From the IMG/VR virus record IMGVR_UViG_3300035661_000025, positions 1-64,000 of that record: a stretch of DNA of 64,000 nt; one strand, written 5' to 3'. Positions 1 to 64,000 of this stretch are shown here, in pieces. Made by a program: the position numbers and the translations under genes. The stretch is from a virus. The notes below the pieces were generated by a model. The model had not been told where the DNA came from. It worked only from the letters and a program-made list of their open reading frames with translations, and ran no database searches. Position 1 is the first letter of the stretch. Each line of letters begins with the position of its first letter.

Positions 1-609
1 TTAATTGCTAGATTGGTAACTCAATATCATCTAACCGAAGCATTTAAAGCTATGAAAATTGACATGTCTGATGATAATGTAATGGAAGATTTATCATCTG
101 GAAATATTGGCACTCCTGGACGTATAGCAAAAGTTTGGATGGGTGCCAATTTAGATGATGATAGAGAATTGGGTGGAGGTCGTTGGAGCAGAAAACCAAG
201 ATTGGCATCATTCCCAAATACTAATGACACCAATATACCAATCACAAAAAGAGTTGACATTATAAGTAATTGTTCTCATCATTTCATTCCATTTACCACA
301 ATTGCTAGGGAAGAAAGCTATGCAATTATTAGTTACATACCAGATAAGTTTGTATTGGGAATTTCCAAACTACAAAGATTGGCTGATTGGGTGAGTCAAC
401 GTTTCTTTTTACAAGAAGATTTAACTAAAAAATTATATGAGGCAGTTTCAGAAGCTTCACAAACTGATTCCGTTTATGTTGGGTTATTCAATATGGTTCA
501 TGGATGTGAGAGTATGAGAGGTGCTAAATCAAATGATGGGTCTTTTACTTCAGAATATTACGGCGGTAAATTTGCAGATCCGGAATTGCGAAAACAAATT
601 AGATCTTAA
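1..609 (+). CDS. folE: GTP cyclohydrolase I (partial, 5' end outside window)
   Basis: Converts GTP to dihydroneopterin triphosphate, the first step of both folate and 7-deazaguanine (preQ0) synthesis. The family zinc motif is visible as CSHHFIPF (second Cys later in HGCESMRG), followed by the IPDKFVLGISKL segment typical of the fold. The frame is open to base 1 with no convincing RBS near the internal TTG at 13, so the true start lies upstream. In phages FolE often belongs to a set that makes 7-deazaguanine-modified DNA; the other members are not in this window, so that role is inference. Confidence 0.9.
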   Translation, partial: LIARLVTQYHLTEAFKAMKIDMSDDNVMEDLSSGNIGTPGRIAKVWMGANLDDDRELGGGRWSRKPRLASFPNTNDTNIPITKRVDIISNCSHHFIPFTTIAREESYAIISYIPDKFVLGISKLQRLADWVSQRFFLQEDLTKKLYEAVSEASQTDSVYVGLFNMVHGCESMRGAKSNDGSFTSEYYGGKFADPELRKQIRS

Positions 610-627
610 GGATCTTTATGATATAAT
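605..627 (+). promoter_or_regulatory. TTTAAG-class promoter
   Basis: CTTAAG (605-610), 11-bp spacer, TATAAT (622-627). It overlaps the folE stop codon and lies 11 bp before the phosphoribosyltransferase start, so it must give a very short leader. Confidence 0.6.
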
Positions 628-638
628 AAAGGAAATAA

Positions 639-1070
639 ATGCAAAAATATTACGATGTTACTGATGAAGAATACAAAAATTTTATTAAGTTTTGTGTAGA
701 AAAAATCAATAATTACAAAGAAGAATATCCTGATATTCAAATAGTTTCCATTTATAGAGGGTCTTTAGGTATGGGAGCTCATTTGAGCAATCTACTCAAT
801 GTACCATTGAGCATCATAAAATTTCAAAAATATGATGGAAATGATGATTATCCAAAGTTTTTGACTTCTTACCTACAACCAAATTCATTAGCGGTAATAT
901 TGGATGATATTTATGATACCGGTGAAACAATGAATAGATGTATTGAATTCATAAAAATTTGCTCAGGTTCTGAATGTCTTCCAATAACTATGTTTGGAAA
1001 AGATTCTCCATTTTTATCATGGAATCATCATGATGGAGAATCTTGGTATAGATTCCCTTGGGAGGTTTGA
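639..1070 (+). CDS. Phosphoribosyltransferase-domain protein
   Basis: Type I phosphoribosyltransferase fold: the PRPP-binding motif VILDDIYDTGET (residues about 86-97) is preceded by the SIYRGSLGMGAHLSNLL loop seen in hypoxanthine/xanthine-guanine enzymes. At 143 aa it is close to the length of small purine PRTases. Likely salvages or interconverts purine bases; the exact base is not readable. Start ATG at 639 has AAAGGA upstream. Its last base overlaps the next ATG (TGATG), so it is translationally coupled to the clamp loader gene. Confidence 0.75.
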   Translation: MQKYYDVTDEEYKNFIKFCVEKINNYKEEYPDIQIVSIYRGSLGMGAHLSNLLNVPLSIIKFQKYDGNDDYPKFLTSYLQPNSLAVILDDIYDTGETMNRCIEFIKICSGSECLPITMFGKDSPFLSWNHHDGESWYRFPWEV

Positions 1071-1537
1071 TGGAAGATTTAGATGAATGGGGAATGAGTA
1101 AGCCCCCAAAAAATGAAGTACAAGAAGAAGTAAAAAAGAAAGCCAAAATCAATATTTTTGATGTAATGGCTTCTAGTTATGACCGAAAGAAACCCGAAGC
1201 TACCCCAGAAGAGATTGAGGCATTGAGTCCTTATATGTTTTGTAGATATTTAAGTAACAATCCAGTCGCGGTTTTTTGGGCAAATGAACTAAACAATCAT
1301 GATAATATTCCTAAATTATATCAATACAAGTTTGTGAGAATTAGCTTCCCAAAAGACAAAGTTAAATTCATTAGATATATAAAAAGTGAAAATATATTTG
1401 ATAAAGACACTATTGAATATGCTTGTATTGAATATAAATGTGGAAAAGAAATAGCAATAAAATATTTAGAAATGATGCCGGATGAAGAAGTGCAGAAACT
1501 AATTCAAAAATATACAGTCGGTGGTCGAACAAAATAA
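1070..1537 (+). CDS. 62: Clamp loader small subunit (gp62-like)
   Basis: Resembles the clamp loader A subunit of T4-like phages, which with gp44 loads the gp45 sliding clamp. The conserved core is PYMFCRYLSNNPVAVFWANELNNH...LQ-type YQYKFVRISFPKDKVKFIRYIKS, ending in a VGG tail, after a charged Lys/Glu-rich N-terminus. The start is ATG 1070 (GGGAGG at 1060-1065, overlap with the previous stop); an in-frame TTG at 1058 lies inside the previous gene and is not needed. gp44 would be expected just upstream but is not in this window. Assignment rests on pattern similarity, so moderately sure. Confidence 0.7.
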   Translation: MEDLDEWGMSKPPKNEVQEEVKKKAKINIFDVMASSYDRKKPEATPEEIEALSPYMFCRYLSNNPVAVFWANELNNHDNIPKLYQYKFVRISFPKDKVKFIRYIKSENIFDKDTIEYACIEYKCGKEIAIKYLEMMPDEEVQKLIQKYTVGGRTK

Positions 1538-1563
1538 ATTTAAACAAATATAAAGGATAAATA

Positions 1564-2550
1564 TTGGAAAATAATATTAAAGAAAAAATAATGTATTCTA
1601 CCATTTCACTTTCCCATATTGACCTTGATGGTATATCTTGTCAATTAGTTTTAGAACAAGTTTATAAAAATACTAAATTATATAATTGTAATTATGATAA
1701 GATACCAGAATATTTGGATTATATTGATGATAATTGTTCCGAGTATCGGCCAGATAGAGTTTTTATAACGGACCTTGCATTTGAGAAATCAAATGCTATA
1801 AAATTGGCTCACATAATCAAAAACCACCCAGATGTAAAATTTATCTATATAGATCATCATCCATATGATGAAGAGTTAATTAATGTTTTTAAAAAAATAA
1901 AAGATTCTTTAAAAAATTTCACATTTATTCACTCAACAAAAGCAAGCGCCACAAAATTAACTTATAAATTTTTAGATCGTTCAAAACCGTTTAACAATCC
2001 ACTCATGGAAAAATATGTAGAATCTGTAAACGCATATGATATATGGTTATTAGAATCAGAATTTTTCAAAGCTGGATTTGTGTACAATGAGCTGTTTTTC
2101 AATTACAAACTTAAAGCGTTTTATTTTGAAATGAGAGATAGTTTCAAATTGAAACAAAAACATAAAGATAGATATGTAGAATTAGTAAAAGAGAAAACTA
2201 AATATTTTGACAAAGTTAAAAAAGATAAATTGATTTTTAGTGACAATGATAAACTATTCATTTTTGCAGATGAGTTCAAATCTTGGATTACTTTAGATTT
2301 TCCAAATTTCAACTATTACGTTATAGCATCCACTTATTCTAGAATAAGTGTAAGAATCTCTGATAAAATTACAAGCGAACAAGCAGAAACCGTTAAAAAT
2401 TATATTATAAACAACAAAGATATGACTGGAATAATTTCTATAGGAGGACATCATCATGCATTTGGTCTAACATTAGAACCAGGAACTTCTATAGATAAAT
2501 TGATTATGCATGTCCAAGATTTATCAAGGCTTTTAGATAAAATTACTTAA
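1564..2550 (+). CDS. DHH/DHHA1 family phosphoesterase
   Basis: Shows the DHH-superfamily motifs in order: SHIDLDGIS (I), FITDLAF (II), IDHHPYD (III, the DHH signature) and a C-terminal GGHHHAFGLTL DHHA1-type glycine-rich motif. Family members are Mn-dependent nanoRNases/pApA phosphatases (NrnA), c-di-AMP phosphodiesterases or RecJ exonucleases; the 328-aa length fits NrnA/GdpP-type enzymes rather than RecJ. Starts at TTG 1564 with AAAGGA at 1552-1557; ATG 1591 lacks an RBS. It sits between clamp loader and helicase, so a role in clearing short oligonucleotides or cyclic-nucleotide signals during replication is possible. Confidence 0.85.
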   Translation: MENNIKEKIMYSTISLSHIDLDGISCQLVLEQVYKNTKLYNCNYDKIPEYLDYIDDNCSEYRPDRVFITDLAFEKSNAIKLAHIIKNHPDVKFIYIDHHPYDEELINVFKKIKDSLKNFTFIHSTKASATKLTYKFLDRSKPFNNPLMEKYVESVNAYDIWLLESEFFKAGFVYNELFFNYKLKAFYFEMRDSFKLKQKHKDRYVELVKEKTKYFDKVKKDKLIFSDNDKLFIFADEFKSWITLDFPNFNYYVIASTYSRISVRISDKITSEQAETVKNYIINNKDMTGIISIGGHHHAFGLTLEPGTSIDKLIMHVQDLSRLLDKIT

Positions 2551-2559
2551 AGGAATAAA

Positions 2560-3930
2560 ATGGAAGAATTAATACTTCAAAACTTAATCATGGATAGTGA
2601 TTATTTCGGAAAAGTATTTGGGTATTTAGACAAAAAACATTTTTATTCATTTGAAAACATAGAAATTTTCACAGAATTAAAAACTATGTTTCAAGAATAT
2701 GACAACAAACCAACCGCAAGAGAACTTGGTATTAGATTAAAGACATCACCAAGAATTAAAAAAGATCATAAAGAACAAGTTATATCAAAATTCAAAGAAA
2801 TTTTGACTGCAGAACCCCAAAAAAATAAAACATTTTTGCTAGCAGAAACAGAAAAATATATCCAAAAAGTAGAGTTATCTGAAGCTATTCTTAAATCCGT
2901 TGACATTATTAATAAAGGTGAAGCATTTCAACCAGTCATAGGATTGATAGAAAAAGCTATTTCCATCAATTTCAATTATGACACTGGTTTGAATTATACC
3001 TCTGAATATGCAGATTTACGATTGTTTGAATATTATCAACAAGGTTTTCAGGGATTAACTACGGGTGTTCCTTCATTAGATACATTATTGGGTGGAGGTT
3101 TTAGAGCAAAAACATTAAATATAGTTGCAGCCCCTTCTCATGGTGGTAAATCTGTATTCCTTGTTTCTATTGCTGCAGCCCAATTGTTAAAAAAGAAAAA
3201 TGTTCTTTATCTAACATTGGAAATGTCTGAAGAAGAAATTGCTAGACGTATTGATGCTAACTTAATTCATCATAGCGCAAATGATATGAACGCTTTTACG
3301 TTTGAAGAATATAAACGTAAAAAAGATGAGATTAGAAAATATGCGGGAAAATTGAAAATAAAAGAGTATCCTTCAGGATACCTGAATACATTGAGATTAG
3401 AAAGTCTTTTGGTAGAGCTGGAAAATGAAGATGATTTCAAACCAGATGTAATAATCATTGACTATTTGACTCTTATGGCATCATCAAGAACGACGTTAGC
3501 TCAAGCTGGGAATAATTATAGTTATTACAAAAATGTAGCTGAAGAGCTACATGGGTTCGGTAAAAAATATAATCTTCCTATAGTTAGCGCAGCCCAATTG
3601 AATAGATCTGCTTATGGAAATTCAGATGTAGGTATGGAATCTATTGCGGATTCATTGGGGATTGTTCAAACTGCAGATACGTTTTTCGCTATTATTACCA
3701 CAGATCAATTAAAAGCGGAAAATTTAGCATTGATAAAATTTCTCAAAAATAGAAATACTGGTAAATTAGATACTGTTACTGTGGGAATAGATTACCCAAG
3801 AATGAAATTTATGGATTTTGAAGGAGATGAAGCATCTCACAAAGTCGATACGGGTATGAGTAATAAATCTGAGGACATTCCATCATTTTTTGGAACGGGT
3901 TCATCAAAATCACCTTTTAGTTTAGGATAA
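2560..3930 (+). CDS. 41: Replicative DNA helicase (gp41, DnaB-like)
   Basis: Hexameric 5'-3' helicase of the replisome. RecA-type core: TGVPSLDTLLGGGF, Walker A APSHGGKS (about residues 191-198), LTLEMSEEEIARR, Walker B PDVIIIDYLTLM, and AAQLNRSAYG. The N-terminal 150 aa correspond to the primase-interacting domain and the C-terminus ends in a Ser/Asp-rich tail. 456 aa agrees with T4 gp41. Primase partner gp61 is encoded at 31682. Confidence 0.93.
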   Translation: MEELILQNLIMDSDYFGKVFGYLDKKHFYSFENIEIFTELKTMFQEYDNKPTARELGIRLKTSPRIKKDHKEQVISKFKEILTAEPQKNKTFLLAETEKYIQKVELSEAILKSVDIINKGEAFQPVIGLIEKAISINFNYDTGLNYTSEYADLRLFEYYQQGFQGLTTGVPSLDTLLGGGFRAKTLNIVAAPSHGGKSVFLVSIAAAQLLKKKNVLYLTLEMSEEEIARRIDANLIHHSANDMNAFTFEEYKRKKDEIRKYAGKLKIKEYPSGYLNTLRLESLLVELENEDDFKPDVIIIDYLTLMASSRTTLAQAGNNYSYYKNVAEELHGFGKKYNLPIVSAAQLNRSAYGNSDVGMESIADSLGIVQTADTFFAIITTDQLKAENLALIKFLKNRNTGKLDTVTVGIDYPRMKFMDFEGDEASHKVDTGMSNKSEDIPSFFGTGSSKSPFSLG

Positions 3931-3933
3931 AAT

Positions 3934-4290
3934 ATGGAAACAAATTGGAATGATATCTTAAAAGATATTGATAAAATTACGCTTGTAGATTATGAAGAGG
4001 TTAAAAGAAATAACCTCTTATCAGAATATAGAACTTATAAATTTGACTCTAAATCAGAAAAAACAGAAGATATTTTATATTCTATACATGAATGGTTAGC
4101 TAATTCAGGTGATGTTTATGTGTTAAGTGATAATCTTAATATTATTAAGATGGTAGAGAGTCATTCTTCTCCAAAAGAAGGTGAAACTCCTATTCCTATT
4201 ACTATGATAAATCCTAACACAGCTCAACCAACTATTGTAATGGGAATTCCTAAATATAGATATGGATTTTCTCTAAGAATAAAGGAATAA
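3934..4290 (+). CDS. Hypothetical protein
   Basis: 118 aa, acidic N-terminal half, Pro-rich middle (SSPKEGETPIPITMINPN) and hydrophobic end. No motif recognised. It starts 3 bp after the helicase gene and is probably co-transcribed with it. Confidence 0.6.
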   Translation: METNWNDILKDIDKITLVDYEEVKRNNLLSEYRTYKFDSKSEKTEDILYSIHEWLANSGDVYVLSDNLNIIKMVESHSSPKEGETPIPITMINPNTAQPTIVMGIPKYRYGFSLRIKE

Positions 4291-4293
4291 ATA
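4286..4293 (+). promoter_or_regulatory. Late-type promoter element AATAAATA
   Basis: AATAAATA 33 bp before the small basic gene at 4319; differs from the T4 late consensus TATAAATA only in the first base. Confidence 0.4.
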
Positions 4294-4318
4294 CATAAAA
4301 TCCTTTATGGAGTGAAAC

Positions 4319-4573
4319 ATGTTATTTACTGAATTTTTAAATAATAGAGATAATATCTTAGAAGCAAGAACTATAAGAATATCCCATCACCTATCTAGCT
4401 CGGATAGAATGAAGCAAGCTAGACTAAGAAAATCATCATCATATAAAATGAAACAAAAAATCTTAGCTCGTTTGCGTGCTAGAAAACATTGTCCGAATGG
4501 TCAAGTTGTAGATTATGATGGAAAAGGGTGTCACAAACCTAAACATTTAGTCGGTCTTAAAAAGAGAGATTAA
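4319..4573 (+). CDS. Small basic protein with capsid-targeting-like N-terminus
   Basis: 84 aa, very rich in Lys/Arg (SSSYKMKQKILARLRARKHCPNG). It begins MLFTEFLNNRDNILEA, resembling the T4 capsid-targeting peptide with an I-L-E cleavage site before Ala, then DRMKQARLRKSS. Two Cys and two His near the C-terminus could bind metal. A nucleic-acid-binding internal head protein is a reasonable inference; GGAG upstream supports the ATG. Confidence 0.65.
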   Translation: MLFTEFLNNRDNILEARTIRISHHLSSSDRMKQARLRKSSSYKMKQKILARLRARKHCPNGQVVDYDGKGCHKPKHLVGLKKRD

Positions 4574-4812
4574 TTATAGCTGAAAAAAGAAACGTGTTAT
4601 AATAGAACTAAATCAGTCAAAAAAATAAGAATAACGTTTACAGCTCGAAAATAGTTAAATGGGATTGTGTGTTAAATCATTAGTAGATATTAGAAAGAGA
4701 TTTTTAACATCTCCCCAAAGAATAAAAAATTCGTGGCGAAATGAATATGATTAACAAGTGAAGATATTGTGTCATTAGAAAACGTGAAAATACATATCAA
4801 AAAGGGTCTAAA
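4574..4812. other. Intergenic stretch, possible short transcript
   Basis: Holds one TATAAT (4598-4603, extended by TGT but without a clear TTTAAG box) and a possible 31-codon frame (4658-4753, no RBS). Nothing else is recognised. Confidence 0.25.
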
Positions 4813-4981
4813 TTACTTAGCACCTTTTCCTTTTACCCAACCTGAGGAAACTTCATCAAAGAATTTTCTCATTTCTTCCTCATCTAGCTCTGCTGGGCTA
4901 TCCACATTATAAGATTTCAAAATATTCTTGATATTCTGTTTTTAAGTCTTTTTCTTCTACGATTAAATCTTTGAATTTCAT
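4813..4981 (-). pseudogene. Frameshifted small gene with capsid-targeting-like start
   Basis: On the minus strand ATG 4981 (overlapping the o-spanin stop as TAATG) reads MKFKDLIVEEKDLK, like other capsid-targeting starts here (I-V-E site), and then hits a stop. Shifting frame by one base at the A5 run near 4938-4942 gives a continuous NIKNILKSYNVDSPAELDEEEM-type reading that ends at 4813 in GWVKGKGAK, a pattern typical of small phage proteins (about 55 aa if the run had four A). Either a real frameshift mutation, a homopolymer sequencing error, or a +1 frameshift; no classical slippery site is seen. Confidence 0.5.
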
Positions 4982-5313
4982 TACTTGTCTTTTTTGTTTA
5001 ATTCATTTACTTTAACATTAAAATCATTAATTGATTTTAGCAACAAATTATATTCTTTTCTTAAAGCACTAACTTCTTCCATATTTTCATAAAAATTATC
5101 AGGATTTTGAATGATTAAGGTTTGTTTATCATCTAACTCTTGCACCCAATACTTATAAGTAATAGGTGGCTTTTCAGAAAATACACTAGTGTCAAATGTA
5201 GGTCTGTATAAATCATCTTGAGGACATTGTACATCTGTATTACAAAATAATGAGCAACATCCAGTAAATAAAAATGGTAGACTAAATGCTACGAGTAATT
5301 GAATTTTTTTCAT
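4981..5313 (-). CDS. Outer-membrane spanin lipoprotein (o-spanin, Rz1-like)
   Basis: 110 aa with a lipoprotein signal peptide: basic MKK, hydrophobic core and lipobox FTGC (Cys19). Mature part has Pro segments and a C-terminal helix (EEVSALRKEYNLLLKSINDF). It begins inside the i-spanin gene (32-bp overlap), the classical Rz/Rz1 arrangement. With the i-spanin it would fuse inner and outer membranes at lysis. RBS AAGGA before the ATG. Confidence 0.85.
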   Translation of the reverse strand: MKKIQLLVAFSLPFLFTGCCSLFCNTDVQCPQDDLYRPTFDTSVFSEKPPITYKYWVQELDDKQTLIIQNPDNFYENMEEVSALRKEYNLLLKSINDFNVKVNELNKKDK

Positions 5314-5677
5314 TCAGTTTTCCTTTAAGTTGATTTGAACAATTTGAATCCAATGGAGTAATTGTTTTATTGGAGTCATCTATTCGTATGACTTTGATTT
5401 CGGTTCTAACTTTTTCTATAATAGTAGTTTTTTCTTTAGCTGTTTTTAAATCATATTGATGTTGGTAATCTTTGAACTCATCTTCTTTCTCTTTTATTTT
5501 TTTATAATATTCTAAATTATTTTTTTGAATATTTACTTTATATTCATTAAATTCATTTTGAGTAGATTTTAGTTCCATTTTTAAAATACCTATATATCCT
5601 AAAACAATAACTACAATACTTCCTATAATTATCTCAGTTTTGTATTTGTTAAAAAATAACGAAAACACAGTGTACAT
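5282..5677 (-). CDS. Inner-membrane spanin (i-spanin, Rz-like)
   Basis: 131 aa with one N-terminal membrane segment (about residues 13-32, EIIIGSIVVIVLGYIGIL), a long periplasmic coiled coil rich in Lys/Glu and a C-terminal LDSNC motif like that of Rz proteins. Follows the holin gene directly (stop and RBS AAGGGG adjacent) and contains the o-spanin start in another frame. Confidence 0.85.
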   Translation of the reverse strand: MYTVFSLFFNKYKTEIIIGSIVVIVLGYIGILKMELKSTQNEFNEYKVNIQKNNLEYYKKIKEKEDEFKDYQHQYDLKTAKEKTTIIEKVRTEIKVIRIDDSNKTITPLDSNCSNQLKGKLNEKNSITRSI

Positions 5678-5926
5678 TTATTCCCCTTTGTTTAGACCAG
5701 GATCATCTGAAGTTGCTTTAGTTCCTGTATAAAAACCAATAGCAGTACCTGCCAATCCTGCAAAAATTCCGTAGTATCCTAAATAACCATCTACAGGTAT
5801 CTTGTAAATAATCATTAATAATACTACAACTGATACTAATAAGAAAGTAAACACTACAGAAAAAAGAATAAGTTTTCTAGCCCGTGTTACATCCTTTTCA
5901 GTCCACTCAATTAATGTTTCCATCAT
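5678..5926 (-). CDS. Putative holin
   Basis: 82 aa, two membrane segments (roughly residues 20-44 and 52-72) with a short loop containing a conserved-looking PVDGYLGYYGIF and a hydrophilic tail. First gene of the minus-strand lysis operon, upstream of the spanins. The ATG at 5926 is preferred over the one at 5941 because AAAGGA lies just before it and the late promoter at 5955-5962 would leave almost no leader for 5941. Holin or pinholin class cannot be told from sequence. Confidence 0.7.
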   Translation of the reverse strand: MMETLIEWTEKDVTRARKLILFSVVFTFLLVSVVVLLMIIYKIPVDGYLGYYGIFAGLAGTAIGFYTGTKATSDDPGLNKGE

Positions 5927-5936
5927 AGTGTTTCCT

Positions 5937-5964
5937 TTCATAAATATTGATAATTATTTATGAA
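5937..5964. promoter_or_regulatory. Divergent late promoters within an inverted repeat
   Basis: Two 10-base arms, TTCATAAATA (5937-5946) and TATTTATGAA (5955-5964), separated by 8 bases. Each strand therefore presents CATAAATA, a T4-late-like element: one facing the lysis operon, one facing the permease gene, each about 20 nt from a start codon with a good RBS. Confidence 0.6.
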
Positions 5965-5974
5965 AAGGTTGATT

Positions 5975-6973
5975 ATGGATTTTACTGTATTTTATAATGG
6001 GCAAGAATTTGTATTATTTTTAGTGATAATAATGATTACTACTAATATAATTAAAGAAAATATGCTTATGATAGATCTTTTAGGAGTGTTTGGAAAATAT
6101 ATAAAAAATACAAAAATAGCAGTATTTTTGACGTCTATGTTTTTTGGTATATTGCCTATTCCTGGTAGAATAGTGTTAGGTAGTTCTATGATAAATTCAT
6201 TGTCTAAAGAGAAAATGAGTTACAAAATAGGTGTGTTAGAATATTTGAGCACCCATCATTATTATTTTTGGTCACCTTTAGAAAAAACTGTAATAGTTCC
6301 TATGAGTATATTAGGGATAAGTTATGCATATTATATAAGCGTGGTTTGGCCTGTTATATTATTGAGCATTTTATTTTTGGCTATTTATCTATGGTTGTTT
6401 ATAAAAGAAGAAGATATTAACATAAAATTTCCAACACAATTTCTGTGGAAGAATATTTTCTTATATGTTTTGCCTATTCTTATCTTTATTCTCATTATCT
6501 TCTTCACAGAAATGTTAGTATTAAGTTCAGTGGGTTTATTGTTATATTATTCATTTATGGTAAAATTGTCATTTGAAGATTTAAAACGACATATAAACTC
6601 CATAAATTTTAAGCTGATTTTTTTATTAATGAGCACCATAGTTATTGGAAACATAATAAAAGAATCTGGCTTCAATATAGTGGATCAAAAATTATTAATA
6701 TCTGCTCTTATTGTATCATTTGTATATTCATTTTTATTAGGATCTTCATCAAAATATGCAATGATTAGTGCTTTATTAATTAGCGCTTTTGGTTTAGAAT
6801 ATATGTTGTTATTTTTAGTAGTCGATTTTGCTGGATATATTCTTTCTCCCACTCACAAATGCTTTTGGGTCGCATTAAGTTATTATGAGATACAAGTTAA
6901 AAAATTTGTTTTTGTTATAGTATTATGGTTAAGTATTTTGTTGTTTTATTCAATAATTCAACTTTTATTATAA
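5975..6973 (+). CDS. Polytopic inner-membrane protein, permease-like (DUF401-like)
   Basis: About 332 aa with nine or ten hydrophobic segments. The pattern FFGILPIPGRIVLGSSMINSL and STHHYYFWSPLEKTVIVPMSILG recalls the DUF401 integral membrane family related to ion/organate permeases, including a second GSSSKYAMISALL and DFAGYILSPTHKCFW repeat. Substrate unknown. Start ATG 5975 is chosen because AAAAGG (5963-5968) precedes it; ATG 5960 lies inside the promoter. Transcribed divergently from, and probably at the same late time as, the lysis genes. Such a transporter is unusual in a phage. Confidence 0.7.
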   Translation: MDFTVFYNGQEFVLFLVIIMITTNIIKENMLMIDLLGVFGKYIKNTKIAVFLTSMFFGILPIPGRIVLGSSMINSLSKEKMSYKIGVLEYLSTHHYYFWSPLEKTVIVPMSILGISYAYYISVVWPVILLSILFLAIYLWLFIKEEDINIKFPTQFLWKNIFLYVLPILIFILIIFFTEMLVLSSVGLLLYYSFMVKLSFEDLKRHINSINFKLIFLLMSTIVIGNIIKESGFNIVDQKLLISALIVSFVYSFLLGSSSKYAMISALLISAFGLEYMLLFLVVDFAGYILSPTHKCFWVALSYYEIQVKKFVFVIVLWLSILLFYSIIQLLL

Positions 6974-7095
6974 GCACATCGCAAGATATTCGGACTAATT
7001 AAAATAATTCTTTGTATTCATTATAGCGAACCACAACCAAGATCTATAGCTATTTTGGGTTTAGGAAACACTACAAATAACACAATTAACAAATA

Positions 7096-7118
7096 TTTAA
7101 GCAAATAAATGATATAAT
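7096..7118 (+). promoter_or_regulatory. TTTAAG-class promoter for gene 39
   Basis: TTTAAG (7096-7101), 11-bp spacer, TATAAT (7113-7118), 27 bp before the topoisomerase start. The 120 bp upstream (6974-7095) show no gene. Confidence 0.65.
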
Positions 7119-7145
7119 ATAAAATATATTTCAATAAGGAAATAA

Positions 7146-9026
7146 ATGACTAAAAAAACCGTAGAACAAACGTATAAAAAATTAACAGATATAGAACATG
7201 TACTACACAGACCAGGCACCTACGTTGGTAATACTAAACCACATAAAACTTCATTATTCGTTCCTAAATCGTTAGATTCATATGAGATGGAATACAAAGA
7301 AGTAAATTTTATTCCGGCATTCGTCAAATTGTTTGATGAGGTAATAACCAACGCTGTAGATGAATCTAAACGGCCGGGAACTAAACTTAATACAGTCCGA
7401 GTTAATATAGAAGATGGTAATATTACTGTTTCAGATAACGGGGGGATTCCTGTAGTAATTCATGAAGAATATCAACAATACATTCCAGAAATAATCTTTT
7501 TTGAGCTTCGTTCTGGAAGTAATTATGATGATAATGAAGAGCGTAAAGGTGCAGGAACTAATGGATTGGGGTCTAAATTAACTAACATTTTTTCTACAAA
7601 ATTCTCTGTTTCTACATGTGATGGCATTAACAAATTTCATCAAGAATCTACAAAAAATCTACATGTAAAAAGTGCCGTTAAAATATCTAAAGGTTCTAAG
7701 AACGGAACCACAATCTCATACACGCCAGATTATTCTTATTTTAAAATGTATAACGAAGCTGGTGAATTGGGATTAGATGATATTCACACTCGTTTGATTT
7801 ATAAACGTGTATTGGATGTTGCCGGGTGTAATGAAAATCTTAAGGTATATTTTAATGATGTTAAAATAGATATCAAAAACTTCCAAGAGTATTCAAAATT
7901 TTTCTATCCTGACGTTATATTCGATAAAGATAATGAATGGGATATTGGTGTTGGGTATTCAGAAGAAGGATTTTTACATAGCTCCTTTGTCAATTCTGTT
8001 TGGACTCACAAAGGCGGAAATCATGTTGAGTTCGTAAGTATGAACATTATTAATAAAATTCGAGAGTTTATTAATAAAAAATACAAAACTGATATTAAAC
8101 CATCAGATATTCGCAATCATTTATTTTTGTTTGTTAATTCAAGTGTAATCAATCCTGCATTTGATAGTCAAACTAAAGAATTTTTAATAACAGAAGCCAA
8201 AGAGTTTAACGGAAAAGGCGAAAGATATTCTTATGTACCTACTCAATCATTTTTAAATAAAGTATTTAAATCTGAAATTGTAGAAAGTATATCTGACTGG
8301 TTAGATAAAAAAGCTAAGGCAGATGAAAATAGAGAGCTTAGAAAATTAAATTCTTCTTTAAAAGCTAAAACAGTAGAAGGTTTGATTGATGCAACTGGAA
8401 CAGATCGTAAAAAATGTATCTTAGGATTATTTGAAGGTATGAGTGCATTAAACGGTGTTAGAAAATTCCGAAATGCACAAACATTCGCTGCTTTCCCTTT
8501 AGGTGGTAAATTCATAAATGTTTCTGAAATGAAACCGAAAGATGTAATTGCTAATGAAGAAGCTCAGAAGATTATGGCGGCGATAGGTCTTAAAATGGGT
8601 GAAGAACCTGATTGGGAAAATTTAAGATATGGAGAAATTCATTTTTATGTAGATGCGGATACTGATGGTACTTCTATTGCTGCATTGCTTATCAATTTCT
8701 TTTATAAATTTTGGCCTCAATTATTTGAAAAAGGCATGATGTATTTAGTCCTTACACCAATTGTAGTATCTACAAAAGGTAAAGAAATCAAACATTGGTA
8801 TTCTGAAGCAGATTTTGAAGATTTCGTAAACTCAGGTAATTCAAAAGGTTGGAATTCATTATACAAAAAAGGGTTATCTGCTCTTGATGATTACTCATAT
8901 AAAGAAATGTTAGATAACCCTAAGAAAGTTTTATTCTCTCCAGATGAACTTACCGCAAAAACTTTAGAAATTTGGTTCGGTAAAAAAGATAACACTGAAC
9001 GAAAAGTATTATTGTCTAAAGAATAA
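7146..9026 (+). CDS. 39: DNA topoisomerase II large subunit (gp39/gp60 in one chain)
   Basis: Type IIA topoisomerase ATPase plus TOPRIM. GHKL ATPase motifs: FDEVITNAVDES (about 62-73), VSDNGGIPV, GAGTNGLGSKLTNIFS. TOPRIM: LFEGMSAL (about 425) and FYVDADTDGT (about 500-509) with metal-binding Asp residues. At 626 aa it carries both regions that T4 splits between genes 39 and 60, so no translational bypass gene is needed. Partner subunit gp52 is at 14632. Relaxes positive supercoils ahead of forks. Confidence 0.93.
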   Translation: MTKKTVEQTYKKLTDIEHVLHRPGTYVGNTKPHKTSLFVPKSLDSYEMEYKEVNFIPAFVKLFDEVITNAVDESKRPGTKLNTVRVNIEDGNITVSDNGGIPVVIHEEYQQYIPEIIFFELRSGSNYDDNEERKGAGTNGLGSKLTNIFSTKFSVSTCDGINKFHQESTKNLHVKSAVKISKGSKNGTTISYTPDYSYFKMYNEAGELGLDDIHTRLIYKRVLDVAGCNENLKVYFNDVKIDIKNFQEYSKFFYPDVIFDKDNEWDIGVGYSEEGFLHSSFVNSVWTHKGGNHVEFVSMNIINKIREFINKKYKTDIKPSDIRNHLFLFVNSSVINPAFDSQTKEFLITEAKEFNGKGERYSYVPTQSFLNKVFKSEIVESISDWLDKKAKADENRELRKLNSSLKAKTVEGLIDATGTDRKKCILGLFEGMSALNGVRKFRNAQTFAAFPLGGKFINVSEMKPKDVIANEEAQKIMAAIGLKMGEEPDWENLRYGEIHFYVDADTDGTSIAALLINFFYKFWPQLFEKGMMYLVLTPIVVSTKGKEIKHWYSEADFEDFVNSGNSKGWNSLYKKGLSALDDYSYKEMLDNPKKVLFSPDELTAKTLEIWFGKKDNTERKVLLSKE

Positions 9027-9047
9027 TTAAGATTATTATGATATAAT
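9026..9047 (+). promoter_or_regulatory. TTTAAG-class promoter
   Basis: ATTAAG (9026-9031), 10-bp spacer, TATAAT (9042-9047), ahead of the small gene at 9070. Confidence 0.6.
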
Positions 9048-9069
9048 ATCATAACAAAAGGAATTAAAT

Positions 9070-9363
9070 ATGATTTATATCCCAACTGAAGCACGAAAAG
9101 CGTTGAAACAATATATATCTTTTAATGATATGGATGTAGTGATGCTTGAATGTAGAAAAAACTTAAAAGATAATGAATGGTATTGTGTCAAAGGTCAAAT
9201 AAATGAGTATAATACCAAGTACGTTTTTATAATGGATAATTATAAAATTCTCTTATATGTAAATGACGAATGTGTAATGTCTGTTAATGATAAAGACTAT
9301 GATTTTGAAGGGCTGCCAAAAGAAGAATTTGTAGAAGATTGTTCAATTATGATTGTTGAATAA
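9070..9363 (+). CDS. Hypothetical protein
   Basis: 97 aa, acidic, alternating beta-type segments (KYVFIMDNYKILLYVNDECVMSV). No motif recognised. AAAGGA RBS and its own promoter support expression. Confidence 0.6.
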   Translation: MIYIPTEARKALKQYISFNDMDVVMLECRKNLKDNEWYCVKGQINEYNTKYVFIMDNYKILLYVNDECVMSVNDKDYDFEGLPKEEFVEDCSIMIVE

Positions 9364-9366
9364 ATA
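9359..9366 (+). promoter_or_regulatory. Late-type element AATAAATA
   Basis: Overlaps the end of the preceding gene and lies 19 bp before a gene with a capsid-targeting-like start. Confidence 0.4.
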
Positions 9367-9384
9367 ATCTAAAAGGATAATTTC

Positions 9385-9894
9385 ATGAATTTTAAAAATT
9401 TTATTCTACCTGAAGCTGTTATCTCAAAAAAAGTAGCAAGAGGAACAAACGAATATTCTTATGAAGGTAAATGGAATTATTTAAAAAGCAAAAATTATAA
9501 AAATACGAAACTTTTATCAGATAAATTGCCAGATCATATGAAGTTATATCTTTATGATGATATTTACTTTTTAATTTCAGAAAGAGAAGAATATCTTGGA
9601 TATATTGAGTTGCGAACGGATGGGGAAATACCTAGAATTGTTTACACGGACTCCAAACTTTCTGGAGGATTTTATCTAATAATGTTCACTTACATTTTCA
9701 AGTTAACTCATATAACTGAGATTTTATCAGATGTTAGTTTATCAGAAAATGCTATTAAATCATATACAAAACTTAGCAAAAATAAATCATTTGAAATAAG
9801 AGTATATACTAAAAACAAAGAATATTTACCATTTTCTTTAAGAAATTTAAAAAGTGATGAATTGAATAGAGTATCTATTAAGATGCGAGGTTAA
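9385..9894 (+). CDS. Capsid-targeted protein with possible GNAT-like domain
   Basis: 169 aa beginning MNFKNFILPEA: a T4 capsid-targeting-type peptide with an L-P-E site before Ala. The rest (YLGYIELR..., SGGFYLIMFTYIFKL, SLSENAIKSYTKLSKN) has the strand-helix order and the Asn/Tyr end motif of GNAT acetyltransferases, but the acetyl-CoA loop is poorly conserved. Inferred to be packaged in the head and matured by the prohead protease. Confidence 0.55.
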   Translation: MNFKNFILPEAVISKKVARGTNEYSYEGKWNYLKSKNYKNTKLLSDKLPDHMKLYLYDDIYFLISEREEYLGYIELRTDGEIPRIVYTDSKLSGGFYLIMFTYIFKLTHITEILSDVSLSENAIKSYTKLSKNKSFEIRVYTKNKEYLPFSLRNLKSDELNRVSIKMRG

Positions 9895-9895
9895 T

Positions 9896-10423
9896 ATGAA
9901 AACATTTGAAGAGTATATGATTTTGGAAGAAATCCTAAAGATAGGGAACGCCGAAGATTATCGAAAATCTGGAGTTGATAAAAGAGATGATTTAACTAAA
10001 GACATTCATGATAAAGATATCAATGACACTAAAGATTCTTTAGAAAGTTATCGGGTGGGTGTAGTAAATGGTATCACTATATTTAAATCCATCCACGCTC
10101 ATGAAATTAGAGATGGTGAAGGATTACCTAGAGATTATGGATTGACTGATGAAGATGTGCTGAAAATTTTTGAAAAATTATTTTTAAAACCAGCTTATAA
10201 TCCAAAAAACAAAACCATGGTTGCTTATAAAAATCATAAAGGTAAATTTGATTTGATGGTTATCTCTCCATTAGAATACAAATACATAAAAATCATAACT
10301 ATCATACAAGGTAATAAAAATCGTAGCTATGATTATTTTACACAATCTCATCTTAAAGACCAGAAAGCCATTATAGAAAGCTCCGATTTAAATGGAGTTC
10401 AAGATTTTTTAATTATAGAATAA
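9896..10423 (+). CDS. Capsid-targeted hypothetical protein
   Basis: 175 aa starting MKTFEEYMILEE, again an aromatic-rich targeting peptide with I-L-E. The middle is Asp/Lys rich (DKRDDLTKDIHDKDINDTKD), the C-terminus a mixed domain. No enzyme motif seen. One base after the previous gene. Confidence 0.55.
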   Translation: MKTFEEYMILEEILKIGNAEDYRKSGVDKRDDLTKDIHDKDINDTKDSLESYRVGVVNGITIFKSIHAHEIRDGEGLPRDYGLTDEDVLKIFEKLFLKPAYNPKNKTMVAYKNHKGKFDLMVISPLEYKYIKIITIIQGNKNRSYDYFTQSHLKDQKAIIESSDLNGVQDFLIIE

Positions 10424-10432
10424 AGGAAAATG

Positions 10433-10588
10433 ATGAAAATCCAATACATTGGAAATGATGCTTACGAAATAACATCTTATGATAATCAAACGATAACTCT
10501 TACTAAAGATGAATTTTACGAATGCGTTCAGACAATAAATGAGTTAGAACAAGCATATATAAACAGCATTATGAATCGAAAGGTTTAA
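10433..10588 (+). CDS. Small hypothetical protein
   Basis: 51 aa (MKIQYIGNDAYEITSYDNQ...). AAAGGA at 10422-10427 suits the second of two adjacent ATGs. The stop abuts the next ATG. Function unknown. Confidence 0.5.
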   Translation: MKIQYIGNDAYEITSYDNQTITLTKDEFYECVQTINELEQAYINSIMNRKV

Positions 10589-11083
10589 ATGCAAAATAAA
10601 CACCATATACGAATGAAACAAGCTATAGAAACTGCTAAAAATTCTAAATGTATGTCAAGACATGTTGGGGCTTTGATTGTAGTTGAAGATAGAATAGTAT
10701 CAGAAGGATACAATGGTACTCCTAAAGGTTATGTAAACTGTAATGTCAAATGGAATAACATATGGCATGCTGACCATCATGAATGGTCAAAAACTCATGA
10801 AATACATGCAGAAATGAATGCAATTAATTGGGCAGCCAGAAAAGGTATCAAAATTGAAGATGGGGTTATGTATTGTACTACTAAGCCTTGTTTAGAATGT
10901 ACTAAAAATATTATAGCTGTTGGAATTAAAGCGGTTTATTGGTTGACTAAATATGAATATAATGAAGATCATATTTTGGATTCTTTTTTCAAGGAAAATA
11001 ATGTAATTTGTGAGCAAGTATTTTTACCAGAAGATTCTGATTATAGTATGATTTACGGCAATAAAGGAATTAAAGTAAAATGA
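10589..11083 (+). CDS. cd: dCMP deaminase
   Basis: Makes dUMP from dCMP for thymidylate synthesis. Zinc and catalytic motif HAEMNAI (about 72-78) and PCLEC (about 99-103), preceded by SRHVGALIVVEDRIVSEGYNGTPKGYVNC, the usual dCMP-deaminase N-terminal pattern. Works in line with ThyX at 19049. Its stop overlaps the next ATG. Confidence 0.92.
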   Translation: MQNKHHIRMKQAIETAKNSKCMSRHVGALIVVEDRIVSEGYNGTPKGYVNCNVKWNNIWHADHHEWSKTHEIHAEMNAINWAARKGIKIEDGVMYCTTKPCLECTKNIIAVGIKAVYWLTKYEYNEDHILDSFFKENNVICEQVFLPEDSDYSMIYGNKGIKVK

Positions 11084-11301
11084 GAAGAATCATAACTGAA
11101 GTTCGATATGTAGAATATTATGACATTCCGGATGAAATAACAGATGATGGGATAATTGATTACATAAAAGACAAAAGTAGTAAAATTCAGATAAAATCAT
11201 CAATTAATATATTAAAAGCATCTTCTATAGAAGAGGATAACTTTATTGAATTGCCTGAAGATATTTTGTTTGATTTAGATAATGGTATTAATGATTATTA
11301 A
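11080..11301 (+). CDS. Hypothetical protein
   Basis: 73 aa, acidic (MRRIITEVRYVEYYDIPDEITDDG). Overlaps the deaminase by ATGA. No motif recognised. Confidence 0.55.
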   Translation: MRRIITEVRYVEYYDIPDEITDDGIIDYIKDKSSKIQIKSSINILKASSIEEDNFIELPEDILFDLDNGINDY

Positions 11302-11310
11302 TAATCTATT

Positions 11311-11333
11311 CTTAAGATATTTGATGATATAAT
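11311..11333 (+). promoter_or_regulatory. TTTAAG-class promoter
   Basis: CTTAAG (11311-11316), 11-bp spacer, TATAAT (11328-11333), before the secreted-protein gene at 11360. Confidence 0.6.
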
Positions 11334-11359
11334 TAAATATAAAGAAAAGAAGGATACAC

Positions 11360-11665
11360 ATGAAAAAAATTACTGTTATGTTGTTCATAGCTGTTACTCT
11401 AAATGCTGGATGGTTTGGTAATAATGTAGAGAATTCTCTAGAAAATGTTAAAAAATTTCAATGCAAAAAACTAGAAGAAAGTATCCGAAATGATCTTAAC
11501 TTGCTACAAACTGAAAACTCTAAAGATGTGTATTCAAATGCTTTGTTTCGAGTTGAAAAAAACATTCCAATTATGGGAATGAAATGCGACAAAGATTATT
11601 CTGATTTACAACCATTGATTCGAGATATTCGTGATATGGTTTCAAGAACTACGGTTGAGCAATGA
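11360..11665 (+). CDS. Small secreted protein
   Basis: 101 aa with a Sec signal peptide (MKKITVMLFIAVTLNAGWFG, cleavage probably after Ala16). Mature part has two Cys (FQCKKL, MKCDKD) able to form a disulfide in the periplasm. No family recognised. Overlaps the next membrane protein gene by ATGA, so the two are likely co-expressed in the envelope. Confidence 0.6.
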   Translation: MKKITVMLFIAVTLNAGWFGNNVENSLENVKKFQCKKLEESIRNDLNLLQTENSKDVYSNALFRVEKNIPIMGMKCDKDYSDLQPLIRDIRDMVSRTTVEQ

Positions 11666-12132
11666 GATTCATAGATCAAAATCTCATTGAAAATGAGTCT
11701 ATAATTTATAACTCAAGAGTTCATTATTTTGTATATGAAGAATCTTTGTTATGGGGTTTAACATTTTTACTTATAGTTACCTTGAGTTTGATTTATAGTA
11801 ATGCATTAATTTATTTAGGAATGATGTTTTCATTTATAGCAGCTATTTATGCTTTTGTAGATGCGTTTATTCAAAGACATTTTACCGAAATATCAATAAC
11901 AAACCAGAGATTGATTGTAAAACGAGGTTTGATAAAAAGAGATGTTTTTGAAATTCCGTTAAATCGAATTGAAAGCGTTAATATAAATCAAAATATAATT
12001 GGACGCTTTTTAGATTACGGCTCTATCGATGTAAAAGGTGTTGGGACCGGTCTGGATAATTTATCTATGATTGACAAACCATTTTTTCTCAGAAAAGTTC
12101 TGTATAATAATATATCATCAAGCTTAATTTAA
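11662..12132 (+). CDS. Membrane protein with bacterial PH (bPH2-like) domain
   Basis: 156 aa: two adjacent membrane helices (about 28-70) followed by the bPH2/YdbT-type signature FTEISITNQRLIVKRGLIKRDVFEIPLNRIESVNINQ and GRFLDYGSIDVKGVG. The family is common in bacteria and rare in phages; role unknown. Its pairing with a secreted protein suggests an envelope function. Confidence 0.75.
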   Translation: MRFIDQNLIENESIIYNSRVHYFVYEESLLWGLTFLLIVTLSLIYSNALIYLGMMFSFIAAIYAFVDAFIQRHFTEISITNQRLIVKRGLIKRDVFEIPLNRIESVNINQNIIGRFLDYGSIDVKGVGTGLDNLSMIDKPFFLRKVLYNNISSSLI

Positions 12133-12149
12133 GAATTATATGATATAAT
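12128..12149 (+). promoter_or_regulatory. TTTAAG-class promoter
   Basis: TTTAAG (12128-12133), 10-bp spacer, TATAAT (12144-12149). Confidence 0.65.
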
Positions 12150-12178
12150 TATTGTATCAAAAGTAAGAAGGATAAAAA

Positions 12179-12295
12179 ATGAGAGACCAAAACATCAAAT
12201 TGAGTTTAAGCCGTGAAATTAACATGAGACAGCGTTCAGTTCGTGACAGAACTAAATATTCAAGAAAAGAAAAACATTCAAAAGGTTGGAATTAA
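12179..12295 (+). CDS. Very small basic protein
   Basis: 38 aa, MRDQNIKLSLSREINMRQRS... with about one third Arg/Lys. Clear AGAAGGA RBS and its own promoter. Possibly nucleic-acid or ribosome binding; function unknown. Confidence 0.5.
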   Translation: MRDQNIKLSLSREINMRQRSVRDRTKYSRKEKHSKGWN

Positions 12296-12297
12296 AA

Positions 12298-12528
12298 ATG
12301 TGTTGGGATGATAACAAATCAGTAATTCGTGAGTATTTTTTACATACATTTGGATTGAATGCCAAAATTAGTGAAAACACTTTAGATGTGTATGGAAATC
12401 AAGAAGATCTTAATGAGCTGGTTGATTTCTTAGAAGAAAATGAATTGATTTATGAACATGACGGCGAATCGATTGTAATTGACTTGGATGAAGAAATGGA
12501 ATTTTGGGAATCTGAATTTCTTAATTAG
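12298..12528 (+). CDS. Hypothetical acidic protein
   Basis: 76 aa from ATG 12298 (a TTG at 12286 inside the previous gene is the alternative). Very acidic C-terminus (IVIDLDEEMEFWESEF). No motif recognised. Confidence 0.55.
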   Translation: MCWDDNKSVIREYFLHTFGLNAKISENTLDVYGNQEDLNELVDFLEENELIYEHDGESIVIDLDEEMEFWESEFLN

Positions 12529-12530
12529 TT

Positions 12531-12553
12531 TTTAATGTTCTTCTTGTTATAAT
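12531..12553 (+). promoter_or_regulatory. TTTAAG-class promoter
   Basis: TTTAAT (12531-12536), 11-bp spacer, TATAAT (12548-12553). Confidence 0.55.
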
Positions 12554-12578
12554 TATACATAAACAAGAAGGATAATTT

Positions 12579-12938
12579 ATGAAAGTCGTATTTTTCAAAG
12601 GTAATCCAAATTACGGTCAGATAAAAAATGCAAAAATGACCAAACAAATTCTCCAAACTCTCCTATTAAAAACTAATGACATTACTGTTATTAGTTCTTC
12701 AAATCCTAATATAGAAATTCCAAATGCAGAAGTTTATGTAGGTTTTTCTAGAGGGTCTAGATATCTTAAAAAATGCGATGGAATAAAAATTTCTATTGGT
12801 GGCATATCAGGATCTGATATAAAATATATAAAAAACAAAAAAGATAATGTCAAACAAGGTAATTTATCCGAAGAATCTATAAATGCTCATTTTAATTTTG
12901 ATGATTCAATGAAGCTTCAATTATTAAATTCATTTTAA
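12579..12938 (+). CDS. Hypothetical protein
   Basis: 119 aa. Strand-helix pattern of a small Rossmann-like fold (VVFFKGNPNYGQ, AEVYVGFSRGSRYLKKC, IKISIGGISG) suggests a hydrolase-like protein, but no catalytic motif is identified. Confidence 0.55.
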   Translation: MKVVFFKGNPNYGQIKNAKMTKQILQTLLLKTNDITVISSSNPNIEIPNAEVYVGFSRGSRYLKKCDGIKISIGGISGSDIKYIKNKKDNVKQGNLSEESINAHFNFDDSMKLQLLNSF

Positions 12939-12955
12939 GAAACTTATGATATAAT
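12934..12955 (+). promoter_or_regulatory. TTTAAG-class promoter
   Basis: TTTAAG (12934-12939), 10-bp spacer, TATAAT (12950-12955). The box overlaps the preceding stop codon. Confidence 0.65.
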
Positions 12956-12982
12956 TATTGTATAAAAAGAAAAGGTTTACAA

Positions 12983-13435
12983 ATGAAACTGAATAAAATT
13001 TGTTCAACAGTGTTTTTGAAGACGTTATTTTGGAAACAAAATCATCATCATAGACACGGAGTGTTTTTGCACACGATAAAGGTTGCTTTCTATGCAATTA
13101 AACACGGTGATTACAAATTTATTGTTCCTGCATTGTTGCATGATATTGGAAAACCTTTCAGTGCATATCAAGATGAAAAAGATAAACTCAGAGGAACATA
13201 TTCATTCACAAACCATGAAGAATTAAGTTGGTATATTATCAAAGATTGGAAGTTAATTTCAGATTGGACCAAAGATATGGTTCGGTACCATTACTTAATT
13301 CGAGATATGCATTTATCAAAAAAGAATGGTAAATTTGCTAGATATAATCGAATTCATAAACGTTGGAATAAGTTATCAGATGAAATGAAAGCCGAATTAG
13401 GTCGGTTTTTAAAATATGATGATCTCGCTAAATAA
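12983..13435 (+). CDS. HD-domain phosphohydrolase
   Basis: 150 aa. HD motifs: HGVFLHTIKVA (first His), LLHDIGKP (HD pair, about residues 51-58), TNHEELS and a later Asp in the KDMVRYHYLI region. HD enzymes hydrolyse nucleotides or cyclic nucleotides; the substrate is not readable. Stand-alone transcription unit. Confidence 0.8.
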   Translation: MKLNKICSTVFLKTLFWKQNHHHRHGVFLHTIKVAFYAIKHGDYKFIVPALLHDIGKPFSAYQDEKDKLRGTYSFTNHEELSWYIIKDWKLISDWTKDMVRYHYLIRDMHLSKKNGKFARYNRIHKRWNKLSDEMKAELGRFLKYDDLAK

Positions 13436-13438
13436 ATA
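13431..13438 (+). promoter_or_regulatory. Late-type element AATAAATA
   Basis: Located 21 bp before a capsid-targeting-type gene start (13459), overlapping the previous stop. Confidence 0.4.
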
Positions 13439-13458
13439 AAATAAAAGTGGAGACTCGT

Positions 13459-13740
13459 ATGACCTTTAAAAAATTAATAGAAAGTGATTATGAAATATAT
13501 CATAATTCTTACTCTAGCGCTATTTCCGAAGTGGTTAGATTTATTGAGAAAAATGGATTTAGTTATAATGAAGATGACTTTTTCAATGATATAACTACTG
13601 GTCCTAAAAAACCTTCAGAGGGTAAAACTAATAAATTTCACTTACAATTGTTTAAAAATGGCGAGCCCACGAAAAAATATTTACATATTCAAATTTACGG
13701 AATGAAAAATAAGTACGAACTGAATATGTATATTAAGTGA
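13459..13740 (+). CDS. Capsid-targeted phage protein (GKTN...KYELNMY family)
   Basis: 93 aa, start ATG 13459 with GGAGA upstream (GTG 13447 rejected). Starts MTFKKLIES (L-I-E site). The segment DDFFNDITTGPKKPSEGKTNKF...LHIQIYGMKNKYELNMY is a pattern I recognise as recurrent in small proteins of T4-like phages, function unknown. Confidence 0.6.
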   Translation: MTFKKLIESDYEIYHNSYSSAISEVVRFIEKNGFSYNEDDFFNDITTGPKKPSEGKTNKFHLQLFKNGEPTKKYLHIQIYGMKNKYELNMYIK

Positions 13741-13746
13741 GTTAAT

Positions 13747-14574
13747 ATGAATATCTTTAAAGATTTTGTTTTAGGTTTAAATGAAGTTCTTATAACTTTA
13801 GGTAAACAGCCATATCCTTTATTTGGGAATGTAGTAATATTAGCAGGTGGAGCTGCTTCTGGAAAAGGATTTGTCAAAAATAAGCTTTTAGCTATTGAAG
13901 GAATTAATTGCGATGTAGATGCTATAAAAGAATTAGCTCTTAAATCCCAGTTAATAAAACAACGAGCTAAGACAGAATATGGTTTAGATTTATCCTCGTT
14001 CAATTTAAAAAACCCAGATAATGTAAGCACTCTTCATTCATTAATGGTTAATATGAAAGTTTTGGACAAACGTAAATTAACTACATATATGAGCATTTTA
14101 GCATCTGATCCAGAAAGAAAACCCAATATTATTTTTGATGTTACATTGAAAGATATAACTAAACTCAACAATCTAACTACAGATTTATCTAGATTGGGTT
14201 ATGACAAAAGTAAAATTCACATTGTATGGGTAGTAAATGATGTAAAATTAGCTGCAATTCAAAATAAAGAAAGAGATAGAGTAGTATCTGATGATATTCT
14301 TTTAGATACACACGAAGGTGTAGCACTAACTATGAAGAAAATCATAGATATGGGGGATAAACTCAAATCATATATGGATGGCTCTATAGTTCTTGCATTC
14401 AACAAAAGAGGTGAAGACACTGATGTTGAAAAATCTAAGAATGGTGGAATGTTCGTTAAAGGGTTTAACTACGTTGTAATTAAAGAGCCTGGGAAGCCAG
14501 TTAATCTTTCTAAAATAACCGATGAGATTTTAGCGAAGATTAAAGAATACACACCAAAAATTAATACTTGGTAA
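13747..14574 (+). CDS. P-loop kinase-like protein (zeta-toxin-like) with targeting-like start
   Basis: 275 aa. Walker A GGAASGKGF (about residues 36-44) and later IIFDVTLKD and NKERDRVVS, as in zeta-toxin/polynucleotide-kinase-like ATPases of T4-like phages. N-terminus MNIFKDFVLGLNEV fits the capsid-targeting pattern (L-N-E). If packaged, it may be a head-associated kinase; substrate unknown. Confidence 0.65.
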   Translation: MNIFKDFVLGLNEVLITLGKQPYPLFGNVVILAGGAASGKGFVKNKLLAIEGINCDVDAIKELALKSQLIKQRAKTEYGLDLSSFNLKNPDNVSTLHSLMVNMKVLDKRKLTTYMSILASDPERKPNIIFDVTLKDITKLNNLTTDLSRLGYDKSKIHIVWVVNDVKLAAIQNKERDRVVSDDILLDTHEGVALTMKKIIDMGDKLKSYMDGSIVLAFNKRGEDTDVEKSKNGGMFVKGFNYVVIKEPGKPVNLSKITDEILAKIKEYTPKINTW

Positions 14575-14602
14575 ATTAAACATATTTTAATTAAAATTAT
14601 GA

Positions 14603-14608
14603 TATAAT
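14603..14608 (+). promoter_or_regulatory. TATAAT promoter for gene 52
   Basis: Extended TATGATATAAT with only a weak upstream box (TTAATT at 14587-14592). Confidence 0.5.
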
Positions 14609-14631
14609 ATACAAAATATTAAAGGATTAAT

Positions 14632-15972
14632 TTGTTAATAAACGATTTTTTGAATACCGATTATAAAGACTATGCCTTATACACAATTGAAAATAGGGCG
14701 ATACCATCAGTTATTGATGGATTGAAACCTGTACAAAGAAAAATATTAGCCTGTTCTATTAAATTATGGAAGGGTGTTCCTGGTGAAAAAACCAAGAAAA
14801 TTTTCCAATTAGCAGGTTCTACAGCTGCGGATTTTAAATATCATCACGGTGACGCTTCGTTACAAGACGCTATCGTTGGTATGGCTCAAACATTTAAAAA
14901 CAATCTACCATTATTCGATAGAGAAGGACAATTTGGTTCTTTGCGTTCTACAGAAGCTGGGGCTCCCCGATATATTGGAGTAAAATTAAATCAAAATTTT
15001 AGTAAATTGTTCAAAGACAAAAATCTTTTGACTATCAAGAAAGAAGATGATGATTATATTGAACCAAAATATTTCTTGCCTATTATTCCTATGGTATTGC
15101 TTAATGGAACCAAAGGTATTGCCGTGGGGTTTGCCACTAGCATAAGCAATCGAGACCCTAAAGAAGTTACTCAGGCATGTATTGATGTTTTAGATGGAAA
15201 AGAAATTGGCCGATTAAAACCAAAGATTGAAGAGTTTTCTGGAACATTTGAGTTAGATTTGACTGAAAAAGGTAATGGTCGTAGATGGATAGCTAAAGGA
15301 CTTTATGAGCTTGTAAATTCAACTACAGTGAAAATAACGGAATTAGCTCCTAGCATAACATATGAAAAATATAAAAAAATGTTAGATGCATTAGTGGCAG
15401 ATAAAACTATTGTTTCATATGAAGATAAATGTTCAGCTAATATCCATTACGTCATTAAATTCACTAAAGAAAATCTTGCAAAGCTTATTGAAAAAAATAA
15501 ACTAACTTCAGTTTTAGGACTCGAGGAAACAATATCAGATAACATTAACACTTTAGATGAAAATGGAGAGCTTCTTTATTTTGATAATGAAGTAGATGTT
15601 ATAAAATATTTTGTTAATTTTCGTTTAAGTTATTATGTAAAACGAAAAAGTGTAACTCTTAGTGATTTATTAAATGATATGAAGATTGAAGGCTCTAAAT
15701 ATAAATTTGTAAAATCAGTAGTGGATGAAGTTATTGAGATTAGAAATATCAAAAAACCTGATCTTATTGCATTTTTTGATTCTCAAAAATATTATAACCA
15801 AGATGGTTATGATTACTTGTTACGAATGCCAATTCATTCTCTGACTGAGGAAACTATTGAAAAACTCAAAGAAGAAATTAAAAAATTAAAAGCTGAATAT
15901 GATTACATTGAAAAGAAAACTCCAGAGGATATGTATCGAGAAGATCTTCAAAATTTATTAAAAGAACTCTAA
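14632..15972 (+). CDS. 52: DNA topoisomerase II medium subunit (gp52)
   Basis: Breakage-reunion subunit. GyrA-type start YTIENRAIPSVIDGLKPVQRKIL, the KYHHGDASLQDAIVGMAQ segment, and the active-site Tyr in GAPRYIGVKL (about residue 114). 446 aa matches T4 gp52. TTG start with AAAGGA upstream; no nearby ATG gives the conserved N-terminus. Confidence 0.93.
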   Translation: MLINDFLNTDYKDYALYTIENRAIPSVIDGLKPVQRKILACSIKLWKGVPGEKTKKIFQLAGSTAADFKYHHGDASLQDAIVGMAQTFKNNLPLFDREGQFGSLRSTEAGAPRYIGVKLNQNFSKLFKDKNLLTIKKEDDDYIEPKYFLPIIPMVLLNGTKGIAVGFATSISNRDPKEVTQACIDVLDGKEIGRLKPKIEEFSGTFELDLTEKGNGRRWIAKGLYELVNSTTVKITELAPSITYEKYKKMLDALVADKTIVSYEDKCSANIHYVIKFTKENLAKLIEKNKLTSVLGLEETISDNINTLDENGELLYFDNEVDVIKYFVNFRLSYYVKRKSVTLSDLLNDMKIEGSKYKFVKSVVDEVIEIRNIKKPDLIAFFDSQKYYNQDGYDYLLRMPIHSLTEETIEKLKEEIKKLKAEYDYIEKKTPEDMYREDLQNLLKEL

Positions 15973-15990
15973 GCAAAAATATGTTATAAT
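15968..15990 (+). promoter_or_regulatory. TTTAAG-class promoter for gene 43
   Basis: TCTAAG (15968-15973), 11-bp spacer, TATAAT (15985-15990), ahead of DNA polymerase. Confidence 0.6.
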
Positions 15991-16013
15991 ATAGTGAATA
16001 AGAAAGGAGTACA

Positions 16014-18650
16014 ATGCTCAATTATGAAAATGTCTTTATGTCTAAATTTACGCTTTATGAGCGTTTGTTTGACACAGACACAAAAGAGTCTATAATTAGA
16101 AAAGCTGATTATAAACCTGAGATTTTCACAAAATCAAAAGGAAATAGAGAAACTGGTTGGAAGTATTTTTTAGATGAGTCCATTAATTTAGAAAAACATT
16201 CTTTTGATGATGAAAGAGAATATAAAGATTTTTTAAAATTTCAAGAACAAATAGGCGCTACAACATACGGACAAATTCAAGCTCCGTATTCACACATCCG
16301 AAATAATTATTATAAAAACAAAACAGATTTCAAATCTAGAATTTGGTACTTTGACATTGAAACTAGAGTTCTACCAAATCAAGGATTTCCATATCCAGAT
16401 GAAACACCTTCAGCTATAAGCATGTTTCAGATTTATGATAACTTTTTGAATAAAATCATAATATTAGCTGATAAAAATATTTCTCCAGAGAAGAAAAATG
16501 AATTGATGGCTAAACATAAAAATTTAGTGTTTAGATCATTTAATACAGAAGAAGCTTTATTCAATGCTTTTTTTCAAATGATACACAATTTAAAACCATG
16601 TATTATTACTGCTTGGAATGGAAATAATTTCGACTTTCCTTATATCACTAATAGAGCGAAAAAGATAGGATTGCATGAAGGCAATTTGAGTCTAGTTAAT
16701 AATGCATCTACCAGAGTTAGTATCAATAAAGTAACTAATGAAAAAGAATATAGTACAAATTGGGATGGAATATATCTTTTAGATATGATGGAACTTTATA
16801 AAAAGTTCACATACATCACTCAAATATCATATTCATTGGAAAATGTAACTCAAGTTGAATTGGGTGTGGGTAAAGTAGATTACGGCAATTTTAAAAACAT
16901 TTCAGATTTTATGCATGGAGATTGGGATAAGTTTGTAGAATACGGTATTCAAGACGTTGTTCTTTTAGATCAATTGGATAAAAAATTGAACTTAGTAGAA
17001 CTTACTAGAATGATTGCATATAAAATGGGTGTTAATGTTGATGATGCTTTAGGGACAGTTAAACCTTGGGCTACATATTTAACTAACATTGGATATGACC
17101 GTGGTTTGATTATGCCTAACAAAAATGAATCAGATTATACAGGTATTGCCGGAGGTTGGGTAGCTAATCCTAAAAAAGGTAAACATGAATGGATTGTTTC
17201 TTTTGACTTCTCTTCTTTGTATCCAAGTACAATGAGATGGAATAACATGAGCCCTGAAACAATTTTAAGAGATGAAGAGCTAACTACAGATTTACGTTTA
17301 TTGAAAGAAAAAATTTATTACTTGGAAGATCCAGGAGATGGTTTAGAAAATGACCCATGGTCTAAAAATGAACGGTTCATTAACTTATATACAACTAAAG
17401 CAGATATATTACATAAAGCAGCAAAAGCTTTAGCTAAAAATGATGTATCTTGTGGAGTTAATGGTGTGTTTTTTAGAAAACACAAATTGGGAATTATTCC
17501 TGAATTGATTAAACAAATTTATGGCGGAAGAAAAGAAGCTAAGAAAAAAATGTTTGTTCATCAAAAAAACATTCAAGATTTTAAAGAGTTCGGAAAGTAT
17601 GATGAAATTACTGAACAAGAAAGATTAGTTTCTTTTTATGACACAGAACAAATGGCTCTAAAAATCTTGATGAACAGTCTTTATGGAGCCATGGCAAATA
17701 AACACTTTATGTTGTTCAATCAAGGACTTGCTGAAGCTATTACTGCAAACGGTAGAATGATTAATCAATTTTGTTCTCTTAAAATTGAAGAATATATGAA
17801 AGAATACACTGGAAAACCAGCAATGATTTATGGAGATACTGACTCGTGTTACATAACATTAAAACACGCTATTCCAGTTGAATTGCTTAAAGAAAATGAT
17901 AAATCTAAAATAACAGATTGGTGTAATGATTTTTGTTCTAATGAATTGCAAAAAGTTATAGACAATGCTTTGAGTGAAGTTTCAACATTAGTTAATGCAT
18001 ATGAACCTGAAGCACAAGCGGAGGATCGAGAAATTATTGCAGATTCTGGTTTTTGGGTAGCTAAGAAAAAATATGCTTGTAGAGTTTTGGATACAGAGGG
18101 TGTAAGATTAAAAGAACCTAAACTTAAAGTTATGGGTCTAGAAATCGTTAGATCAAACACACCGACATATTGTAGAAAGAAACTTAAAGAAAGTGTAGAA
18201 ATTATTTTGGATAAAGAAGAGTCCGAAGTTCAAGAATATATTTTAGATGTAAAGCATGAATTTTCCAATCAATCAATAGATATGATTTCACGTATCACTG
18301 GTGTTAGTAACCTTAATTATGAGTTAAACACAGCCAAGAGTATTCCTATAAACTCAAGAGCAGGATTGGTTCACAATGCATTAATGGATAAATTGGAATT
18401 ACAAAAAGATTATGAATATATTACGTCTTCAGATAAAATAAAGTACGTTTTTTTAAAAGTTCCTAATCCAGCATTTAATCAAAATGTAATTGGTTATAAA
18501 GATCCAAAATTTTTAGAAGATTCTGGATTGTATCAGTATATCGATAAAGATGAAATGTTTAATAAGTTTTTCTTAAGCCCTATGGATATTATGCTTAAAC
18601 CTTTGAATTGGAGCGCTTATAAGATAAATGATTTTTCAGAATGGGAATAA
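16014..18650 (+). CDS. 43: DNA polymerase, family B (gp43)
   Basis: Replicative polymerase with proofreading. Exonuclease motifs YFDIETR (about 113), WNGNNFDFPYI, and YGIQDVVLLDQL; polymerase motifs DFSSLYPS (about 396-403), NSLYGAMANKHF and YGDTDSC (about 605-611). 878 aa versus 898 for T4. The C-terminal tail that binds the clamp ends in SEWE. AAGGAG RBS. Confidence 0.96.
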   Translation: MLNYENVFMSKFTLYERLFDTDTKESIIRKADYKPEIFTKSKGNRETGWKYFLDESINLEKHSFDDEREYKDFLKFQEQIGATTYGQIQAPYSHIRNNYYKNKTDFKSRIWYFDIETRVLPNQGFPYPDETPSAISMFQIYDNFLNKIIILADKNISPEKKNELMAKHKNLVFRSFNTEEALFNAFFQMIHNLKPCIITAWNGNNFDFPYITNRAKKIGLHEGNLSLVNNASTRVSINKVTNEKEYSTNWDGIYLLDMMELYKKFTYITQISYSLENVTQVELGVGKVDYGNFKNISDFMHGDWDKFVEYGIQDVVLLDQLDKKLNLVELTRMIAYKMGVNVDDALGTVKPWATYLTNIGYDRGLIMPNKNESDYTGIAGGWVANPKKGKHEWIVSFDFSSLYPSTMRWNNMSPETILRDEELTTDLRLLKEKIYYLEDPGDGLENDPWSKNERFINLYTTKADILHKAAKALAKNDVSCGVNGVFFRKHKLGIIPELIKQIYGGRKEAKKKMFVHQKNIQDFKEFGKYDEITEQERLVSFYDTEQMALKILMNSLYGAMANKHFMLFNQGLAEAITANGRMINQFCSLKIEEYMKEYTGKPAMIYGDTDSCYITLKHAIPVELLKENDKSKITDWCNDFCSNELQKVIDNALSEVSTLVNAYEPEAQAEDREIIADSGFWVAKKKYACRVLDTEGVRLKEPKLKVMGLEIVRSNTPTYCRKKLKESVEIILDKEESEVQEYILDVKHEFSNQSIDMISRITGVSNLNYELNTAKSIPINSRAGLVHNALMDKLELQKDYEYITSSDKIKYVFLKVPNPAFNQNVIGYKDPKFLEDSGLYQYIDKDEMFNKFFLSPMDIMLKPLNWSAYKINDFSEWE

Positions 18651-18692
18651 GTGTAAATACATAAAATATTGTTATTAACATTAAAAATAGCT

Positions 18693-18698
18693 TATAAT
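18693..18698 (+). promoter_or_regulatory. TATAAT promoter without box
   Basis: TATAAT preceded by GCT; no TTTAAG at the usual spacing. Drives the unknown gene at 18730 and perhaps thyX. Confidence 0.4.
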
Positions 18699-18729
18699 TA
18701 ACAATATATTATTAATTAAGGCATAATTT

Positions 18730-19047
18730 ATGAAGATTTATTTTAACATAACAAAACTAGAAATGCATACATTCACTAAGAAAAATGATAAGGTGTTGTG
18801 TTTGGATTTTTTAGGTTCTTGGTTTTTATTCAAAAAACGAACTGTATCTGAGGGGATAACCCGAGATGCTATCTTGTATGATTACAATACTGGAGAACAA
18901 TATACCGGAGATGGTCATTACGGTGAAGTTAAAGTATTTCAATTATGTAGGGTTAATTGGAAAAACCCTATTAAATCATGGTTTTGGAATAGATATACAA
19001 TTCAATATTATATGTCTCATGAAAATTATTTAAAAATAAAGGAATAA
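18730..19047 (+). CDS. Hypothetical protein
   Basis: 105 aa, aromatic-rich (FLGSWFLFKKRT, WKNPIKSWFWNRYTIQYY). No motif recognised; ends one base before thyX. Confidence 0.55.
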   Translation: MKIYFNITKLEMHTFTKKNDKVLCLDFLGSWFLFKKRTVSEGITRDAILYDYNTGEQYTGDGHYGEVKVFQLCRVNWKNPIKSWFWNRYTIQYYMSHENYLKIKE

Positions 19048-19048
19048 A

Positions 19049-19849
19049 ATGGATTATAAAAAACCTAAAGTTACATTGCTTCAAGCATCTCCATTATTTG
19101 TATCAGAAATTGCAGCCAGAGTTTGTTATGATTCTTTTTCATTGTCAGAGAATAAAAACATCAAAAGTTTTTCTGAAGATGGATCTGGATTGACTGCTAT
19201 GCAAGTTGAAGATATAGAGGGAAGTGAGGTTTTAGATAAATTGACTTGGGCTTTTCAGCATGAATCAATTTTGGAGCATACTACTTTATCATTTTTTGTA
19301 GAAGATTTGTCTCGTGAAGTTTTGCAAGAAGTTGCTAGACATCGTATAGGAATGGCTATCAGTGTTAAATCAACTCGATATACAATTGAAAAATTGGTAA
19401 ATGCGGTTACAAATCATTTTGAGCTATTAGAAAATTCTAATAAATTGGCTATGACTAATGAAATTAGAGCTTCTTATGAATTAATAAGACAAATAGTAGC
19501 CGAAAATATCATAGTGTCAAATGATGCATGGATTGATATTGAGACTGATACTTTAATGAGTAAATTGGAATTGTATCACTTGGAAGAGCCTTTAGTAAAA
19601 GGATTGACTGGATCTAAAAAGAAAAAACAAAATGACCGTGTTAAACGTTGTCTTCCAGAAACTTGGACTACAAAATGTGTGCTTACATTCAATATTAGAG
19701 CTCTAAAACATTTTGTAGAACTTAGAGATTCTGGCTCAGCATATTATGGTATTAGAGAATTGGCATTAGGAATTATTTCACAAACTCCAGATAAATACAT
19801 GAGATTTATAAGAAAACCTAAAGATTTTAAGATTGTAGAAGGTCATTAA
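19049..19849 (+). CDS. thyX: Flavin-dependent thymidylate synthase ThyX
   Basis: Makes dTMP from dUMP using FAD and methylene-THF. ThyX signature RHRIGMAISVKSTRY (about 97-111), with EHTTLSFFVEDLSREVLQEVARH before it and FNIRALKHFVELRDSGSAYYGIRELA after it. The usual RHRxxSxNExSxRY is varied (S-x-K in place of N-E). T4 uses ThyA; a ThyX fits phages of hosts that use ThyX, including Campylobacterota. Confidence 0.92.
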   Translation: MDYKKPKVTLLQASPLFVSEIAARVCYDSFSLSENKNIKSFSEDGSGLTAMQVEDIEGSEVLDKLTWAFQHESILEHTTLSFFVEDLSREVLQEVARHRIGMAISVKSTRYTIEKLVNAVTNHFELLENSNKLAMTNEIRASYELIRQIVAENIIVSNDAWIDIETDTLMSKLELYHLEEPLVKGLTGSKKKKQNDRVKRCLPETWTTKCVLTFNIRALKHFVELRDSGSAYYGIRELALGIISQTPDKYMRFIRKPKDFKIVEGH

Positions 19850-20392
19850 ATGAAAGTAATTGAGAAGGATTTTTTATCCTTCTATAAGGTAGCTCATTGG
19901 AATTATGGAGTGCTCATGACTCCATTCACTATTGGTTTGGGATTGATACCGGGACATTTCATGAGTGCTTTCTTTGTTTTAATTACATTATCTATGATAT
20001 TGTTATCACATTATTATGATAGAATATTAAATTCTATCTCTTATATGAAATTTGAGTTATTTTTATCATTTATAACAATATCAGCAACCACAATATTTTT
20101 ATTCTCAGATAATATAATGTATTATGCAGTATTGATTAAAATCTTCGATATATTTAAAGAATACTTAATAAGAGCAGAGAGCGCTATTTTTCAAAATTCA
20201 ATGCATGTTATCGTTAAAAAAGATTATTCAAAATTTTATATTTTGGCTGGATTATCCGCAAGCACCTTAATTTTTTGGATGTTTCCTCAAGACATCGCTA
20301 TCTTTTATTCAATTTTATTATTGATAGTTGGTGATATGATTCTTATATATTATAAAATTAAAATGTACAAAAAAGTTAATTTTAAGCAATAA
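19850..20392 (+). CDS. Polytopic membrane protein
   Basis: 180 aa with about five to six hydrophobic segments and short loops; hydrophilic ends. Starts at the base following the thyX stop. No family recognised. Confidence 0.6.
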   Translation: MKVIEKDFLSFYKVAHWNYGVLMTPFTIGLGLIPGHFMSAFFVLITLSMILLSHYYDRILNSISYMKFELFLSFITISATTIFLFSDNIMYYAVLIKIFDIFKEYLIRAESAIFQNSMHVIVKKDYSKFYILAGLSASTLIFWMFPQDIAIFYSILLLIVGDMILIYYKIKMYKKVNFKQ

Positions 20393-20403
20393 TGTGTTAT
20401 AAT
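20381..20403 (+). promoter_or_regulatory. TTTAAG-class promoter
   Basis: TTTAAG (20381-20386), 11-bp spacer, TATAAT (20398-20403). It lies over the previous stop and shows that the downstream gene starts at 20431, not 20392. Confidence 0.65.
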
Positions 20404-20430
20404 TTAATAAGAATAGAAAGAAGGAATAAT

Positions 20431-21129
20431 ATGACAATTTTCGTAGATGCATCTTGGAGCACTACTAATTCACATGCTGGGTTTTATGTAGAATCAAAAA
20501 ATCATTTGTTGTCTATGCCAATTAAAGCAAGAACAAGTGTAAGAGCAGAAACAATTGCATGTTTATTGGCGTTAAGATATAAAAACTCAAAAGTATTAAC
20601 CGATTGTATGCCCGCTTATGATTACATAGCTACCAAATATCCAAAATATTGTGATAATTTGTCTTGGGTTCCTCGAAAACAAAATGCAATTGCAGACCGA
20701 TTATCTAGAATGTACGAGACAGTTCATGTTAAACCAGCTAAATCGAAACCTTTAGATTATCGTACTTATATTTTAACAAAATCAAATGACGAGAAATTAA
20801 ATCTTTATAAAAATTTAGCTACGGAATCATGGCAGTTTGAAATGGTAAAAGCTATTGAAAACCAATTCGTCGCAATTAAAACAAATCCAGATGCTATCTT
20901 TAAACACAAAGGAAAATTTTATTGCAATAATCCTTGGGTAAATTTGATTTGGATGACGAATGAACATAAAACTATTGGACGGGGCTTTTTTAAATTTCTT
21001 AAAAGCCGTGGACAACAAATGCAAACTCAATATAACGCCATTGAATTTAAAAATTTGTTAAATACCTTAAAACAAAAAAGAGAAGAATATGACAGACACA
21101 ATAGATCAACAAATGGAGAAATTATTTAA
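20431..21129 (+). CDS. RNase H-like protein with C-terminal extension
   Basis: 232 aa. RNase H fold catalytic acids: MTIFVDASWS (Asp6), RAETIACLLAL (Glu), SKVLTDCMPAYDYI (Asp) and NAIADRLSR (Asp). After about residue 105 follows an unrelated basic-aromatic domain of about 120 aa. Start 20431 has AAGAAGGA. A second RNase H of the T4 (FEN) type is at 26243, so this one may remove RNA from other hybrids. Confidence 0.75.
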   Translation: MTIFVDASWSTTNSHAGFYVESKNHLLSMPIKARTSVRAETIACLLALRYKNSKVLTDCMPAYDYIATKYPKYCDNLSWVPRKQNAIADRLSRMYETVHVKPAKSKPLDYRTYILTKSNDEKLNLYKNLATESWQFEMVKAIENQFVAIKTNPDAIFKHKGKFYCNNPWVNLIWMTNEHKTIGRGFFKFLKSRGQQMQTQYNAIEFKNLLNTLKQKREEYDRHNRSTNGEII

Positions 21130-21508
21130 GAAATATAACGACTTTGTCGTTTATGACTTAACTATTTTAGATAAAAAACTCCTTGAACTTCCCTTAATAA
21201 TATCTCATTATCAAAATTTATTTTACTCGATGCAGGCTAAATTAGATGAATATGATGCTCAAAAGGCAGAAATGTGGCAAGCTAAATATTTGTATTACAA
21301 ACATCAATTTGACCACGCGCTTAGTCACACCGAAATAAAGGTATTCATAGAGAGAGACCTTGAAGTTATAAATATTACAAGAAAAATGAATATAGTGAGG
21401 TTGATTGCTTCTAGAGCTGAAGATACTATAAAATCTCTTCGGGAATTTAGCTGGACCTTGAAACATTTGCTAGAATTTGAGAAATTCAAGGCTGGAATTG
21501 TAAATTAA
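21089..21508 (+). CDS. uvsY: Recombination mediator UvsY
   Basis: Helps load the UvsX recombinase onto gp32-coated ssDNA. 139 aa (T4: 137). Aligns by eye with T4 UvsY: AKYLYYKHQ..., EIKVFIERDLEVINITRKMNIVRLIASRAEDTIKSLREFSWTLKHLLEFEKFKAG corresponds to the T4 end IKSRGFAIKHIQDMRAFEAGK. Overlaps the previous gene by 41 bp and precedes uvsW as in T4. Confidence 0.8.
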   Translation: MTDTIDQQMEKLFKKYNDFVVYDLTILDKKLLELPLIISHYQNLFYSMQAKLDEYDAQKAEMWQAKYLYYKHQFDHALSHTEIKVFIERDLEVINITRKMNIVRLIASRAEDTIKSLREFSWTLKHLLEFEKFKAGIVN

Positions 21509-21514
21509 TTCCAG
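21492..21514 (+). terminator. Hairpin after uvsY
   Basis: CTGGAATT (21492-21499) and AATTCCAG (21507-21514) form an 8-bp stem around the stop codon; only a weak A/T tract follows. Confidence 0.4.
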
Positions 21515-21539
21515 AAAATAAACTATATTAAAACATAGT

Positions 21540-21547
21540 TATAAATA
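21540..21547 (+). promoter_or_regulatory. Late promoter TATAAATA
   Basis: Exact T4 late consensus TATAAATA, upstream of uvsW; a 120-nt leader if uvsW starts at 21671. T4 uvsW is also a late gene. Confidence 0.5.
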
Positions 21548-21670
21548 CTGATTCTAATTCAGATAATTCAAATGACTTCAACAATTCAAAAACATTATCT
21601 CACATCATTCAGCCGATTAGTTATTTGGCTAGATATTTTAAAAAAAAGTTATTTTATAAAAAGGCGTTAT

Positions 21671-23347
21671 ATGACGTTAAAAACTCAAGCTGTAAATGAA
21701 TCATATATTAAGGTATTTACAGATGATATAGAAATAAAAATCACTATTACAAATTTTCTTTCGGCTTATGCTGAAGGTTATCAATTTGCACCTAGCTTCA
21801 AAGCAGGTGTGTGGGATGGAAAAACTAAATTTTATAAACTAGCTCATGATGGGATTTTAGTGCCAAAAGGTTTGATTTTTCATTTGATAAAAGCTATGAA
21901 AAAACAAGATATAGAAATTGAGTATGAAGACCCCAGTGAATATGTAAAGACTAATCATGAAGAGTTTAATGAATTTATAAAAACGTTAAACCTGCCATTT
22001 GCTCCATATGATTATCAGATTGACACTTGTGTTACTTTTATTAATAAGGGAAGATTGACAGCTCAATTAGCTACAGGTGCTGGAAAATCATTGGTAGTAT
22101 ATATGTTATCAATGTTTTTTAAATCACATGATATGAAAACATTAGTAATAGTTCCAAACGTCTCTTTGACTAATCAAATAAGATCAGATTTTGATGATTA
22201 TGGGTTTAAAGAGCCAGAAAATATTCATTTGATTTCTGCAGGTATTGAGAAACATCTTAGATGTCCTATCACCATAAGCACATGGCAGAGTTTATATAAT
22301 TATCCTCACTTATTATCAGATGCGGATGTTATAATTGTAGATGAAGCTCACCAAGCAAAATCTGAAGTGTTTACTGAAATAATTTTACCAGCTAGTGTTA
22401 ATTGTAAATATAGATTAGGATTATCTGGAACCATTGTGGATTTAACATATGCAGATAGAATGAATCTGATTGGATCTATAGGACCAAATGTTAAGATAAT
22501 AAACTCACAAGGATTGATAGATAGAGGATTGGCTACACCCGTTCAGATAAATTGTTTATTTTTCAACTATTCTGAAGAGGAGAAAAAACTCTTCAAAAAC
22601 CTTGATTATAAAAAAGAAGTAAAAGCTTTAGAAGGTCATGAGCGTAGAAATAAAATGTTAGCCAAAATGACTAACAAGATAGCTAATTCAGGGAACACTA
22701 TATTATTATTTAACACAATTGCACATGGAAAATGGTTAATGGAATTGTTGCTTCAAGATAAATTCGGACTAGAAGATCTTGTGTTTTTAGAAAAAGGAAC
22801 CCCGCAAGCAGTTAAAGCTTTAATAAAAGATGGAACGTTACCTTTGAAAATTTTCACAAATACAGACTTTGATGAAAAACAAAGAAAATCTGTAATAAAC
22901 ACATTAGTGAAAAACAATATACCGGCTTCTTATATAGATAGATTCGATTCTTTAGAAAAATATGACATTTATATGATTTATGGAGCAATTGAAGGTGAAG
23001 AACGTGAACGAATTAGAAAACTTTTAGAACATAAAGAAAATGCTATTATTGTAGCTAACTATGCAACTATGTCTACAGGAGTAAATATAAAACGACTTCA
23101 TAACATAATATTGGGAGCACCTGTAAAAAGCTCCATTAGATTAAGACAAACCGTAGGCCGTGGATTAAGACTCCATTCAGAAAAAGAAGTCATGAAATTG
23201 TGGGATATAACTGATGATTTTTCGACAAAATCAAAAACGGGAAAGACTACAAATAAGAATCACACATTAAAACATTTTGAATCTCGGCTTCTTGTGTATC
23301 AAGAAGATGGTTTTCCGATGGTAGAAAAAGAAGTAAAAATTTCGTAA
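21671..23347 (+). CDS. uvsW: UvsW-type DNA helicase
   Basis: SF2 helicase that unwinds R-loops and recombination intermediates. N-terminal DNA-binding part YAEGYQFAPSFKAGVWDGKTKF, Walker A ATGAGKS (about 135-141), DEAH box VDEAHQ (about 223), SGT, and QTVGRGLR motif VI. The ATG at 21671 (558 aa, AAAGG upstream) matches the T4 N-terminus; 33 extra codons back to 21572 have no RBS. An inserted segment near residues 380-430 makes it longer than T4 UvsW. Confidence 0.9.
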   Translation: MTLKTQAVNESYIKVFTDDIEIKITITNFLSAYAEGYQFAPSFKAGVWDGKTKFYKLAHDGILVPKGLIFHLIKAMKKQDIEIEYEDPSEYVKTNHEEFNEFIKTLNLPFAPYDYQIDTCVTFINKGRLTAQLATGAGKSLVVYMLSMFFKSHDMKTLVIVPNVSLTNQIRSDFDDYGFKEPENIHLISAGIEKHLRCPITISTWQSLYNYPHLLSDADVIIVDEAHQAKSEVFTEIILPASVNCKYRLGLSGTIVDLTYADRMNLIGSIGPNVKIINSQGLIDRGLATPVQINCLFFNYSEEEKKLFKNLDYKKEVKALEGHERRNKMLAKMTNKIANSGNTILLFNTIAHGKWLMELLLQDKFGLEDLVFLEKGTPQAVKALIKDGTLPLKIFTNTDFDEKQRKSVINTLVKNNIPASYIDRFDSLEKYDIYMIYGAIEGEERERIRKLLEHKENAIIVANYATMSTGVNIKRLHNIILGAPVKSSIRLRQTVGRGLRLHSEKEVMKLWDITDDFSTKSKTGKTTNKNHTLKHFESRLLVYQEDGFPMVEKEVKIS

Positions 23348-23358
23348 AGGTAAAAAAC

Positions 23359-23610
23359 ATGAAGGCATTTGGAGATAAAATATTCGTAAAAGTTTTTGAG
23401 AAAGATGAAGTTACTTCATCTGGTATAATGCTTGTATCGAAAAGTAAGAAAGAAACACCTAGATTTGGAAAAGTAGTTAGCGTAGGTGATTTGGTCACTG
23501 AAGTATCAGAAAATGATATAGTGTCTTTCGGTAATTATGCATTAAAAAATCCTGTAAATGATCTATATGCTATGGTTATGGAAGATATTTTTGGTTACTT
23601 TAAAGTTTAA
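23359..23610 (+). CDS. GroES-like co-chaperonin (gp31-type)
   Basis: 83 aa. GroES pattern: KIFVKVFEKDEVTSSGIMLVSKSKKETPRFGKVVSVGDLV...DIVSFGNY, ending MVMEDIFGYFKV. The 'SSGIML' stretch matches the mobile loop that contacts GroEL. T4 gp31 plays this role for capsid protein folding; here the protein is shorter and more like bacterial GroES. Confidence 0.8.
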   Translation: MKAFGDKIFVKVFEKDEVTSSGIMLVSKSKKETPRFGKVVSVGDLVTEVSENDIVSFGNYALKNPVNDLYAMVMEDIFGYFKV

Positions 23611-23621
23611 TATGTTATAAT
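23599..23621 (+). promoter_or_regulatory. TTTAAG-class promoter
   Basis: TTTAAA (23599-23604), 11-bp spacer, TATAAT (23616-23621). Confidence 0.5.
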
Positions 23622-23639
23622 AAAGAAAAAAGGAACTCA

Positions 23640-23858
23640 ATGCAGTTGATTCTAAAAAATCTTCAGTATTTTCTACCAATGTTTTTATTATACATGTTGA
23701 ATTTGTTATTAGTGGGAATCATAGTAACTAATACAATGTTAGTTGGATTTGATCCATCACCATTAACAGAAATTGTTTTGTTAGGTGTAGCTTTTCCTCC
23801 TTTAGGTGTAATTTTAGGTGCATGGGAATTTGGATTTTTAATTCAAACAATGTTTTGA
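23640..23858 (+). CDS. Small two-helix membrane protein
   Basis: 72 aa, two strongly hydrophobic segments (about 8-32 and 44-70). Unknown; own promoter and RBS (AAAGGA). Could act on the inner membrane early in infection. Confidence 0.55.
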   Translation: MQLILKNLQYFLPMFLLYMLNLLLVGIIVTNTMLVGFDPSPLTEIVLLGVAFPPLGVILGAWEFGFLIQTMF

Positions 23859-23869
23859 TTTAAACAAAG

Positions 23870-23892
23870 TCTAAGCAAAATAATGATATAAT
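23870..23892 (+). promoter_or_regulatory. TTTAAG-class promoter
   Basis: TCTAAG (23870-23875), 11-bp spacer, TATAAT (23887-23892). Confidence 0.6.
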
Positions 23893-23922
23893 TATTACAT
23901 ATAAAAAGACAAAAGGATAGAT

Positions 23923-24207
23923 ATGGCGATCTCAATCAATGTAGGTATTGTAACTAATCTAGAAAAAGACATCCGAAATTATGCACAAACTCTTTTAGAT
24001 GGTTCAAAATTAAGTGGGTTGGCTGAAGCGTTCAGCGCAAGTTTAAAAGTTACAAACACAAGGAATGTAAAAACAATCACTGCAGAATATGTGAAAAAAG
24101 TTGCCGATGATTTAATTTCACAAGGTATGCCAAAAGTTTCAGCCAAATCAATGGCTAAAAAATATGTTGAAGATCAAGTTAATGATATTATGAACAAAAT
24201 CAACTAA
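23923..24207 (+). CDS. Hypothetical helical protein
   Basis: 94 aa, mostly helical and basic-neutral (VKTITAEYVKKVADDLISQGMPKVSAKSMAKKYVEDQVNDIM). No family recognised. Precedes the clamp gene but is separated from it by a structured leader. Confidence 0.55.
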   Translation: MAISINVGIVTNLEKDIRNYAQTLLDGSKLSGLAEAFSASLKVTNTRNVKTITAEYVKKVADDLISQGMPKVSAKSMAKKYVEDQVNDIMNKIN

Positions 24208-24416
24208 TTTAGTTCAACAAATCCTCTTAAACCCTCCAGATAGACAGACTTCAAAAATAAGGGTTAATTTTTAACCCTCCTCTTAAACACTCCAGATAGA
24301 CAGATTTATTACTAATCAGACCTAATTACGGTTCCTTTCCAAATATCATGCTTGAGCCTTTATCGTCTAGGCGATGTAAAGTCTCAACAATTTTATTTTA
24401 CGTTTAAGGAGTTATA
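24208..24416 (+). promoter_or_regulatory. Structured leader of the sliding clamp gene with direct repeats
   Basis: No gene. Two near-identical 26-bp repeats (24223-24248 and 24279-24304, one mismatch: CCTCTTAAAC, then C/A, CTCCAGATAGACAGA) with a period of 56 bp. Between them a perfect 8-bp hairpin, AGGGTTAA (24260-24267), loop TTT, TTAACCCT (24271-24278). Further down TTGAG/CTCAA and CTTTA/TAAAG arms (about 24352-24388) make a second stem just before the RBS. This could be an mRNA operator or processing site controlling gp45, or a replication/protein-binding site. Confidence 0.55.
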
Positions 24417-25118
24417 TTGTTAGGAAAAAAAGTACAAGCAATATTGAGCGATTTGGCATCAATTTCAACCGCAGCAATTATTGATTATCCTATTACAGGT
24501 ATTCAAGATTCAGGCAAATCTATGGTAGCATTTATTGATCTTTCTCAATTTGGAGAAGACAAATTTGAGAAATTTGGGATCTTTAATCTTACAGAGCTTT
24601 TGTCAATCTTGGGTGTAGTAGACAATGCTGATGTTAAGATGAAAGACGGTGTTATCTCAATTTCAAATGATAACAGTTCTATCAAATATTTTACAACAAA
24701 CATTGATCTTTTGAGTCAATCATTTTCAGCTAATCCAAAAATCCCAGAAAATATCAAAGCGGCACCTACAGCAATGAGTTTTACATTAGAATCAAATGTT
24801 TTGGAAAAATTGAAAAAAACATCAGCTCTTATGAAGTTGGAACATTTGGTCGTAGAAACACAATCAGAAGATGGTATTCAATTAACAATCACTGGAATCA
24901 ATAAAGATTCATCTAATAATTTCAAAATCAAAGTAGCTAATGCGAGAAATGAAGGTTCTCACAAAATTATTCTTGATATGGAAAATATCAAAAAATTGCC
25001 AGCAGGTAACTATAGTGTAAAAGTAGCACAAAATGCTAAAACTAAAAGCTATATCACAATGTTTAGTTCAAATGACATTCCAAGTTTGGAAGTAGTGGTA
25101 AACGTGGTTTCTGAATAA
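24417..25118 (+). CDS. 45: Sliding clamp (gp45)
   Basis: Processivity factor of gp43 and, in T4, the mobile activator of late transcription. 233 aa (T4: 228). Recognised from length, clamp-like beta pattern (MVAFIDLSQFGEDKFEKFGIFNLTELLSILGVVDNADVKMKDGVISIS) and gene order before gp32. Starts at TTG 24417 with AAGGAG at 24406-24411. Confidence 0.88.
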   Translation: MLGKKVQAILSDLASISTAAIIDYPITGIQDSGKSMVAFIDLSQFGEDKFEKFGIFNLTELLSILGVVDNADVKMKDGVISISNDNSSIKYFTTNIDLLSQSFSANPKIPENIKAAPTAMSFTLESNVLEKLKKTSALMKLEHLVVETQSEDGIQLTITGINKDSSNNFKIKVANARNEGSHKIILDMENIKKLPAGNYSVKVAQNAKTKSYITMFSSNDIPSLEVVVNVVSE

Positions 25119-25262
25119 GATTTAAAAAATATAAATAAAATGATTACATAAAAGGAGACATCCAAAAATGTAAAAACATTTATTTACGTTGAACCCGTTT
25201 TAAAAAAGAGTTGATATTTTATATCCGTTAAAAATCGTTTAATAATCGTTAAGGAAACACAC
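25119..25262 (+). promoter_or_regulatory. Leader of gene 32 with late promoter
   Basis: TATAAATA at 25130-25137 (exact late consensus), then AAAGGAG without an ORF, and AT-rich TTAAAAATCG/TTTAATAATCG repeats before the gp32 RBS. T4 gene 32 is autoregulated through an unstructured AT-rich leader, so this may be the equivalent operator. Confidence 0.45.
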
Positions 25263-26213
25263 ATGGTAAATTTATTTGAAGAATCATTTGAAGGTCTAGA
25301 AAAAAATATTGCAGATCATGCAAAAAACAACAAGAAAACTTTTGCTCCAGATGAAAGAGAATGGAAATTGACAAGAGATGATAATGATGAAGGACAAGCA
25401 ATTATTCGCTTGATTCCAGACAAAACTGGTAAACCATTTACTAAGGTTTACAATCATTCATTTGGTATTTTCAACAAAGCTAGAAATAAAAAATTATGGT
25501 ACATTGAAGACAGCCCATCTACAATTGGTCAACCTTGTCCAGTTTCAGAATATTGGGCTGAATTGAATTCTATTGGAACAGAAGAAGCTAAAGAAGAAGC
25601 TAAATTGTTCAGTCGTAAAGTAAACTATATCACAAACGTTTACATTGTAAAAGATCCAGCTTGTCCTGCAAATGAAGGAAAAGTTTTCTATTGGAAATTT
25701 GGTACAAAATTGTATGACAAATTCATGGCAACATTGAACCCATCAGAAAAAGATTTGGCAATGGGTGAAACCGCAATTCCATTGTGGAATGCATTGAAAG
25801 GTGCTAATATCAAATTGAAAATCAAAAAAGCTGCGGGTGGATTTTTGAATTATGATGATACAACAATTATGGCACCTAGCGCATGTTTTGATTCTAAAGA
25901 AGAAGCTACAGATGTAATTGTTAATCAAACAATCGAATTATCTGAATTTGAAAGCCCTTCTCATTTCAAAACTTATGAAGAATTGAGTGATAAATTGGCA
26001 TTCGTTTTGGGCAAAAAAGATGGAACTAAAACAACAAAAACCACTCCAAAAAAAGAACCAAGCATTGATACTGGATTAGATGATTTAGATGATATTGTTG
26101 AAAAAGCGGCGTCTAAAAAATCAGATGAAGAACCAGTACCAAAAGCAAAAAAAGAGAAAGAAAAAGAACCTGAATCAGATGATGATGATCTTGATTTCTT
26201 AAATGGACTGTAA
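25263..26213 (+). CDS. 32: ssDNA-binding protein (gp32)
   Basis: 316 aa (T4: 301). Basic N-terminal segment, core with WYIEDSPSTIGQPCPVSEYWAELNS and CPANEGKVFYWKFGTKLYDK (zinc-region Cys residues), and an extremely acidic Asp/Glu tail (about 285-316) that recruits other replication proteins. Codon use looks more regular than in neighbours, as expected of an abundant protein. Confidence 0.92.
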   Translation: MVNLFEESFEGLEKNIADHAKNNKKTFAPDEREWKLTRDDNDEGQAIIRLIPDKTGKPFTKVYNHSFGIFNKARNKKLWYIEDSPSTIGQPCPVSEYWAELNSIGTEEAKEEAKLFSRKVNYITNVYIVKDPACPANEGKVFYWKFGTKLYDKFMATLNPSEKDLAMGETAIPLWNALKGANIKLKIKKAAGGFLNYDDTTIMAPSACFDSKEEATDVIVNQTIELSEFESPSHFKTYEELSDKLAFVLGKKDGTKTTKTTPKKEPSIDTGLDDLDDIVEKAASKKSDEEPVPKAKKEKEKEPESDDDDLDFLNGL

Positions 26214-26222
26214 TAGTCCATT
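26202..26222 (+). terminator. Terminator hairpin after gene 32
   Basis: AATGGACT (26202-26209), loop GTAAT, AGTCCATT (26215-26222), then T-rich sequence. The stop codon lies in the loop. Confidence 0.6.
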
Positions 26223-26242
26223 AATTTAATAGAAAGGCGAAA

Positions 26243-27340
26243 ATGATCTTAGTAGACTATTCGCATTTATCTTCACGGAATTTGTACACTGCATTATCAC
26301 AAGCAAAACCTAAAAAAGATAAAGAAACAAAAAAGTTTTTAACCGAAGATTTCATACAATTTTATAAACATTTAATGCTAAATTCCCTGAGATTAATTCA
26401 GAAAAAATATCAAAAAATGTATGGTGAAATAGTGTTGTGTTTAGATGTTCGTGGCACTAACTGGAGAAAAGAAATATTTCCAGATTACAAAGCGCAGCGA
26501 GCAAAAGGTCGCGAAGAATCTGATATAGATTTTGAAAGTTTTTATAAAGAATCTAATAAATTTGTAGAAGAAATTGGTCAAATATTCCCATATAAAATCC
26601 TTGGAGTTCCAGGAGCAGAAGCTGATGATATTATAGCAACTTTGGCAAAATACTCTAAAGAAGCTACTTTAGTAATCTCATCAGATAAAGACTTTAAACA
26701 ACTATTATCATTAAACAATGTTGAGTTGTATGATCCGATTAAACTTAAAAAAATAACTATGTCAAAAAATGAATTATCAAAATGGATGACTGAACATATT
26801 TTGTTAGGAGATTCTTCTGATAATGTTCCTAATATAAAACAAGGAACAGAATTCAGCGATGCATTTTTAGCATACATCAAATCCAAAGACATTCATGTAT
26901 CTAAAGTTGACGAATTTAACAAATTGACCATTTCAAAAAAATTATATAGCGAATTTACTGTAGAAAAGAAATTTAAATCAGGACCTAATAAAGGTAAACC
27001 TACAGGAGAATTAGATATATTCAAAACTGTTCCTTTTGGAGAAAAAGCTGTTGAGAAATTTGCATTCGATCTTAAGGAAAGTTTAAAAGAGCATCCAATG
27101 TATCAGGTTAATTATGACCGAAATAAAACATTGGTTTTATTTTCAGAAATTCCTAAAAAAATTGAAGATGCAATCATAAAAAGTTTCTCAGAAACAGAAT
27201 TGTGTTACAACAAAAATAAATTACTTATGTTTTTGGGTGAAAACAATCTAGTAGAATTAGCTAGAAATGTCTCTGATTTTTATCTAGATGAAAATCAATT
27301 TAACGTAACAGAAAGTTCCAGTCTTGATGATTGGTTATAA
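26243..27340 (+). CDS. rnh: RNase H / 5'-3' exonuclease (T4 Rnh type)
   Basis: FEN-family nuclease that removes RNA primers. Start MILVDYSHLS with metal Asp, LCLDVRGTNWRKEIFPDYKAQR, GVPGAEADDIIATLAK and ISSDKDFKQLL motifs. 365 aa versus 305 in T4; extra length is at the C-terminus (helix-rich, ends DDWL, possibly a clamp/gp32 contact). Confidence 0.9.
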   Translation: MILVDYSHLSSRNLYTALSQAKPKKDKETKKFLTEDFIQFYKHLMLNSLRLIQKKYQKMYGEIVLCLDVRGTNWRKEIFPDYKAQRAKGREESDIDFESFYKESNKFVEEIGQIFPYKILGVPGAEADDIIATLAKYSKEATLVISSDKDFKQLLSLNNVELYDPIKLKKITMSKNELSKWMTEHILLGDSSDNVPNIKQGTEFSDAFLAYIKSKDIHVSKVDEFNKLTISKKLYSEFTVEKKFKSGPNKGKPTGELDIFKTVPFGEKAVEKFAFDLKESLKEHPMYQVNYDRNKTLVLFSEIPKKIEDAIIKSFSETELCYNKNKLLMFLGENNLVELARNVSDFYLDENQFNVTESSSLDDWL

Positions 27341-27381
27341 AAATAATGTTAAAAGCTGATGATAATTACTCAGTTAAAGGT

Positions 27382-27405
27382 GATCAAAGAAACGGTTCTT
27401 TGATC
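27382..27405 (+). terminator. Perfect hairpin after rnh
   Basis: GATCAAAGAA (27382-27391), loop ACGG, TTCTTTGATC (27396-27405): 10 bp perfect stem, no long T tract. Terminator, attenuator or RNA-processing site. Confidence 0.5.
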
Positions 27406-27469
27406 TTCATGAAATGGATTGTTTAAAGACAGTTCATATAAACAATTAAAATTAAAAAAAGGTATAAAA

Positions 27470-27679
27470 ATGGAAGAAAAAGTATTTGTATTAGACGGCG
27501 TTACATATGAAACAGAGAGTTTGCCGGAGCAAGCAAAACAAGTATTTGCTACAATTATTCAAGTTCAAGAAAAACAACGTCTTGAAAATATTATCCATAG
27601 CGCAGCTATTCAAGCATTAACAATTGAATTGTCATCTTTGAAAGATCAATTCACTGTAGCAACTCCTCAAGAAGATTGA
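27470..27679 (+). CDS. Small phage protein (DUF6447-like)
   Basis: 69 aa. EEKVFVLDGVTYETESLPEQAKQVFATIIQVQEKQRL... has the layout of small phage proteins that start with a 'V-x-G-x-x-Y-x-x-x-x-L-x-x-x-A-K' strand-turn-helix. ATG 27470 has AAAAAGG upstream. Ends overlapping the convergent gene by 13 bp. Confidence 0.6.
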   Translation: MEEKVFVLDGVTYETESLPEQAKQVFATIIQVQEKQRLENIIHSAAIQALTIELSSLKDQFTVATPQED

Positions 27680-28110
27680 TCTTCAAATTTCTTTATAATA
27701 TGTTCTACAACTTTAGGTTTTAACCACACTTTTCGGTGTGGATTAAAATATGGTGTATAATCAAAATAATGATGAGCTTGGGTTAATTCAATTAAAACAT
27801 AAATTTCAGTTTGATCTTTATAATCATTGATTAATTTTAAAGTAACATCATCTAACTCATCTTTGATGGGTACTTTTTGTTTAGGATTAACTACATTAAA
27901 TGCATTTATTAAATTATTAATGCTGAATTTTATACCCTGAATAATCGCTATTTCAAAGCAAGCGAAAGCTATTTCATATGAGTTAATTTCATTAAATCGT
28001 GTGGATTCATAAAATAACTTTTTAAGATTAGTTTCAGATAATTCATTCTTATGAGATTTATAATACTCCGTATTCATAAACTCCATTAATATCAAATCAA
28101 ATCGTTTCAA
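27667..28110 (-). CDS. Hypothetical protein
   Basis: 147 aa minus-strand gene, helical, no motif recognised. Has AAAAGGA before its start and AATAAATA on the minus strand at 28144-28137, so probably late. Confidence 0.55.
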   Translation of the reverse strand: MKRFDLILMEFMNTEYYKSHKNELSETNLKKLFYESTRFNEINSYEIAFACFEIAIIQGIKFSINNLINAFNVVNPKQKVPIKDELDDVTLKLINDYKDQTEIYVLIELTQAHHYFDYTPYFNPHRKVWLKPKVVEHIIKKFEDQSS

Positions 28111-28136
28111 GTTAATCCTTTTAATTATATTAAATT

Positions 28137-28144
28137 TATTTATT
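28137..28144 (-). promoter_or_regulatory. Late-type element AATAAATA (minus)
   Basis: 27 bp before the minus-strand gene ending at 27667. Confidence 0.4.
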
Positions 28145-28154
28145 AAGGTATAAA

Positions 28155-29849
28155 ATGAAAATTTTCTTAAGCATCATCCCAGCAGTTCTATCGGCTGAGA
28201 TTTTGACATTAGATCCAGTACTTGTAGAATCAACTACATATTCACCAATTTCTGAGTATAGAGACAATAAAGTTGATTTTAGCGCTATACAAACTAAAAT
28301 GAACATTCAACAAACTGCACCTGGAATGTATAGCCCGGTAATTCAAGGTCTTCAAGGCGAATTAGTTGGAGTGAAATTTGAAGATGTTATTATGAATAAC
28401 TCAAATTTTAGAAGTGGTCCAAATCAATATTTTTCATGGATACCAAATGAATTTGTAGATTACAAATTGGAAGCAGGCAATGCAATTGGGTTAAGTGTAG
28501 ACTCTCACATTACAGATGTTTCTCAAGTTTATGCAGAATATAGTTCATATGACCAAGGTAGAAAATTAATTGCTACAAAAAAATATGATAACACAACTGT
28601 AGGTTTGAAGTTATATAAAACTGGCGATTATAATAATATTGAACATACTGCATATAACCAAGATGCATTCTTTGTCAAAAATATCACTGGAAACAATACT
28701 TTTATCGCTTTATATAGCACATCATCAGATATTGACCGATTAGATAAATTTATTCAAAGAAAACCATATACATATCTTGACCAAGATTATGTTTTTATCA
28801 AAGATTCATACAAACTAACTAACAACGATACAGTTACAGGAAGTTATCAAAGATTCGTAGAAAATGTAAACGATAATGGAAAAGAAGTTGATTCTACTAA
28901 TAACGTTTATGGAGCTCAATATGTTCATAAATTTGAATCCGGAATTAGCGTTAAATTAATGGATTCATATGAAGATCTTATGTATAATCAAAAAGATTTC
29001 ACTTATAATACAACAACGGCCGGAATTAGTTATAAAAACGAATTATTTGGCATTAAATTGAAATCAAATATTGATGGCATATGGGCTCAAACTACAGACA
29101 AGCAAGATGATGTTACCAAGAATTTTAACACATATAGTTACAATATAGAATTGCAAAAAAATATTGTATATGGAAGTGTAAGAGGTGGATATAAGCTTCC
29201 TACAGCTAACAATCTTTATTATTCAAGAACCACAGGAAAAGGAAATGATGTACCAAATGCGTCATTAATTCCAGAAACATCAAAAACATATTCTTTAGGT
29301 ATTAAAGATGTAATTGATGATTTTACCTACAACATCAGTGGTTATTATATGTATCTTGATAATGCAATATCAAGTGTTAAAGTCGGAAATATATCAGGGG
29401 TAGATCAATATCAAGCCCAAAATGTTGGAGACGGCATGGTTAAAGGTGCTGATGTTACCTTGACATATGATAAAGATTTGTTCGGTTCATTATTTAATTT
29501 TCAATATGTGTATGGAGAAGATGGTTCAGATTATATGAGTAAAATCACTCCGTGGAAAATTTATTGGAAAAATGAGTACAATCATTATTTTGTAACTTGG
29601 AATTATGCTCATAAAGGAATTCACTTATCTAAATCAGATATGAATGATGTAAGAATTGTAAATCCAACTTACAATGAGTACAATAATAAAGGATATAACA
29701 CTATAGATATTGGTTATTCTAATAATTATAATAAATGGTTATATGGAATAACATTTAACAATATATTCAATAATGATGGAAGAGCAATGGGTTCATCAGT
29801 TGATGTTCCAGAACGTAGTGTAAATATTAGATTAGGATATGCTTTTTAA
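28155..29849 (+). CDS. TonB-dependent receptor-like outer-membrane protein
   Basis: 564 aa. Short Sec signal (MKIFLSIIPAVLSA), a TonB-box-like LDPVLVESTTY, then a shortened plug: PVIQGLQGELVGVKFEDVIMNNSNFRSGPNQYFSWIPNEFVDYKLEAGNA corresponds to the 'RG..G..V.V.iDGVR...' and 'IERIEVLRG' region of TonB-dependent receptors. The barrel has alternating Tyr-rich strands and the diagnostic GGYKLPTANNLYY...NASLIPETSKTYSLGIK segment; it ends in Phe (NIRLGYAF), as needed for Bam recognition. Most receptors are 650-800 aa, so this is compact. Substrate unknown. AAGGT before the ATG. Very unusual for a phage. Confidence 0.82.
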   Translation: MKIFLSIIPAVLSAEILTLDPVLVESTTYSPISEYRDNKVDFSAIQTKMNIQQTAPGMYSPVIQGLQGELVGVKFEDVIMNNSNFRSGPNQYFSWIPNEFVDYKLEAGNAIGLSVDSHITDVSQVYAEYSSYDQGRKLIATKKYDNTTVGLKLYKTGDYNNIEHTAYNQDAFFVKNITGNNTFIALYSTSSDIDRLDKFIQRKPYTYLDQDYVFIKDSYKLTNNDTVTGSYQRFVENVNDNGKEVDSTNNVYGAQYVHKFESGISVKLMDSYEDLMYNQKDFTYNTTTAGISYKNELFGIKLKSNIDGIWAQTTDKQDDVTKNFNTYSYNIELQKNIVYGSVRGGYKLPTANNLYYSRTTGKGNDVPNASLIPETSKTYSLGIKDVIDDFTYNISGYYMYLDNAISSVKVGNISGVDQYQAQNVGDGMVKGADVTLTYDKDLFGSLFNFQYVYGEDGSDYMSKITPWKIYWKNEYNHYFVTWNYAHKGIHLSKSDMNDVRIVNPTYNEYNNKGYNTIDIGYSNNYNKWLYGITFNNIFNNDGRAMGSSVDVPERSVNIRLGYAF

Positions 29850-29855
29850 AGATAG

Positions 29856-29877
29856 TTTAAAGTTATTCTGATATAAT
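29856..29877 (+). promoter_or_regulatory. TTTAAG-class promoter (repeat cassette copy 1)
   Basis: TTTAAA (29856-29861), 10-bp spacer, TATAAT (29872-29877). From 29869 to 29910 the sequence is identical to 38286-38327. Confidence 0.65.
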
Positions 29878-29907
29878 TATTGTATAAAAAGAAAAGAAGG
29901 ATAGAAA

Positions 29908-30207
29908 ATGTCAGATAAAATCATCACACAAACAGGTTGGAGTAAATCAAATAAGGGAAATCTTAATAAAATTGATCCAACTGTTTTAAAAGAATTTTGG
30001 GCTAGCATATCAGTTGAATGGAAAAAAGAAACTCTTCTTGAAATTGCGGAAACATTTCGTAGCAAAATAAATGTGGATCGTTTTATTTTATCAATCAATA
30101 AAACGAGCAGCTCAACAAAACTTGATGAAATCATGACTAATTTGTATCTTTGTTCAGAAGATATGTCTACGTTTGGATCTAAGAAAAAATATAACTCACG
30201 TTATTAA
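29908..30207 (+). CDS. Hypothetical protein
   Basis: 99 aa, basic C-terminus; WSKSNKGNLNKIDPTVLKEFWASISVEWKKETLLEIAETF. No motif recognised. Strong RBS GAAGGA. Confidence 0.55.
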   Translation: MSDKIITQTGWSKSNKGNLNKIDPTVLKEFWASISVEWKKETLLEIAETFRSKINVDRFILSINKTSSSTKLDEIMTNLYLCSEDMSTFGSKKKYNSRY

Positions 30208-30213
30208 TTAAGA

Positions 30214-30235
30214 TTTAATGTTCTTATGATATAAT
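30214..30235 (+). promoter_or_regulatory. TTTAAG-class promoter
   Basis: TTTAAT (30214-30219), 10-bp spacer, TATAAT (30230-30235). Confidence 0.6.
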
Positions 30236-30256
30236 ATACAAAAAGAAGGATAGATT

Positions 30257-30487
30257 ATGAATACAATTCTTTATTCAGAGTATAAAAAAACTCACAAACC
30301 AGTCACCTTGAATGATGTTTTAGAAGCTCAATCAGACAATGAATATGTTATGGTTAGCGTAGATGATAGAGTGTATTGTATTACAGAAATAGATCTTAAT
30401 TCCGAAGAATCTTTCGTTTGTATTGACAAAGAATGTAATGAATATACCTTTGCTTTTGACCAAATATCAAAAATAGAAGGTATTTAA
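30257..30487 (+). CDS. Hypothetical protein
   Basis: 76 aa acidic beta-rich protein (VMVSVDDRVYCITEIDLN). Unknown. First of a tightly overlapping run 30257-31672. Confidence 0.5.
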   Translation: MNTILYSEYKKTHKPVTLNDVLEAQSDNEYVMVSVDDRVYCITEIDLNSEESFVCIDKECNEYTFAFDQISKIEGI

Positions 30488-30720
30488 TGAAGCCTTCATT
30501 ACCCAAAGTTATGGCGTTTGTCATTACAGATTTTGATACTGAATTGGGATACATCCGAACTGAGATAGAAGTGGAAGTTCTCACTGTTCATTTTAATACT
30601 GGCAAAATGCGTGTTAGATATTATGCAAACATTTTTAATTCCGGAATGTCAGTAAAAACTGAAGATGTTTCTAATGAACCGTTTATGAAAAAATATGATA
30701 TATTAGGAACCCAACAATGA
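30487..30720 (+). CDS. Hypothetical protein
   Basis: 77 aa, beta-rich (IRTEIEVEVLTVHFNTGKMRVRYYANIF). Overlaps its neighbours by one and four bases. Unknown. Confidence 0.5.
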   Translation: MKPSLPKVMAFVITDFDTELGYIRTEIEVEVLTVHFNTGKMRVRYYANIFNSGMSVKTEDVSNEPFMKKYDILGTQQ

Positions 30721-31130
30721 TATCTTTGGAAACTTTGTCAGATCTTTTCGGATTTAAGGTGATTAAATATAAGCTCATTCGTAATGACATTGTAGTCTAT
30801 GATGGATCTTCTTATGATATGTTTGAGTGGAATAAATCTAAGAATATCTATGAGCTTATGGCGAATTGTAAAGAGAGTTCTTATAAATTAGGTTATTCTA
30901 TGAGAACATTCAAATCTTCTAAAGGTTGGGTAATTGATTTGATTCATGAAGATCGATTGAAATCAATTTTAAATAAAACACAAATCAATCATATAGAAGG
31001 ATCTATTACTGTTGAAATTTTTGATAGAGATTCTGAAAACAATGAATTTCATCCCAAATATTTTGAATCTGAACAAGAAGCAGTTTTTTCTGCATATGAT
31101 TGGTTACTAACACACAAGGATAATTTATGA
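30717..31130 (+). CDS. Hypothetical protein, paralogue of 43181 gene
   Basis: 137 aa. Shares with the protein at 43181 an N-terminal IxxYxLIxNDIVVY/IVGNDIIYQ strand pair, the NIYELxxxCKE motif, and a C-terminal FxSEQEAVFSAYDWL / FEAETEPEAIFKACEWI block. Function unknown. Confidence 0.6.
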   Translation: MISLETLSDLFGFKVIKYKLIRNDIVVYDGSSYDMFEWNKSKNIYELMANCKESSYKLGYSMRTFKSSKGWVIDLIHEDRLKSILNKTQINHIEGSITVEIFDRDSENNEFHPKYFESEQEAVFSAYDWLLTHKDNL

Positions 31131-31672
31131 GACTATATGTTTTTAGTCATTTTATGATTTCTAGCATGGCGAAAGGAATTCAAACTCTTCATAGCACTGT
31201 AGAAATGTTTACAAAATATGAGAAGATAGATATTTCTGAATATGAACTGATTACTGGACGAGAACCTTCTGATGATTTGATTATGGAGGCAGACAAAGCC
31301 AATATCTTGTACAATTGGGCAAAAAATCACAAAACTTGTATTCATCTAAATGGAGGAACTAGTCCAGACCTTCAAGAGCTGAGAGATTTCTTAGATGATA
31401 CAACAAATCCATATCCATGGGCAGAATTTTATGAAGATGAATCTTTAGGGAATTTGATGACTGCAATAAGTATCGTTCTGCCAGAGAAAATTTATGAAAC
31501 AGTATCTGCCATGAAAACCGGCGTTTTAACATTCAATGGAGAATTTTTACATTGTGTAGATACTACACAATTAGATCCAGAAATGACGTCAAAATTAATG
31601 AGTTTTGGAAAATTCAATCAATTTGAACAAAAGTTGATAATGTCTATGGGAAATTATCGGCTAGCACAATAA
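31127..31672 (+). CDS. Possible peptidyl-tRNA hydrolase 2-like protein
   Basis: 181 aa. SHFMISSMAKGIQTLHSTVEMF, then HKTCIHLNGGTSPDLQELRDFL, NPYPWAEFYEDESLGNLMTAISIVLPE resembles the PTH2 order (Gln/His helix, 'K-T-x-x-L-x-G', 'F-Y-E-P-D-L', 'T-A-I'). The catalytic pattern is not complete enough to be sure; could be a non-catalytic relative. Confidence 0.4.
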   Translation: MRLYVFSHFMISSMAKGIQTLHSTVEMFTKYEKIDISEYELITGREPSDDLIMEADKANILYNWAKNHKTCIHLNGGTSPDLQELRDFLDDTTNPYPWAEFYEDESLGNLMTAISIVLPEKIYETVSAMKTGVLTFNGEFLHCVDTTQLDPEMTSKLMSFGKFNQFEQKLIMSMGNYRLAQ

Positions 31673-31681
31673 AGGAATAAA

Positions 31682-32701
31682 ATGGGAGCAGTTTTAAATG
31701 ATATTAATGTCAAATATTTTGAATTAGTCATACCTGCTTCTAATAGGGGAATTCGCAGATCTCAGGATTATAATGCAAAGTGCCCAATTTGTGGTGACAG
31801 CAAACGAAACAAATTATCCAAAAGATTTCATCTTTATACAAAAACTTCATTTGATGGAGATGTATTAAAATGTTTTAATGGAGATTGTGAGTACTCTGGG
31901 AATATGTATTCTTTCCTTAGAGATTATCACCCTTCTTTATTAAATTCTTATATTCAAGAAATGAAGGGCGAAAAAATTAATTTCATCCAAGAATTTCTCA
32001 AAGGTGAAGAACCTCAAATAGATACTTATATTCCAGATTCATTGTTTGTTCCAAAAATAATAACAGATGTTCCTGAAATATTTCAAAAAATAACTAAAGG
32101 TTCATATGCGTATGATTACTTGATTAAAAGAAATATTCCAGAAACATTACACAAATATTTCTTAGAAGTTGTTCCGCCTTTTGTGTTCAAAGAAGATGAT
32201 AAAGAGAAGAACTTAGAAAATTTCATAATTATACCATTGTATTATGGTAAAAAGATTTATGGGTTCACTTCTAGGAGCACTATAAACAAGGATTTTTATA
32301 CTAGAATTCCTGAAGAAAACACTGGATGGAAAGTTTGGAATTTACTAAATGTAGATTTATCAAAAACTTTATATATTTTTGAAGGAACTTTTGATGCATT
32401 AAGCATAGAGTCCGATAATGTAGTGGCTTGTTTGGGTGCAGATTTTCCAGATGAAATATTGAAAAAAGTAAAAGATCCAGTGTTTGTTTATGATAATACC
32501 AACATAGACAAGACTGGAGCTAAGAAAGCTTTTAAATACGCAAAACTAGGATATAAAGTTATGATATGGCCTGATATATCATATAAAGATTTTAATGCTA
32601 TATTGACTAAAGGTGCGACTAGAGAGAAACTTCAAAAGTTTCTAGAATCAAATATATATCAAGGGCTTTCAGCTCAAGTTAGATTAAAAATGGAAGGATA
32701 G
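31682..32701 (+). CDS. 61: DNA primase (gp61)
   Basis: Makes RNA primers with helicase gp41. N-terminal zinc ribbon CPICGDS (Cys34, Cys37) and CFNGDC (Cys64, Cys69), then TOPRIM motifs LYIFEGTFDALS (about 226-237) and DNTNIDKTGAKKA. 339 aa (T4: 342). Confidence 0.9.
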   Translation: MGAVLNDINVKYFELVIPASNRGIRRSQDYNAKCPICGDSKRNKLSKRFHLYTKTSFDGDVLKCFNGDCEYSGNMYSFLRDYHPSLLNSYIQEMKGEKINFIQEFLKGEEPQIDTYIPDSLFVPKIITDVPEIFQKITKGSYAYDYLIKRNIPETLHKYFLEVVPPFVFKEDDKEKNLENFIIIPLYYGKKIYGFTSRSTINKDFYTRIPEENTGWKVWNLLNVDLSKTLYIFEGTFDALSIESDNVVACLGADFPDEILKKVKDPVFVYDNTNIDKTGAKKAFKYAKLGYKVMIWPDISYKDFNAILTKGATREKLQKFLESNIYQGLSAQVRLKMEG

Positions 32702-32704
32702 AAA

Positions 32705-33442
32705 ATGAGTAATTTCATAATTTTAAACAAACCTCATTATTCCACAAACATACAGCGAGAATTAATTCAATTGAGTGATGATGAACTTGCTGAGGAATTA
32801 TTCTATAGTACTGATTGGTTTACGGATGAATTGTTTGAAGCTCGCACAGATTTGTCAATGTCAATAGGAGCAGAATATAGCCGTCTTATGGTTGATTATG
32901 AAAAAATAAACAACATAAAAGAACCTGGAAATGCTATTGGTAGAGGTGTTTTGTATACTCATAATTATCAAGGGAAACTTATGAGATTAATTGATGATAA
33001 ATCCAATAAGTTTTTGGCTAGTTATGAAAAACGATTAAAATTTTTCAATGAGCAAATATCACTTGCTGAAAGTTTTTTTGATGAAGTTATCATAATAGAT
33101 TGTCATTCTTTTGATACACATTATACTAATGTAGTTAACAATACTCCGGGAATGAAACACCCAGATATTTGTATAGGATATAATGAAAAAAATTGTAATC
33201 TGTTGAAAATTCAAGAACTAAAAGAACACTTCAAATCTTTAGGTTATTCGGTTAACTTAAATTTTCCTTTTTCCGGAAGTTATTTGCCTGAATACAATAT
33301 AGAAAATCCTAATGTGTTTACGGTCATGATAGAAGTAAACAAAGATCTTTACATGAGTAAAGATGGATTTGTACCTCTTAAGAAAGATTCTTTTAATAAA
33401 TTAAAAGAAGATATAACTAATGGTATTATGATATTCGCATAA
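32705..33442 (+). CDS. N-formylglutamate amidohydrolase-like enzyme
   Basis: 245 aa. FGase family pattern: SDDELAEELFYSTDWFTDELFEA, SRLMVDYEKI, GRGVLYTH, and the metal motif VIIIDCHSFDTH, then PDICIGYNEKN. Zinc-dependent amidohydrolase of N-formyl or similar amides; how this serves a phage is unknown. End overlaps a convergent gene by 17 bp. Confidence 0.75.
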   Translation: MSNFIILNKPHYSTNIQRELIQLSDDELAEELFYSTDWFTDELFEARTDLSMSIGAEYSRLMVDYEKINNIKEPGNAIGRGVLYTHNYQGKLMRLIDDKSNKFLASYEKRLKFFNEQISLAESFFDEVIIIDCHSFDTHYTNVVNNTPGMKHPDICIGYNEKNCNLLKIQELKEHFKSLGYSVNLNFPFSGSYLPEYNIENPNVFTVMIEVNKDLYMSKDGFVPLKKDSFNKLKEDITNGIMIFA

Positions 33443-34010
33443 AAATAACTACTCTAGGGTCTTCAGGATGGACCTTTCCTTCATCATCTACAAAATCAGA
33501 AACTCCGTCTACAATAGCGTAAGCTTCTCCTGGAGTTCCTGAATTCATTGATTTATCAATTTTGAATCCATGTCTCGAGTATAATGAATATAATGGACCA
33601 TAAATTTCTTTACCTTTACGAAACGCAAAACAATCTAAATGTTTCGCCCCATTTTTCACAGCACTTTTCATAATAGCATCTCCAGAAGATCCCTTCGTAC
33701 TAAAAACCGAGACCAATTCATCTCCATGGTTTATTGCATAACCCGATGAGTTATTGTGACCCAAAAAACATTTCATTTTATTATAATCACTACGATTATA
33801 AACAGACAATGTCTCTAGACCTTTATGTGGCAACCCTTTATTGAGCTTAGCTATATCATTTTCTTTTATTTTAGAAATAGCTCTAAAGAACGTAGTCCCG
33901 TCCACTTCTGAAAAATCATTCTCATCAAATAATTTTTGACCTTTTTCTAATTGCTCAGGAGAAAGTCTCCCCATATCATAAAACTTTTCAAATAATTCTT
34001 TTAATGTCAT
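33426..34010 (-). CDS. Putative GNAT-like protein, late expressed
   Basis: 194 aa, minus strand. GDELVSVFSTKGSSGDAIMKSAVKNGAKHLDCFAF...LYSLYSRHGFKIDKS resembles a GNAT-like core (acetyl-CoA loop replaced by KGSSGDA, 'LYSRHGF' end). Found as a conserved family in large phages, function unknown. A consensus late promoter lies 38 bp upstream on the minus strand. Confidence 0.5.
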   Translation of the reverse strand: MTLKELFEKFYDMGRLSPEQLEKGQKLFDENDFSEVDGTTFFRAISKIKENDIAKLNKGLPHKGLETLSVYNRSDYNKMKCFLGHNNSSGYAINHGDELVSVFSTKGSSGDAIMKSAVKNGAKHLDCFAFRKGKEIYGPLYSLYSRHGFKIDKSMNSGTPGEAYAIVDGVSDFVDDEGKVHPEDPRVVIFMRIS

Positions 34011-34023
34011 CTTTTTATATATT

Positions 34024-34055
34024 CCTAAGGTTATAAATGTTATAATGTATTTATA
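34024..34055. promoter_or_regulatory. Overlapping divergent promoters
   Basis: Plus: CCTAAG (34024-34029), 11-bp spacer, TATAAT (34041-34046) for the 34071 gene. Minus: TATAAATA at 34055-34048 for the 33426 gene. The two elements are adjacent, so early and late transcription may exclude each other. Confidence 0.6.
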
Positions 34056-34070
34056 AAAGGACAGAAAGAC

Positions 34071-34298
34071 ATGAAATTAGATTTTTTTAAACAGCCATTG
34101 AATGAAGGTGATTGTGTTGCTTTTCCATCATCTGGTAGTATGATGTTAGGAATTATAGAGAAGTTTAGATTTTTCAAATCTAGAAAAGATCAAACCGTTT
34201 ATCGAGTTGATGGATTTGTACGAAATAGCTCCGGAAACAAAAAATGGAAAGATTGTAGAGATCTTGTAAAATGTCCAGAATCATTTAAGGAGTATTGA
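34071..34298 (+). CDS. Hypothetical protein
   Basis: 75 aa, basic SH3-like beta pattern (EGDCVAFPSSGSMMLGIIEKFRFF...YRVDGFVR). Unknown. Stop overlaps the next ATG by one base. Confidence 0.5.
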   Translation: MKLDFFKQPLNEGDCVAFPSSGSMMLGIIEKFRFFKSRKDQTVYRVDGFVRNSSGNKKWKDCRDLVKCPESFKEY

Positions 34299-34906
34299 TG
34301 AAAATTATCTCTAAATTTCAAGACTATTATGACTTTTCTTGTGGATATTTCGATAATTCAACTTGTTACCCACGAGAAGTGTTCGCTGTTCAGGATAAAA
34401 ACATTCTTGCTAAATTGGAATCTATTGTTCCAAAATATTCATATCGAATTGATGATGAAATAAAACATCATGCAGGTATTGTAATTTTGAACAACATCAT
34501 GTATCCATTCGTTAGAGTTCTCATAAAAGGTAACTTATCTAGTATTTCATATGAGCCTATAGGTAACAGATATTTTGATAGAATTTTTAAATTTAAAGGT
34601 TCGGTTTTTGAAATTGATGCGCCTGTAGCAATATATGACCCATATGGAGTATCTTTACCAAAAGGTATAAAACCGATAAATTTTAATGGATCATTTTATG
34701 ATTGTAATTATGGATTTGAAAAGCGTTTTATTCATAATGCACCTTTGAAGCCTTATAAGTTTCCATTAGATGGCAGAATTGTGTTACAAGAGATTGAAAC
34801 ATTTCTTAATAAACACAAAGAAGAAATGATTCCACAAGTTTTATCAGATAATGATATTCGAGATGCTAAAGGGTTCGATAAAAATTCATTCCGGAGAACA
34901 AAATGA
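34298..34906 (+). CDS. Conserved phage hypothetical protein
   Basis: 202 aa. The start ISKFQDYYDFSCGYF and the end KGFDKNSFRRTK form a pattern seen in a widespread phage protein family of unknown function, with a middle YPF...FD domain. ATG 34298 follows AAGGAG by five bases. Confidence 0.6.
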   Translation: MKIISKFQDYYDFSCGYFDNSTCYPREVFAVQDKNILAKLESIVPKYSYRIDDEIKHHAGIVILNNIMYPFVRVLIKGNLSSISYEPIGNRYFDRIFKFKGSVFEIDAPVAIYDPYGVSLPKGIKPINFNGSFYDCNYGFEKRFIHNAPLKPYKFPLDGRIVLQEIETFLNKHKEEMIPQVLSDNDIRDAKGFDKNSFRRTK

Positions 34907-35085
34907 TTAAATTACCAATTACTGCAGAAGAGTTTGCTTTGAAATGTGAAGAATTGTGGAGAAATGTAGCAATTGCATATGTTTCAGCTAGCAATTCTTC
35001 AAACAAATATTCAATGAAAGAATGGGCAGATCAAGCAGTTGAAGATTATAGAAAATCTTTTTCATATTGGAATCCAACAAACTAG
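34903..35085 (+). CDS. Hypothetical protein
   Basis: 60 aa, helical (EEFALKCEELWRNVAIAYVSASNSS). Overlaps the previous gene by ATGA. Unknown. Confidence 0.5.
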   Translation: MIKLPITAEEFALKCEELWRNVAIAYVSASNSSNKYSMKEWADQAVEDYRKSFSYWNPTN

Positions 35086-35108
35086 AGACAACATCATATT
35101 GACAGATA

Positions 35109-35190
35109 TCTAAAACAAAACTGATATAATAAAAGCAGGGGTTTTAAATTCTGAAAAAATTAATATATTCTTAAGGTTAAACCTTAAGAA
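35109..35190 (+). ncRNA. Possible short transcript: promoter followed by a strong hairpin
   Basis: TCTAAA (35109-35114), 10-bp spacer, TATAAT (35125-35130), and 38 bp later an 11-bp perfect inverted repeat TTCTTAAGGTT (35168-35178) / AACCTTAAGAA (35180-35190) followed by AAATTT. No ORF between. Either a small RNA or an attenuated leader for the gene at 35260, which also has its own promoter. Confidence 0.35.
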
Positions 35191-35226
35191 AAATTTAATG
35201 AGATATTATAAACGGTTTAATGTTTA

Positions 35227-35248
35227 ATTAAGAAATTTATGTTATAAT
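35227..35248 (+). promoter_or_regulatory. TTTAAG-class promoter
   Basis: ATTAAG (35227-35232), 10-bp spacer, TATAAT (35243-35248). Confidence 0.6.
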
Positions 35249-35259
35249 AAAGGATAAAA

Positions 35260-35403
35260 ATGTTAGACGAAACTATAGAATATTGGGTTCAAGAAGCTGT
35301 TTATTTTATCAATGAACTTAATTTTGAAACTGATAATGAAACCGAATTTTGGTTTTATCACAAAGCTGTAGATTATTACATTTTATATCACACATCAAAA
35401 TAA
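35260..35403 (+). CDS. Small hypothetical protein
   Basis: 47 aa (MLDETIEYWVQEAVYFINELNFE...), acidic, aromatic. RBS AAAGGA and promoter present. Unknown. Confidence 0.5.
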   Translation: MLDETIEYWVQEAVYFINELNFETDNETEFWFYHKAVDYYILYHTSK

Positions 35404-35414
35404 AAAGGAATGCT

Positions 35415-35750
35415 ATGAAAATTATTTGTTTAGAACTAGATTGGGCAGACGAATTTCATTACCCAATCGTGTCATTAATTTCAAATGAGGATTTGGAAAG
35501 AATCAAAGAGAGGATTGACCATTTAAAAAATGTGGGAACGGATATGAATCACACCCAAGAATATTATTTTGGAACCAACGAAGCTTTTGATTTTTCTTTT
35601 AATGATATTATATCTATGATTGAAGATGCCAAATATATCTCAGAAGAAGAAGTTGATGTATTGATTAAATTTGGTGTTCTTGATTTTGGAACTGATATTG
35701 TAAGCAAATTCTTAGAAACATATGATTATGATGAAGAATGGGATGATTAA
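35415..35750 (+). CDS. Hypothetical protein
   Basis: 111 aa from ATG 35415 (AAAGGA upstream; a longer frame back to 35349 overlaps the previous gene). Very acidic end (YDYDEEWDD). No motif. Confidence 0.55.
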   Translation: MKIICLELDWADEFHYPIVSLISNEDLERIKERIDHLKNVGTDMNHTQEYYFGTNEAFDFSFNDIISMIEDAKYISEEEVDVLIKFGVLDFGTDIVSKFLETYDYDEEWDD

Positions 35751-35756
35751 TATTTA

Positions 35757-35779
35757 TTTAATGTAATTTGTGATATAAT
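35757..35779 (+). promoter_or_regulatory. TTTAAG-class promoter
   Basis: TTTAAT (35757-35762), 11-bp spacer, TATAAT (35774-35779). Confidence 0.6.
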
Positions 35780-35804
35780 AAAACAATTAAAAAGAAGGAT
35801 TTAC

Positions 35805-36716
35805 ATGAAAGAATATCTTCCAAAATTATACAAAAAAATTAATGAAATTGGTTTTAAATTTCATTCAGATATTTTTAAGAAAGCCGTTACAGAAAAAACA
35901 ACTAAATCTGAGTGGGTTGAATTAGAATTGATTTCTTCAAAAACAAACGGACCTATTTTTGAAAGTGAATTCTCTAGATGTATTAAAGATGTGTTAATGA
36001 TAAAAGGCTATCCAAATGATAGTTTTTTTAAATCTGACATTATTCAAGATGTTTTATCATTGTTAGATCACGCATCTGAATTGTTTAAAAGACATGTTTT
36101 TCCAGATGAAGTTTACGAAATCATGGATATTATGAGCCAATACAATACAAAAATGGTAGGCGGCTCTGTAAGAGATATTTTGCTTAATAAATCACCTAAA
36201 GATTTTGATTTTGTAACAGACGCTTCATATAATGAAGTTACAGAAGAATTAACCAAACATGGATATACAATCAAAGAGACTGGTAAACATTTTTTAGTCA
36301 TGATTGCTTCAAAAAATGGATGGGATTTTGAAATTTCTAATTTTCGTAAAGATGGCACATACTCAGATGGTAGACATCCAGAAGCTGTTATGATTGGAGA
36401 TATTTACGATGATGCATTTAGACGAGATTTCACAGTAAATGCTTTGTATTTGGATGTAAAAACATTTAACTTGCAAGACCCTACAGGTCAAGGGCTTGAT
36501 GATTTTCAAGAAAGAACATTGAAATTTGTAGGAAAGCCAAAGGAACGAATTAAAGAAGATTATCTTCGCTGTTTTAGATTTTATCGTTTCCTTGATAAAG
36601 GGTTTGAGCCGGATCCAGTTTCTCTTAGCGCAGTTAGAGAAATATTTTCCGAAGCTATTGCAAAAACATCACCAGAACGTATTCGTGTAGAAATTGAAAG
36701 AATGGTTAAACTATGA
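35805..36716 (+). CDS. CCA-adding enzyme / tRNA nucleotidyltransferase-like
   Basis: 303 aa. Class II head domain: KMVGGSVRDILLNKSPKDFDFVTDA (about 117-140, with the DxD metals), RRDFTVNALYLD, DPTGQGLDDFQERTLKFVG, and RIKEDYLRCFRFYRF, which are the CCA/poly(A) polymerase signatures. An extra N-terminal helical domain of about 110 aa is unlike the host enzyme, and the C-terminal body/tail domains are cut short. Probably repairs 3' ends of tRNA. No tRNA gene is in this window. Confidence 0.88.
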   Translation: MKEYLPKLYKKINEIGFKFHSDIFKKAVTEKTTKSEWVELELISSKTNGPIFESEFSRCIKDVLMIKGYPNDSFFKSDIIQDVLSLLDHASELFKRHVFPDEVYEIMDIMSQYNTKMVGGSVRDILLNKSPKDFDFVTDASYNEVTEELTKHGYTIKETGKHFLVMIASKNGWDFEISNFRKDGTYSDGRHPEAVMIGDIYDDAFRRDFTVNALYLDVKTFNLQDPTGQGLDDFQERTLKFVGKPKERIKEDYLRCFRFYRFLDKGFEPDPVSLSAVREIFSEAIAKTSPERIRVEIERMVKL

Positions 36717-36931
36717 AATTGATGTTTGTAACAGGGCAGAATGGTGTAAAATGCATAGCACAAAAGGCTATATTTGATTATATAGATACAGCTGTTGTAG
36801 ATACAAATAATAAAGATTTATTTTTTAATTTTAAAGATTATGAAATAAAAATAGGTGATGTTCTTGTAACATTTAACAACAAAGAAAATTATACAAAAGT
36901 ATATGAAGAAATTTTAAAAAATATGAATTAG
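36713..36931 (+). CDS. Hypothetical protein
   Basis: 72 aa, ATGA overlap with the CCA enzyme gene. LFFNFKDYEIKIGDVLVTFNNK; unknown. Confidence 0.5.
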   Translation: MKLMFVTGQNGVKCIAQKAIFDYIDTAVVDTNNKDLFFNFKDYEIKIGDVLVTFNNKENYTKVYEEILKNMN

Positions 36932-36941
36932 AAGGAATTAC

Positions 36942-37409
36942 ATGAAATTACTAAAAGTACCTGGATCACGATTAATCAATTTAGAAGCTGTATCTAGCGT
37001 GGGATTTAAGCCTACACCCGAAGGCGAAACTAAGGTTATAGTGAATTATTCACACAGCATTACATTGAAAAATGGTAATATGGTAGCAGATTATACCTAT
37101 ATTTACTACAATAAAAACGTTCAAGAGACCACAAAGGCATTCATAAAAGCTTTGGGTGATACTGCACTAGTAAGTACGGATAAAAATCATTATGTGGTAA
37201 ATGGTGATAAAGTAGCCAACATTGCATTTGACAATGACAAAAGACGTATCATTTTTAATCTTTGTTACTCTAAAGAGATTCAATTGACTGGTGGGGTTTA
37301 CACAATTTCATCTGATTTTTGTTACTGGGATTACTCATCAGATGAAGAATATGAGAAAAATGTAAAAGCATTAGAAGAAAAATCAACACTAGCATCTTTT
37401 AAGGATTAA
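36942..37409 (+). CDS. Hypothetical protein
   Basis: 155 aa, beta-rich with several KxGN/NGD turns; no motif recognised. Confidence 0.55.
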   Translation: MKLLKVPGSRLINLEAVSSVGFKPTPEGETKVIVNYSHSITLKNGNMVADYTYIYYNKNVQETTKAFIKALGDTALVSTDKNHYVVNGDKVANIAFDNDKRRIIFNLCYSKEIQLTGGVYTISSDFCYWDYSSDEEYEKNVKALEEKSTLASFKD

Positions 37410-37410
37410 T

Positions 37411-37746
37411 ATGGGTCAACAATTAACCGATACAGAAATGGAAATGATTGACTCTTTTATAGATCAAAAGCGTTCTGAAGAACAGAATTTGACATTGCAA
37501 TTTGCTAATGAAATTTTAAATCACATGCTTCAGAAAAAAGAAATTGATGGATATATTAAAGACATCAAAACAGACGCCAAAGCAAATGGTATTTTGGTGA
37601 AGCAGGTCATGAAAGCTATTAATGATTTGAAAAAAGAATTAAAAACTACTGATGTGGAAAAATCTGAAGAAGATTTAATTATAACTCTTTTAGATAATGA
37701 TTTTGGTATTAAAAACAAAATTCAAAAATTGATTGAAAAGGATTAA
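37411..37746 (+). CDS. dsbA: dsDNA-binding protein (DsbA-like)
   Basis: 111 aa. Resembles T4 DsbA, which binds late promoter DNA: LQKKEIDGYIKDIKTDAKANGILVKQVMKAINDLKK corresponds to the KLKISGYNELIKDIRIRAKDELGVDGKMFNRLLAL region, followed by an acidic helix. An N-terminal 40-aa extension is extra. Confidence 0.6.
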   Translation: MGQQLTDTEMEMIDSFIDQKRSEEQNLTLQFANEILNHMLQKKEIDGYIKDIKTDAKANGILVKQVMKAINDLKKELKTTDVEKSEEDLIITLLDNDFGIKNKIQKLIEKD

Positions 37747-37748
37747 TT

Positions 37749-38270
37749 ATGAAGAAAATTTTAACGTTAATGTTATTGGTAACTGGATTGTTCGCATTCC
37801 CAGCAACTGTGGTAAAAATTATAGATGGTGATACTATTACAGTAAAAACTATTGATGGTAATATCACTAAATTGAGATTTGCTGATATTGATACACCTGA
37901 GAAATATCTTGTATCAAATAAAGCTAAATATGATATTAAAACATGTGGTAAATCTACATATACTATGGGGAAAGAAGCAAGTGCTTATTTAGAATCAGTT
38001 GTTAAAATTGGTAATATTGTAGAAGTTAAACTATCTGGAAATACATCTTATGATAGAGATGTTGCTATTATATACTTCAACAATACAAATCTCAATGAAT
38101 TAATGGTTTTACAAGGATATGCTTATGTATGGCATACTGGTAATGATATAACTGATTTATCATATAAAACTATTTTATTAAATAGTCAAACTTCCGCTAA
38201 GGAAAATAAACTAGGTCTTTGGAAAAAATACCCAGATGTTATGGAATGCCTAATTAATTATCATAAGTAA
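37749..38270 (+). CDS. Secreted thermonuclease (SNase-like)
   Basis: 173 aa with a signal peptide (MKKILTLMLLVTGLFA). SNase motifs: VVKIIDGDTITVKT, LRFADIDTPEK (catalytic Arg/Asp region), and YDRDVAIIYFNNTNLNELMVLQGYAYVW. Secreted to the periplasm, where it could destroy incoming DNA of competing phages or host DNA released at lysis; that role is inference. Confidence 0.85.
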   Translation: MKKILTLMLLVTGLFAFPATVVKIIDGDTITVKTIDGNITKLRFADIDTPEKYLVSNKAKYDIKTCGKSTYTMGKEASAYLESVVKIGNIVEVKLSGNTSYDRDVAIIYFNNTNLNELMVLQGYAYVWHTGNDITDLSYKTILLNSQTSAKENKLGLWKKYPDVMECLINYHK

Positions 38271-38272
38271 TC

Positions 38273-38294
38273 TTTAAGGTTAATATGATATAAT
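38273..38294 (+). promoter_or_regulatory. TTTAAG-class promoter (repeat cassette copy 2)
   Basis: TTTAAG (38273-38278), 10-bp spacer, TATAAT (38289-38294). Confidence 0.65.
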
Positions 38295-38324
38295 TATTGT
38301 ATAAAAAGAAAAGAAGGATAGAAA

Positions 38325-38501
38325 ATGGACGAATCATTAATAAAAGGGCTTAGAAGAACTTCAGTAAAAACTCTATTAAGAAATGGAACATCATTTCTAA
38401 AATATGTAGCTAAGGAATTAGACATTGAAATTAATGATTTTATGTCTGATTTAGAAATAGCAAAATCAATTAAAATGAAAATTGAGAAGGATAGAAATTG
38501 A
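38325..38501 (+). CDS. Small hypothetical protein
   Basis: 58 aa (MDESLIKGLRRTSVKTLLRNG...), helical, basic. RBS GAAGGA is part of the repeated promoter cassette. Unknown. Confidence 0.5.
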   Translation: MDESLIKGLRRTSVKTLLRNGTSFLKYVAKELDIEINDFMSDLEIAKSIKMKIEKDRN

Positions 38502-38788
38502 CTCAAGGGATAGTAAAGCATAATATCAAAGCATTAGAGATATTAAAAAGGTCAACTCATATACTAGACAGTAGTGGAGCACCGATGTTTACAGATGACG
38601 AGATAGATGAAGCAATTTTAGAACTTGAAAAATTAAAAGATGTTGAGTTAGTGTTCGTTTTACTAAAAAACGAACCTTCAAATTGTGATGTCTGTAAATG
38701 GAAAAATAGTGGTTTATGGTCTAAATGTTTAACTTGTATTCGATACAGAGCACAAGGTCTAAAAGATAATTTTGAAAAGGAAAGATAA
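38498..38788 (+). CDS. Zinc-finger-like hypothetical protein
   Basis: 96 aa. Four Cys in CDVCKWKNSGLWSKCLTCIR form a probable zinc ribbon. TTG start at 38498 six bases after AAGGA (38487-38491), overlapping the previous stop. Unknown role. Confidence 0.55.
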   Translation: MTQGIVKHNIKALEILKRSTHILDSSGAPMFTDDEIDEAILELEKLKDVELVFVLLKNEPSNCDVCKWKNSGLWSKCLTCIRYRAQGLKDNFEKER

Positions 38789-38790
38789 AA

Positions 38791-39846
38791 ATGACATTAT
38801 ACAAATTCCCAAGTATTGAGCAATTTCGCTCAGTGGTAAAACACGTTCGTGAACGTTCACAATTTGATGGGTTAGATGAAAATAACGAACCAATCTACAA
38901 TCATACAAAGAAAGCACCTAAGCTTATGTTTCACGGAACTACTAAGTTGCACGGAACAAATCATTCAATCGTAATTGATAAAGAGGATGGGTTTTATACA
39001 CAATCTCGGGAACGTATTAGTACACCAGAGAAAGATAATGCCGGTTCAAGTATTTGGTCTCATTCACATAAAGAGCATTTTGAAAAGGTAGTACTACCTT
39101 TTATGGAAGACATGCCAGACGCTAAAACTTGTATCATTTATGGTGAATGGTGCGGTGGCAATATTCAAGCAAAAGTAGCGTTAAATAAACTTCCTAAAAT
39201 GTTTGTTATTTTTGGTATCAAATTCATTAACCATGATGAATCTCAAGAATGGATTAATCTTGAAAATTTTAAAGGTCTTGCTGATTCACTAGCAGATGAA
39301 ACAAAAAATATCTATCACATTGAACAATTTCCTACTTGGGATATTGAAATTGACTTTGAGGCACCAGAAGAAGTTCAAAATAAACTGATTGAATTGACTA
39401 CAGAAGTAGAGAAACGATGTCCAGTTGCATTTAAACTTGGAGTAGACGGTATCGGAGAAGGAATTGTGTGGAAATGTGTTACTGATGTTGACGGTATGAA
39501 AACTCGTGATTTAATTTTCAAGGTAAAAGGTGAAGAACATGCAGGTAAATCTAAAACAAAAGTTCTTGCCCCAGTTGACGTTGAACGGATCAAGAACATC
39601 AATGAACTTGTTACTAAACTAACTCCTGATTGGCGTTTGGAACAAATGTATCAAAACGTATTTGATACATTAAATGGTGGAACTGGTGATATTAAACGTC
39701 TTGGTGAATTCCTTAAAGCGATTGTAGGTGATATTGTTAAGGAAGAATTAGATACAATCACTGCTTCTGGATTTGAAGTTAAAGACTTGACTGGAAATAT
39801 CAATAAAGTTAGTCGTGATTGGTTCATGAAGAAATTAGATATTTAA
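38791..39846 (+). CDS. RNA ligase 2 (T4 Rnl2 family)
   Basis: Seals nicks in RNA duplexes. Nucleotidyl lysine motif TTKLHGTN (Lys52), then FYTQSRERIST, IIYGEWCGGN (motif III), EGIVWKC (motif IV) and LIFKVKGEEH (motif V). 351 aa (T4: 334). With the CCA enzyme and Thg1 it forms an RNA-repair set. Confidence 0.92.
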   Translation: MTLYKFPSIEQFRSVVKHVRERSQFDGLDENNEPIYNHTKKAPKLMFHGTTKLHGTNHSIVIDKEDGFYTQSRERISTPEKDNAGSSIWSHSHKEHFEKVVLPFMEDMPDAKTCIIYGEWCGGNIQAKVALNKLPKMFVIFGIKFINHDESQEWINLENFKGLADSLADETKNIYHIEQFPTWDIEIDFEAPEEVQNKLIELTTEVEKRCPVAFKLGVDGIGEGIVWKCVTDVDGMKTRDLIFKVKGEEHAGKSKTKVLAPVDVERIKNINELVTKLTPDWRLEQMYQNVFDTLNGGTGDIKRLGEFLKAIVGDIVKEELDTITASGFEVKDLTGNINKVSRDWFMKKLDI

Positions 39847-40047
39847 ATTACTTACAATAATTTTATCTATTCTCTTTATGGGATGTGATGAAAGAAACCG
39901 CCTATGTTGGATACAAATGATTCTATAGCATTAGTCACAAATAAAAGATTCAAAACAGTTGATGCCGATATAGCATGTGATAAACATGGGTTTACATATT
40001 ATCAATCATATTCAGCCGATGATGAATATACTTACCTATTTTTTTAG
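39839..40047 (+). pseudogene. Possible decayed lipoprotein gene
   Basis: Frame at 39839 (only ATA available as start) reads KLLTIILSILFMGCDERN, a typical lipoprotein signal with lipobox FMGC, then leaves frame; a second frame from ATG 39904 runs 47 codons to 40047 (MLDTNDSIALVTNKRFKTVDAD...). Joined by a frameshift they would give a lipoprotein of about 65 aa. Weak evidence. Confidence 0.25.
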
Positions 40048-40085
40048 AAATGGAGTGTATAATACTTATCAACTAGAATGTAATT

Positions 40086-40093
40086 TATAAATA
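40086..40093 (+). promoter_or_regulatory. Late promoter TATAAATA
   Basis: Exact consensus 28 bp before the capsid-targeting-type gene at 40122. Confidence 0.6.
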
Positions 40094-40121
40094 ACCTAAA
40101 TAAACAAAAAAGAGGTTTAAA

Positions 40122-40373
40122 ATGACAGATTTTAAAACGTTTATTGCTGGTTCTATGAATGAAGCAGATGGTAAATTTGACAGTGTTGATTTTATGATGG
40201 CGTTTGAAGATGGTGATGTTAATGCAAAACAAGCAATTGATGGTTTCGCGGAACTTATCAAAAGTGGTATTGTTTGGAATCTTCAAGGTGTATATGGTAG
40301 AACTGCAAAAGCATTGATTGATGCTGGTTATATCAATAAAGCTGGTAAGGTTCTTAAATACCCAAAAGACTAA
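40122..40373 (+). CDS. Capsid-targeted protein with DUF7417-like domain
   Basis: 83 aa. N-terminus MTDFKTFIAGSMNEA (M-N-E site) followed by FMMAFEDGDVNAKQAIDGFAELIKSGIVWNLQGVYGRTAKALIDAGYI, a domain common in phage small proteins. Own late promoter and terminator make it a monocistronic late unit, fitting an abundant internal protein. Confidence 0.65.
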   Translation: MTDFKTFIAGSMNEADGKFDSVDFMMAFEDGDVNAKQAIDGFAELIKSGIVWNLQGVYGRTAKALIDAGYINKAGKVLKYPKD

Positions 40374-40428
40374 AAAAGTAAGAGTACTCTTACTTTTTTT
40401 AATAAAGAATTAATTATAGTTCTTTATT
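40372..40428 (+). terminator. Terminator with second hairpin
   Basis: AGTAAGAG (40377-40384) / CTCTTACT (40387-40394), flanked by A6 and T7: a good bidirectional rho-independent terminator. A second stem AATAAAGAA / TTCTTTATT (40401-40428, 10-nt loop) follows. Confidence 0.8.
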
Positions 40429-40436
40429 AAAAAAAG

Positions 40437-40458
40437 ATTAAGAATATTATGATATAAT
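40437..40458 (+). promoter_or_regulatory. TTTAAG-class promoter
   Basis: ATTAAG (40437-40442), 10-bp spacer, TATAAT (40453-40458). Confidence 0.6.
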
Positions 40459-40483
40459 TAGTGTAAAGATTGAAGGATAGAAG

Positions 40484-41173
40484 ATGAATTTACCTAAGCA
40501 TTTAATATTATCCATAAAACGAAATGTAGGTGGGTGTTGTAACCATTGTGGGCGAAGCCTTAAACATGTAGTTCAAATAAAAGAAACTGAATCTGGAGAT
40601 ATTTCAAATTTAGGTGCTGGATGTGTTAAAACTGTTACCGGAAAAACTTTAAAAGATATTTTCAAAGAGGAAAAAGTTTACAAAGAAGCCACAAGAATTT
40701 TGGATATTAACAATAAAGGTAAAATCCGAATCCAGGAATACAAAGAGCTAAATGAAGATATGATGAACTTCATAGAAAGCAATTTAGATAATCCATTTTT
40801 GAAATCTATGTACAAGACAATTGAAGAATTTGGAACTCTGTCACCAAATATGTACAACACCGTTTACTCAATGATGTTGCCATTGGAAACCGAAAAAAAT
40901 CCAAAAGATGTAGTAGCGAAAGTTATTAAAGTATCTAAAAAACAAACTGATTTTGGGACAAATTGGACTTTATTTGTAGAACAAAACAGAAAACTCTCTA
41001 GATTATTTTTCAGTTCTTTGAATGCAAAAAACCATGATTTATTTGTAGAATTAGGTTTGTTGGAACCGGATGGTAGTATTTTAATAGATCCACTATCTAA
41101 AGACATAAAGGTTATGTTCTCCGGAACATTTGATGGTTATAAAGTCAAAAGAATAAAAATTAAAAAGGGATAA
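40484..41173 (+). CDS. Zinc-ribbon protein of unknown function
   Basis: 229 aa. CCNHCGRSLKHVVQIKETESGDISNLGAGC is a Cys4-type zinc ribbon like that in phage proteins that label a 'GSDC' pocket. Middle helical, the C-terminal part (DVVAKVIKVSKKQTDFGTNWTLFVE...VMFSGTFDGYKVKR) is OB-fold-like. Perhaps nucleic-acid binding. Confidence 0.55.
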   Translation: MNLPKHLILSIKRNVGGCCNHCGRSLKHVVQIKETESGDISNLGAGCVKTVTGKTLKDIFKEEKVYKEATRILDINNKGKIRIQEYKELNEDMMNFIESNLDNPFLKSMYKTIEEFGTLSPNMYNTVYSMMLPLETEKNPKDVVAKVIKVSKKQTDFGTNWTLFVEQNRKLSRLFFSSLNAKNHDLFVELGLLEPDGSILIDPLSKDIKVMFSGTFDGYKVKRIKIKKG

Positions 41174-41175
41174 TA

Positions 41176-41724
41176 ATGTTTGGTTTATTTAAAAGAAAAT
41201 TAAATTTTGTTGACAAAACAGAAAGATTGGTCAATTACACATTTCCTAAAGCTATAGTATCGAGTTTCAATGATAAATTCCCAGGTAAGTTTGACGAAGC
41301 GGAAAAAGGTTTAAAGTTATTCTTCTTTTTGATATTGTGGAATGAAGAAGCCAATTTTTCTGATATGATAGAAATGTATAATAAAAACGCTAATGAGTTG
41401 TGGAATATATTTCTATCAGATGCTAAAGAATATGCAGATTTTTGTGACCATGTGTTTGGACACTTTATTCATTATACTTCATACGATACAGAAAAAGAAT
41501 TAGAGGAGTACTTCATTAAAGCTAGCCGAGAAGTTTTAATCGCTCTTGATAAAATTCAAAGAAGCGATAATGATTCTCACCTATATATGATAACGTGTTT
41601 GGATTTAGATACAAAAATCAAACCTTCAGGACCTATTATGTCATCTGAAACAGATGACTCTCAAACAGATACCCGTTATTCGGAAAATGCATTAGTTTAT
41701 TTATCTTCAGTATTATATATCTGA
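41176..41724 (+). CDS. Hypothetical protein
   Basis: 182 aa, helical with acidic/aromatic runs; no motif recognised. Two bases after the preceding gene. The 230 bp that follow (41725-41956) show no gene or strong promoter. Confidence 0.55.
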   Translation: MFGLFKRKLNFVDKTERLVNYTFPKAIVSSFNDKFPGKFDEAEKGLKLFFFLILWNEEANFSDMIEMYNKNANELWNIFLSDAKEYADFCDHVFGHFIHYTSYDTEKELEEYFIKASREVLIALDKIQRSDNDSHLYMITCLDLDTKIKPSGPIMSSETDDSQTDTRYSENALVYLSSVLYI

Positions 41725-41956
41725 TTCACCGTATCTTTAGTTATTTAAGTTCATCTTGTAGCTTAAGCTCATGTAGCGTTGGAGATGGTAAATGTGAATA
41801 GCGTTTATAGGCAACTTAAACTAATTTTAAGGTTATTAGACAGATTATGAAATGTATTCTTTAGAAGAAAAATCTAAAGAAACTTTTGGAAGCTCACGAA
41901 TACCTCAAACATAAAAAGGTAAGTTAAATTATACTTATGAAAAAAGGATTTCAAAA

Positions 41957-42895
41957 ATGATTAATGAATATATTAAACACTTGTCACTGAATGACAAGAA
42001 AACACTTACTCAAAAAACTCTAAAGCTTGCAGAAGAGCTTGGTGAATTGTCTAAAGTTATTCTTCCTTTTGAAGGAGCTTATGCTACAAATCATCGGATG
42101 TATGATACTCAGAAAATTTTAGAGGAGCTTGCTGATATTCATTTGGTAAATCAATCAATTTTATATTCTATGGGTTTTTCATATTCAGATTTTGATAATA
42201 TGGTTATCAATAAATCAAAAAAGTGGCAACAGCTTCAAATTAAGGAAGATTTTTCCTTGTCAAAAAGCGATCTTATGCCATATGAAATTCACATTACTGT
42301 AAATACTGAAGATGGTATTGATATTCAACAATACAAAGAAGATTGTGATGAGATTGGAGTTAAGCCTATAGTCCTTGCATTGCAAGATCAATCTGCAGTA
42401 AAAGTTATGAATGATGTTATGACTTCTAGTAAATTTGTTGGTAATAATGGAGAAGCTTTCAAAGAAATGACTAGTATATCAGACGCTTTAGCTAATAAAG
42501 GATACACCGTTATTAGAAATAAAATTGAGGCAAGTTATTGGCATCCTAAAGCTCCTTTTAAACAAGCGGGTGATACAAAAATGCCAGAGGGTTGTTATTT
42601 TGAATGTCATTTTAACGTAGAATGTACTGATGAAAAATTATCAGTCTTATCTGAAATTGCTAAGGCACGTAAATGTCATTTATCTCAAAATGTATTTAAG
42701 GTAAAAGAAGATGGTGTGTTTACAATAATGATGACTTATCGAAGTTATACCCAAATGTTTGAAGATTTTGATGAACATTTGAACTCAATAAAATATGATC
42801 TCAATATGTTTGGATTTCCGCTTGAAAAAGAAATTGTGGAGTTCTGCGTTTATGATTCCAAAATAACACATGATGCTAAATGGTTAGAAGCATAA
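41957..42895 (+). CDS. MazG-like NTP pyrophosphatase fused to unknown domain
   Basis: 312 aa. N-terminal part LKLAEELGELSKVIL...KILEELADIHLVNQSILYSMG is a MazG-type all-helical pyrophosphatase core (EExxE and ExxD). From about residue 100, YEIHITVNTEDGID...KIEASYWHPKAPF...YFECHFNVECTD...MTYRSYTQMFEDF forms a distinct alpha-beta domain that I have no name for. The fusion suggests removal of unwanted nucleotides linked to a second ligand-sensing activity. Confidence 0.65.
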   Translation: MINEYIKHLSLNDKKTLTQKTLKLAEELGELSKVILPFEGAYATNHRMYDTQKILEELADIHLVNQSILYSMGFSYSDFDNMVINKSKKWQQLQIKEDFSLSKSDLMPYEIHITVNTEDGIDIQQYKEDCDEIGVKPIVLALQDQSAVKVMNDVMTSSKFVGNNGEAFKEMTSISDALANKGYTVIRNKIEASYWHPKAPFKQAGDTKMPEGCYFECHFNVECTDEKLSVLSEIAKARKCHLSQNVFKVKEDGVFTIMMTYRSYTQMFEDFDEHLNSIKYDLNMFGFPLEKEIVEFCVYDSKITHDAKWLEA

Positions 42896-42923
42896 TTTAA
42901 TTTTAACTTCAATATTAATATGT

Positions 42924-42994
42924 TATAATTATGTTAAGAAAAGAAATAGCGAAAAATGTAAGAATACTAACGAAGAAACCTTAGGTTCAACCTA
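42924..42994 (+). promoter_or_regulatory. TATAAT promoter and leader hairpin
   Basis: TGTTATAAT (TATAAT 42924-42929, no clear box) and 50 bp later TAGGTT/AACCTA (42982-42994) followed by TATATTTTTT. The weak stem with T tract could attenuate transcription into the genes at 43025 and 43181. Confidence 0.35.
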
Positions 42995-43024
42995 TATTTT
43001 TTAATTTATGTTAAAGGAAATATC

Positions 43025-43180
43025 ATGCCAGTAAAAGATCTAATTGATTTTTTATCTACATTAGATTCAGAAACCATTCTATATAAATGTTATGTAGAAC
43101 AAACTCCTGGAAATTTTCAAGAACTGATTTTACCAGTTATAGATGAAACTGGAGATTTAATTTTCCAAAAAGGAAAATAA
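43025..43180 (+). CDS. Small hypothetical protein
   Basis: 51 aa (MPVKDLIDFLSTLDSETILYKCYVEQ...). AAAGGA RBS; stop abuts the next ATG. Unknown. Confidence 0.5.
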   Translation: MPVKDLIDFLSTLDSETILYKCYVEQTPGNFQELILPVIDETGDLIFQKGK

Positions 43181-43537
43181 ATGGTATCTAAAAAAATATT
43201 AGATGCTGTTTTGGGGTTGAATATAAGACAATTTGAAATAGTTGGTAATGATATTATATATCAAGTTTTTGAAATGTCTAAAGATGAAAAAATTAACATC
43301 TATGAACTTGCACATAAATGCAAAGAATGGGCTGTTATGTTACAACCAAACAAACAAGCGCTTTCCTCTTACCCACGATGGGGTAATCATAAAGACTATC
43401 CAGAAACAAACGGACACTATTATATTTGTCAACATTTGGTTACTGGCGTACAATTTGAAGCAGAAACAGAGCCAGAAGCAATATTTAAAGCTTGTGAATG
43501 GATATTAGATAATTGTTTAAAAATCTCTTTTAATTGA
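43181..43537 (+). CDS. Hypothetical protein, paralogue of 30717 gene
   Basis: 118 aa. Shares NIYELxxxCKEW and the C-terminal EAETEPEAIFKACEWI block with the 30717 protein. A frame overlapping it at 43242 is a shadow. Confidence 0.6.
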   Translation: MVSKKILDAVLGLNIRQFEIVGNDIIYQVFEMSKDEKINIYELAHKCKEWAVMLQPNKQALSSYPRWGNHKDYPETNGHYYICQHLVTGVQFEAETEPEAIFKACEWILDNCLKISFN

Positions 43538-43599
43538 TACAATTCAATACAGTAACATCAAAGGTATAGACTCCAATATTACAATGAATAAGGATTAAA

Positions 43600-44652
43600 A
43601 TGCCAGAAAAATACCACTCATATCGTAACCATATAAAACCTATGCTTATGAGAATAAAAGATGATATTCATCTTAACGGAATAGATGGGGAGTCTAAAAA
43701 ACGAATTTTATATTTAGCTGCAATATTTCATGATATATATAATGTTGCTGGGAATATCAAAAATGAAGAAAACAGTGCTGAATATTTTCTTCATTGTTAT
43801 CATAATAAACAATTCATTTTGCCGGCATTGTTTTTTGAGTCCTCATTTAAAGATAATTTATCTATAAATCATCAGTTTATTGTAAATGCTTATGAAGATG
43901 GTTTTATTCCTTTCAATATAATAGAAAATGTTACTGAAGAAGAAAAAGATAAAATCATTGAATTGATTATGAACACCAAAGATACTTTTAATAAAAGACA
44001 CGGAGATGAACTAGGTCATTATTTTTATTTGCTTGATACTTATATACTCCGAGAGGGATTTTATGATTTAATTCAATATGAACATGGCATTTATAATGAA
44101 TATAAAAACAAATATACTCTTGCTGAATATAAAAAAGGTAGAATTGAGTTCCTGCAAAAATGTCTAGAAGAAATTCAAACAGTAAATGAATATGGAATAA
44201 AACAATTAATAAAATACGTTGAAGAAAGAGATTATGGATCTGTAGGAATTTTTGCTGGATCTTTTAATCCATTTCATATTGGTCATAAAAATGTTCTAGA
44301 ACAAGCAAAACGAGATTTTGATAAAGTTATAGTTATACAAATGCAGGATTTTAATAAACCAGTAAATGAATATCGAATGCCTAAATTGAAAGATTGTTTA
44401 GTAATTACTTCAAATGAGACGTTAGTAAACGTATTTGAAACTTACAAACAAGGACATAGAAGCGCTAGCATAGTTAGAGCTCTAAGAAATGGAGATGATC
44501 TTCAACACGAACAAAACTTGAAATTGGTTGTACATGATTTTAATAAACATGTTAGATTTACATACTATCTTGCGGATGAAGGTTTTAGTCATATCTCATC
44601 ATCTCTTGTAAGATCTCTTCCTGATGATCTGAGAGGAAAATATCTTGTTTGA
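43600..44652 (+). CDS. HD domain fused to PPAT/CoaD-like adenylyltransferase
   Basis: 350 aa. Residues about 1-200: HD-type hydrolase (YRNHI, IFHDIYNVAGN, YFYLLDTYIL). Residues about 215-350: nucleotidyltransferase with GIFAGSFNPFHIGHKNVL (T/H-x-G-H motif), IVRALRNGDDLQHEQNLKL (PPAT-like) and SHISSSLVR (C-terminal ISSxxVR). CoaD makes dephospho-CoA from phosphopantetheine; the related NMN adenylyltransferases make NAD. The LR-x-x-x-D-x-x-x-E pattern favours PPAT. Such a fusion is unfamiliar to me. Confidence 0.75.
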   Translation: MPEKYHSYRNHIKPMLMRIKDDIHLNGIDGESKKRILYLAAIFHDIYNVAGNIKNEENSAEYFLHCYHNKQFILPALFFESSFKDNLSINHQFIVNAYEDGFIPFNIIENVTEEEKDKIIELIMNTKDTFNKRHGDELGHYFYLLDTYILREGFYDLIQYEHGIYNEYKNKYTLAEYKKGRIEFLQKCLEEIQTVNEYGIKQLIKYVEERDYGSVGIFAGSFNPFHIGHKNVLEQAKRDFDKVIVIQMQDFNKPVNEYRMPKLKDCLVITSNETLVNVFETYKQGHRSASIVRALRNGDDLQHEQNLKLVVHDFNKHVRFTYYLADEGFSHISSSLVRSLPDDLRGKYLV

Positions 44653-44914
44653 TAAATCTTACATATATAACTCATCTGAATTTAAAATAACAGAATCATT
44701 ACTTCAGAACTTAAAAAATAATGATGTAATAAGCGATTATGAAATAAAAGTAAATTCAGGATATGAAAATACTATAAATGATATAGAGCAGGAATTATCC
44801 GACATTCCCAAGCATGGTCATAGACACATTCATTTACTACAAAATCCATTAATAAATGTTAACATTTACCCAAAACGGGCTATAGAACACATCACTATAT
44901 CCATAAATATTTAA
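44645..44914 (+). CDS. Hypothetical protein
   Basis: 89 aa; TTG start at 44645 with AGAGGA seven bases before, overlapping the HD-PPAT gene by 8 bp. Contains PKHGHRHIHLL, a His cluster. Unknown. Confidence 0.5.
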   Translation: MFDKSYIYNSSEFKITESLLQNLKNNDVISDYEIKVNSGYENTINDIEQELSDIPKHGHRHIHLLQNPLINVNIYPKRAIEHITISINI

Positions 44915-44926
44915 AAAGGATAAGAC

Positions 44927-45076
44927 ATGGAAAAAGATAATCGAGAAGAAAAATTACAAATTGAATTAGATGAATTATTGTCTCTTTATGAATACATGCC
45001 TGATGAAGATAAAAAGAAAATGCTGATAGATATTATTAGACTTGAAGATGAAATAGATTATTTAACCAAAGGATAA
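44927..45076 (+). CDS. Small acidic coiled-coil protein
   Basis: 49 aa, Lys/Glu-rich heptad-like helix (MEKDNREEKLQIELDELLSLYEYM). AAAAGGA RBS. Its last codons contain the RBS of the nuclease that follows. Confidence 0.5.
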   Translation: MEKDNREEKLQIELDELLSLYEYMPDEDKKKMLIDIIRLEDEIDYLTKG

Positions 45077-45079
45077 GTC

Positions 45080-45805
45080 ATAAAATTCGCTCCATATAGT
45101 TACTCAAAAATATCATCATTTGCCTGCCCTAACCGATTCAAATTATCTTATATAGATAAGATTAAGGTTTCCAACACTAGTCCTGCTTTAGAAAAAGGGA
45201 CTTTCGTACATCTTGTATTGGAGAATTATGAAACGTTTAAGCAATCTAATTTTCGAGATTTTCCTGATTTTAATTTTAGTGTCCTTACTTCAGACGAGCA
45301 AGAAACAGCTAAACAAATAGTTAAAAAGTTTATAGACTCAGACATAGGAAAATATTATCTAGAAAATAATGAAGTCATAGGTGAAGAAGTCGAATTTGGT
45401 TTAGATAAAAAATTAAATCCCGTTGGGTATTATAGCAAAGAAGCCATAATACGTGGAAAGATTGACAAACTAATCATCAAAGATTCTGAATATATCATAA
45501 TAGATTACAAAACTGGAAAATTTCCAGAAGCGCAATATCACGATAATGGTCAAGGTATTTTATATGCATTATGGTTTTTTAGAAAGTATCCAGAAATACA
45601 AGAAATAAAAATGACTTATGTGTTTGTGGAGCATCTAAAAGAACATGTGTACACATTCAAAAGACAATACCTTCAAAATTATGCAACATTATATAGCAAT
45701 AAAATCATAAAGATAGAAAAATGTGAAGATTATGTAAAAAATGAAACGAAGCTTTGTGATTATTGTGATTATAGAAAATCAGGGTATTGTTTTCCTGAAA
45801 CATAA
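45080..45805 (+). CDS. PD-(D/E)XK nuclease, Cas4/RecB-like, apparent ATA start
   Basis: About 241 aa. The N-terminal YSYSKISSFACPNRFKLSYIDKI, ALEKGTFVHLVLENY (His), GKIDKLI (Asp), YIIIDYKTGK (D-x-K) and C-terminal LCDYCDYRKSGYC are the Cas4/AddB-type core with four Cys for an Fe-S cluster. The only start that keeps the conserved N-terminus is ATA 45080, six bases after AAAGGA (45068-45073); the frame is closed by a stop at 45074 and the next TTG (45218) would remove the first Cys and active-site His. Non-AUG initiation at AUA is rare. Confidence 0.8.
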   Translation: MKFAPYSYSKISSFACPNRFKLSYIDKIKVSNTSPALEKGTFVHLVLENYETFKQSNFRDFPDFNFSVLTSDEQETAKQIVKKFIDSDIGKYYLENNEVIGEEVEFGLDKKLNPVGYYSKEAIIRGKIDKLIIKDSEYIIIDYKTGKFPEAQYHDNGQGILYALWFFRKYPEIQEIKMTYVFVEHLKEHVYTFKRQYLQNYATLYSNKIIKIEKCEDYVKNETKLCDYCDYRKSGYCFPET

Positions 45806-45808
45806 ATA
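45801..45808 (+). promoter_or_regulatory. Late-type element CATAAATA
   Basis: 26 bp before the acidic repetitive protein at 45834. Confidence 0.4.
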
Positions 45809-45833
45809 ATTTAAATTTTATTAAGGATTTTCA

Positions 45834-46205
45834 ATGAAAAAATATATCGCAGAGTTAGACAGAGATTCAATAAGCTTAGATTTAGGTTTTAAAATCGCTG
45901 TAATTCATAATGGAACTGTTTATTCAGAATCTGAAGTTACAACTAAATTCCCAAAATATTTCAAAGAAGTAAAAGGTGAAGAAACAGATTCAGTTGCTAA
46001 AGAGGAAATTTTGTTAGTAGATGATTCATCTAAAGTTGAAGTTAAAACTGAAGAAGCTCCAGTTGAGCAATCGGAAGTAGATTCATCTACAGCGGAAGAA
46101 GCTCCAGTTGAAGTTAAAGTTGAAGAAATTCAAGAAGCTCCAGTTGAGTCATCAGAAGATGACTCAACTTCTGATGAGCAAAAAACTTCTCGTAAAAAAT
46201 CGTAA
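45834..46205 (+). CDS. Acidic repetitive protein
   Basis: 123 aa: a folded N-terminal 45 aa, then a low-complexity tail with repeated EAPVE units (EEAPVEQSE, EEAPVEVKV, QEAPVESSE) ending in basic RKKS. Followed by structural-type genes; may be a scaffold or virion protein. Confidence 0.6.
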   Translation: MKKYIAELDRDSISLDLGFKIAVIHNGTVYSESEVTTKFPKYFKEVKGEETDSVAKEEILLVDDSSKVEVKTEEAPVEQSEVDSSTAEEAPVEVKVEEIQEAPVESSEDDSTSDEQKTSRKKS

Positions 46206-46214
46206 GGCTGATTT

Positions 46215-46943
46215 ATGGCTACCATAAAAACTAAAAATGATTTGTCTGAGTATATACTAAGAAAATTAGGTAGCCCGGTTATTGATGTAGAGGTTTCTCC
46301 TGACCAACTATCAGATATTATAGACTCTGTAATTAGAGAATATTCAGAATATGCTATGGATGGTCAAGAAGAAAAATGTTTTATTATACCTTTGGATAAA
46401 GATATAAAAACGTACATTTTAGATGACCATATTTACTCAATAATCAATCTTAGAACGGCATCTAATTATTCTCCGTTCTCTATTCCTGGTGGATATATTA
46501 TTAATAACACATACAATTTCTTAGGATTTGGAAACAACGGACCTATGAGTCTTAGTGATATTCAGATGTTGACTACACAGTTTCAAATGATTCAAGATTA
46601 TTTCAATATTCCTATAAATCATACTTATAACGCTAACAACAACAAATTAATCTTTTTAGATGAGACTAATATAACTAATACTCATATGTTAGTTCATTGT
46701 TGGAGTTATTATAACCCAGATGAAGTAGATGGTATTTTTAATCATCCTTGGATTAAAGACATGAGTGTAGCTAAAGCTAAATTGCAATGGGCTACAAACT
46801 TAGGCAAATATAATGCACCTCTTATAAATGGAGCTACTATAAATTATAGCGACATTTATTCTCAAGGTCAAACAGAAGAGGAACGTTTACATCAAGAATT
46901 GCTTGATAGATGGTCACCTCCATTAGGAATAACAGTAGGTTAA
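46215..46943 (+). CDS. Virion-associated protein, neck-type (putative)
   Basis: 242 aa. ILRKLGSPVIDVEVSPDQLSDIIDSVIREYSEYAMDGQEEKCF matches by eye a conserved N-terminus of a T4-like phage structural protein family (often called neck protein), with a WSYYNPDEVDGIFNHPWIKDMSVAKAKLQWATNLGKY block. Not the T4 gp14 family. Function inferred from context with capsid genes. Confidence 0.45.
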   Translation: MATIKTKNDLSEYILRKLGSPVIDVEVSPDQLSDIIDSVIREYSEYAMDGQEEKCFIIPLDKDIKTYILDDHIYSIINLRTASNYSPFSIPGGYIINNTYNFLGFGNNGPMSLSDIQMLTTQFQMIQDYFNIPINHTYNANNNKLIFLDETNITNTHMLVHCWSYYNPDEVDGIFNHPWIKDMSVAKAKLQWATNLGKYNAPLINGATINYSDIYSQGQTEEERLHQELLDRWSPPLGITVG

Positions 46944-46945
46944 AA

Positions 46946-47170
46946 ATGAAAACATTTAAATATATAGCAGAAAATGATCTTAACGAAGCAATGAAGCTTC
47001 CTGATATTATTTCCAAATTAAATAAAATTCACAAACAAATAGGTGAATTAGCTAATCAACTAGATAAAGATCTTTATGATTCTTCTAAAGTTTCTAATAG
47101 TGTTAACCCGATTTTAAACGGAATTAAAGATCTAATTGAAAAATTGAGTAAAGGTAAATTAAACTCATGA
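46946..47170 (+). CDS. Capsid-targeted small helical protein
   Basis: 74 aa, MKTFKYIAENDLNEA (L-N-E site) then a helical IISKLNKIHKQIGELANQLDKDLY. Two bases after the previous gene. ATG 46946 chosen. Confidence 0.6.
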   Translation: MKTFKYIAENDLNEAMKLPDIISKLNKIHKQIGELANQLDKDLYDSSKVSNSVNPILNGIKDLIEKLSKGKLNS

Positions 47171-47511
47171 ATAAGTTTAAAGAATTTGTTCTAGACTCAA
47201 TGAATGAAGCTGGTGTTAAACCCTTCATCAAAAAAGTTGGTAAAAAAACGTGGGTAGTTAAAATAAATGCCTTGGGTTCAGACCAAGGATTTGCTGAGTA
47301 TAATTTCGGTCAACAAATCGATCCATTAAAAAAGGTAAAAGCTTGGAAAGAAGATGCTAAAAAAGAGTATGTTGATGCAAAAGGTAAAGCAACATTACAA
47401 GCTGTAAAAGATTGGATTAAAGTTAAAAATCCTTCTGAATTTTATGCTTCATGGGAATCTGATTCACCAACATATAAAGATGATTCTGTAGAAATCTTTT
47501 ACAAAGATTAA
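47167..47511 (+). CDS. Capsid-targeted hypothetical protein
   Basis: 114 aa, MNKFKEFVLDSMNEA (M-N-E site), basic C-terminal domain rich in Lys (KKVKAWKEDAKKEYVDAKGKATLQAVKDWIKVK). Overlaps the previous gene by ATGA and the convergent gp4 gene by 4 bp. Confidence 0.6.
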   Translation: MNKFKEFVLDSMNEAGVKPFIKKVGKKTWVVKINALGSDQGFAEYNFGQQIDPLKKVKAWKEDAKKEYVDAKGKATLQAVKDWIKVKNPSEFYASWESDSPTYKDDSVEIFYKD

Positions 47512-47972
47512 AACAGATCTTCCTCTGTAATAATACGAAATTCCAGTTTATTTAAATCACAAAATTCTCTAGCCGCTTTCCATTTACATTGGTTAGTGAT
47601 ATATGTTTTCATAGCTTTCTCAAAACCTAAAACGCTTTTAGATGTTTTCTTTTTGGGTGGTTTTGGAGGCATAGTTTCTTTTAATGGTTTTATTTCCACT
47701 AAACATCTTCTAATATTTCCCCCACTATCTTCATATTCCATATATAAGTCTACAAAATATCTATGCATTTTTTGATCTGCCTCATTAAAATAAGGTATAG
47801 GAAATGGTTCTGAGCTCCACTTTTTTACAGCTGGGTTCATGTCACAAAATAAGAAAAACCGTTCCTCCCAGCTAGACATATATCTTATTCCTTTTCCAGA
47901 AGTTAATGATTGTTTGGAGTTAATATATTTTTCTGGTTTTTTTAGGTTATACCATCCTTGTTTCGGTGCCAT
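47508..47972 (-). CDS. 4: Head completion nuclease (gp4-like)
   Basis: 154 aa, T4 gp4 is 150. WEERFFLFCDMNPAVKKWSSEPFPIPYFNEADQKMHRYFVDLYMEYED...CLVEIKPLKE has the TnsA-like nuclease pattern (E, D, E-x-K), with a basic insert and WKAAREFCDLNKLEFRIITEEDL. Closes filled heads before tail joining. Confidence 0.82.
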   Translation of the reverse strand: MAPKQGWYNLKKPEKYINSKQSLTSGKGIRYMSSWEERFFLFCDMNPAVKKWSSEPFPIPYFNEADQKMHRYFVDLYMEYEDSGGNIRRCLVEIKPLKETMPPKPPKKKTSKSVLGFEKAMKTYITNQCKWKAAREFCDLNKLEFRIITEEDLF

Positions 47973-48090
47973 GTTATTCCTTTTACAATGTAAGTAATTT
48001 GTATAACTGAATTATTCTTATAACTTCCAATGTGATAAAATTTTCCAGCTTAAAAAAAGTCCGATTGATATGAAAAATACCTTTTTTGAA

Positions 48091-48102
48091 TATTTATAAA
48101 TA
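48091..48102. promoter_or_regulatory. Bidirectional late promoter
   Basis: TATTTATAAATA contains TATAAATA on the plus strand (48095-48102, for the capsid gene) and on the minus strand (48098-48091, for gp4, about 120-nt leader). Confidence 0.55.
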
Positions 48103-48128
48103 CATCAATTAATAACTAAGGACATTTT

Positions 48129-49067
48129 ATGAAGAAATCACAGTTAGATTTAATTATTGAAAATTCAATAAAAACAAAAATTCAAGAACTAGTGAAAATG
48201 GATGAAGCTACTACAAGTGCAGATATTGTACCTACGGATAGAATTATTGGAGAACTTATTAAAGAAGTTTACCCATCTTCACTTGCAGGACAAATTTGTA
48301 GTATACAACCATTAACAGGTCCAGAAGGTCATATTATTGCAATTGGCCGTAAACGTGATGCAAATGATAATGTTATTGAAGGACCTGGTTCAGGTATAGA
48401 AACACGTAGAACTTTAGTAACAGCAAAAGATCACATTTTAGAAACAGATTTCACTATTGAATTTATACAAGATATGATTAATTTGTATGGAGAAGATGGT
48501 TATAGTTTCCTAGCAGCTTGGTTGAAAAACACATTAATTGAAGATATGAATAGTGCATTAATTGCTGATATTCGTGCATGTGCAGGAGATGCAGGGCATC
48601 TCATTCCTAAAACAGATTCTGATTTTGATGGTGGTACACACTCAATCATCTATAAAGCACAAAAACTTTACGGGGAAATTCTATCAAAAACAAACCGTTT
48701 CTTTAACCCATTTGTAATCTGTACACCATCAATTGGTATGATGTTAACATTGGGTTCAGATTCAGTTGAGAAAACAGAACATAAAAACTACCTTGGGACT
48801 GTTGCAAATTTTCAGATTTATATCGATAACAATGCAACAGATGATTATGTAATCGTAGGACATCAAGGGAAAGACCCAGGTGATGCAGGATATATTTTCT
48901 CACCTTATGTAACACAGGTGTATGAATCCACATCAGGTCATGATGGTACAATGAAAATATTTGTTAATAACAGATACGCATTAACAAAAAATCCAGCAGA
49001 TCGTGATGAAACTGGCACAAATAGCGATTTCTTTTATAAATTTACAGTTGATCTTTCAGCGTTCTAA
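48129..49067 (+). CDS. Capsid protein of gp23/gp24 family
   Basis: 312 aa. LAGQICSIQPLTGPEGHIIAI, ADIRACAGDAG, and GYIFSPYVTQVYESTSGHDGTMKIFVNNRYALTKNP resemble T4 capsid proteins gp23/gp24. A V-K-M-D-E-A site after residue 26 may be the prohead-protease cleavage. It is clearly shorter than gp23 (521) or gp24 (427), lacking their insertion domain, and has an exact late promoter. Major capsid or vertex protein, not decided. Confidence 0.7.
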   Translation: MKKSQLDLIIENSIKTKIQELVKMDEATTSADIVPTDRIIGELIKEVYPSSLAGQICSIQPLTGPEGHIIAIGRKRDANDNVIEGPGSGIETRRTLVTAKDHILETDFTIEFIQDMINLYGEDGYSFLAAWLKNTLIEDMNSALIADIRACAGDAGHLIPKTDSDFDGGTHSIIYKAQKLYGEILSKTNRFFNPFVICTPSIGMMLTLGSDSVEKTEHKNYLGTVANFQIYIDNNATDDYVIVGHQGKDPGDAGYIFSPYVTQVYESTSGHDGTMKIFVNNRYALTKNPADRDETGTNSDFFYKFTVDLSAF

Positions 49068-49077
49068 GGAATAATAA

Positions 49078-49395
49078 ATGAATTTTTCTGAATTTGCATT
49101 AAAGGATTTTATCATTGAAGGTGCAGTACCTTCAATTAAAGCTGTTAGAGAAAGAATAAAGATAATTACATCTTTGAATGAAAAACCAAAAACAGATCCA
49201 GTTTTTGAGATTCAACGATTATTAAGAATATCTGGATATAAAATAAAAAACACTTCGTATGATGCTAAAGGAAATGCTTACATTGAATTAGCATTTTCAA
49301 GCGATATAAAAGATGCTATGAAATATTTAGAAAATCTCGACAATCTACCAACAGAAGTAGAAATAAAAGACAACAAAATATTCGTTCATGCTTAA
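49078..49395 (+). CDS. Capsid-targeted hypothetical protein
   Basis: 105 aa, MNFSEFALKDFIIEGA (I-I-E before Gly). C-terminal beta-helix mix IQRLLRISGYKIKNTSYDAKGNAYIELAFSS. Directly after the capsid gene. Confidence 0.6.
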   Translation: MNFSEFALKDFIIEGAVPSIKAVRERIKIITSLNEKPKTDPVFEIQRLLRISGYKIKNTSYDAKGNAYIELAFSSDIKDAMKYLENLDNLPTEVEIKDNKIFVHA

Positions 49396-50042
49396 GCATC
49401 AGAAACCTTAATTGCAGGAACTTTAACACCTTTGTTATAGTAAGTTGTAATTAGGGTTTTTCCTTCTATCTTTTCAGTTCTCAAAATCTTATAATTAAAC
49501 TCTGCTTCTAATTCACCTGGCTTATTAAACTCTTTCATATCTTGTTTGGTTTTTTCAAAAAGTACCTGATCTGATGTTAAATGTCCTTTGACATATTTGT
49601 TAAACGCCATAGATAATTTCCAACGATGTGTTCCCATTTCATATATTTTTATACCCAAATCTTGTGACAATTTTCTAAGATCTTCATTACTTTTATATTT
49701 GAATATCACCATATAATCAGATGATAATGCTTCTGTCCAATAATCATTCATTACAAATTTAGAAATATTAGTAGCTGGATCTGTATCTCTTCTTAGAAGT
49801 AAATAAGCATCTTGAGATCGTTGCGGTACTATTGCGCTAACTAAATATCTCTCTTCAGCTTTTGGTTTAACATCAAAATCCACAAATTTAGGCATATCAG
49901 AGTCTGACACTTTTATATACCAATAATATGGAGGGCGAGTATCTACCCATTGAGAATATTCAATCCCATTATTTTGTAATGCGGATAACATTCTATTATA
50001 GTCAGAAACTTTATAATAAGGGTCTACCGTTATGTAAGCCAT
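49392..50042 (-). CDS. Hypothetical protein, late expressed
   Basis: 216 aa; alpha-beta, DPYYKVSDYNRMLSALQNNGIEYS, no enzyme motif. A consensus late promoter lies 42 bp upstream on the minus strand; ends overlap the convergent gene by 4 bp. Probably a virion or assembly protein. Confidence 0.55.
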   Translation of the reverse strand: MAYITVDPYYKVSDYNRMLSALQNNGIEYSQWVDTRPPYYWYIKVSDSDMPKFVDFDVKPKAEERYLVSAIVPQRSQDAYLLLRRDTDPATNISKFVMNDYWTEALSSDYMVIFKYKSNEDLRKLSQDLGIKIYEMGTHRWKLSMAFNKYVKGHLTSDQVLFEKTKQDMKEFNKPGELEAEFNYKILRTEKIEGKTLITTYYNKGVKVPAIKVSDA

Positions 50043-50060
50043 TTAAATCCTTCAATAGTT

Positions 50061-50091
50061 TTTAAGTTTTTTTATGTTATAATTATTTATA
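50061..50091. promoter_or_regulatory. Overlapping divergent promoters
   Basis: Plus: TTTAAG (50061-50066), 11-bp spacer, TATAAT (50078-50083) for the 50106 gene. Minus: TATAAATA at 50091-50084 for the 49392 gene. Confidence 0.6.
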
Positions 50092-50105
50092 AAACAAGGG
50101 AAACT

Positions 50106-50603
50106 ATGGATAAATTTGTTGATTTAAATATACCAGAAGAGTTTAGTCTTGAAGAACGTCTAGAATTTATGTCTAAGATGTGTGAAGAATCTGGATTGGC
50201 TGCGGGGATTTATTATTCAGATATCCATCTTGGCGGAAGAAATGGAGACAAAGTAATCTATTTTAACATAGCTAGAGGTATTCACACTATAAAAGAATTA
50301 AATTTAGATGAAAACAATCGTGGTTTTTATGCTATAAGTTTCTATGAAGATATTAAAAAAGACCCTTTAGCATTGACATTTGTAGATCAAAATCAAGTTC
50401 ATCATATGGGTTTTAGGCTAATAGAAGGAAATTATATATTAGGATCTTTTATTGATAATTTAATTTTTATATATGAACGATTGAATGAAGAAATAAACAA
50501 AAATAGAAAAGTTTTTGTTTCTGAAACCGAAGTAGATCGCAATGCATTAAAGAAAATTTTAGCTGATAAAATTCACCCATTCAGACCTGAAGTTTTCTTA
50601 TAA
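50106..50603 (+). CDS. Hypothetical protein
   Basis: 165 aa, acidic N-terminus (PEEFSLEERLEFMSKMCEESG), no motif. Unknown. Confidence 0.55.
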   Translation: MDKFVDLNIPEEFSLEERLEFMSKMCEESGLAAGIYYSDIHLGGRNGDKVIYFNIARGIHTIKELNLDENNRGFYAISFYEDIKKDPLALTFVDQNQVHHMGFRLIEGNYILGSFIDNLIFIYERLNEEINKNRKVFVSETEVDRNALKKILADKIHPFRPEVFL

Positions 50604-50606
50604 ATA
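50599..50606 (+). promoter_or_regulatory. Late promoter TATAAATA
   Basis: Exact consensus over the preceding stop codon, 20 bp before the TTG start at 50626. Confidence 0.55.
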
Positions 50607-50625
50607 ATAAAAAAGGAGAGATACG

Positions 50626-51171
50626 TTGGCTAGTAATGACAGACAATTAGCTTTGGATTCTTTAAAAATGTTCAAAGAATTACTAAAAACTAACACCAAA
50701 CCTAGAGATAGAAATACATTTACCGTAGGAAACATGGTGGCGTATTCATATAATGCTAAAAACCAAGAAGCAATATTTGATAAATCTCCGTTGATATTTG
50801 TATTAAGATCTTCAAAATCATACGTTTTAGGCCTAAATTTTCACTGGTGCCCGCCTCCATCTAGAAAGATATTGATAAATTATGTGTTAAAATTAAATAA
50901 AGAAAATATAAAGAAAAATAAACCTTTAGTAATATCATATAAAATGTTAATGCCCGCAATTATTAGGCTGAGACTTAAGTATGTAATCCGTTTGTATATA
51001 AAGAACAGAATATCAAAACGCTGTTTGATTATACCTCATGAATATTTCTTAAAAGCTGTTCATTTGCCAGCAGAAAATTTCAATAATGGAATGTCATCCA
51101 CTCAATTGTATCAATGGGCTAAAGGTAAAGCCAAAAAACGAATGATTGACAGGAAACCTCGAAAAAAATAG
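50626..51171 (+). CDS. Conserved T4-like phage protein (possible DNA end protector)
   Basis: 181 aa, strongly basic. VGNMVAYSYNAKNQEAIFDKSPLIFVLRSS...YVLGLNFHWCPPPSRKILINYVLKL recalls a T4-like phage family (YDAK...L..YD..PL.F....GFLGINLHYLPP) that I remember annotated as DNA end protector (gp2); this is not certain. TTG start with AAAGGAGAG. Late promoter upstream. Confidence 0.5.
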   Translation: MASNDRQLALDSLKMFKELLKTNTKPRDRNTFTVGNMVAYSYNAKNQEAIFDKSPLIFVLRSSKSYVLGLNFHWCPPPSRKILINYVLKLNKENIKKNKPLVISYKMLMPAIIRLRLKYVIRLYIKNRISKRCLIIPHEYFLKAVHLPAENFNNGMSSTQLYQWAKGKAKKRMIDRKPRKK

Positions 51172-51181
51172 AAAGGAAAGT

Positions 51182-53851
51182 ATGTATTCTCTAACAAAAT
51201 TCAACGCTAAGAAATCTACAGAGAAAGTTCCTAAATCACCATATGGAAATAAAGCGTACAAATTCACTACAGTCAAGTGCTTGACCTTAGAAGAATGTGT
51301 TTCTGTGCTTTCAGAAAATTGGATTTTATCTAATGCTTTAACTGTTGAAAGCATCATAGCTGAAAAAAACAAATCTGAATTAGCTCAATATCGTGACAAA
51401 TCTAACAATATCATGGTATTAGATTTGGATGAGATTACATGTTCAGATGATTATTATAAAATACGAGATTTTTTCAAAGATTCTGATTATACCTGTGTCT
51501 TAGCAAAGTCTAAATCTTTTAATGGATTAGACAATTTCAACATAAAAGGATTCTTAGTAATAAACACTGAGAACACTAATACAACGCTAAGAAAACATGT
51601 CCAATTCCTTCAAGCACATCTTCAAGATTTATGTAAAGTAGATTTGACAGTAAAAAATGATGTGTCTTTTCATGCACCAACATATCAAACTGAGATATTA
51701 TATGTAAATGAATTTGGATCTAATTTTATTGATATAGAAAAGGTCAAACACCGAGAAGTAAAAATCCAAAAACCCTCATTATCCATGGCACATAACTGCA
51801 TTTATAAATGCATCAATATTTACCAATCTATGGGTTATCATATGGTAGATGGTTCTATAAAAGAAAATGGTAGTATTAATTTTGAACATAACTCTGAGCA
51901 GAAATCTAAGGGCGGGTTTTTTATGTTTATTGAAAAACCATTTATAATGCATCATAACAATGAATCTAGAACAGTAAGCATATGGAATGCATTTAAACAA
52001 TCCGAAGAGGGTAAAGAATATTTAAAGAAGTTATTTAAAAAACAACAAGAAGACAATATTTCTGATTTAAACTCTTATAGTAATTTATTGTTGCTTAATG
52101 ATAGATACATAGATATTGAGAAATGTTCTGAATTCATCGATGAATTCATGGAAACAAATAATTCTGTATTGAAAATAAAATCAGCTATGGGGACTGGAAA
52201 GAGCTCAATTATTGATTACATAATAAAAAATACAGATGAACGGGTACTCATAATTTCAAATAGAATATCCGTAGCCATGGATTATAGTAACAAATATAAC
52301 ATCAAAACCTATTTAGATAAAGGTGATGATTCATGGACTCCAGGAGAGCATTTGATTGTTCAATTTGATTCTTTATATAAGTATCAAATTAAATATTTTG
52401 ATATTGTAATCTTAGATGAATTTATGTCTTTATTGTTTCAATCTAGATCTGAATTATCTAATGACAAAAATTATAATTTAAGTAAATTTTATAGTATATT
52501 AAATGGTTCCAAAAAAATAGTAATAGCAGATGCATTTTTAAATGGTTTTGAAAATTCATTATTAACTAAAAAATTTATGTATTATATAAGAAATGATTAT
52601 AAGGATGTAATAAAACATTACAATTATAAACACCGGGAAATGTTTTTTAGTTCTTTGCTACATGTTCTTAAAAACAAACAAAAAAATGAATCCGTTACTG
52701 TATCAGTTATGTCCAAAAACGCTTTGCATGCTATGGAAATGGAGCTTTCCAAATTAGGGTTTAATGTTCAGACGCTAACTGCAGAAACTCCAGAATTGAG
52801 AAAGAGAAAAATATATGAGATATTTCAAGAAGAAGAAGCTAAATGGGATGTTTTATTATTTTCTCCTACATTAACTGTAGGCGTGTCTAATCTAAATAAT
52901 GTAACACATCATTTTCATTTTGATACTGGATTATCCGCAGATGTTATTAGTTCATTACAAATGGTGAAAAGATCTAGAAAAGCTACAGTTCTTCATACAT
53001 TTTTAAAAGAGTCTCAACGATATAATCCTACAAATTCTGAAGATCTTGATACATTATCTAATTATGATATTGTCAATTACTTTAATGGGAGACAAAGCAC
53101 TTTATTGATAGAAATTGATGAAGAGGGAGATTTCAAATTATCTTGGCTAGGAAAATTTGCTAATCAAATAGAAGCTTATTACAATATTTTAGAAAACAAT
53201 CATTCTAATGCTTTTAAAATATTAATGGGGGAACAATTCAGCTACACAACTGAAGAAATTTCTGTTAATGATAATTCATTAAGCTTTTATAATATGATTA
53301 AAGAGCATAAAGATGCCCTAAAAGACAGCATAATTACTATGCTTAAAAATAACAAAGAATGTAATTACTCAGATGAATATCTAATGGAATTAAGATCCAA
53401 AACAATTGATTTAACAGATGAAGAGCGTACTGCACTGATATTGGGTGACATTAAAGAAAAATTTCCTAAGCTTAAAAGAAATGATGTATTAAAAATTGCA
53501 GAAATAAATGCTAGAGAATCTGGAAAATTCATAAAAGAATTGCAGTTATTAAAAGAATCATCTTTGGATGTAGAAGTAATTCAAAAGAAGCTATCTTTGA
53601 TTATCGCATCTTCTGTAAATTCTATTCAAAATAAAGATAAAATATCCTTTTATTCATATTTGATTCAATTAAAACTTTCAACCATAAAAACATGGTATTC
53701 TGAAAATGAAATCTTACAAATAGATTCAGATATAAATCAAGGTAGAAAATTTAAAAGTTTCTTAAAGAAAATAGGTTACAAACCCAAAAATGGAAGAATG
53801 GTCTTAAGCGAAGAACACATAAAATATTACAAATATTTTAATCAACATTGA
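51182..53851 (+). CDS. UL9-like origin-binding helicase with N-terminal primase-like region
   Basis: 889 aa. Middle: IKSAMGTGKSSIIDYII (Walker A, about 332-345), LIIS NR, EHLIVQFDSLYKYQIKYFDIVILDEFMSLLFQ, then LFSPTLTVGVSNL and LSADVISSLQMVKRSRKATVLHTF. The VQ-x-SL / LDE-x-x-S-L-L-x-Q order matches herpes-type origin-binding proteins (UL9 family SF2 helicases). The N-terminal 250 aa include VLDLDEITCSDDYYKIRDFF and FNIKGFLVIN, reminiscent of archaeo-eukaryotic primases without clear catalytic proof. C-terminal 250 aa are helical. Start ATG 51182 has AGGAAAG. Confidence 0.65.
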   Translation: MYSLTKFNAKKSTEKVPKSPYGNKAYKFTTVKCLTLEECVSVLSENWILSNALTVESIIAEKNKSELAQYRDKSNNIMVLDLDEITCSDDYYKIRDFFKDSDYTCVLAKSKSFNGLDNFNIKGFLVINTENTNTTLRKHVQFLQAHLQDLCKVDLTVKNDVSFHAPTYQTEILYVNEFGSNFIDIEKVKHREVKIQKPSLSMAHNCIYKCINIYQSMGYHMVDGSIKENGSINFEHNSEQKSKGGFFMFIEKPFIMHHNNESRTVSIWNAFKQSEEGKEYLKKLFKKQQEDNISDLNSYSNLLLLNDRYIDIEKCSEFIDEFMETNNSVLKIKSAMGTGKSSIIDYIIKNTDERVLIISNRISVAMDYSNKYNIKTYLDKGDDSWTPGEHLIVQFDSLYKYQIKYFDIVILDEFMSLLFQSRSELSNDKNYNLSKFYSILNGSKKIVIADAFLNGFENSLLTKKFMYYIRNDYKDVIKHYNYKHREMFFSSLLHVLKNKQKNESVTVSVMSKNALHAMEMELSKLGFNVQTLTAETPELRKRKIYEIFQEEEAKWDVLLFSPTLTVGVSNLNNVTHHFHFDTGLSADVISSLQMVKRSRKATVLHTFLKESQRYNPTNSEDLDTLSNYDIVNYFNGRQSTLLIEIDEEGDFKLSWLGKFANQIEAYYNILENNHSNAFKILMGEQFSYTTEEISVNDNSLSFYNMIKEHKDALKDSIITMLKNNKECNYSDEYLMELRSKTIDLTDEERTALILGDIKEKFPKLKRNDVLKIAEINARESGKFIKELQLLKESSLDVEVIQKKLSLIIASSVNSIQNKDKISFYSYLIQLKLSTIKTWYSENEILQIDSDINQGRKFKSFLKKIGYKPKNGRMVLSEEHIKYYKYFNQH

Positions 53852-54329
53852 GTTCATTTTTAAGTTCTAATAATTGCTTAGTCCATTTTCCAGAGCTGGG
53901 ATATTTTAATGGTTTTCGTTTAGGATATTTTTCCGAATAAATTTTAGCTAATTTTTTGAATTCATTTTTACCTAATTTAGGTTCTTTAGGAACCTCAGTT
54001 GGGTGTATATATTCGGTTGGTTCTCTTTCTAAATAGTCTGCTAAATTTCTCAAAAGATCTGGCAAAGTTATATCTATTTTATGTAAACCTAATCGTCTCC
54101 ATGCATTGAAAACCTTTCCTTCAAAAGAGTTAACAGATCTATGCAAAACTCCTCTACAAAATCCTGCTCCATCTTCACCTAAAGGTTGATCTTTAAATAG
54201 TTTATGTTTATGATCTAGAACTGCTATCTCACCAAAAATGGGAATTTTTGATATAGGACAGATTCCACCTTGTTGCTCTAATAACATCTCTTTAATTTGT
54301 CGTATTTCGTTAGTTTTTAAATATATCAT
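53838..54329 (-). CDS. 49: Endonuclease VII-like (gp49 family)
   Basis: 163 aa. EQQGGICPISKIPIFGEIAVLDHKHK with the DHxH metal motif and GFCRGVLHRSVNSFEGKVFNAWRRLG resemble T4 endo VII (HLDHDHEL...VRGLLCNLCNAAEGQ). The four zinc Cys of T4 are mostly lost (CPISK, LHRSVN). Resolves branched DNA before packaging. The late element CATAAATA at 54363-54356 overlaps the upstream ATG (54356), so the start is taken as ATG 54329. Confidence 0.8.
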   Translation of the reverse strand: MIYLKTNEIRQIKEMLLEQQGGICPISKIPIFGEIAVLDHKHKLFKDQPLGEDGAGFCRGVLHRSVNSFEGKVFNAWRRLGLHKIDITLPDLLRNLADYLEREPTEYIHPTEVPKEPKLGKNEFKKLAKIYSEKYPKRKPLKYPSSGKWTKQLLELKNELNVD

Positions 54330-54347
54330 ATTTTTTCTTAATGTTGA

Positions 54348-54370
54348 TTTAAACATATTTATGTTATAAT
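54348..54370. promoter_or_regulatory. Overlapping divergent promoters
   Basis: Plus: TTTAAA (54348-54353), 11-bp spacer, TATAAT (54365-54370) for 54390. Minus: CATAAATA (54363-54356) for the endo VII gene. Confidence 0.5.
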
Positions 54371-54389
54371 ATAAAAATAAGGAGATTCA

Positions 54390-54617
54390 ATGAATAGTAC
54401 AGAAGACATAGTAAAAACTTATCTCCAATGTCATTCAGTACAAGAGATGAGCCTACAATTGAAATACTTTATTTTATTAAGAAACTTGAATGAATTAGAT
54501 TTCACTTCTCGACATGCTTTGAATTTTATTCATCGAGAATATTTTGAGATGAATACGTATACTTATCAAGATTTTATTGATACAATTTTATTAGCAAAGG
54601 AATTACATGGTGTTTGA
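54390..54617 (+). CDS. Hypothetical protein
   Basis: 75 aa helical protein (SVQEMSLQLKYFILLRNLNELDF...). Overlaps the phosphatase gene by 11 bp. Unknown. Confidence 0.5.
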   Translation: MNSTEDIVKTYLQCHSVQEMSLQLKYFILLRNLNELDFTSRHALNFIHREYFEMNTYTYQDFIDTILLAKELHGV

Positions 54618-55095
54618 TAGAGAGATTGTCCAAAATGATTTATTTGAAGGAATCATGGGACAACATGAATTCAAAGAATATCATAAATTGTTATCTACTG
54701 AAGATAGAAAAAAATTAGTTCTTATATCTATAACCGAGCCCGAAGCTAGCGCTCCATATATGAGCGTAGATGACCCAACATCTACAATAGGATTCCATGA
54801 TGTTTTAGAAATAAAATTTTGGGATGTAGAATATAAGATAGGAAAATATGAACCATTGACTTGGGAACAAGGAAAAATTATCAGAGATTTTATTGTAAAA
54901 AATAAAGACAAAAAATTTCTCATACATTGCAGAGCTGGAGTTAGCAGATCTGCAGGAGTAGGTTGTGCAGTTGAATGTTTAGTTAATCATGATGGTGATG
55001 TATATAATTATTATCTATCAAAAAGTGATATAAAAAACATGCCTAGATATGACCCAAATCTTACAGTGTTTGATCGAATAATTAAAGCTCAATAA
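54607..55095 (+). CDS. Protein tyrosine/dual-specificity phosphatase-like
   Basis: 162 aa. CX5R active site FLIHCRAGVSRSAGVG (about 101-116), with a general-acid-type DVEYKIG segment upstream; order as in phage DSP/PTP proteins. Dephosphorylates protein Tyr/Ser/Thr or RNA 5' ends; target unknown. Confidence 0.85.
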   Translation: MVFDREIVQNDLFEGIMGQHEFKEYHKLLSTEDRKKLVLISITEPEASAPYMSVDDPTSTIGFHDVLEIKFWDVEYKIGKYEPLTWEQGKIIRDFIVKNKDKKFLIHCRAGVSRSAGVGCAVECLVNHDGDVYNYYLSKSDIKNMPRYDPNLTVFDRIIKAQ

Positions 55096-55098
55096 ATA
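55091..55098 (+). promoter_or_regulatory. Late-type element AATAAATA
   Basis: 31 bp before the small gene at 55129. Confidence 0.4.
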
Positions 55099-55128
55099 CT
55101 ACTGTATTTTTTTATACAGGAGAATGAT

Positions 55129-55350
55129 ATGATTTTAGGCATAATTCTAACACCCCACGTTTATGATGGAGTACGAAAAATAAAAGTTGAAACCGTTGGA
55201 TTATTTACTTGGTTTAAAGGACCTTATGAAATTCCTGCAACTAACGAACTTTTTAGTGAATTTGATATTGATGAATTGTATTCCAGAGGAATACCTATGT
55301 CTTTTCATATCGACAAAGAAAAGTTATTAGCATATCAGGATCCACAATAA
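55129..55350 (+). CDS. Hypothetical protein
   Basis: 73 aa (MILGIILTPHVYDGVRKIKVETVGLF...); no motif. RBS AGGAGA. Confidence 0.5.
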   Translation: MILGIILTPHVYDGVRKIKVETVGLFTWFKGPYEIPATNELFSEFDIDELYSRGIPMSFHIDKEKLLAYQDPQ

Positions 55351-55390
55351 CTTAACAATTTTACTATTTTTTCATAACAACAAAGGAGTT

Positions 55391-55486
55391 ATGAACAAAC
55401 AATCAGCTAATCTTTCTGAGAAAAATATTGATTATAATCTCAGAAAATTGGTAAATAAAATTAATTTTCCTTTAAGATTATCATGA
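55391..55486 (+). CDS. Possible very small protein
   Basis: 31 codons (MNKQSANLSEKNIDYNLRK...) after AAAGGAG, only two bases from ATG. Its end overlaps the promoter of the next unit. Weak. Confidence 0.25.
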   Translation: MNKQSANLSEKNIDYNLRKLVNKINFPLRLS

Positions 55487-55492
55487 TATAAT
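55471..55492 (+). promoter_or_regulatory. TTTAAG-class promoter with long leader
   Basis: TTTAAG (55471-55476), 10-bp spacer, TATAAT (55487-55492). The 145-nt stretch to the NAD kinase start (55638) has no gene that I can support. Confidence 0.6.
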
Positions 55493-55637
55493 TATTGTAT
55501 AGAAAGAAGAATTAAAAATACAATTTATGCTTTTCTCTATGAGTTAAACATACATTGGTTTTTGATGTGAATTGTTTAAGATTATAGTTTAGTAAATGGG
55601 ATTAGAGATTTTCAATTTGAGAATGAAGGATAACTAA

Positions 55638-56411
55638 ATGAAAATTAAAGCTATTGTAAATGTAAATGATCCACGTCAAGATTCATATATCAGATTTCTT
55701 TCCAAATCATTTCCCGAGATGATGAATGAAGAAAATCCAGAAATGTACTTTGTAGTGGGCGGTGATGGCAGCATGCTTCATGCCCACAAGAATTATAATG
55801 AAGCTATCCCGTTTTTTGGAAAAGGATTAGGCACTCTTAATTTCATCATGAACAATTTTGGCAATGATTTTCGTGTTATTGAAGGATTGCTTAATGATAC
55901 ATTAAAACCAACCATTATAAAAACTCCTAAAATTAAAATAATTACAAAATTTCAATCTGGTATGATTGGAGAATATGAAGCAATTAATGATGTTATTATA
56001 GGCTCAGACATTTCTGATTGGAATTCTTTTGAAATCTCTTCTAAGAATGGATCTTTTGAAGAATTTAAATTTAATGGAACTGGTATTTGTGTAAGCACTC
56101 CTTTGGGTTCCTCGGCGTTTAATATGAACAATGGTGGTAAATTATTGCCTATTGACTCTAATCTTTGGAGCATTACATCTGTGGTTTCTAATCATCGAAT
56201 AAATGAATTGATGAAACCACAGAAAGTCAAAATAAAAATTGAATCATTAAGATCAAATCCTACTTTATATGTAGATGGGGTTCCTATTACCGGTTTAGAA
56301 AAAGGTGACAAGGTTTATCTTAAAAAATGTCCGGAATCTTTTCAAATTGCATTTTTGGACCCAAAAGAATTTTTTGCTAAGCGTATGAAATTGCAGCAGG
56401 AGCGAAGATGA
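55638..56411 (+). CDS. NAD kinase
   Basis: 257 aa. Family motifs: FVVGGDGSMLHA (GGDGS, about 41-45), INDVIIGS, GTGICVSTPLGSSAFNMNNGGKLL (the TPTGSTAY-type loop) and LYVDGVPI. Makes NADP from NAD, raising reducing power for deoxynucleotide synthesis. Phage-encoded NAD kinases are not common. GAAGGA RBS. Confidence 0.9.
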   Translation: MKIKAIVNVNDPRQDSYIRFLSKSFPEMMNEENPEMYFVVGGDGSMLHAHKNYNEAIPFFGKGLGTLNFIMNNFGNDFRVIEGLLNDTLKPTIIKTPKIKIITKFQSGMIGEYEAINDVIIGSDISDWNSFEISSKNGSFEEFKFNGTGICVSTPLGSSAFNMNNGGKLLPIDSNLWSITSVVSNHRINELMKPQKVKIKIESLRSNPTLYVDGVPITGLEKGDKVYLKKCPESFQIAFLDPKEFFAKRMKLQQERR

Positions 56412-56512
56412 TTAATATTACAGTTGTCATTGTCATAAGCTTATGGATTATGTCAGATGCTATGATTAAGATTGCCAAAATTAAATATAAAGCTAAAAAG
56501 GAAGAAAAATGA
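56408..56512 (+). CDS. Small single-helix membrane protein
   Basis: 34 aa (MINITVVIVISLWIMSDAM..., then Lys-rich). ATGA overlaps at both ends with its neighbours, typical of a real coupled gene. Unknown. Confidence 0.5.
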   Translation: MINITVVIVISLWIMSDAMIKIAKIKYKAKKEEK

Positions 56513-56760
56513 TAGATTATGAACAATTCAAACAGATAGTAAATCATTGTGGAGGTTCTAGACCATTCAATTCAGCAAAAAATGCAGATAATTTCTTTGT
56601 TTATTTAGATCATAACATTGGATTATATAATTTTGCTACAGTTAATGACCGATGTCAAGCACCGGAAAGATTGTATATGGATGCTCAAGTAGCTTTAGAT
56701 GTTAGAAATTTATTGAATGATTTGATTTTGAAACAAAAAGTTCCAAATGTGACATGTTAG
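56509..56760 (+). CDS. Hypothetical protein
   Basis: 83 aa; two Cys (NHCGGSR, DRCQAP) and one at the C-terminus. Unknown. Confidence 0.5.
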   Translation: MIDYEQFKQIVNHCGGSRPFNSAKNADNFFVYLDHNIGLYNFATVNDRCQAPERLYMDAQVALDVRNLLNDLILKQKVPNVTC

Positions 56761-56839
56761 AAGAAAGATTTATGTAAACATTACTTTGATAAAACATGTT
56801 TACATTGTGAGAATTTAAATTTATTTGAGGAAAAACCTA

Positions 56840-57139
56840 ATGAGATTTGTAATTGAATTTTTAGCTGTATTATTATTTTTTGTTATTATCGTAGTCATAG
56901 CTATTATTGAGCCTGATTTTATCGATAAGCGTTACATTAAATATACCGACAACAATAAAGAATATTTGACTCAAGAAGGTCAATGTGTAGGTACTTATTA
57001 TTTTGTAGGAGATACACAAGTATTTAATTTAGAAAAAAATCCTATCGAATGTGAATATACCGTGGTCAAAGGTAAAAAATTCAAAGATTTCAATACTTCT
57101 TATTATGTTGAAATGGTCAAAAAGAAATTTAATGAATAA
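56840..57139 (+). CDS. Membrane-anchored periplasmic protein
   Basis: 99 aa, N-terminal hydrophobic helix (about 5-25), then a soluble part with two Cys (EGQCVG, IECEYT). ATG 56840 follows GAGG. Unknown, coupled to the next small membrane protein. Confidence 0.5.
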   Translation: MRFVIEFLAVLLFFVIIVVIAIIEPDFIDKRYIKYTDNNKEYLTQEGQCVGTYYFVGDTQVFNLEKNPIECEYTVVKGKKFKDFNTSYYVEMVKKKFNE

Positions 57140-57299
57140 AATATTTGTTTATGTTATTATAGGAATGTTGATATTATTTTCATTTCCTTATATTATAAGT
57201 TTCTTGTTTATGATTCTAGCATTGTTAATTAAATTGTCTTGGAATATTTTGTGGGTTTTTGTCATAGCTGGAGTTACAATTCTTTACATTAAGAAATAA
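57132..57299 (+). CDS. Small membrane protein
   Basis: 55 aa almost fully hydrophobic with two helices (MNKIFVYVIIGMLILFSFPYI...). Overlaps the previous stop. Unknown. Confidence 0.5.
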   Translation: MNKIFVYVIIGMLILFSFPYIISFLFMILALLIKLSWNILWVFVIAGVTILYIKK

Positions 57300-57310
57300 C
57301 TTTATTTTAG

Positions 57311-57332
57311 GCTAAGTTTATTATGTTATAAT
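57311..57332 (+). promoter_or_regulatory. TTTAAG-class promoter
   Basis: GCTAAG (57311-57316), 10-bp spacer, TATAAT (57327-57332). Confidence 0.55.
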
Positions 57333-57348
57333 TATAAAAAGGAAAATT

Positions 57349-57705
57349 ATGATTATTGACAAATTCAATTTAGAAATGGTTTTTTGTAAAAAGAACAACT
57401 CAGTAATCAAAGCTGTTCCAATGAGTTACAAAATATCTTCCGCATTGCAAGATAAAGAAATAGTCACATGTTATGACGTTATTTTGAAATTAGAAGATGG
57501 TGATTCTATAATTAGATCTTTTTTTGAAATTGATGGAATGCTAAAATCAAATGCTAAAGATATTTTTGTAAATGTTTTAGACTTAAAGGCAGATTTTTTA
57601 AAGCCGTTAGGTTTTGATACTTTACTAATGATTAGACAGAGAGAAGCTAAGTATAACCAATTTGTAAAAAAATATGGTAAAGAATTTCCAGAATTATATT
57701 TATAA
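57349..57705 (+). CDS. Hypothetical protein
   Basis: 118 aa alpha-beta protein; no motif. Nine bases before the VWA gene and likely co-transcribed with it. Confidence 0.5.
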   Translation: MIIDKFNLEMVFCKKNNSVIKAVPMSYKISSALQDKEIVTCYDVILKLEDGDSIIRSFFEIDGMLKSNAKDIFVNVLDLKADFLKPLGFDTLLMIRQREAKYNQFVKKYGKEFPELYL

Positions 57706-57714
57706 AGGATTGAT

Positions 57715-58968
57715 GTGAAAACTGCAGGAAATAGATTTTATTTTGAAGAAATTGTAGCAAATATGATAGATCCTACAAATAATCTACAATTTTATGCACA
57801 TTTATTGGCTCAATGTAAAATTTCGATGGATAAATCTTTTAGAGCCCCTGCAGGTGTTTATTTTGATACTTATACATATGGTTTGGTTATAAATCCAATT
57901 CTGTTCAATAAATTTACAAAAAAAGAAAAAGTAGCTATTTTAATTCATGAAGCGTTTCATATAGCATACAATCATGTAACAGTTAGAAAAAAAGATGACC
58001 ATGAAAGATGGAATTATGCTACAGATATAGCTATAAATCAGCTAATCAAAGATCTTCCAAAAACAGCTCTTCATTATAGTCAATTTGATTTACCTGCAGG
58101 ATTTTCGGCAGAGCAATATTATATTGCATTACTTGATAATGAGAAATATAATCAGAAAAAAGAGCAAGATGAAAAGCTAAAAAAACAGATGGAAGAATTG
58201 TTTGAAGAAGCAATTAAGAAAGGATCTTTAGATGTAGATTCTGATGAATGTTTTGGAGATGGTTCTGAAATTGATATACCTTTTGATATACCGATTGATG
58301 CTCATGATAAAGAATCAGAAGGGGATGAAGAATATAGAAAAGAAGTTACCAAAAATATGTTAGAAAAAGCCTCTGAAAAATCTAGAGGAAATGAACCAAG
58401 CGATTACGCTGACATGATTTCTTTATATACAAAAAAAGCTGTGGTTGATTGGCGCAAAGAATTGAGACGGATCGTTGGAAACAAAAAAGCAAATAAACGT
58501 AGAACAATCATGCGTCCAGATCGAAGATTCCCTAATAGAGAAGAAATTAAAGGAATAACTAAAGATCGTATATTTGACTTAATTGTAGTCATGGATGTTT
58601 CTGGCTCTATGCAAGACAAAATGTTGGCTGATGGTTTGAATGAAATTAAAGAAATTTGTAAATTGACTAATTCAAATCTAAAAGTTATTCAAGTCGATAC
58701 AGATATTCATGAAGTAACTGAGGTAACAAAAACAACCACTAAATTTAATAGATCAGCTCATGGCGGAACTAGAATTTACCCAGCAATTGAATATATTAGA
58801 GATAATAAAATAGACCACAACGCTATAGTAATAATTAGTGATATGTGGATAGAATCATCAACAGAGTGGAAAATTCCTCCAAAAGTACCTTGTTTTTTCT
58901 TAAACACTTCAGGTAAAGATTGGGATGGATTTTCTAAATTTAAAAATTTTAAAAATTACCGTATATAA
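57715..58968 (+). CDS. Metallopeptidase-like plus VWA domain protein (MoxR partner)
   Basis: 417 aa. N-terminal zinc-protease-like motif LIHEAFHIAYNH (about 76-87), an acidic linker, and a C-terminal VWA domain with MIDAS motif VVMDVSGSM (about 291-299) and DMWIESS. This is the DUF2201-type architecture that usually pairs with a MoxR AAA+ ATPase, whose halves lie at 60737 and 63400. Role probably in protein remodelling or metal insertion, target unknown. GTG start at 57715 with AAAGGA. Confidence 0.82.
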   Translation: MKTAGNRFYFEEIVANMIDPTNNLQFYAHLLAQCKISMDKSFRAPAGVYFDTYTYGLVINPILFNKFTKKEKVAILIHEAFHIAYNHVTVRKKDDHERWNYATDIAINQLIKDLPKTALHYSQFDLPAGFSAEQYYIALLDNEKYNQKKEQDEKLKKQMEELFEEAIKKGSLDVDSDECFGDGSEIDIPFDIPIDAHDKESEGDEEYRKEVTKNMLEKASEKSRGNEPSDYADMISLYTKKAVVDWRKELRRIVGNKKANKRRTIMRPDRRFPNREEIKGITKDRIFDLIVVMDVSGSMQDKMLADGLNEIKEICKLTNSNLKVIQVDTDIHEVTEVTKTTTKFNRSAHGGTRIYPAIEYIRDNKIDHNAIVIISDMWIESSTEWKIPPKVPCFFLNTSGKDWDGFSKFKNFKNYRI

Positions 58969-58979
58969 AGAAGAAAAAA

Positions 58980-59711
58980 ATGAACATTAAATTGCGAGAC
59001 AATTTACATGAACTTAAACAAAAATTGCTACAGAACGTGTTATGTATTTCTGATACTCATTTCGGGCATGTAAAAGTCTTTGAGAAATTTGAACCAATTA
59101 GAAAAACTTATACATTATCTAAAGGTAAGCAAACATTAAAAGATTTTGAAGATCTTATGGTAGAAAACTGGAATGAAACTGTTTTTGATTCTGATACTTT
59201 AATTCATTTAGGTGATGTATGTATTGATAAAATGAACCCGACAAAAACTGAAGAAAACCTAGCAATATCTTTAAAGTTGGAAGGGGAATCATTAATCTTA
59301 ATTAAAGGCAATCATGATAAATCTGATAATTCTCTTTATTATCAAAACGGATGGAATTTCGTAATTGATTGTCCAGTAATTTTATTAGATAATCCTAAAA
59401 TCATAGACAATGCTCCAGGACTAGCTCATTGTATTATAATTGATATAAACGGCAAAAGGGTAATGTTTTCCCATTTTGGAATCCACCAATATAATGAAAA
59501 CTTTGAGGGAAAATATAGAGAACCATTTAGATATTTGACCAAATTATACAATGATTATAAATGTGATTATAATATCCATGGACATAGTCATTCAAATGCT
59601 ATTAACTCAGAAAAATCATTTAACTGTAGTGTTGAAGTAATAAACTTCACACCTAAAAAATTGACAGATATTTTCGCTGTTTTAACTAAATTTAAGAATA
59701 AACTGTTATAA
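58980..59711 (+). CDS. Metallophosphoesterase
   Basis: 243 aa. Motifs: CISDTHFGH, IHLGDVC, IKGNHDKS, FSHFGIH and IHGHSHSN, the full calcineurin-like set. Cleaves phosphomono- or diesters; substrate open. Length typical. Confidence 0.9.
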   Translation: MNIKLRDNLHELKQKLLQNVLCISDTHFGHVKVFEKFEPIRKTYTLSKGKQTLKDFEDLMVENWNETVFDSDTLIHLGDVCIDKMNPTKTEENLAISLKLEGESLILIKGNHDKSDNSLYYQNGWNFVIDCPVILLDNPKIIDNAPGLAHCIIIDINGKRVMFSHFGIHQYNENFEGKYREPFRYLTKLYNDYKCDYNIHGHSHSNAINSEKSFNCSVEVINFTPKKLTDIFAVLTKFKNKLL

Positions 59712-59712
59712 T
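59691..59712 (+). promoter_or_regulatory. TTTAAG-class promoter for thg1
   Basis: TTTAAG (59691-59696), 10-bp spacer, TATAAT (59707-59712), over the end of the previous gene. Confidence 0.6.
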
Positions 59713-59737
59713 AATATACAAAATAAAAGGAAAGAAT

Positions 59738-60589
59738 ATGACCTCAAAAATTCAAGAAAAAGACCCATTCGGTCATAGAATTAAAGAATATGAAGCAAGT
59801 GCAGAGATTTATTTGGATAAATCCAAATACTCCATCATGCGAATTGATGGGCACGGCTTTTCTAAATGGACGAAAGGTTTCTCAAAACCTTTCGATGAAT
59901 TTTTAGCAAATGCATTAGCAGAAACAGCTAGAGCATTGATGGATGAATTTAAAGCAGTTTGCGCTTATTCTCAATCTGACGAAATCACCTTGATTTTTGC
60001 TCCAGATGATAACTTGATTTATTCTGGAAGAATTCAAAAACTAACTTCATTAGCGGCATCATTTGCTTCAATGAAGTTCAATGAATTAATCAGAGAAACT
60101 CTTAGTAAATTATACACTGAGAAAGAAGGTTTGATGCGTGTTAGATCTGCTTCTGTTGAATTATCTAAAGAATATGATAAAATTAACAATAAGGTTTCTT
60201 TTTTGGAGACAAAAATTGGAAGAGCATTTTTTGATGCTCGAGTTTTTCAAGTTCCAGATAAAACTGAGGCATTTAATTCACTTTTATGGAGAACCAGAGA
60301 TTGTGAACGAAACTCTAAAAACGTTTTTGCTCAAAGTATTCTATCCCATAAAGAATGTCAAAACAAAACAAGCAATGAACTAGTTGAGATATGTGAAGAG
60401 CTTGGTCATTTTTGGAGCGATATTCCAGATAAATACAAATATGGAATTCTTTGGAAAAAAGAAACGTATTTGAAACAGCCAGAAAACCCAGAGTTAGAAC
60501 CATGTTTCAGAACAAGATTCATCCAAATCATTAAGAGATTGAATTACTCAGACGAGAATGTTGAAATGGTGCTTTGTAATAAACTTTAA
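59738..60589 (+). CDS. tRNA-His guanylyltransferase-like (Thg1)
   Basis: 283 aa. SIMRIDGHGFSKWTKGFSKPFDEFLANALAETARALMDEFKAVCAYSQSDEITLIF is the Thg1 core (RIDGxxF; QSDE metal site). Members add nucleotides in the 3'-5' direction to repair tRNA 5' ends. C-terminal half follows the family pattern (FFDARVFQVP, NSLLWR). Together with Rnl2 and the CCA enzyme it suggests tRNA repair during infection. Confidence 0.9.
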   Translation: MTSKIQEKDPFGHRIKEYEASAEIYLDKSKYSIMRIDGHGFSKWTKGFSKPFDEFLANALAETARALMDEFKAVCAYSQSDEITLIFAPDDNLIYSGRIQKLTSLAASFASMKFNELIRETLSKLYTEKEGLMRVRSASVELSKEYDKINNKVSFLETKIGRAFFDARVFQVPDKTEAFNSLLWRTRDCERNSKNVFAQSILSHKECQNKTSNELVEICEELGHFWSDIPDKYKYGILWKKETYLKQPENPELEPCFRTRFIQIIKRLNYSDENVEMVLCNKL

Positions 60590-60612
60590 TAAGTTTCAAA
60601 GGTAATTTCTGT

Positions 60613-60618
60613 TATAAT
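60613..60618 (+). promoter_or_regulatory. TATAAT promoter
   Basis: TGTTATAAT with a weak box (TCAAAG, 60596-60601) 11 bp upstream. Confidence 0.45.
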
Positions 60619-60642
60619 TAAATGTAAGAAAGAAGGAGTCCT

Positions 60643-60747
60643 ATGGCGTATTTTTTAACAATTACATTCATTGCTATAATGATGTATGGCGTATTTTCAT
60701 CTTGTAATGTATTTTCAGAATTGAAGGGTAGAATAAATGTTAATTAG
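60643..60747 (+). CDS. Small membrane/secreted protein
   Basis: 34 aa (MAYFLTITFIAIMMYGVFSSCNVFSE...). Hydrophobic with SSC near the end of the helix, so lipoprotein-like. AAGGAG RBS. Overlaps the next gene by 11 bp. Confidence 0.45.
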   Translation: MAYFLTITFIAIMMYGVFSSCNVFSELKGRINVN

Positions 60748-61111
60748 CAATATACGAAGTGTATTAGAGATTTGTTTCAAATCTAATGAAACTTTAATGA
60801 TTGAAGGCCCTCATGGGATTGGAAAATCAGAGGTTGTAGCTAATTTTGCTACAGAAAATAATATGCATAATGAAACATTATTCTTGTCCAACCAAGAAGT
60901 GGGTGATTTGATTGGTATGCCACGTTCAATAGAACGTAATGGTGAGGTTATTCATACATGGACGAAACCTATTTGGTTACAAAAAATGGAAGAAGCGGTT
61001 ATGCCCGCTAAATTCGATGTAGATGATTTAGAATTTTCGGATGAGGACTTCAAGGCTTTCGTTTACTCAAAACTAAAGGAATTGAATGAAGTTAGTAAGG
61101 GACAAATATAA
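60737..61111 (+). CDS. MoxR-type AAA+ ATPase, N-terminal half
   Basis: 124 aa. IEGPHGIGKSEVVANFA (Walker A, about 23-36), then FLSNQEVGDLIGMPRSIERNGEVIHTWTKPIWL, the MoxR family segment before the Walker B. It stops at 61111 without Walker B, sensor I or arginine finger, all of which appear in a separate gene at 63400. Last 26 bp overlap the next gene. Either a functional split protein or a broken gene. Confidence 0.8.
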   Translation: MLISNIRSVLEICFKSNETLMIEGPHGIGKSEVVANFATENNMHNETLFLSNQEVGDLIGMPRSIERNGEVIHTWTKPIWLQKMEEAVMPAKFDVDDLEFSDEDFKAFVYSKLKELNEVSKGQI

Positions 61112-61613
61112 AGATATAATCCCAGAAGATAAGTTATTTTATATTGAACAAACAGATAAAAAAAGTTTAATAAAATATCTTTCTTTAAAACTAAAAGAGG
61201 AAACTCAAGAGTTTATAGATACTGGATTGACATCTCTAGAAGAACTAGCGGATATTATGGAAGTTTTAGATACCATAATGGAAACATTTGGAATCAATCC
61301 TGATGAGTTGGCGAATGTAGCTAAAAATAAAAATGAAGAAAAAGGGTCTTTTAAAGATTATCTTCTATATGATGATTCTGTTCCAGAAGAAGCAAAAAAT
61401 AATGGCGGAAGCACAGATTATTATAAACTTCCTGCGGGAGCTAAAGATTTGCAAGATCTCATTGAATTTAAAAATATGAACTTTTCTCAAGGTAATATAT
61501 TCAAAGCTATGTATAGATCTGGCGTAGAGCATCATTCGACATATGAAAGAGATTTGAATAAAATTATTTTCTTTGCAAAAAGAGAGTTAAACCGAATTAA
61601 AGGAGACTCATGA
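61086..61613 (+). CDS. MazG-like pyrophosphatase fused to DUF3310-like domain
   Basis: 175 aa. N-terminal phosphoribosyl-ATP/NTP pyrophosphatase-type: VRDKYKDIIPEDK...LKEETQEFIDTG...EELADIMEVLDTIM. C-terminal YYKLPAGAKDLQDLIEFKNMNFSQGNIFKAMYRSGVEH...DLNKIIFFAKRELNR resembles the phage DUF3310 domain. First gene of the block that separates the two MoxR halves. Confidence 0.7.
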   Translation: MKLVRDKYKDIIPEDKLFYIEQTDKKSLIKYLSLKLKEETQEFIDTGLTSLEELADIMEVLDTIMETFGINPDELANVAKNKNEEKGSFKDYLLYDDSVPEEAKNNGGSTDYYKLPAGAKDLQDLIEFKNMNFSQGNIFKAMYRSGVEHHSTYERDLNKIIFFAKRELNRIKGDS

Positions 61614-62134
61614 AAGTAATAAATTTTTTCGGCGGTCCAGGTACCGGAAAAAGCACTACAGCTGCAGGATTGTTTCATTTAATGAAAACAATGGGTTATA
61701 AAGTAGAATTGGTAACAGAATACGCCAAAGACGTAGTTTATCAAGAATCATTTTTTAAACTTAAAGATCAATTGTATATTTTTACTAAACAACATCATAA
61801 GCTGTGGAAACTTAGAGGAAAAGTAGATTATGTTATAACGGATAGCCCGTTATTGTTATCGTTACATTACTTTCAAGAAAACCCCATTTATAATGAAGAT
61901 AATTTCAAAGCTTTTGTTAAAAGCACATATGATGCTTATGACAATATAAATATTTATCTCATCAGGAATTTAGACCATCACCCATATCAGGGATATGGTC
62001 GAACTCAATCAGAATCTGAGGCGATACAGATAGATCGAGATCTTGTAGAGTTGTTGACACAAAATAAGGTTCAATATTCATCTAAACTAATTACTTCAAG
62101 TATTGTTCAGGATGTTTTTGATATAATCAAATAA
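61610..62134 (+). CDS. P-loop kinase/ATPase (NadR-like AAA_28)
   Basis: 174 aa. Walker A FFGGPGTGKSTTAAGLF (about 5-21), VTEYAKDVVY, VDYVITDSPLLLSLHY, and RNLDHHPYQGYGRTQSESEAIQID. Resembles the NadR-type nicotinamide riboside kinase fold found in phages. Substrate uncertain; with NAD kinase and the PPAT-like fusion it may be a cofactor enzyme. Confidence 0.75.
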   Translation: MKVINFFGGPGTGKSTTAAGLFHLMKTMGYKVELVTEYAKDVVYQESFFKLKDQLYIFTKQHHKLWKLRGKVDYVITDSPLLLSLHYFQENPIYNEDNFKAFVKSTYDAYDNINIYLIRNLDHHPYQGYGRTQSESEAIQIDRDLVELLTQNKVQYSSKLITSSIVQDVFDIIK

Positions 62135-62279
62135 CCTAAAAATGTAAGGTTATGTAACTTTTGTTTTTCTGGCAAATGAAACAAAAAGATAGTTACAATG
62201 ATTGAAGCACTTTCTTAAGAAAGTAGGTAAAAGATGATAGGTTTCATCTTCCAACGAAATTGAAAAAAGGAGATCAATA
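62135..62279 (+). other. Spacer with palindrome
   Basis: No gene. Contains the perfect palindrome ACTTTCTTAAGAAAGT near 62208-62223 without a T tract, then a good RBS AAAGGAG for the next gene. No promoter recognised. Confidence 0.35.
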
Positions 62280-62993
62280 ATGGTAATAAATCCAATTGAT
62301 AATTTACGGAAATCTATTAGAATTCAACGAAATTTAATAGTCGGTTTAGTAGCACTTGTTGCAGTGACAGTGTATAGCGCTAAATTGTACATTGATTCGT
62401 ATTATAACGACATTCGTATTGAGAATAAGAATGTAAAAGAACTCAATGATAAAAAAGCTCAAGAAATCGAGCGCCTTAAGAAAGATTTGGAAAGAAATGA
62501 AGCTGAGTTGAAGAAATTTAATGTTCAGAAACAAGTAATTTCAATGTATATTAAGGAGAAAAATCCTAAAGTTGATGATAAAGAAGCTGCTTATTATGCT
62601 ACTGAAATCATCAAATCCTCAAACAAGTATGAAAATGTTAAACATACGGTTTTAACCGGTTTAATAGATTCTGAATCTTCTTTTAAGAAGAATGTCAAAC
62701 ACAATGCTGGATCATCTATACACATTGGTGTAAAAGGATTTACAGGAGTTGCTTCAGGTATATGGTCTAAAGAATTGATTGCCAATCATGTTATCCGAAA
62801 ACCAAGTGATTTGGAAATTCCAAAATACGCTATAGCCGCCGGGGCATATATTTTGAACAAATATTCTAAACATCAGTCCACGTTTGAGGCACTAGTTGAT
62901 TATAAATCAGACTGTCCTTTAGGTAGAAAACAAGCTCTAGATGTTTTAGCTAGAGCTGATAAAATCAAAAGAATGGAAGAAAGATATGCTTAA
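62280..62993 (+). CDS. Membrane-anchored lytic transglycosylase-like endolysin
   Basis: 237 aa. One N-terminal membrane helix (about 18-37), a Lys/Glu coiled coil (about 45-85), then a lysozyme/transglycosylase-like domain: VLTGLIDSESSFKKNVKHNAGSSIHIGVKGFTGVASGIW, with Glu in GLIDSES as catalytic residue, and AGAYILNKYSK. Candidate lysis enzyme (no other endolysin in the window) of signal-anchor type, or a localised wall-remodelling enzyme since it overlaps the bactofilin gene by 8 bp. Confidence 0.7.
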   Translation: MVINPIDNLRKSIRIQRNLIVGLVALVAVTVYSAKLYIDSYYNDIRIENKNVKELNDKKAQEIERLKKDLERNEAELKKFNVQKQVISMYIKEKNPKVDDKEAAYYATEIIKSSNKYENVKHTVLTGLIDSESSFKKNVKHNAGSSIHIGVKGFTGVASGIWSKELIANHVIRKPSDLEIPKYAIAAGAYILNKYSKHQSTFEALVDYKSDCPLGRKQALDVLARADKIKRMEERYA

Positions 62994-63336
62994 TTTTTTC
63001 AAAAAAGAAAATCCCGATTTTACAATAATCGGGAAAGATTCTACATTTAAAGGCGAGATAACCAGTTCTCATCAAGTTTACATAAAAGGCACTGTAGAAG
63101 CTAATAAAATCATAGCTAAAAGTGTTTTTATTGAAGTTGGAGGTTCTTTAACTGCCGATATAGAATGTTCCGAAGTTTTTATCGCTGGAGTTTATAAAGG
63201 AAACATTAATTGTAGTAATATCACTATTGAACCTACCGGTGACGTAGAATCAGATATTACTTATACATCTATGTTGAATATAAATCCAAACTGCACATAT
63301 AATGGAACCATAAAAAAATCTTTAAATTCCGTTTAA
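62986..63336 (+). CDS. Bactofilin
   Basis: 116 aa. GKDSTFKGEITSSHQVYIKGTVEANKIIAKSVFIEVGGSLTADIECSEVFIAGVYKGNINCSNITIEPTGDVESDITYTSMLNI is the bactofilin (DUF583) right-handed beta-helix repeat with short polar tails. Bactofilins polymerise into filaments that position cell-wall enzymes and, in Helicobacter, set helical shape (CcmA). Here it is co-encoded with a wall hydrolase. Unusual for a phage. Confidence 0.9.
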   Translation: MLNFFKKENPDFTIIGKDSTFKGEITSSHQVYIKGTVEANKIIAKSVFIEVGGSLTADIECSEVFIAGVYKGNINCSNITIEPTGDVESDITYTSMLNINPNCTYNGTIKKSLNSV

Positions 63337-63340
63337 ATTA

Positions 63341-63372
63341 TCAGGTTGTTTTAAGCAACAACCTGATATAAT
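63341..63372 (+). promoter_or_regulatory. TTTAAG-class promoter overlapped by a hairpin
   Basis: A 10-bp stem TCAGGTTGTT (63341-63350) / AACAACCTGA (63357-63366) with loop TTAAGC. The box TTTAAG (63350-63355) sits in the loop and TATAAT (63367-63372) starts right after the stem: terminator for the bactofilin unit and promoter for the next in one element. Confidence 0.6.
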
Positions 63373-63399
63373 AATACAAATAAACCTTCAGGAATGATT

Positions 63400-64000
63400 A
63401 TGATAATAACTCGAGAAATCCTTCAAAACTTATACAATCAGTATTATGAAACAGACCACAGTCTGTTGAGCAAACACAACACTCACGTTCATTATTCAAA
63501 AGGTAAACACACCTCATTATTACTAGATGAGTTAAATCGTGCACCATTGGATATAAGACAAGCTGCACTTCAATTAATCCTAAGCAAACAAATACATCAA
63601 CATACATTACCTTATTTTAAAGGTATTCCGGCTATGGTTACAGCTTGTATTAATCCAGAAGATGGATATCAAGTTGAAGCTATGGACCCAGCATTGCTAG
63701 ACAGATTTTTAACATTAAATGTTACTGTTGATGCAAACGCTTGGCTAAAATGGGCGGAAAATCATGATGTCTTAAAAGTTATTAGATCTTTCATTCGTGA
63801 TAATCCAGACAAATTACATTGGAGTTCAGTAGAAGTTCAAGATTCAAAATATCCTACTCCACGAGCATGGACTAAATTATCGGACGTTCTTAAAAACATC
63901 CCAAATGCCAAGAAAAATCCTTTGACTTTAGATTTAATAAAAGGAAAAATTGGAGAGAGTATTGGGACTCGTTTTTATACTTATTTTTGTAAATTTGATG
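63400..64000 (+). CDS. MoxR-type AAA+ ATPase, C-terminal half (partial, runs off window)
   Basis: At least 200 aa. Contains SLLLDELNRAPLDIRQAALQLILSKQIHQHTLP (Walker B with DE, about 41-73), AMVTACINPEDGYQVEAMDPALLDRFLTLNV (sensor I Asn and arginine finger), and PTPRAWTKLSDVL (sensor II). No Walker A: that lies in the gene at 60737. ATG 63400 has AGGA six bases upstream, and its own promoter, so it is expressed as a separate chain. 3' end is outside the window. Confidence 0.85.
   Translation, partial: MIITREILQNLYNQYYETDHSLLSKHNTHVHYSKGKHTSLLLDELNRAPLDIRQAALQLILSKQIHQHTLPYFKGIPAMVTACINPEDGYQVEAMDPALLDRFLTLNVTVDANAWLKWAENHDVLKVIRSFIRDNPDKLHWSSVEVQDSKYPTPRAWTKLSDVLKNIPNAKKNPLTLDLIKGKIGESIGTRFYTYFCKFD

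What the first reader, a model, noticed from the sequence alone, without database searches (positions are those of the whole stretch)
28155..29849. TonB-dependent receptor-like protein encoded by the phage
Signal peptide, TonB-box-like segment, reduced plug with the RG..G / IPNEF order, PETS-type barrel motif and C-terminal Phe all fit a TonB receptor, but the plug is shortened. It could replace or occupy a host receptor to exclude other phages, alter nutrient uptake during infection, or be an acquired host gene.
Basis: partly seen in the sequence, partly recalled or inferred. Interest (0 to 1): 0.83.

Follow-up and report, generated by a model that had tools for sequence, protein, structure and literature searches.

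The report
Phage-borne outer-membrane nutrient receptor
A T4-like virus of an uncultured, probably campylobacterial, host carries its own TonB-dependent outer-membrane receptor and a matching inner-membrane transporter, apparently so that the infected cell can import a scarce nutrient (phosphorus or iron are the candidates) for virus production.

Summary
In detail: 28155-29849 encodes a TonB-dependent receptor (PF00593, E 1e-12; AlphaFold2 pLDDT 84.6, pTM 0.85; best solved folds are the 22-strand receptors ChuA and ShuA). It is a real phage gene: relatives 83-87% identical sit at the same place, between gp32/RNase H and primase, in other phage contigs. It evolves under purifying selection, and its body was exchanged between phages. 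Its short plug is inherited, not decay. A clade of 13 short-plug receptors includes four Sulfurimonadaceae chromosomal genes, all beside PhoX, PhoD or PF04185 phosphatases. The plug is the most conserved part and the TonB box is kept. Unexpectedly, phages with this receptor also carry an inner-membrane DUF401 transporter (window 5960-6973), usually directly upstream. This covers four phage lineages and every record except 27-47-kb fragments. In near-identical phages the receptor is swapped, gene for gene, with a 289-aa outer-membrane protein. Best reading: a phage-encoded two-membrane import module powered by host TonB. The substrate is unproven: organic phosphorus (kin beside phosphatases) or iron/tetrapyrrole (DUF401 beside heme oxygenase or Dps). 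Superinfection exclusion is not supported but not excluded. No paper describing such a module was found.

The parts
28155..29849 (+). short-plug TonB-dependent receptor (564 aa): signal peptide about 1-15, TonB-box-like TLDPVLVES at about 18-26, disordered linker to about 40, short plug about 41-119 with FRSGPNQYFSWIP at 85-97, barrel about 120-564, C-terminal Phe
5960..6973 (+). DUF401 (PF04165, phrog_14035) inner-membrane transporter, 337 aa (start may be the ATG at 5975, after AAAAGG); proposed inner-membrane partner of the receptor
   Evidence: PF04165 37.1 bits, cut-off 24; 34% identical to the DUF401 directly upstream of the homologous receptor in phage contig L107; same pairing in other phages
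5939..5946 (+). CATAAATA, T4-type late-promoter-like motif upstream of DUF401 (inferred; the same motif on the - strand at 5962-5955 precedes the divergent lysis genes)
   Evidence: motif matching only, and the motif is not over-represented genome-wide
29866..29885 (+). TTCTGATATAATTATTGTAT, member of a repeated phage promoter-like family, directly after the receptor gene and in front of the next gene (29908)
   Evidence: also at 12138, 12944, 38283, 40447, 55481
27667..28110 (-). divergent small gene of unknown function (147 aa, TTG start) next to the receptor; kept in the sister phages (66% identical to L005)

Best explanation
The gene is an auxiliary import gene. During infection the phage makes a TonB-dependent receptor that the host's Sec and BAM machineries place in the outer membrane and host TonB-ExbBD energises. 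A second phage protein, the DUF401 transporter, carries the cargo across the inner membrane, so phage-encoded parts cover both membranes. The outer-membrane part sits in a modular slot: in sibling phages it is a short-plug receptor or a different small outer-membrane protein. The most likely cargo is a phosphorus-containing solute, because the bacterial kin lie beside secreted phosphatases; phosphate is what a phage making DNA needs. Shown here: homology, fold, phage location, conservation, receptor-DUF401 linkage, gene-for-gene exchange, phosphatase linkage of bacterial kin. Inferred: expression, outer-membrane insertion, use of host TonB, transport itself, and the cargo (phosphorus about 0.45, iron/tetrapyrrole about 0.3, other about 0.25, given import).
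For: (1) Fold and family. (2) TonB box kept (TLDPVLVES, TLSPITVES, TLPPIIVDA, TLDPVVVSV, ILDPVVVTA, TLAEITVEA) in most phage members, although the N-terminal 40 residues are otherwise the most variable part of the window's clade (23 of 40 positions vary) and the plug the least (5 of 79). (3) Purifying selection: dN/dS 0.07/0.76 and 0.09/0.70. (4) Linkage to DUF401: in L107/L193, L194, L195, L196/L177 and L198 DUF401 ends 63-111 bp before, or overlaps, the receptor ORF; the window and a 281-kb phage carry both apart. That is four phage lineages; only fragments of 27-47 kb lack it. (5) Gene-for-gene swap of receptor and 289-aa outer-membrane protein between DUF401 and Dps in phages 87-99% identical just upstream. 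(6) All four short-plug bacterial receptors lie in phosphatase clusters, most with tonB/exbD; 45 of 80 related loci have a phosphatase within 4 kb, about 0.6% expected from copy number. (7) In Flavobacterium, TonB-dependent transporters, several beside phosphatases, are induced only by phosphate depletion (PMC8115612).
Against: No phage phosphatase of these families, TonB or ExbBD kin was found in the virus, and DUF401 was not found near the bacterial phosphatase-linked receptors or in 249 Campylobacteria genomes, so the phage pair is not simply a captured bacterial operon. In other phages DUF401 is coupled to heme oxygenase and bilin reductase, and receptor-type cassettes are followed by a Dps/ferritin gene, which points to iron or tetrapyrrole rather than phosphorus. 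In the window the two genes are 21 kb apart and DUF401 has a late-type promoter motif next to the lysis genes, which is late for nutrient import. All phages are uncultured; no expression data. The 80 loci were selected by the FR[SY]GPNQY pattern and are mostly Bacteroidota, so the phosphatase count is not a random sample.
Confidence: 0.6

Rival explanations
1. Same import module, but the cargo is iron or heme: the receptor imports heme or an iron chelate, DUF401 passes it on, and in other phages heme oxygenase frees the iron or Dps stores it.
For: DUF401 overlaps heme oxygenase by a few bases in about 15 viral loci and 24 of 78 hold heme oxygenase; hemO is followed by a bilin reductase in those checked; Dps follows the receptor or the 289-aa protein (11 loci with Dps) and never co-occurs with heme oxygenase. 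Top structural matches are the heme receptors ChuA/ShuA. Iron supply has been discussed for phage hemO (PMC11480375).
Against: No histidine is conserved in the 13 short-plug receptors, while known heme receptors use His ligands (own knowledge). The heme-oxygenase-linked DUF401s form their own side of the tree (99/99) apart from receptor-linked ones. The window virus has no heme oxygenase or Dps kin. Fold ranking among TonB receptors is not substrate-specific.
Confidence: 0.25
2. Superinfection exclusion or receptor remodelling: the receptor replaces, titrates or shields host receptors so that other phages cannot adsorb.
For: TonB-dependent transporters are common phage receptors, and phages inactivate them (Cor on FhuA; review PMC11436027). 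The outer-membrane part is exchanged as a cassette between close phages, as competition genes often are.
Against: Loops are no more variable than strands and the plug is the most conserved part; a TonB box would not be needed; linkage to an inner-membrane transporter is unexplained; known exclusion proteins of this kind are small lipoproteins or membrane proteins, not whole receptors (own knowledge).
Confidence: 0.12
3. Passenger host gene, host contamination or assembly chimera without function for the phage.
For: Phage receptors fall in at least three places among bacterial ones, so transfers happened.
Against: Same position in other contigs, purifying selection, codon GC3 like phage genes, several phage lineages.
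Confidence: 0.03

Closest known systems
TonB-dependent transporters beside phosphatases in bacteria (low-phosphate-induced TBDTs and PusCD of Flavobacterium, PMC8115612; short-plug receptors of Sulfurimonadaceae found here)
   Same: outer-membrane TonB receptor fold; the short-plug clade (100/100) unites phage genes with four Sulfurimonadaceae genes lying beside PhoX/PhoD/PF04185
   Different: phage-encoded, no phosphatase of these families or TonB/ExbBD beside it, paired with DUF401; Flavobacterium TBDTs mostly have full plugs (PF07715) and SusD/lipoprotein partners
Phosphorus-acquisition auxiliary genes of marine T4-like phages (cyanophage pstS, phoA)
   Same: T4-like phages carrying host-type genes for nutrient acquisition (working principle; own knowledge, PMC11360552 mentions phosphate acquisition)
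   Different: those act in the periplasm; here an outer-membrane active receptor plus an inner-membrane transporter
Heme receptors ChuA / ShuA
   Same: best structural matches, TM 0.73, 22-strand barrel
   Different: 13-14% identity; full plug; no conserved His in the phage clade
'TonB-dependent receptor SusC' of an uncultured marine phage (A0A8D9FQQ5) and phrog_5687
   Same: other sequenced phage-encoded TonB-type barrels
   Different: longer (805 aa and 760 positions), different family (11% identity for the former), no study found
Phage hemO-pcyX cassette (PMC11480375)
   Same: its hemO is often overlapped by a DUF401 gene of the same phage family as the window's
   Different: no outer-membrane TonB receptor in that cassette; no heme oxygenase in the window virus

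Membership tests
TonB-dependent receptor (TBDT) | barrel domain PF00593 above curated cut-off | tested here: met
   49.2 bits against 27
TonB-dependent receptor (TBDT) | 22-strand barrel fold | tested here: met
   pLDDT 84.6, pTM 0.85, about 22 strands; 263 PDB matches at E<=0.001, the 50 listed all TBDTs; exact strand count not settled
TonB-dependent receptor (TBDT) | N-terminal plug domain PF07715 | tested here: inconclusive
   no PF07715 match, but residues 51-120 align to the C-terminal two thirds of a PF07715 plug in a relative and the model has strands and a helix there: a reduced plug
TonB-dependent receptor (TBDT) | TonB box after the signal peptide | tested here: met
   conserved TL.PV.V-type motif in most phage members while surrounding residues vary; sequence criterion only; weak or absent in L194
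TonB-dependent receptor (TBDT) | TonB-energised uptake of a ligand | not testable with these tools
   needs experiment
DUF401 transporter (window 5960-6973) | PF04165 above cut-off | tested here: met
   37.1 bits against 24
Phage auxiliary metabolic (import) gene | gene of bacterial origin, fixed in a phage lineage at a constant locus under purifying selection | tested here: met
Phage auxiliary metabolic (import) gene | expressed in infection and raises phage yield under limitation | not testable with these tools
   no cultured phage or expression data
Superinfection-exclusion protein | blocks adsorption or DNA entry of other phages | not testable with these tools
   indirect evidence only, against
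Canonical heme receptor | conserved His ligands in plug and loop | tested here: not met
   no invariant His in 13 short-plug members

The most novel reading that the evidence does not exclude
Lytic T4-like and 281-kb phages carry a dedicated trans-envelope import system: a TonB-energised short-plug outer-membrane receptor, or an interchangeable small outer-membrane protein, plus a DUF401 inner-membrane transporter. With it the infected cell keeps scavenging a limiting nutrient after host takeover. The outer-membrane part is a cassette slot exchanged gene for gene between phages.
Probability: 0.5. Interest if true: 0.87.

Novelty: new variant of a known kind. Interest (0 to 1): 0.78.

Why it matters
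Phage auxiliary genes known so far for nutrient uptake act mainly in the periplasm, inner membrane or cytoplasm. A phage that supplies its own active outer-membrane receptor together with an inner-membrane partner would mean that viruses control what enters the infected cell at both membranes. It also gives a first functional hypothesis for DUF401, which is common in marine phages (at least 191 viral stretches) and of unknown function, and a testable explanation for why DUF401 lies next to heme oxygenase, Dps or outer-membrane proteins. The receptor is easily missed by usual annotation: L107 matches neither Pfam nor PHROGs, and L194 likewise.

Tried and rejected
AlphaFold2 on the four close phage sequences gave a meaningless model (pLDDT 28); replaced by a 62-sequence alignment. 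Sequence search of the PDB: no hit. tblastn of three of the phage receptors against 50,697 phage records: no match. Literature searches for phage-encoded TonB receptors found no paper on this subject; DUF401 papers irrelevant. Considered 'plug decay in the phage': rejected, since bacterial kin share the short plug and the plug is the most conserved part. Considered 'captured bacterial operon': rejected, since DUF401 is not near any of the bacterial receptors examined. Considered a heme receptor: weakened, no conserved His. Host contamination or chimera: rejected. Promoter scan of 27300-30600 gave no more sites than shuffles, so timing of receptor expression is unknown. Plasmid search for bacterial DUF401: none. 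PhoH (64449-65804, beyond the window) was not used as evidence for phosphorus, because phage PhoH has no proven phosphate role (own knowledge).

Full report
WHAT IS THERE. The ORF 28155-29849 (+) encodes 564 aa. It matches the TonB receptor barrel PF00593 (E 9.7e-13) but not the Plug model PF07715, and matches the C-terminal part of phrog_5687, a 760-position phage family of unknown function. A first AlphaFold2 run with four close sequences failed. With 62 homologues the model is good (pLDDT 84.6, pTM 0.85; residues 1-40 disordered), with a small plug at about 41-119 and a barrel of about 22 strands. All top PDB matches are TonB-dependent transporters, first ChuA and ShuA (E 4e-21, TM 0.73). 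In the library of viral proteins only one convincing match exists, a SusC-type receptor of an uncultured marine phage.

IT IS A PHAGE GENE. The window is part of a 96.4-kb virus record with T4-type genes: gp32, RNase H, family B polymerase, UvsW, DnaB-type helicase, topoisomerase II subunits, gp23, and PhoH and ligase beyond the window. The receptor lies between RNase H and primase. Three IMG/VR contigs (L002, L003, L005) have it in the same place at 83-87% amino-acid identity, and a fourth (L004) is the same virus. Third-position GC matches neighbouring genes. A repeated phage promoter-like sequence follows directly at 29866. The host is inferred to be campylobacterial: gp32 gives its lowest E-values among the hits listed with Campylobacter phages, and the receptor is nearest to Sulfurimonadaceae genes.

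SELECTION AND EXCHANGE. dN/dS is about 0.09-0.13. Synonymous divergence of the receptor (0.70-0.76) is far below that of RNase H and primase between the same phages (1.6-2.5; these are near saturation). Nucleotide identity jumps from 60-70% to 85-91% inside the gene and falls again at its ends, as expected if the gene body was exchanged by recombination between phages. Among the sister phages 23 of 40 N-terminal residues vary, only 5 of 79 plug residues, and 19-20% of both strands and loops. A functional plug, and no sign of an arms race in the loops, is the simplest reading.

BACTERIAL KIN. Alignment with a Bacteroidota receptor found on a plasmid gave the motif FRxGPNQY. A scan of GTDB genomes with it found two near relatives, in a Sulfuricurvum and a Sulfurimonas MAG, followed by full-plug receptors of Planctomycetota, Bacteroidota and others. 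Two more lie in the same family (G415, G457); in 397 Campylobacteria genomes sampled only one full-length relative was seen. All four have the short plug and sit in clusters with PhoX, PhoD and/or PF04185 phosphatases; three of the four clusters were seen to hold TonB and ExbD genes (the contig start limits the fourth). Among the 80 loci, 45 have such a phosphatase within 4 kb. PF04185 occurs at most about 6 times per 4-9-Mb genome in 20 of these genomes, which predicts about 0.6%. The sample is pattern-selected and Bacteroidota-rich, so this is strong linkage but not a census. In Flavobacterium, TonB-dependent transporters, several of them beside phosphatases, are induced specifically by phosphate depletion (PMC8115612).

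PHYLOGENY. In a maximum-likelihood tree nine phage and four Sulfurimonadaceae receptors form one clade (100/100). The window's clade is sister to the G457 gene (96/91), the receptor of a 281-kb phage is sister to the Sulfurimonas gene (100/99), and the marine phage group (L107, L194, L195, L196, L198) stands apart. So receptors moved between bacteria and phages several times; branches are long, so none of this is recent.

THE SECOND HALF OF THE MODULE. A wider scan brought in further phage receptors at 26-29% identity. In L107/L193, L194, L195, L196/L177 and L198 the gene directly upstream, 63-111 bp away or overlapping, is a DUF401 membrane protein. The window virus has a homologue at 5960-6973 (34% to that of L107). 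The 281-kb phage has one too, far from its receptor. The only receptor-bearing records without it are fragments of 27-47 kb. That is four phage lineages sharing a pair that is otherwise rare in viral contigs. DUF401 without the receptor is common in marine T4-like phages (191 confirmed stretches; cyanophages S-CAM4, S-H25, MbCM1) and was not found in 249 Campylobacteria genomes.

A SLOT FOR AN OUTER-MEMBRANE PROTEIN. The gene after DUF401 in other phages is often another exported beta-barrel-like protein (about 200 aa or 289 aa, weak DUF2490 similarity; the 289-aa one has a TonB-box-like LPPVVVTD), or heme oxygenase with overlapping ORFs. In pairs of phages 87-99% identical just upstream, the receptor is replaced exactly by the 289-aa gene: L195 and L180 align to position 10000 and again from 11791, around a receptor gene at 9989-11740; the DUF401 tree interleaves the two alleles. 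Dps/ferritin follows in both versions; heme oxygenase and Dps never co-occur in the 78 loci.

MECHANISM. The best-supported explanation is a phage-supplied, host-TonB-powered import route across both membranes. The TonB-box segment is kept, the plug and its FRSGPNQYFSWIP apex are invariant or nearly so, and invariant polar and charged residues (N82, R86, N90, Q91, Y92, R195, K463, D495, D498, R500) suggest a polar or anionic ligand (inference; coordinates were not analysed). The phage encodes no TonB-ExbBD kin, so energy would come from the host. For cargo, the bacterial neighbourhood says phosphorus, while the phage DUF401 neighbourhood says iron or tetrapyrrole. I favour phosphorus modestly because the receptor's own closest kin are all in phosphatase clusters and no heme-ligand His is conserved, while the heme-oxygenase-linked DUF401s form a separate side of the tree. 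Timing is open: DUF401 has a late-type motif and adjoins the lysis genes; the receptor's promoter is not recognisable.

NOVELTY. Phage-encoded TonB-type barrels have been sequenced, but no paper on them was found in the held library, and tblastn of the receptors against 50,697 phage records gave nothing. The linkage to DUF401 and the outer-membrane slot appear undescribed. I rate it a new variant of a known kind (auxiliary nutrient-uptake genes).

LIMITS. All phages are metagenomic; some are fragments. Function, localisation and cargo are inferred. Signal peptide and TonB box were judged by eye. NG86 distances of neighbours are near saturation. Long branches in both trees limit exact placements, and the DUF401 tree warns that the window and 281-kb rows may join by long-branch attraction.

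Noticed in passing
window 4981-5941 (-): Probable lysis cassette divergent from DUF401: 87-aa holin-like membrane protein, 131-aa inner spanin-like protein, 110-aa lipoprotein (phrog_9385 Rz-like spanin), with CATAAATA motifs in both directions at 5939-5962.
   Followed up: partly
window 12138, 12944, 29866, 38283, 40447, 55481: Repeated promoter-like element (TTTAAG...TATGATATAATTATTGTAT, mostly followed by a Shine-Dalgarno and start codon): a likely early/host-type promoter family of this phage.
   Followed up: partly
window 48095, 50599, 45801, 40086, 25130: T4-type late-promoter-like YATAAATA motifs upstream of genes, including gp23 (48129).
   Followed up: partly
L123, L127-L129, L134-L136, L144, L157, L158, L161, L162, L171, L172, L181: In many marine phages DUF401 overlaps heme oxygenase by a few bases, followed in those checked by a bilin reductase (PF05996): the known hemO-pcyX cassette may include a transporter that has not been discussed.
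   Followed up: partly
L195 vs L180, L177 vs L173, L196 vs L178: Precise single-gene replacement of the short-plug receptor by a 289-aa outer-membrane-like protein between DUF401 and Dps in near-identical phages.
   Followed up: yes
L197 (281-kb virus record G581): A 281-kb phage contig carrying a receptor sister to a Sulfurimonas gene, possibly a large phage of Sulfurimonadaceae.
   Followed up: no
window 57715-59711 and 59738-60589: DUF2201 metallopeptidase/VWA protein, then a calcineurin-type phosphoesterase, then a Thg1-type tRNA-His guanylyltransferase; also an RNA ligase at 38791-39846 and a polyA-polymerase-type nucleotidyltransferase at 35805-36716: a rich RNA-processing set.
   Followed up: no
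window 32705-33442, 55638-56411, 43600-44652: N-formylglutamate amidohydrolase-like, NAD-kinase-like and nucleotidyltransferase (possible NAD salvage) genes: further auxiliary metabolic candidates.
   Followed up: no
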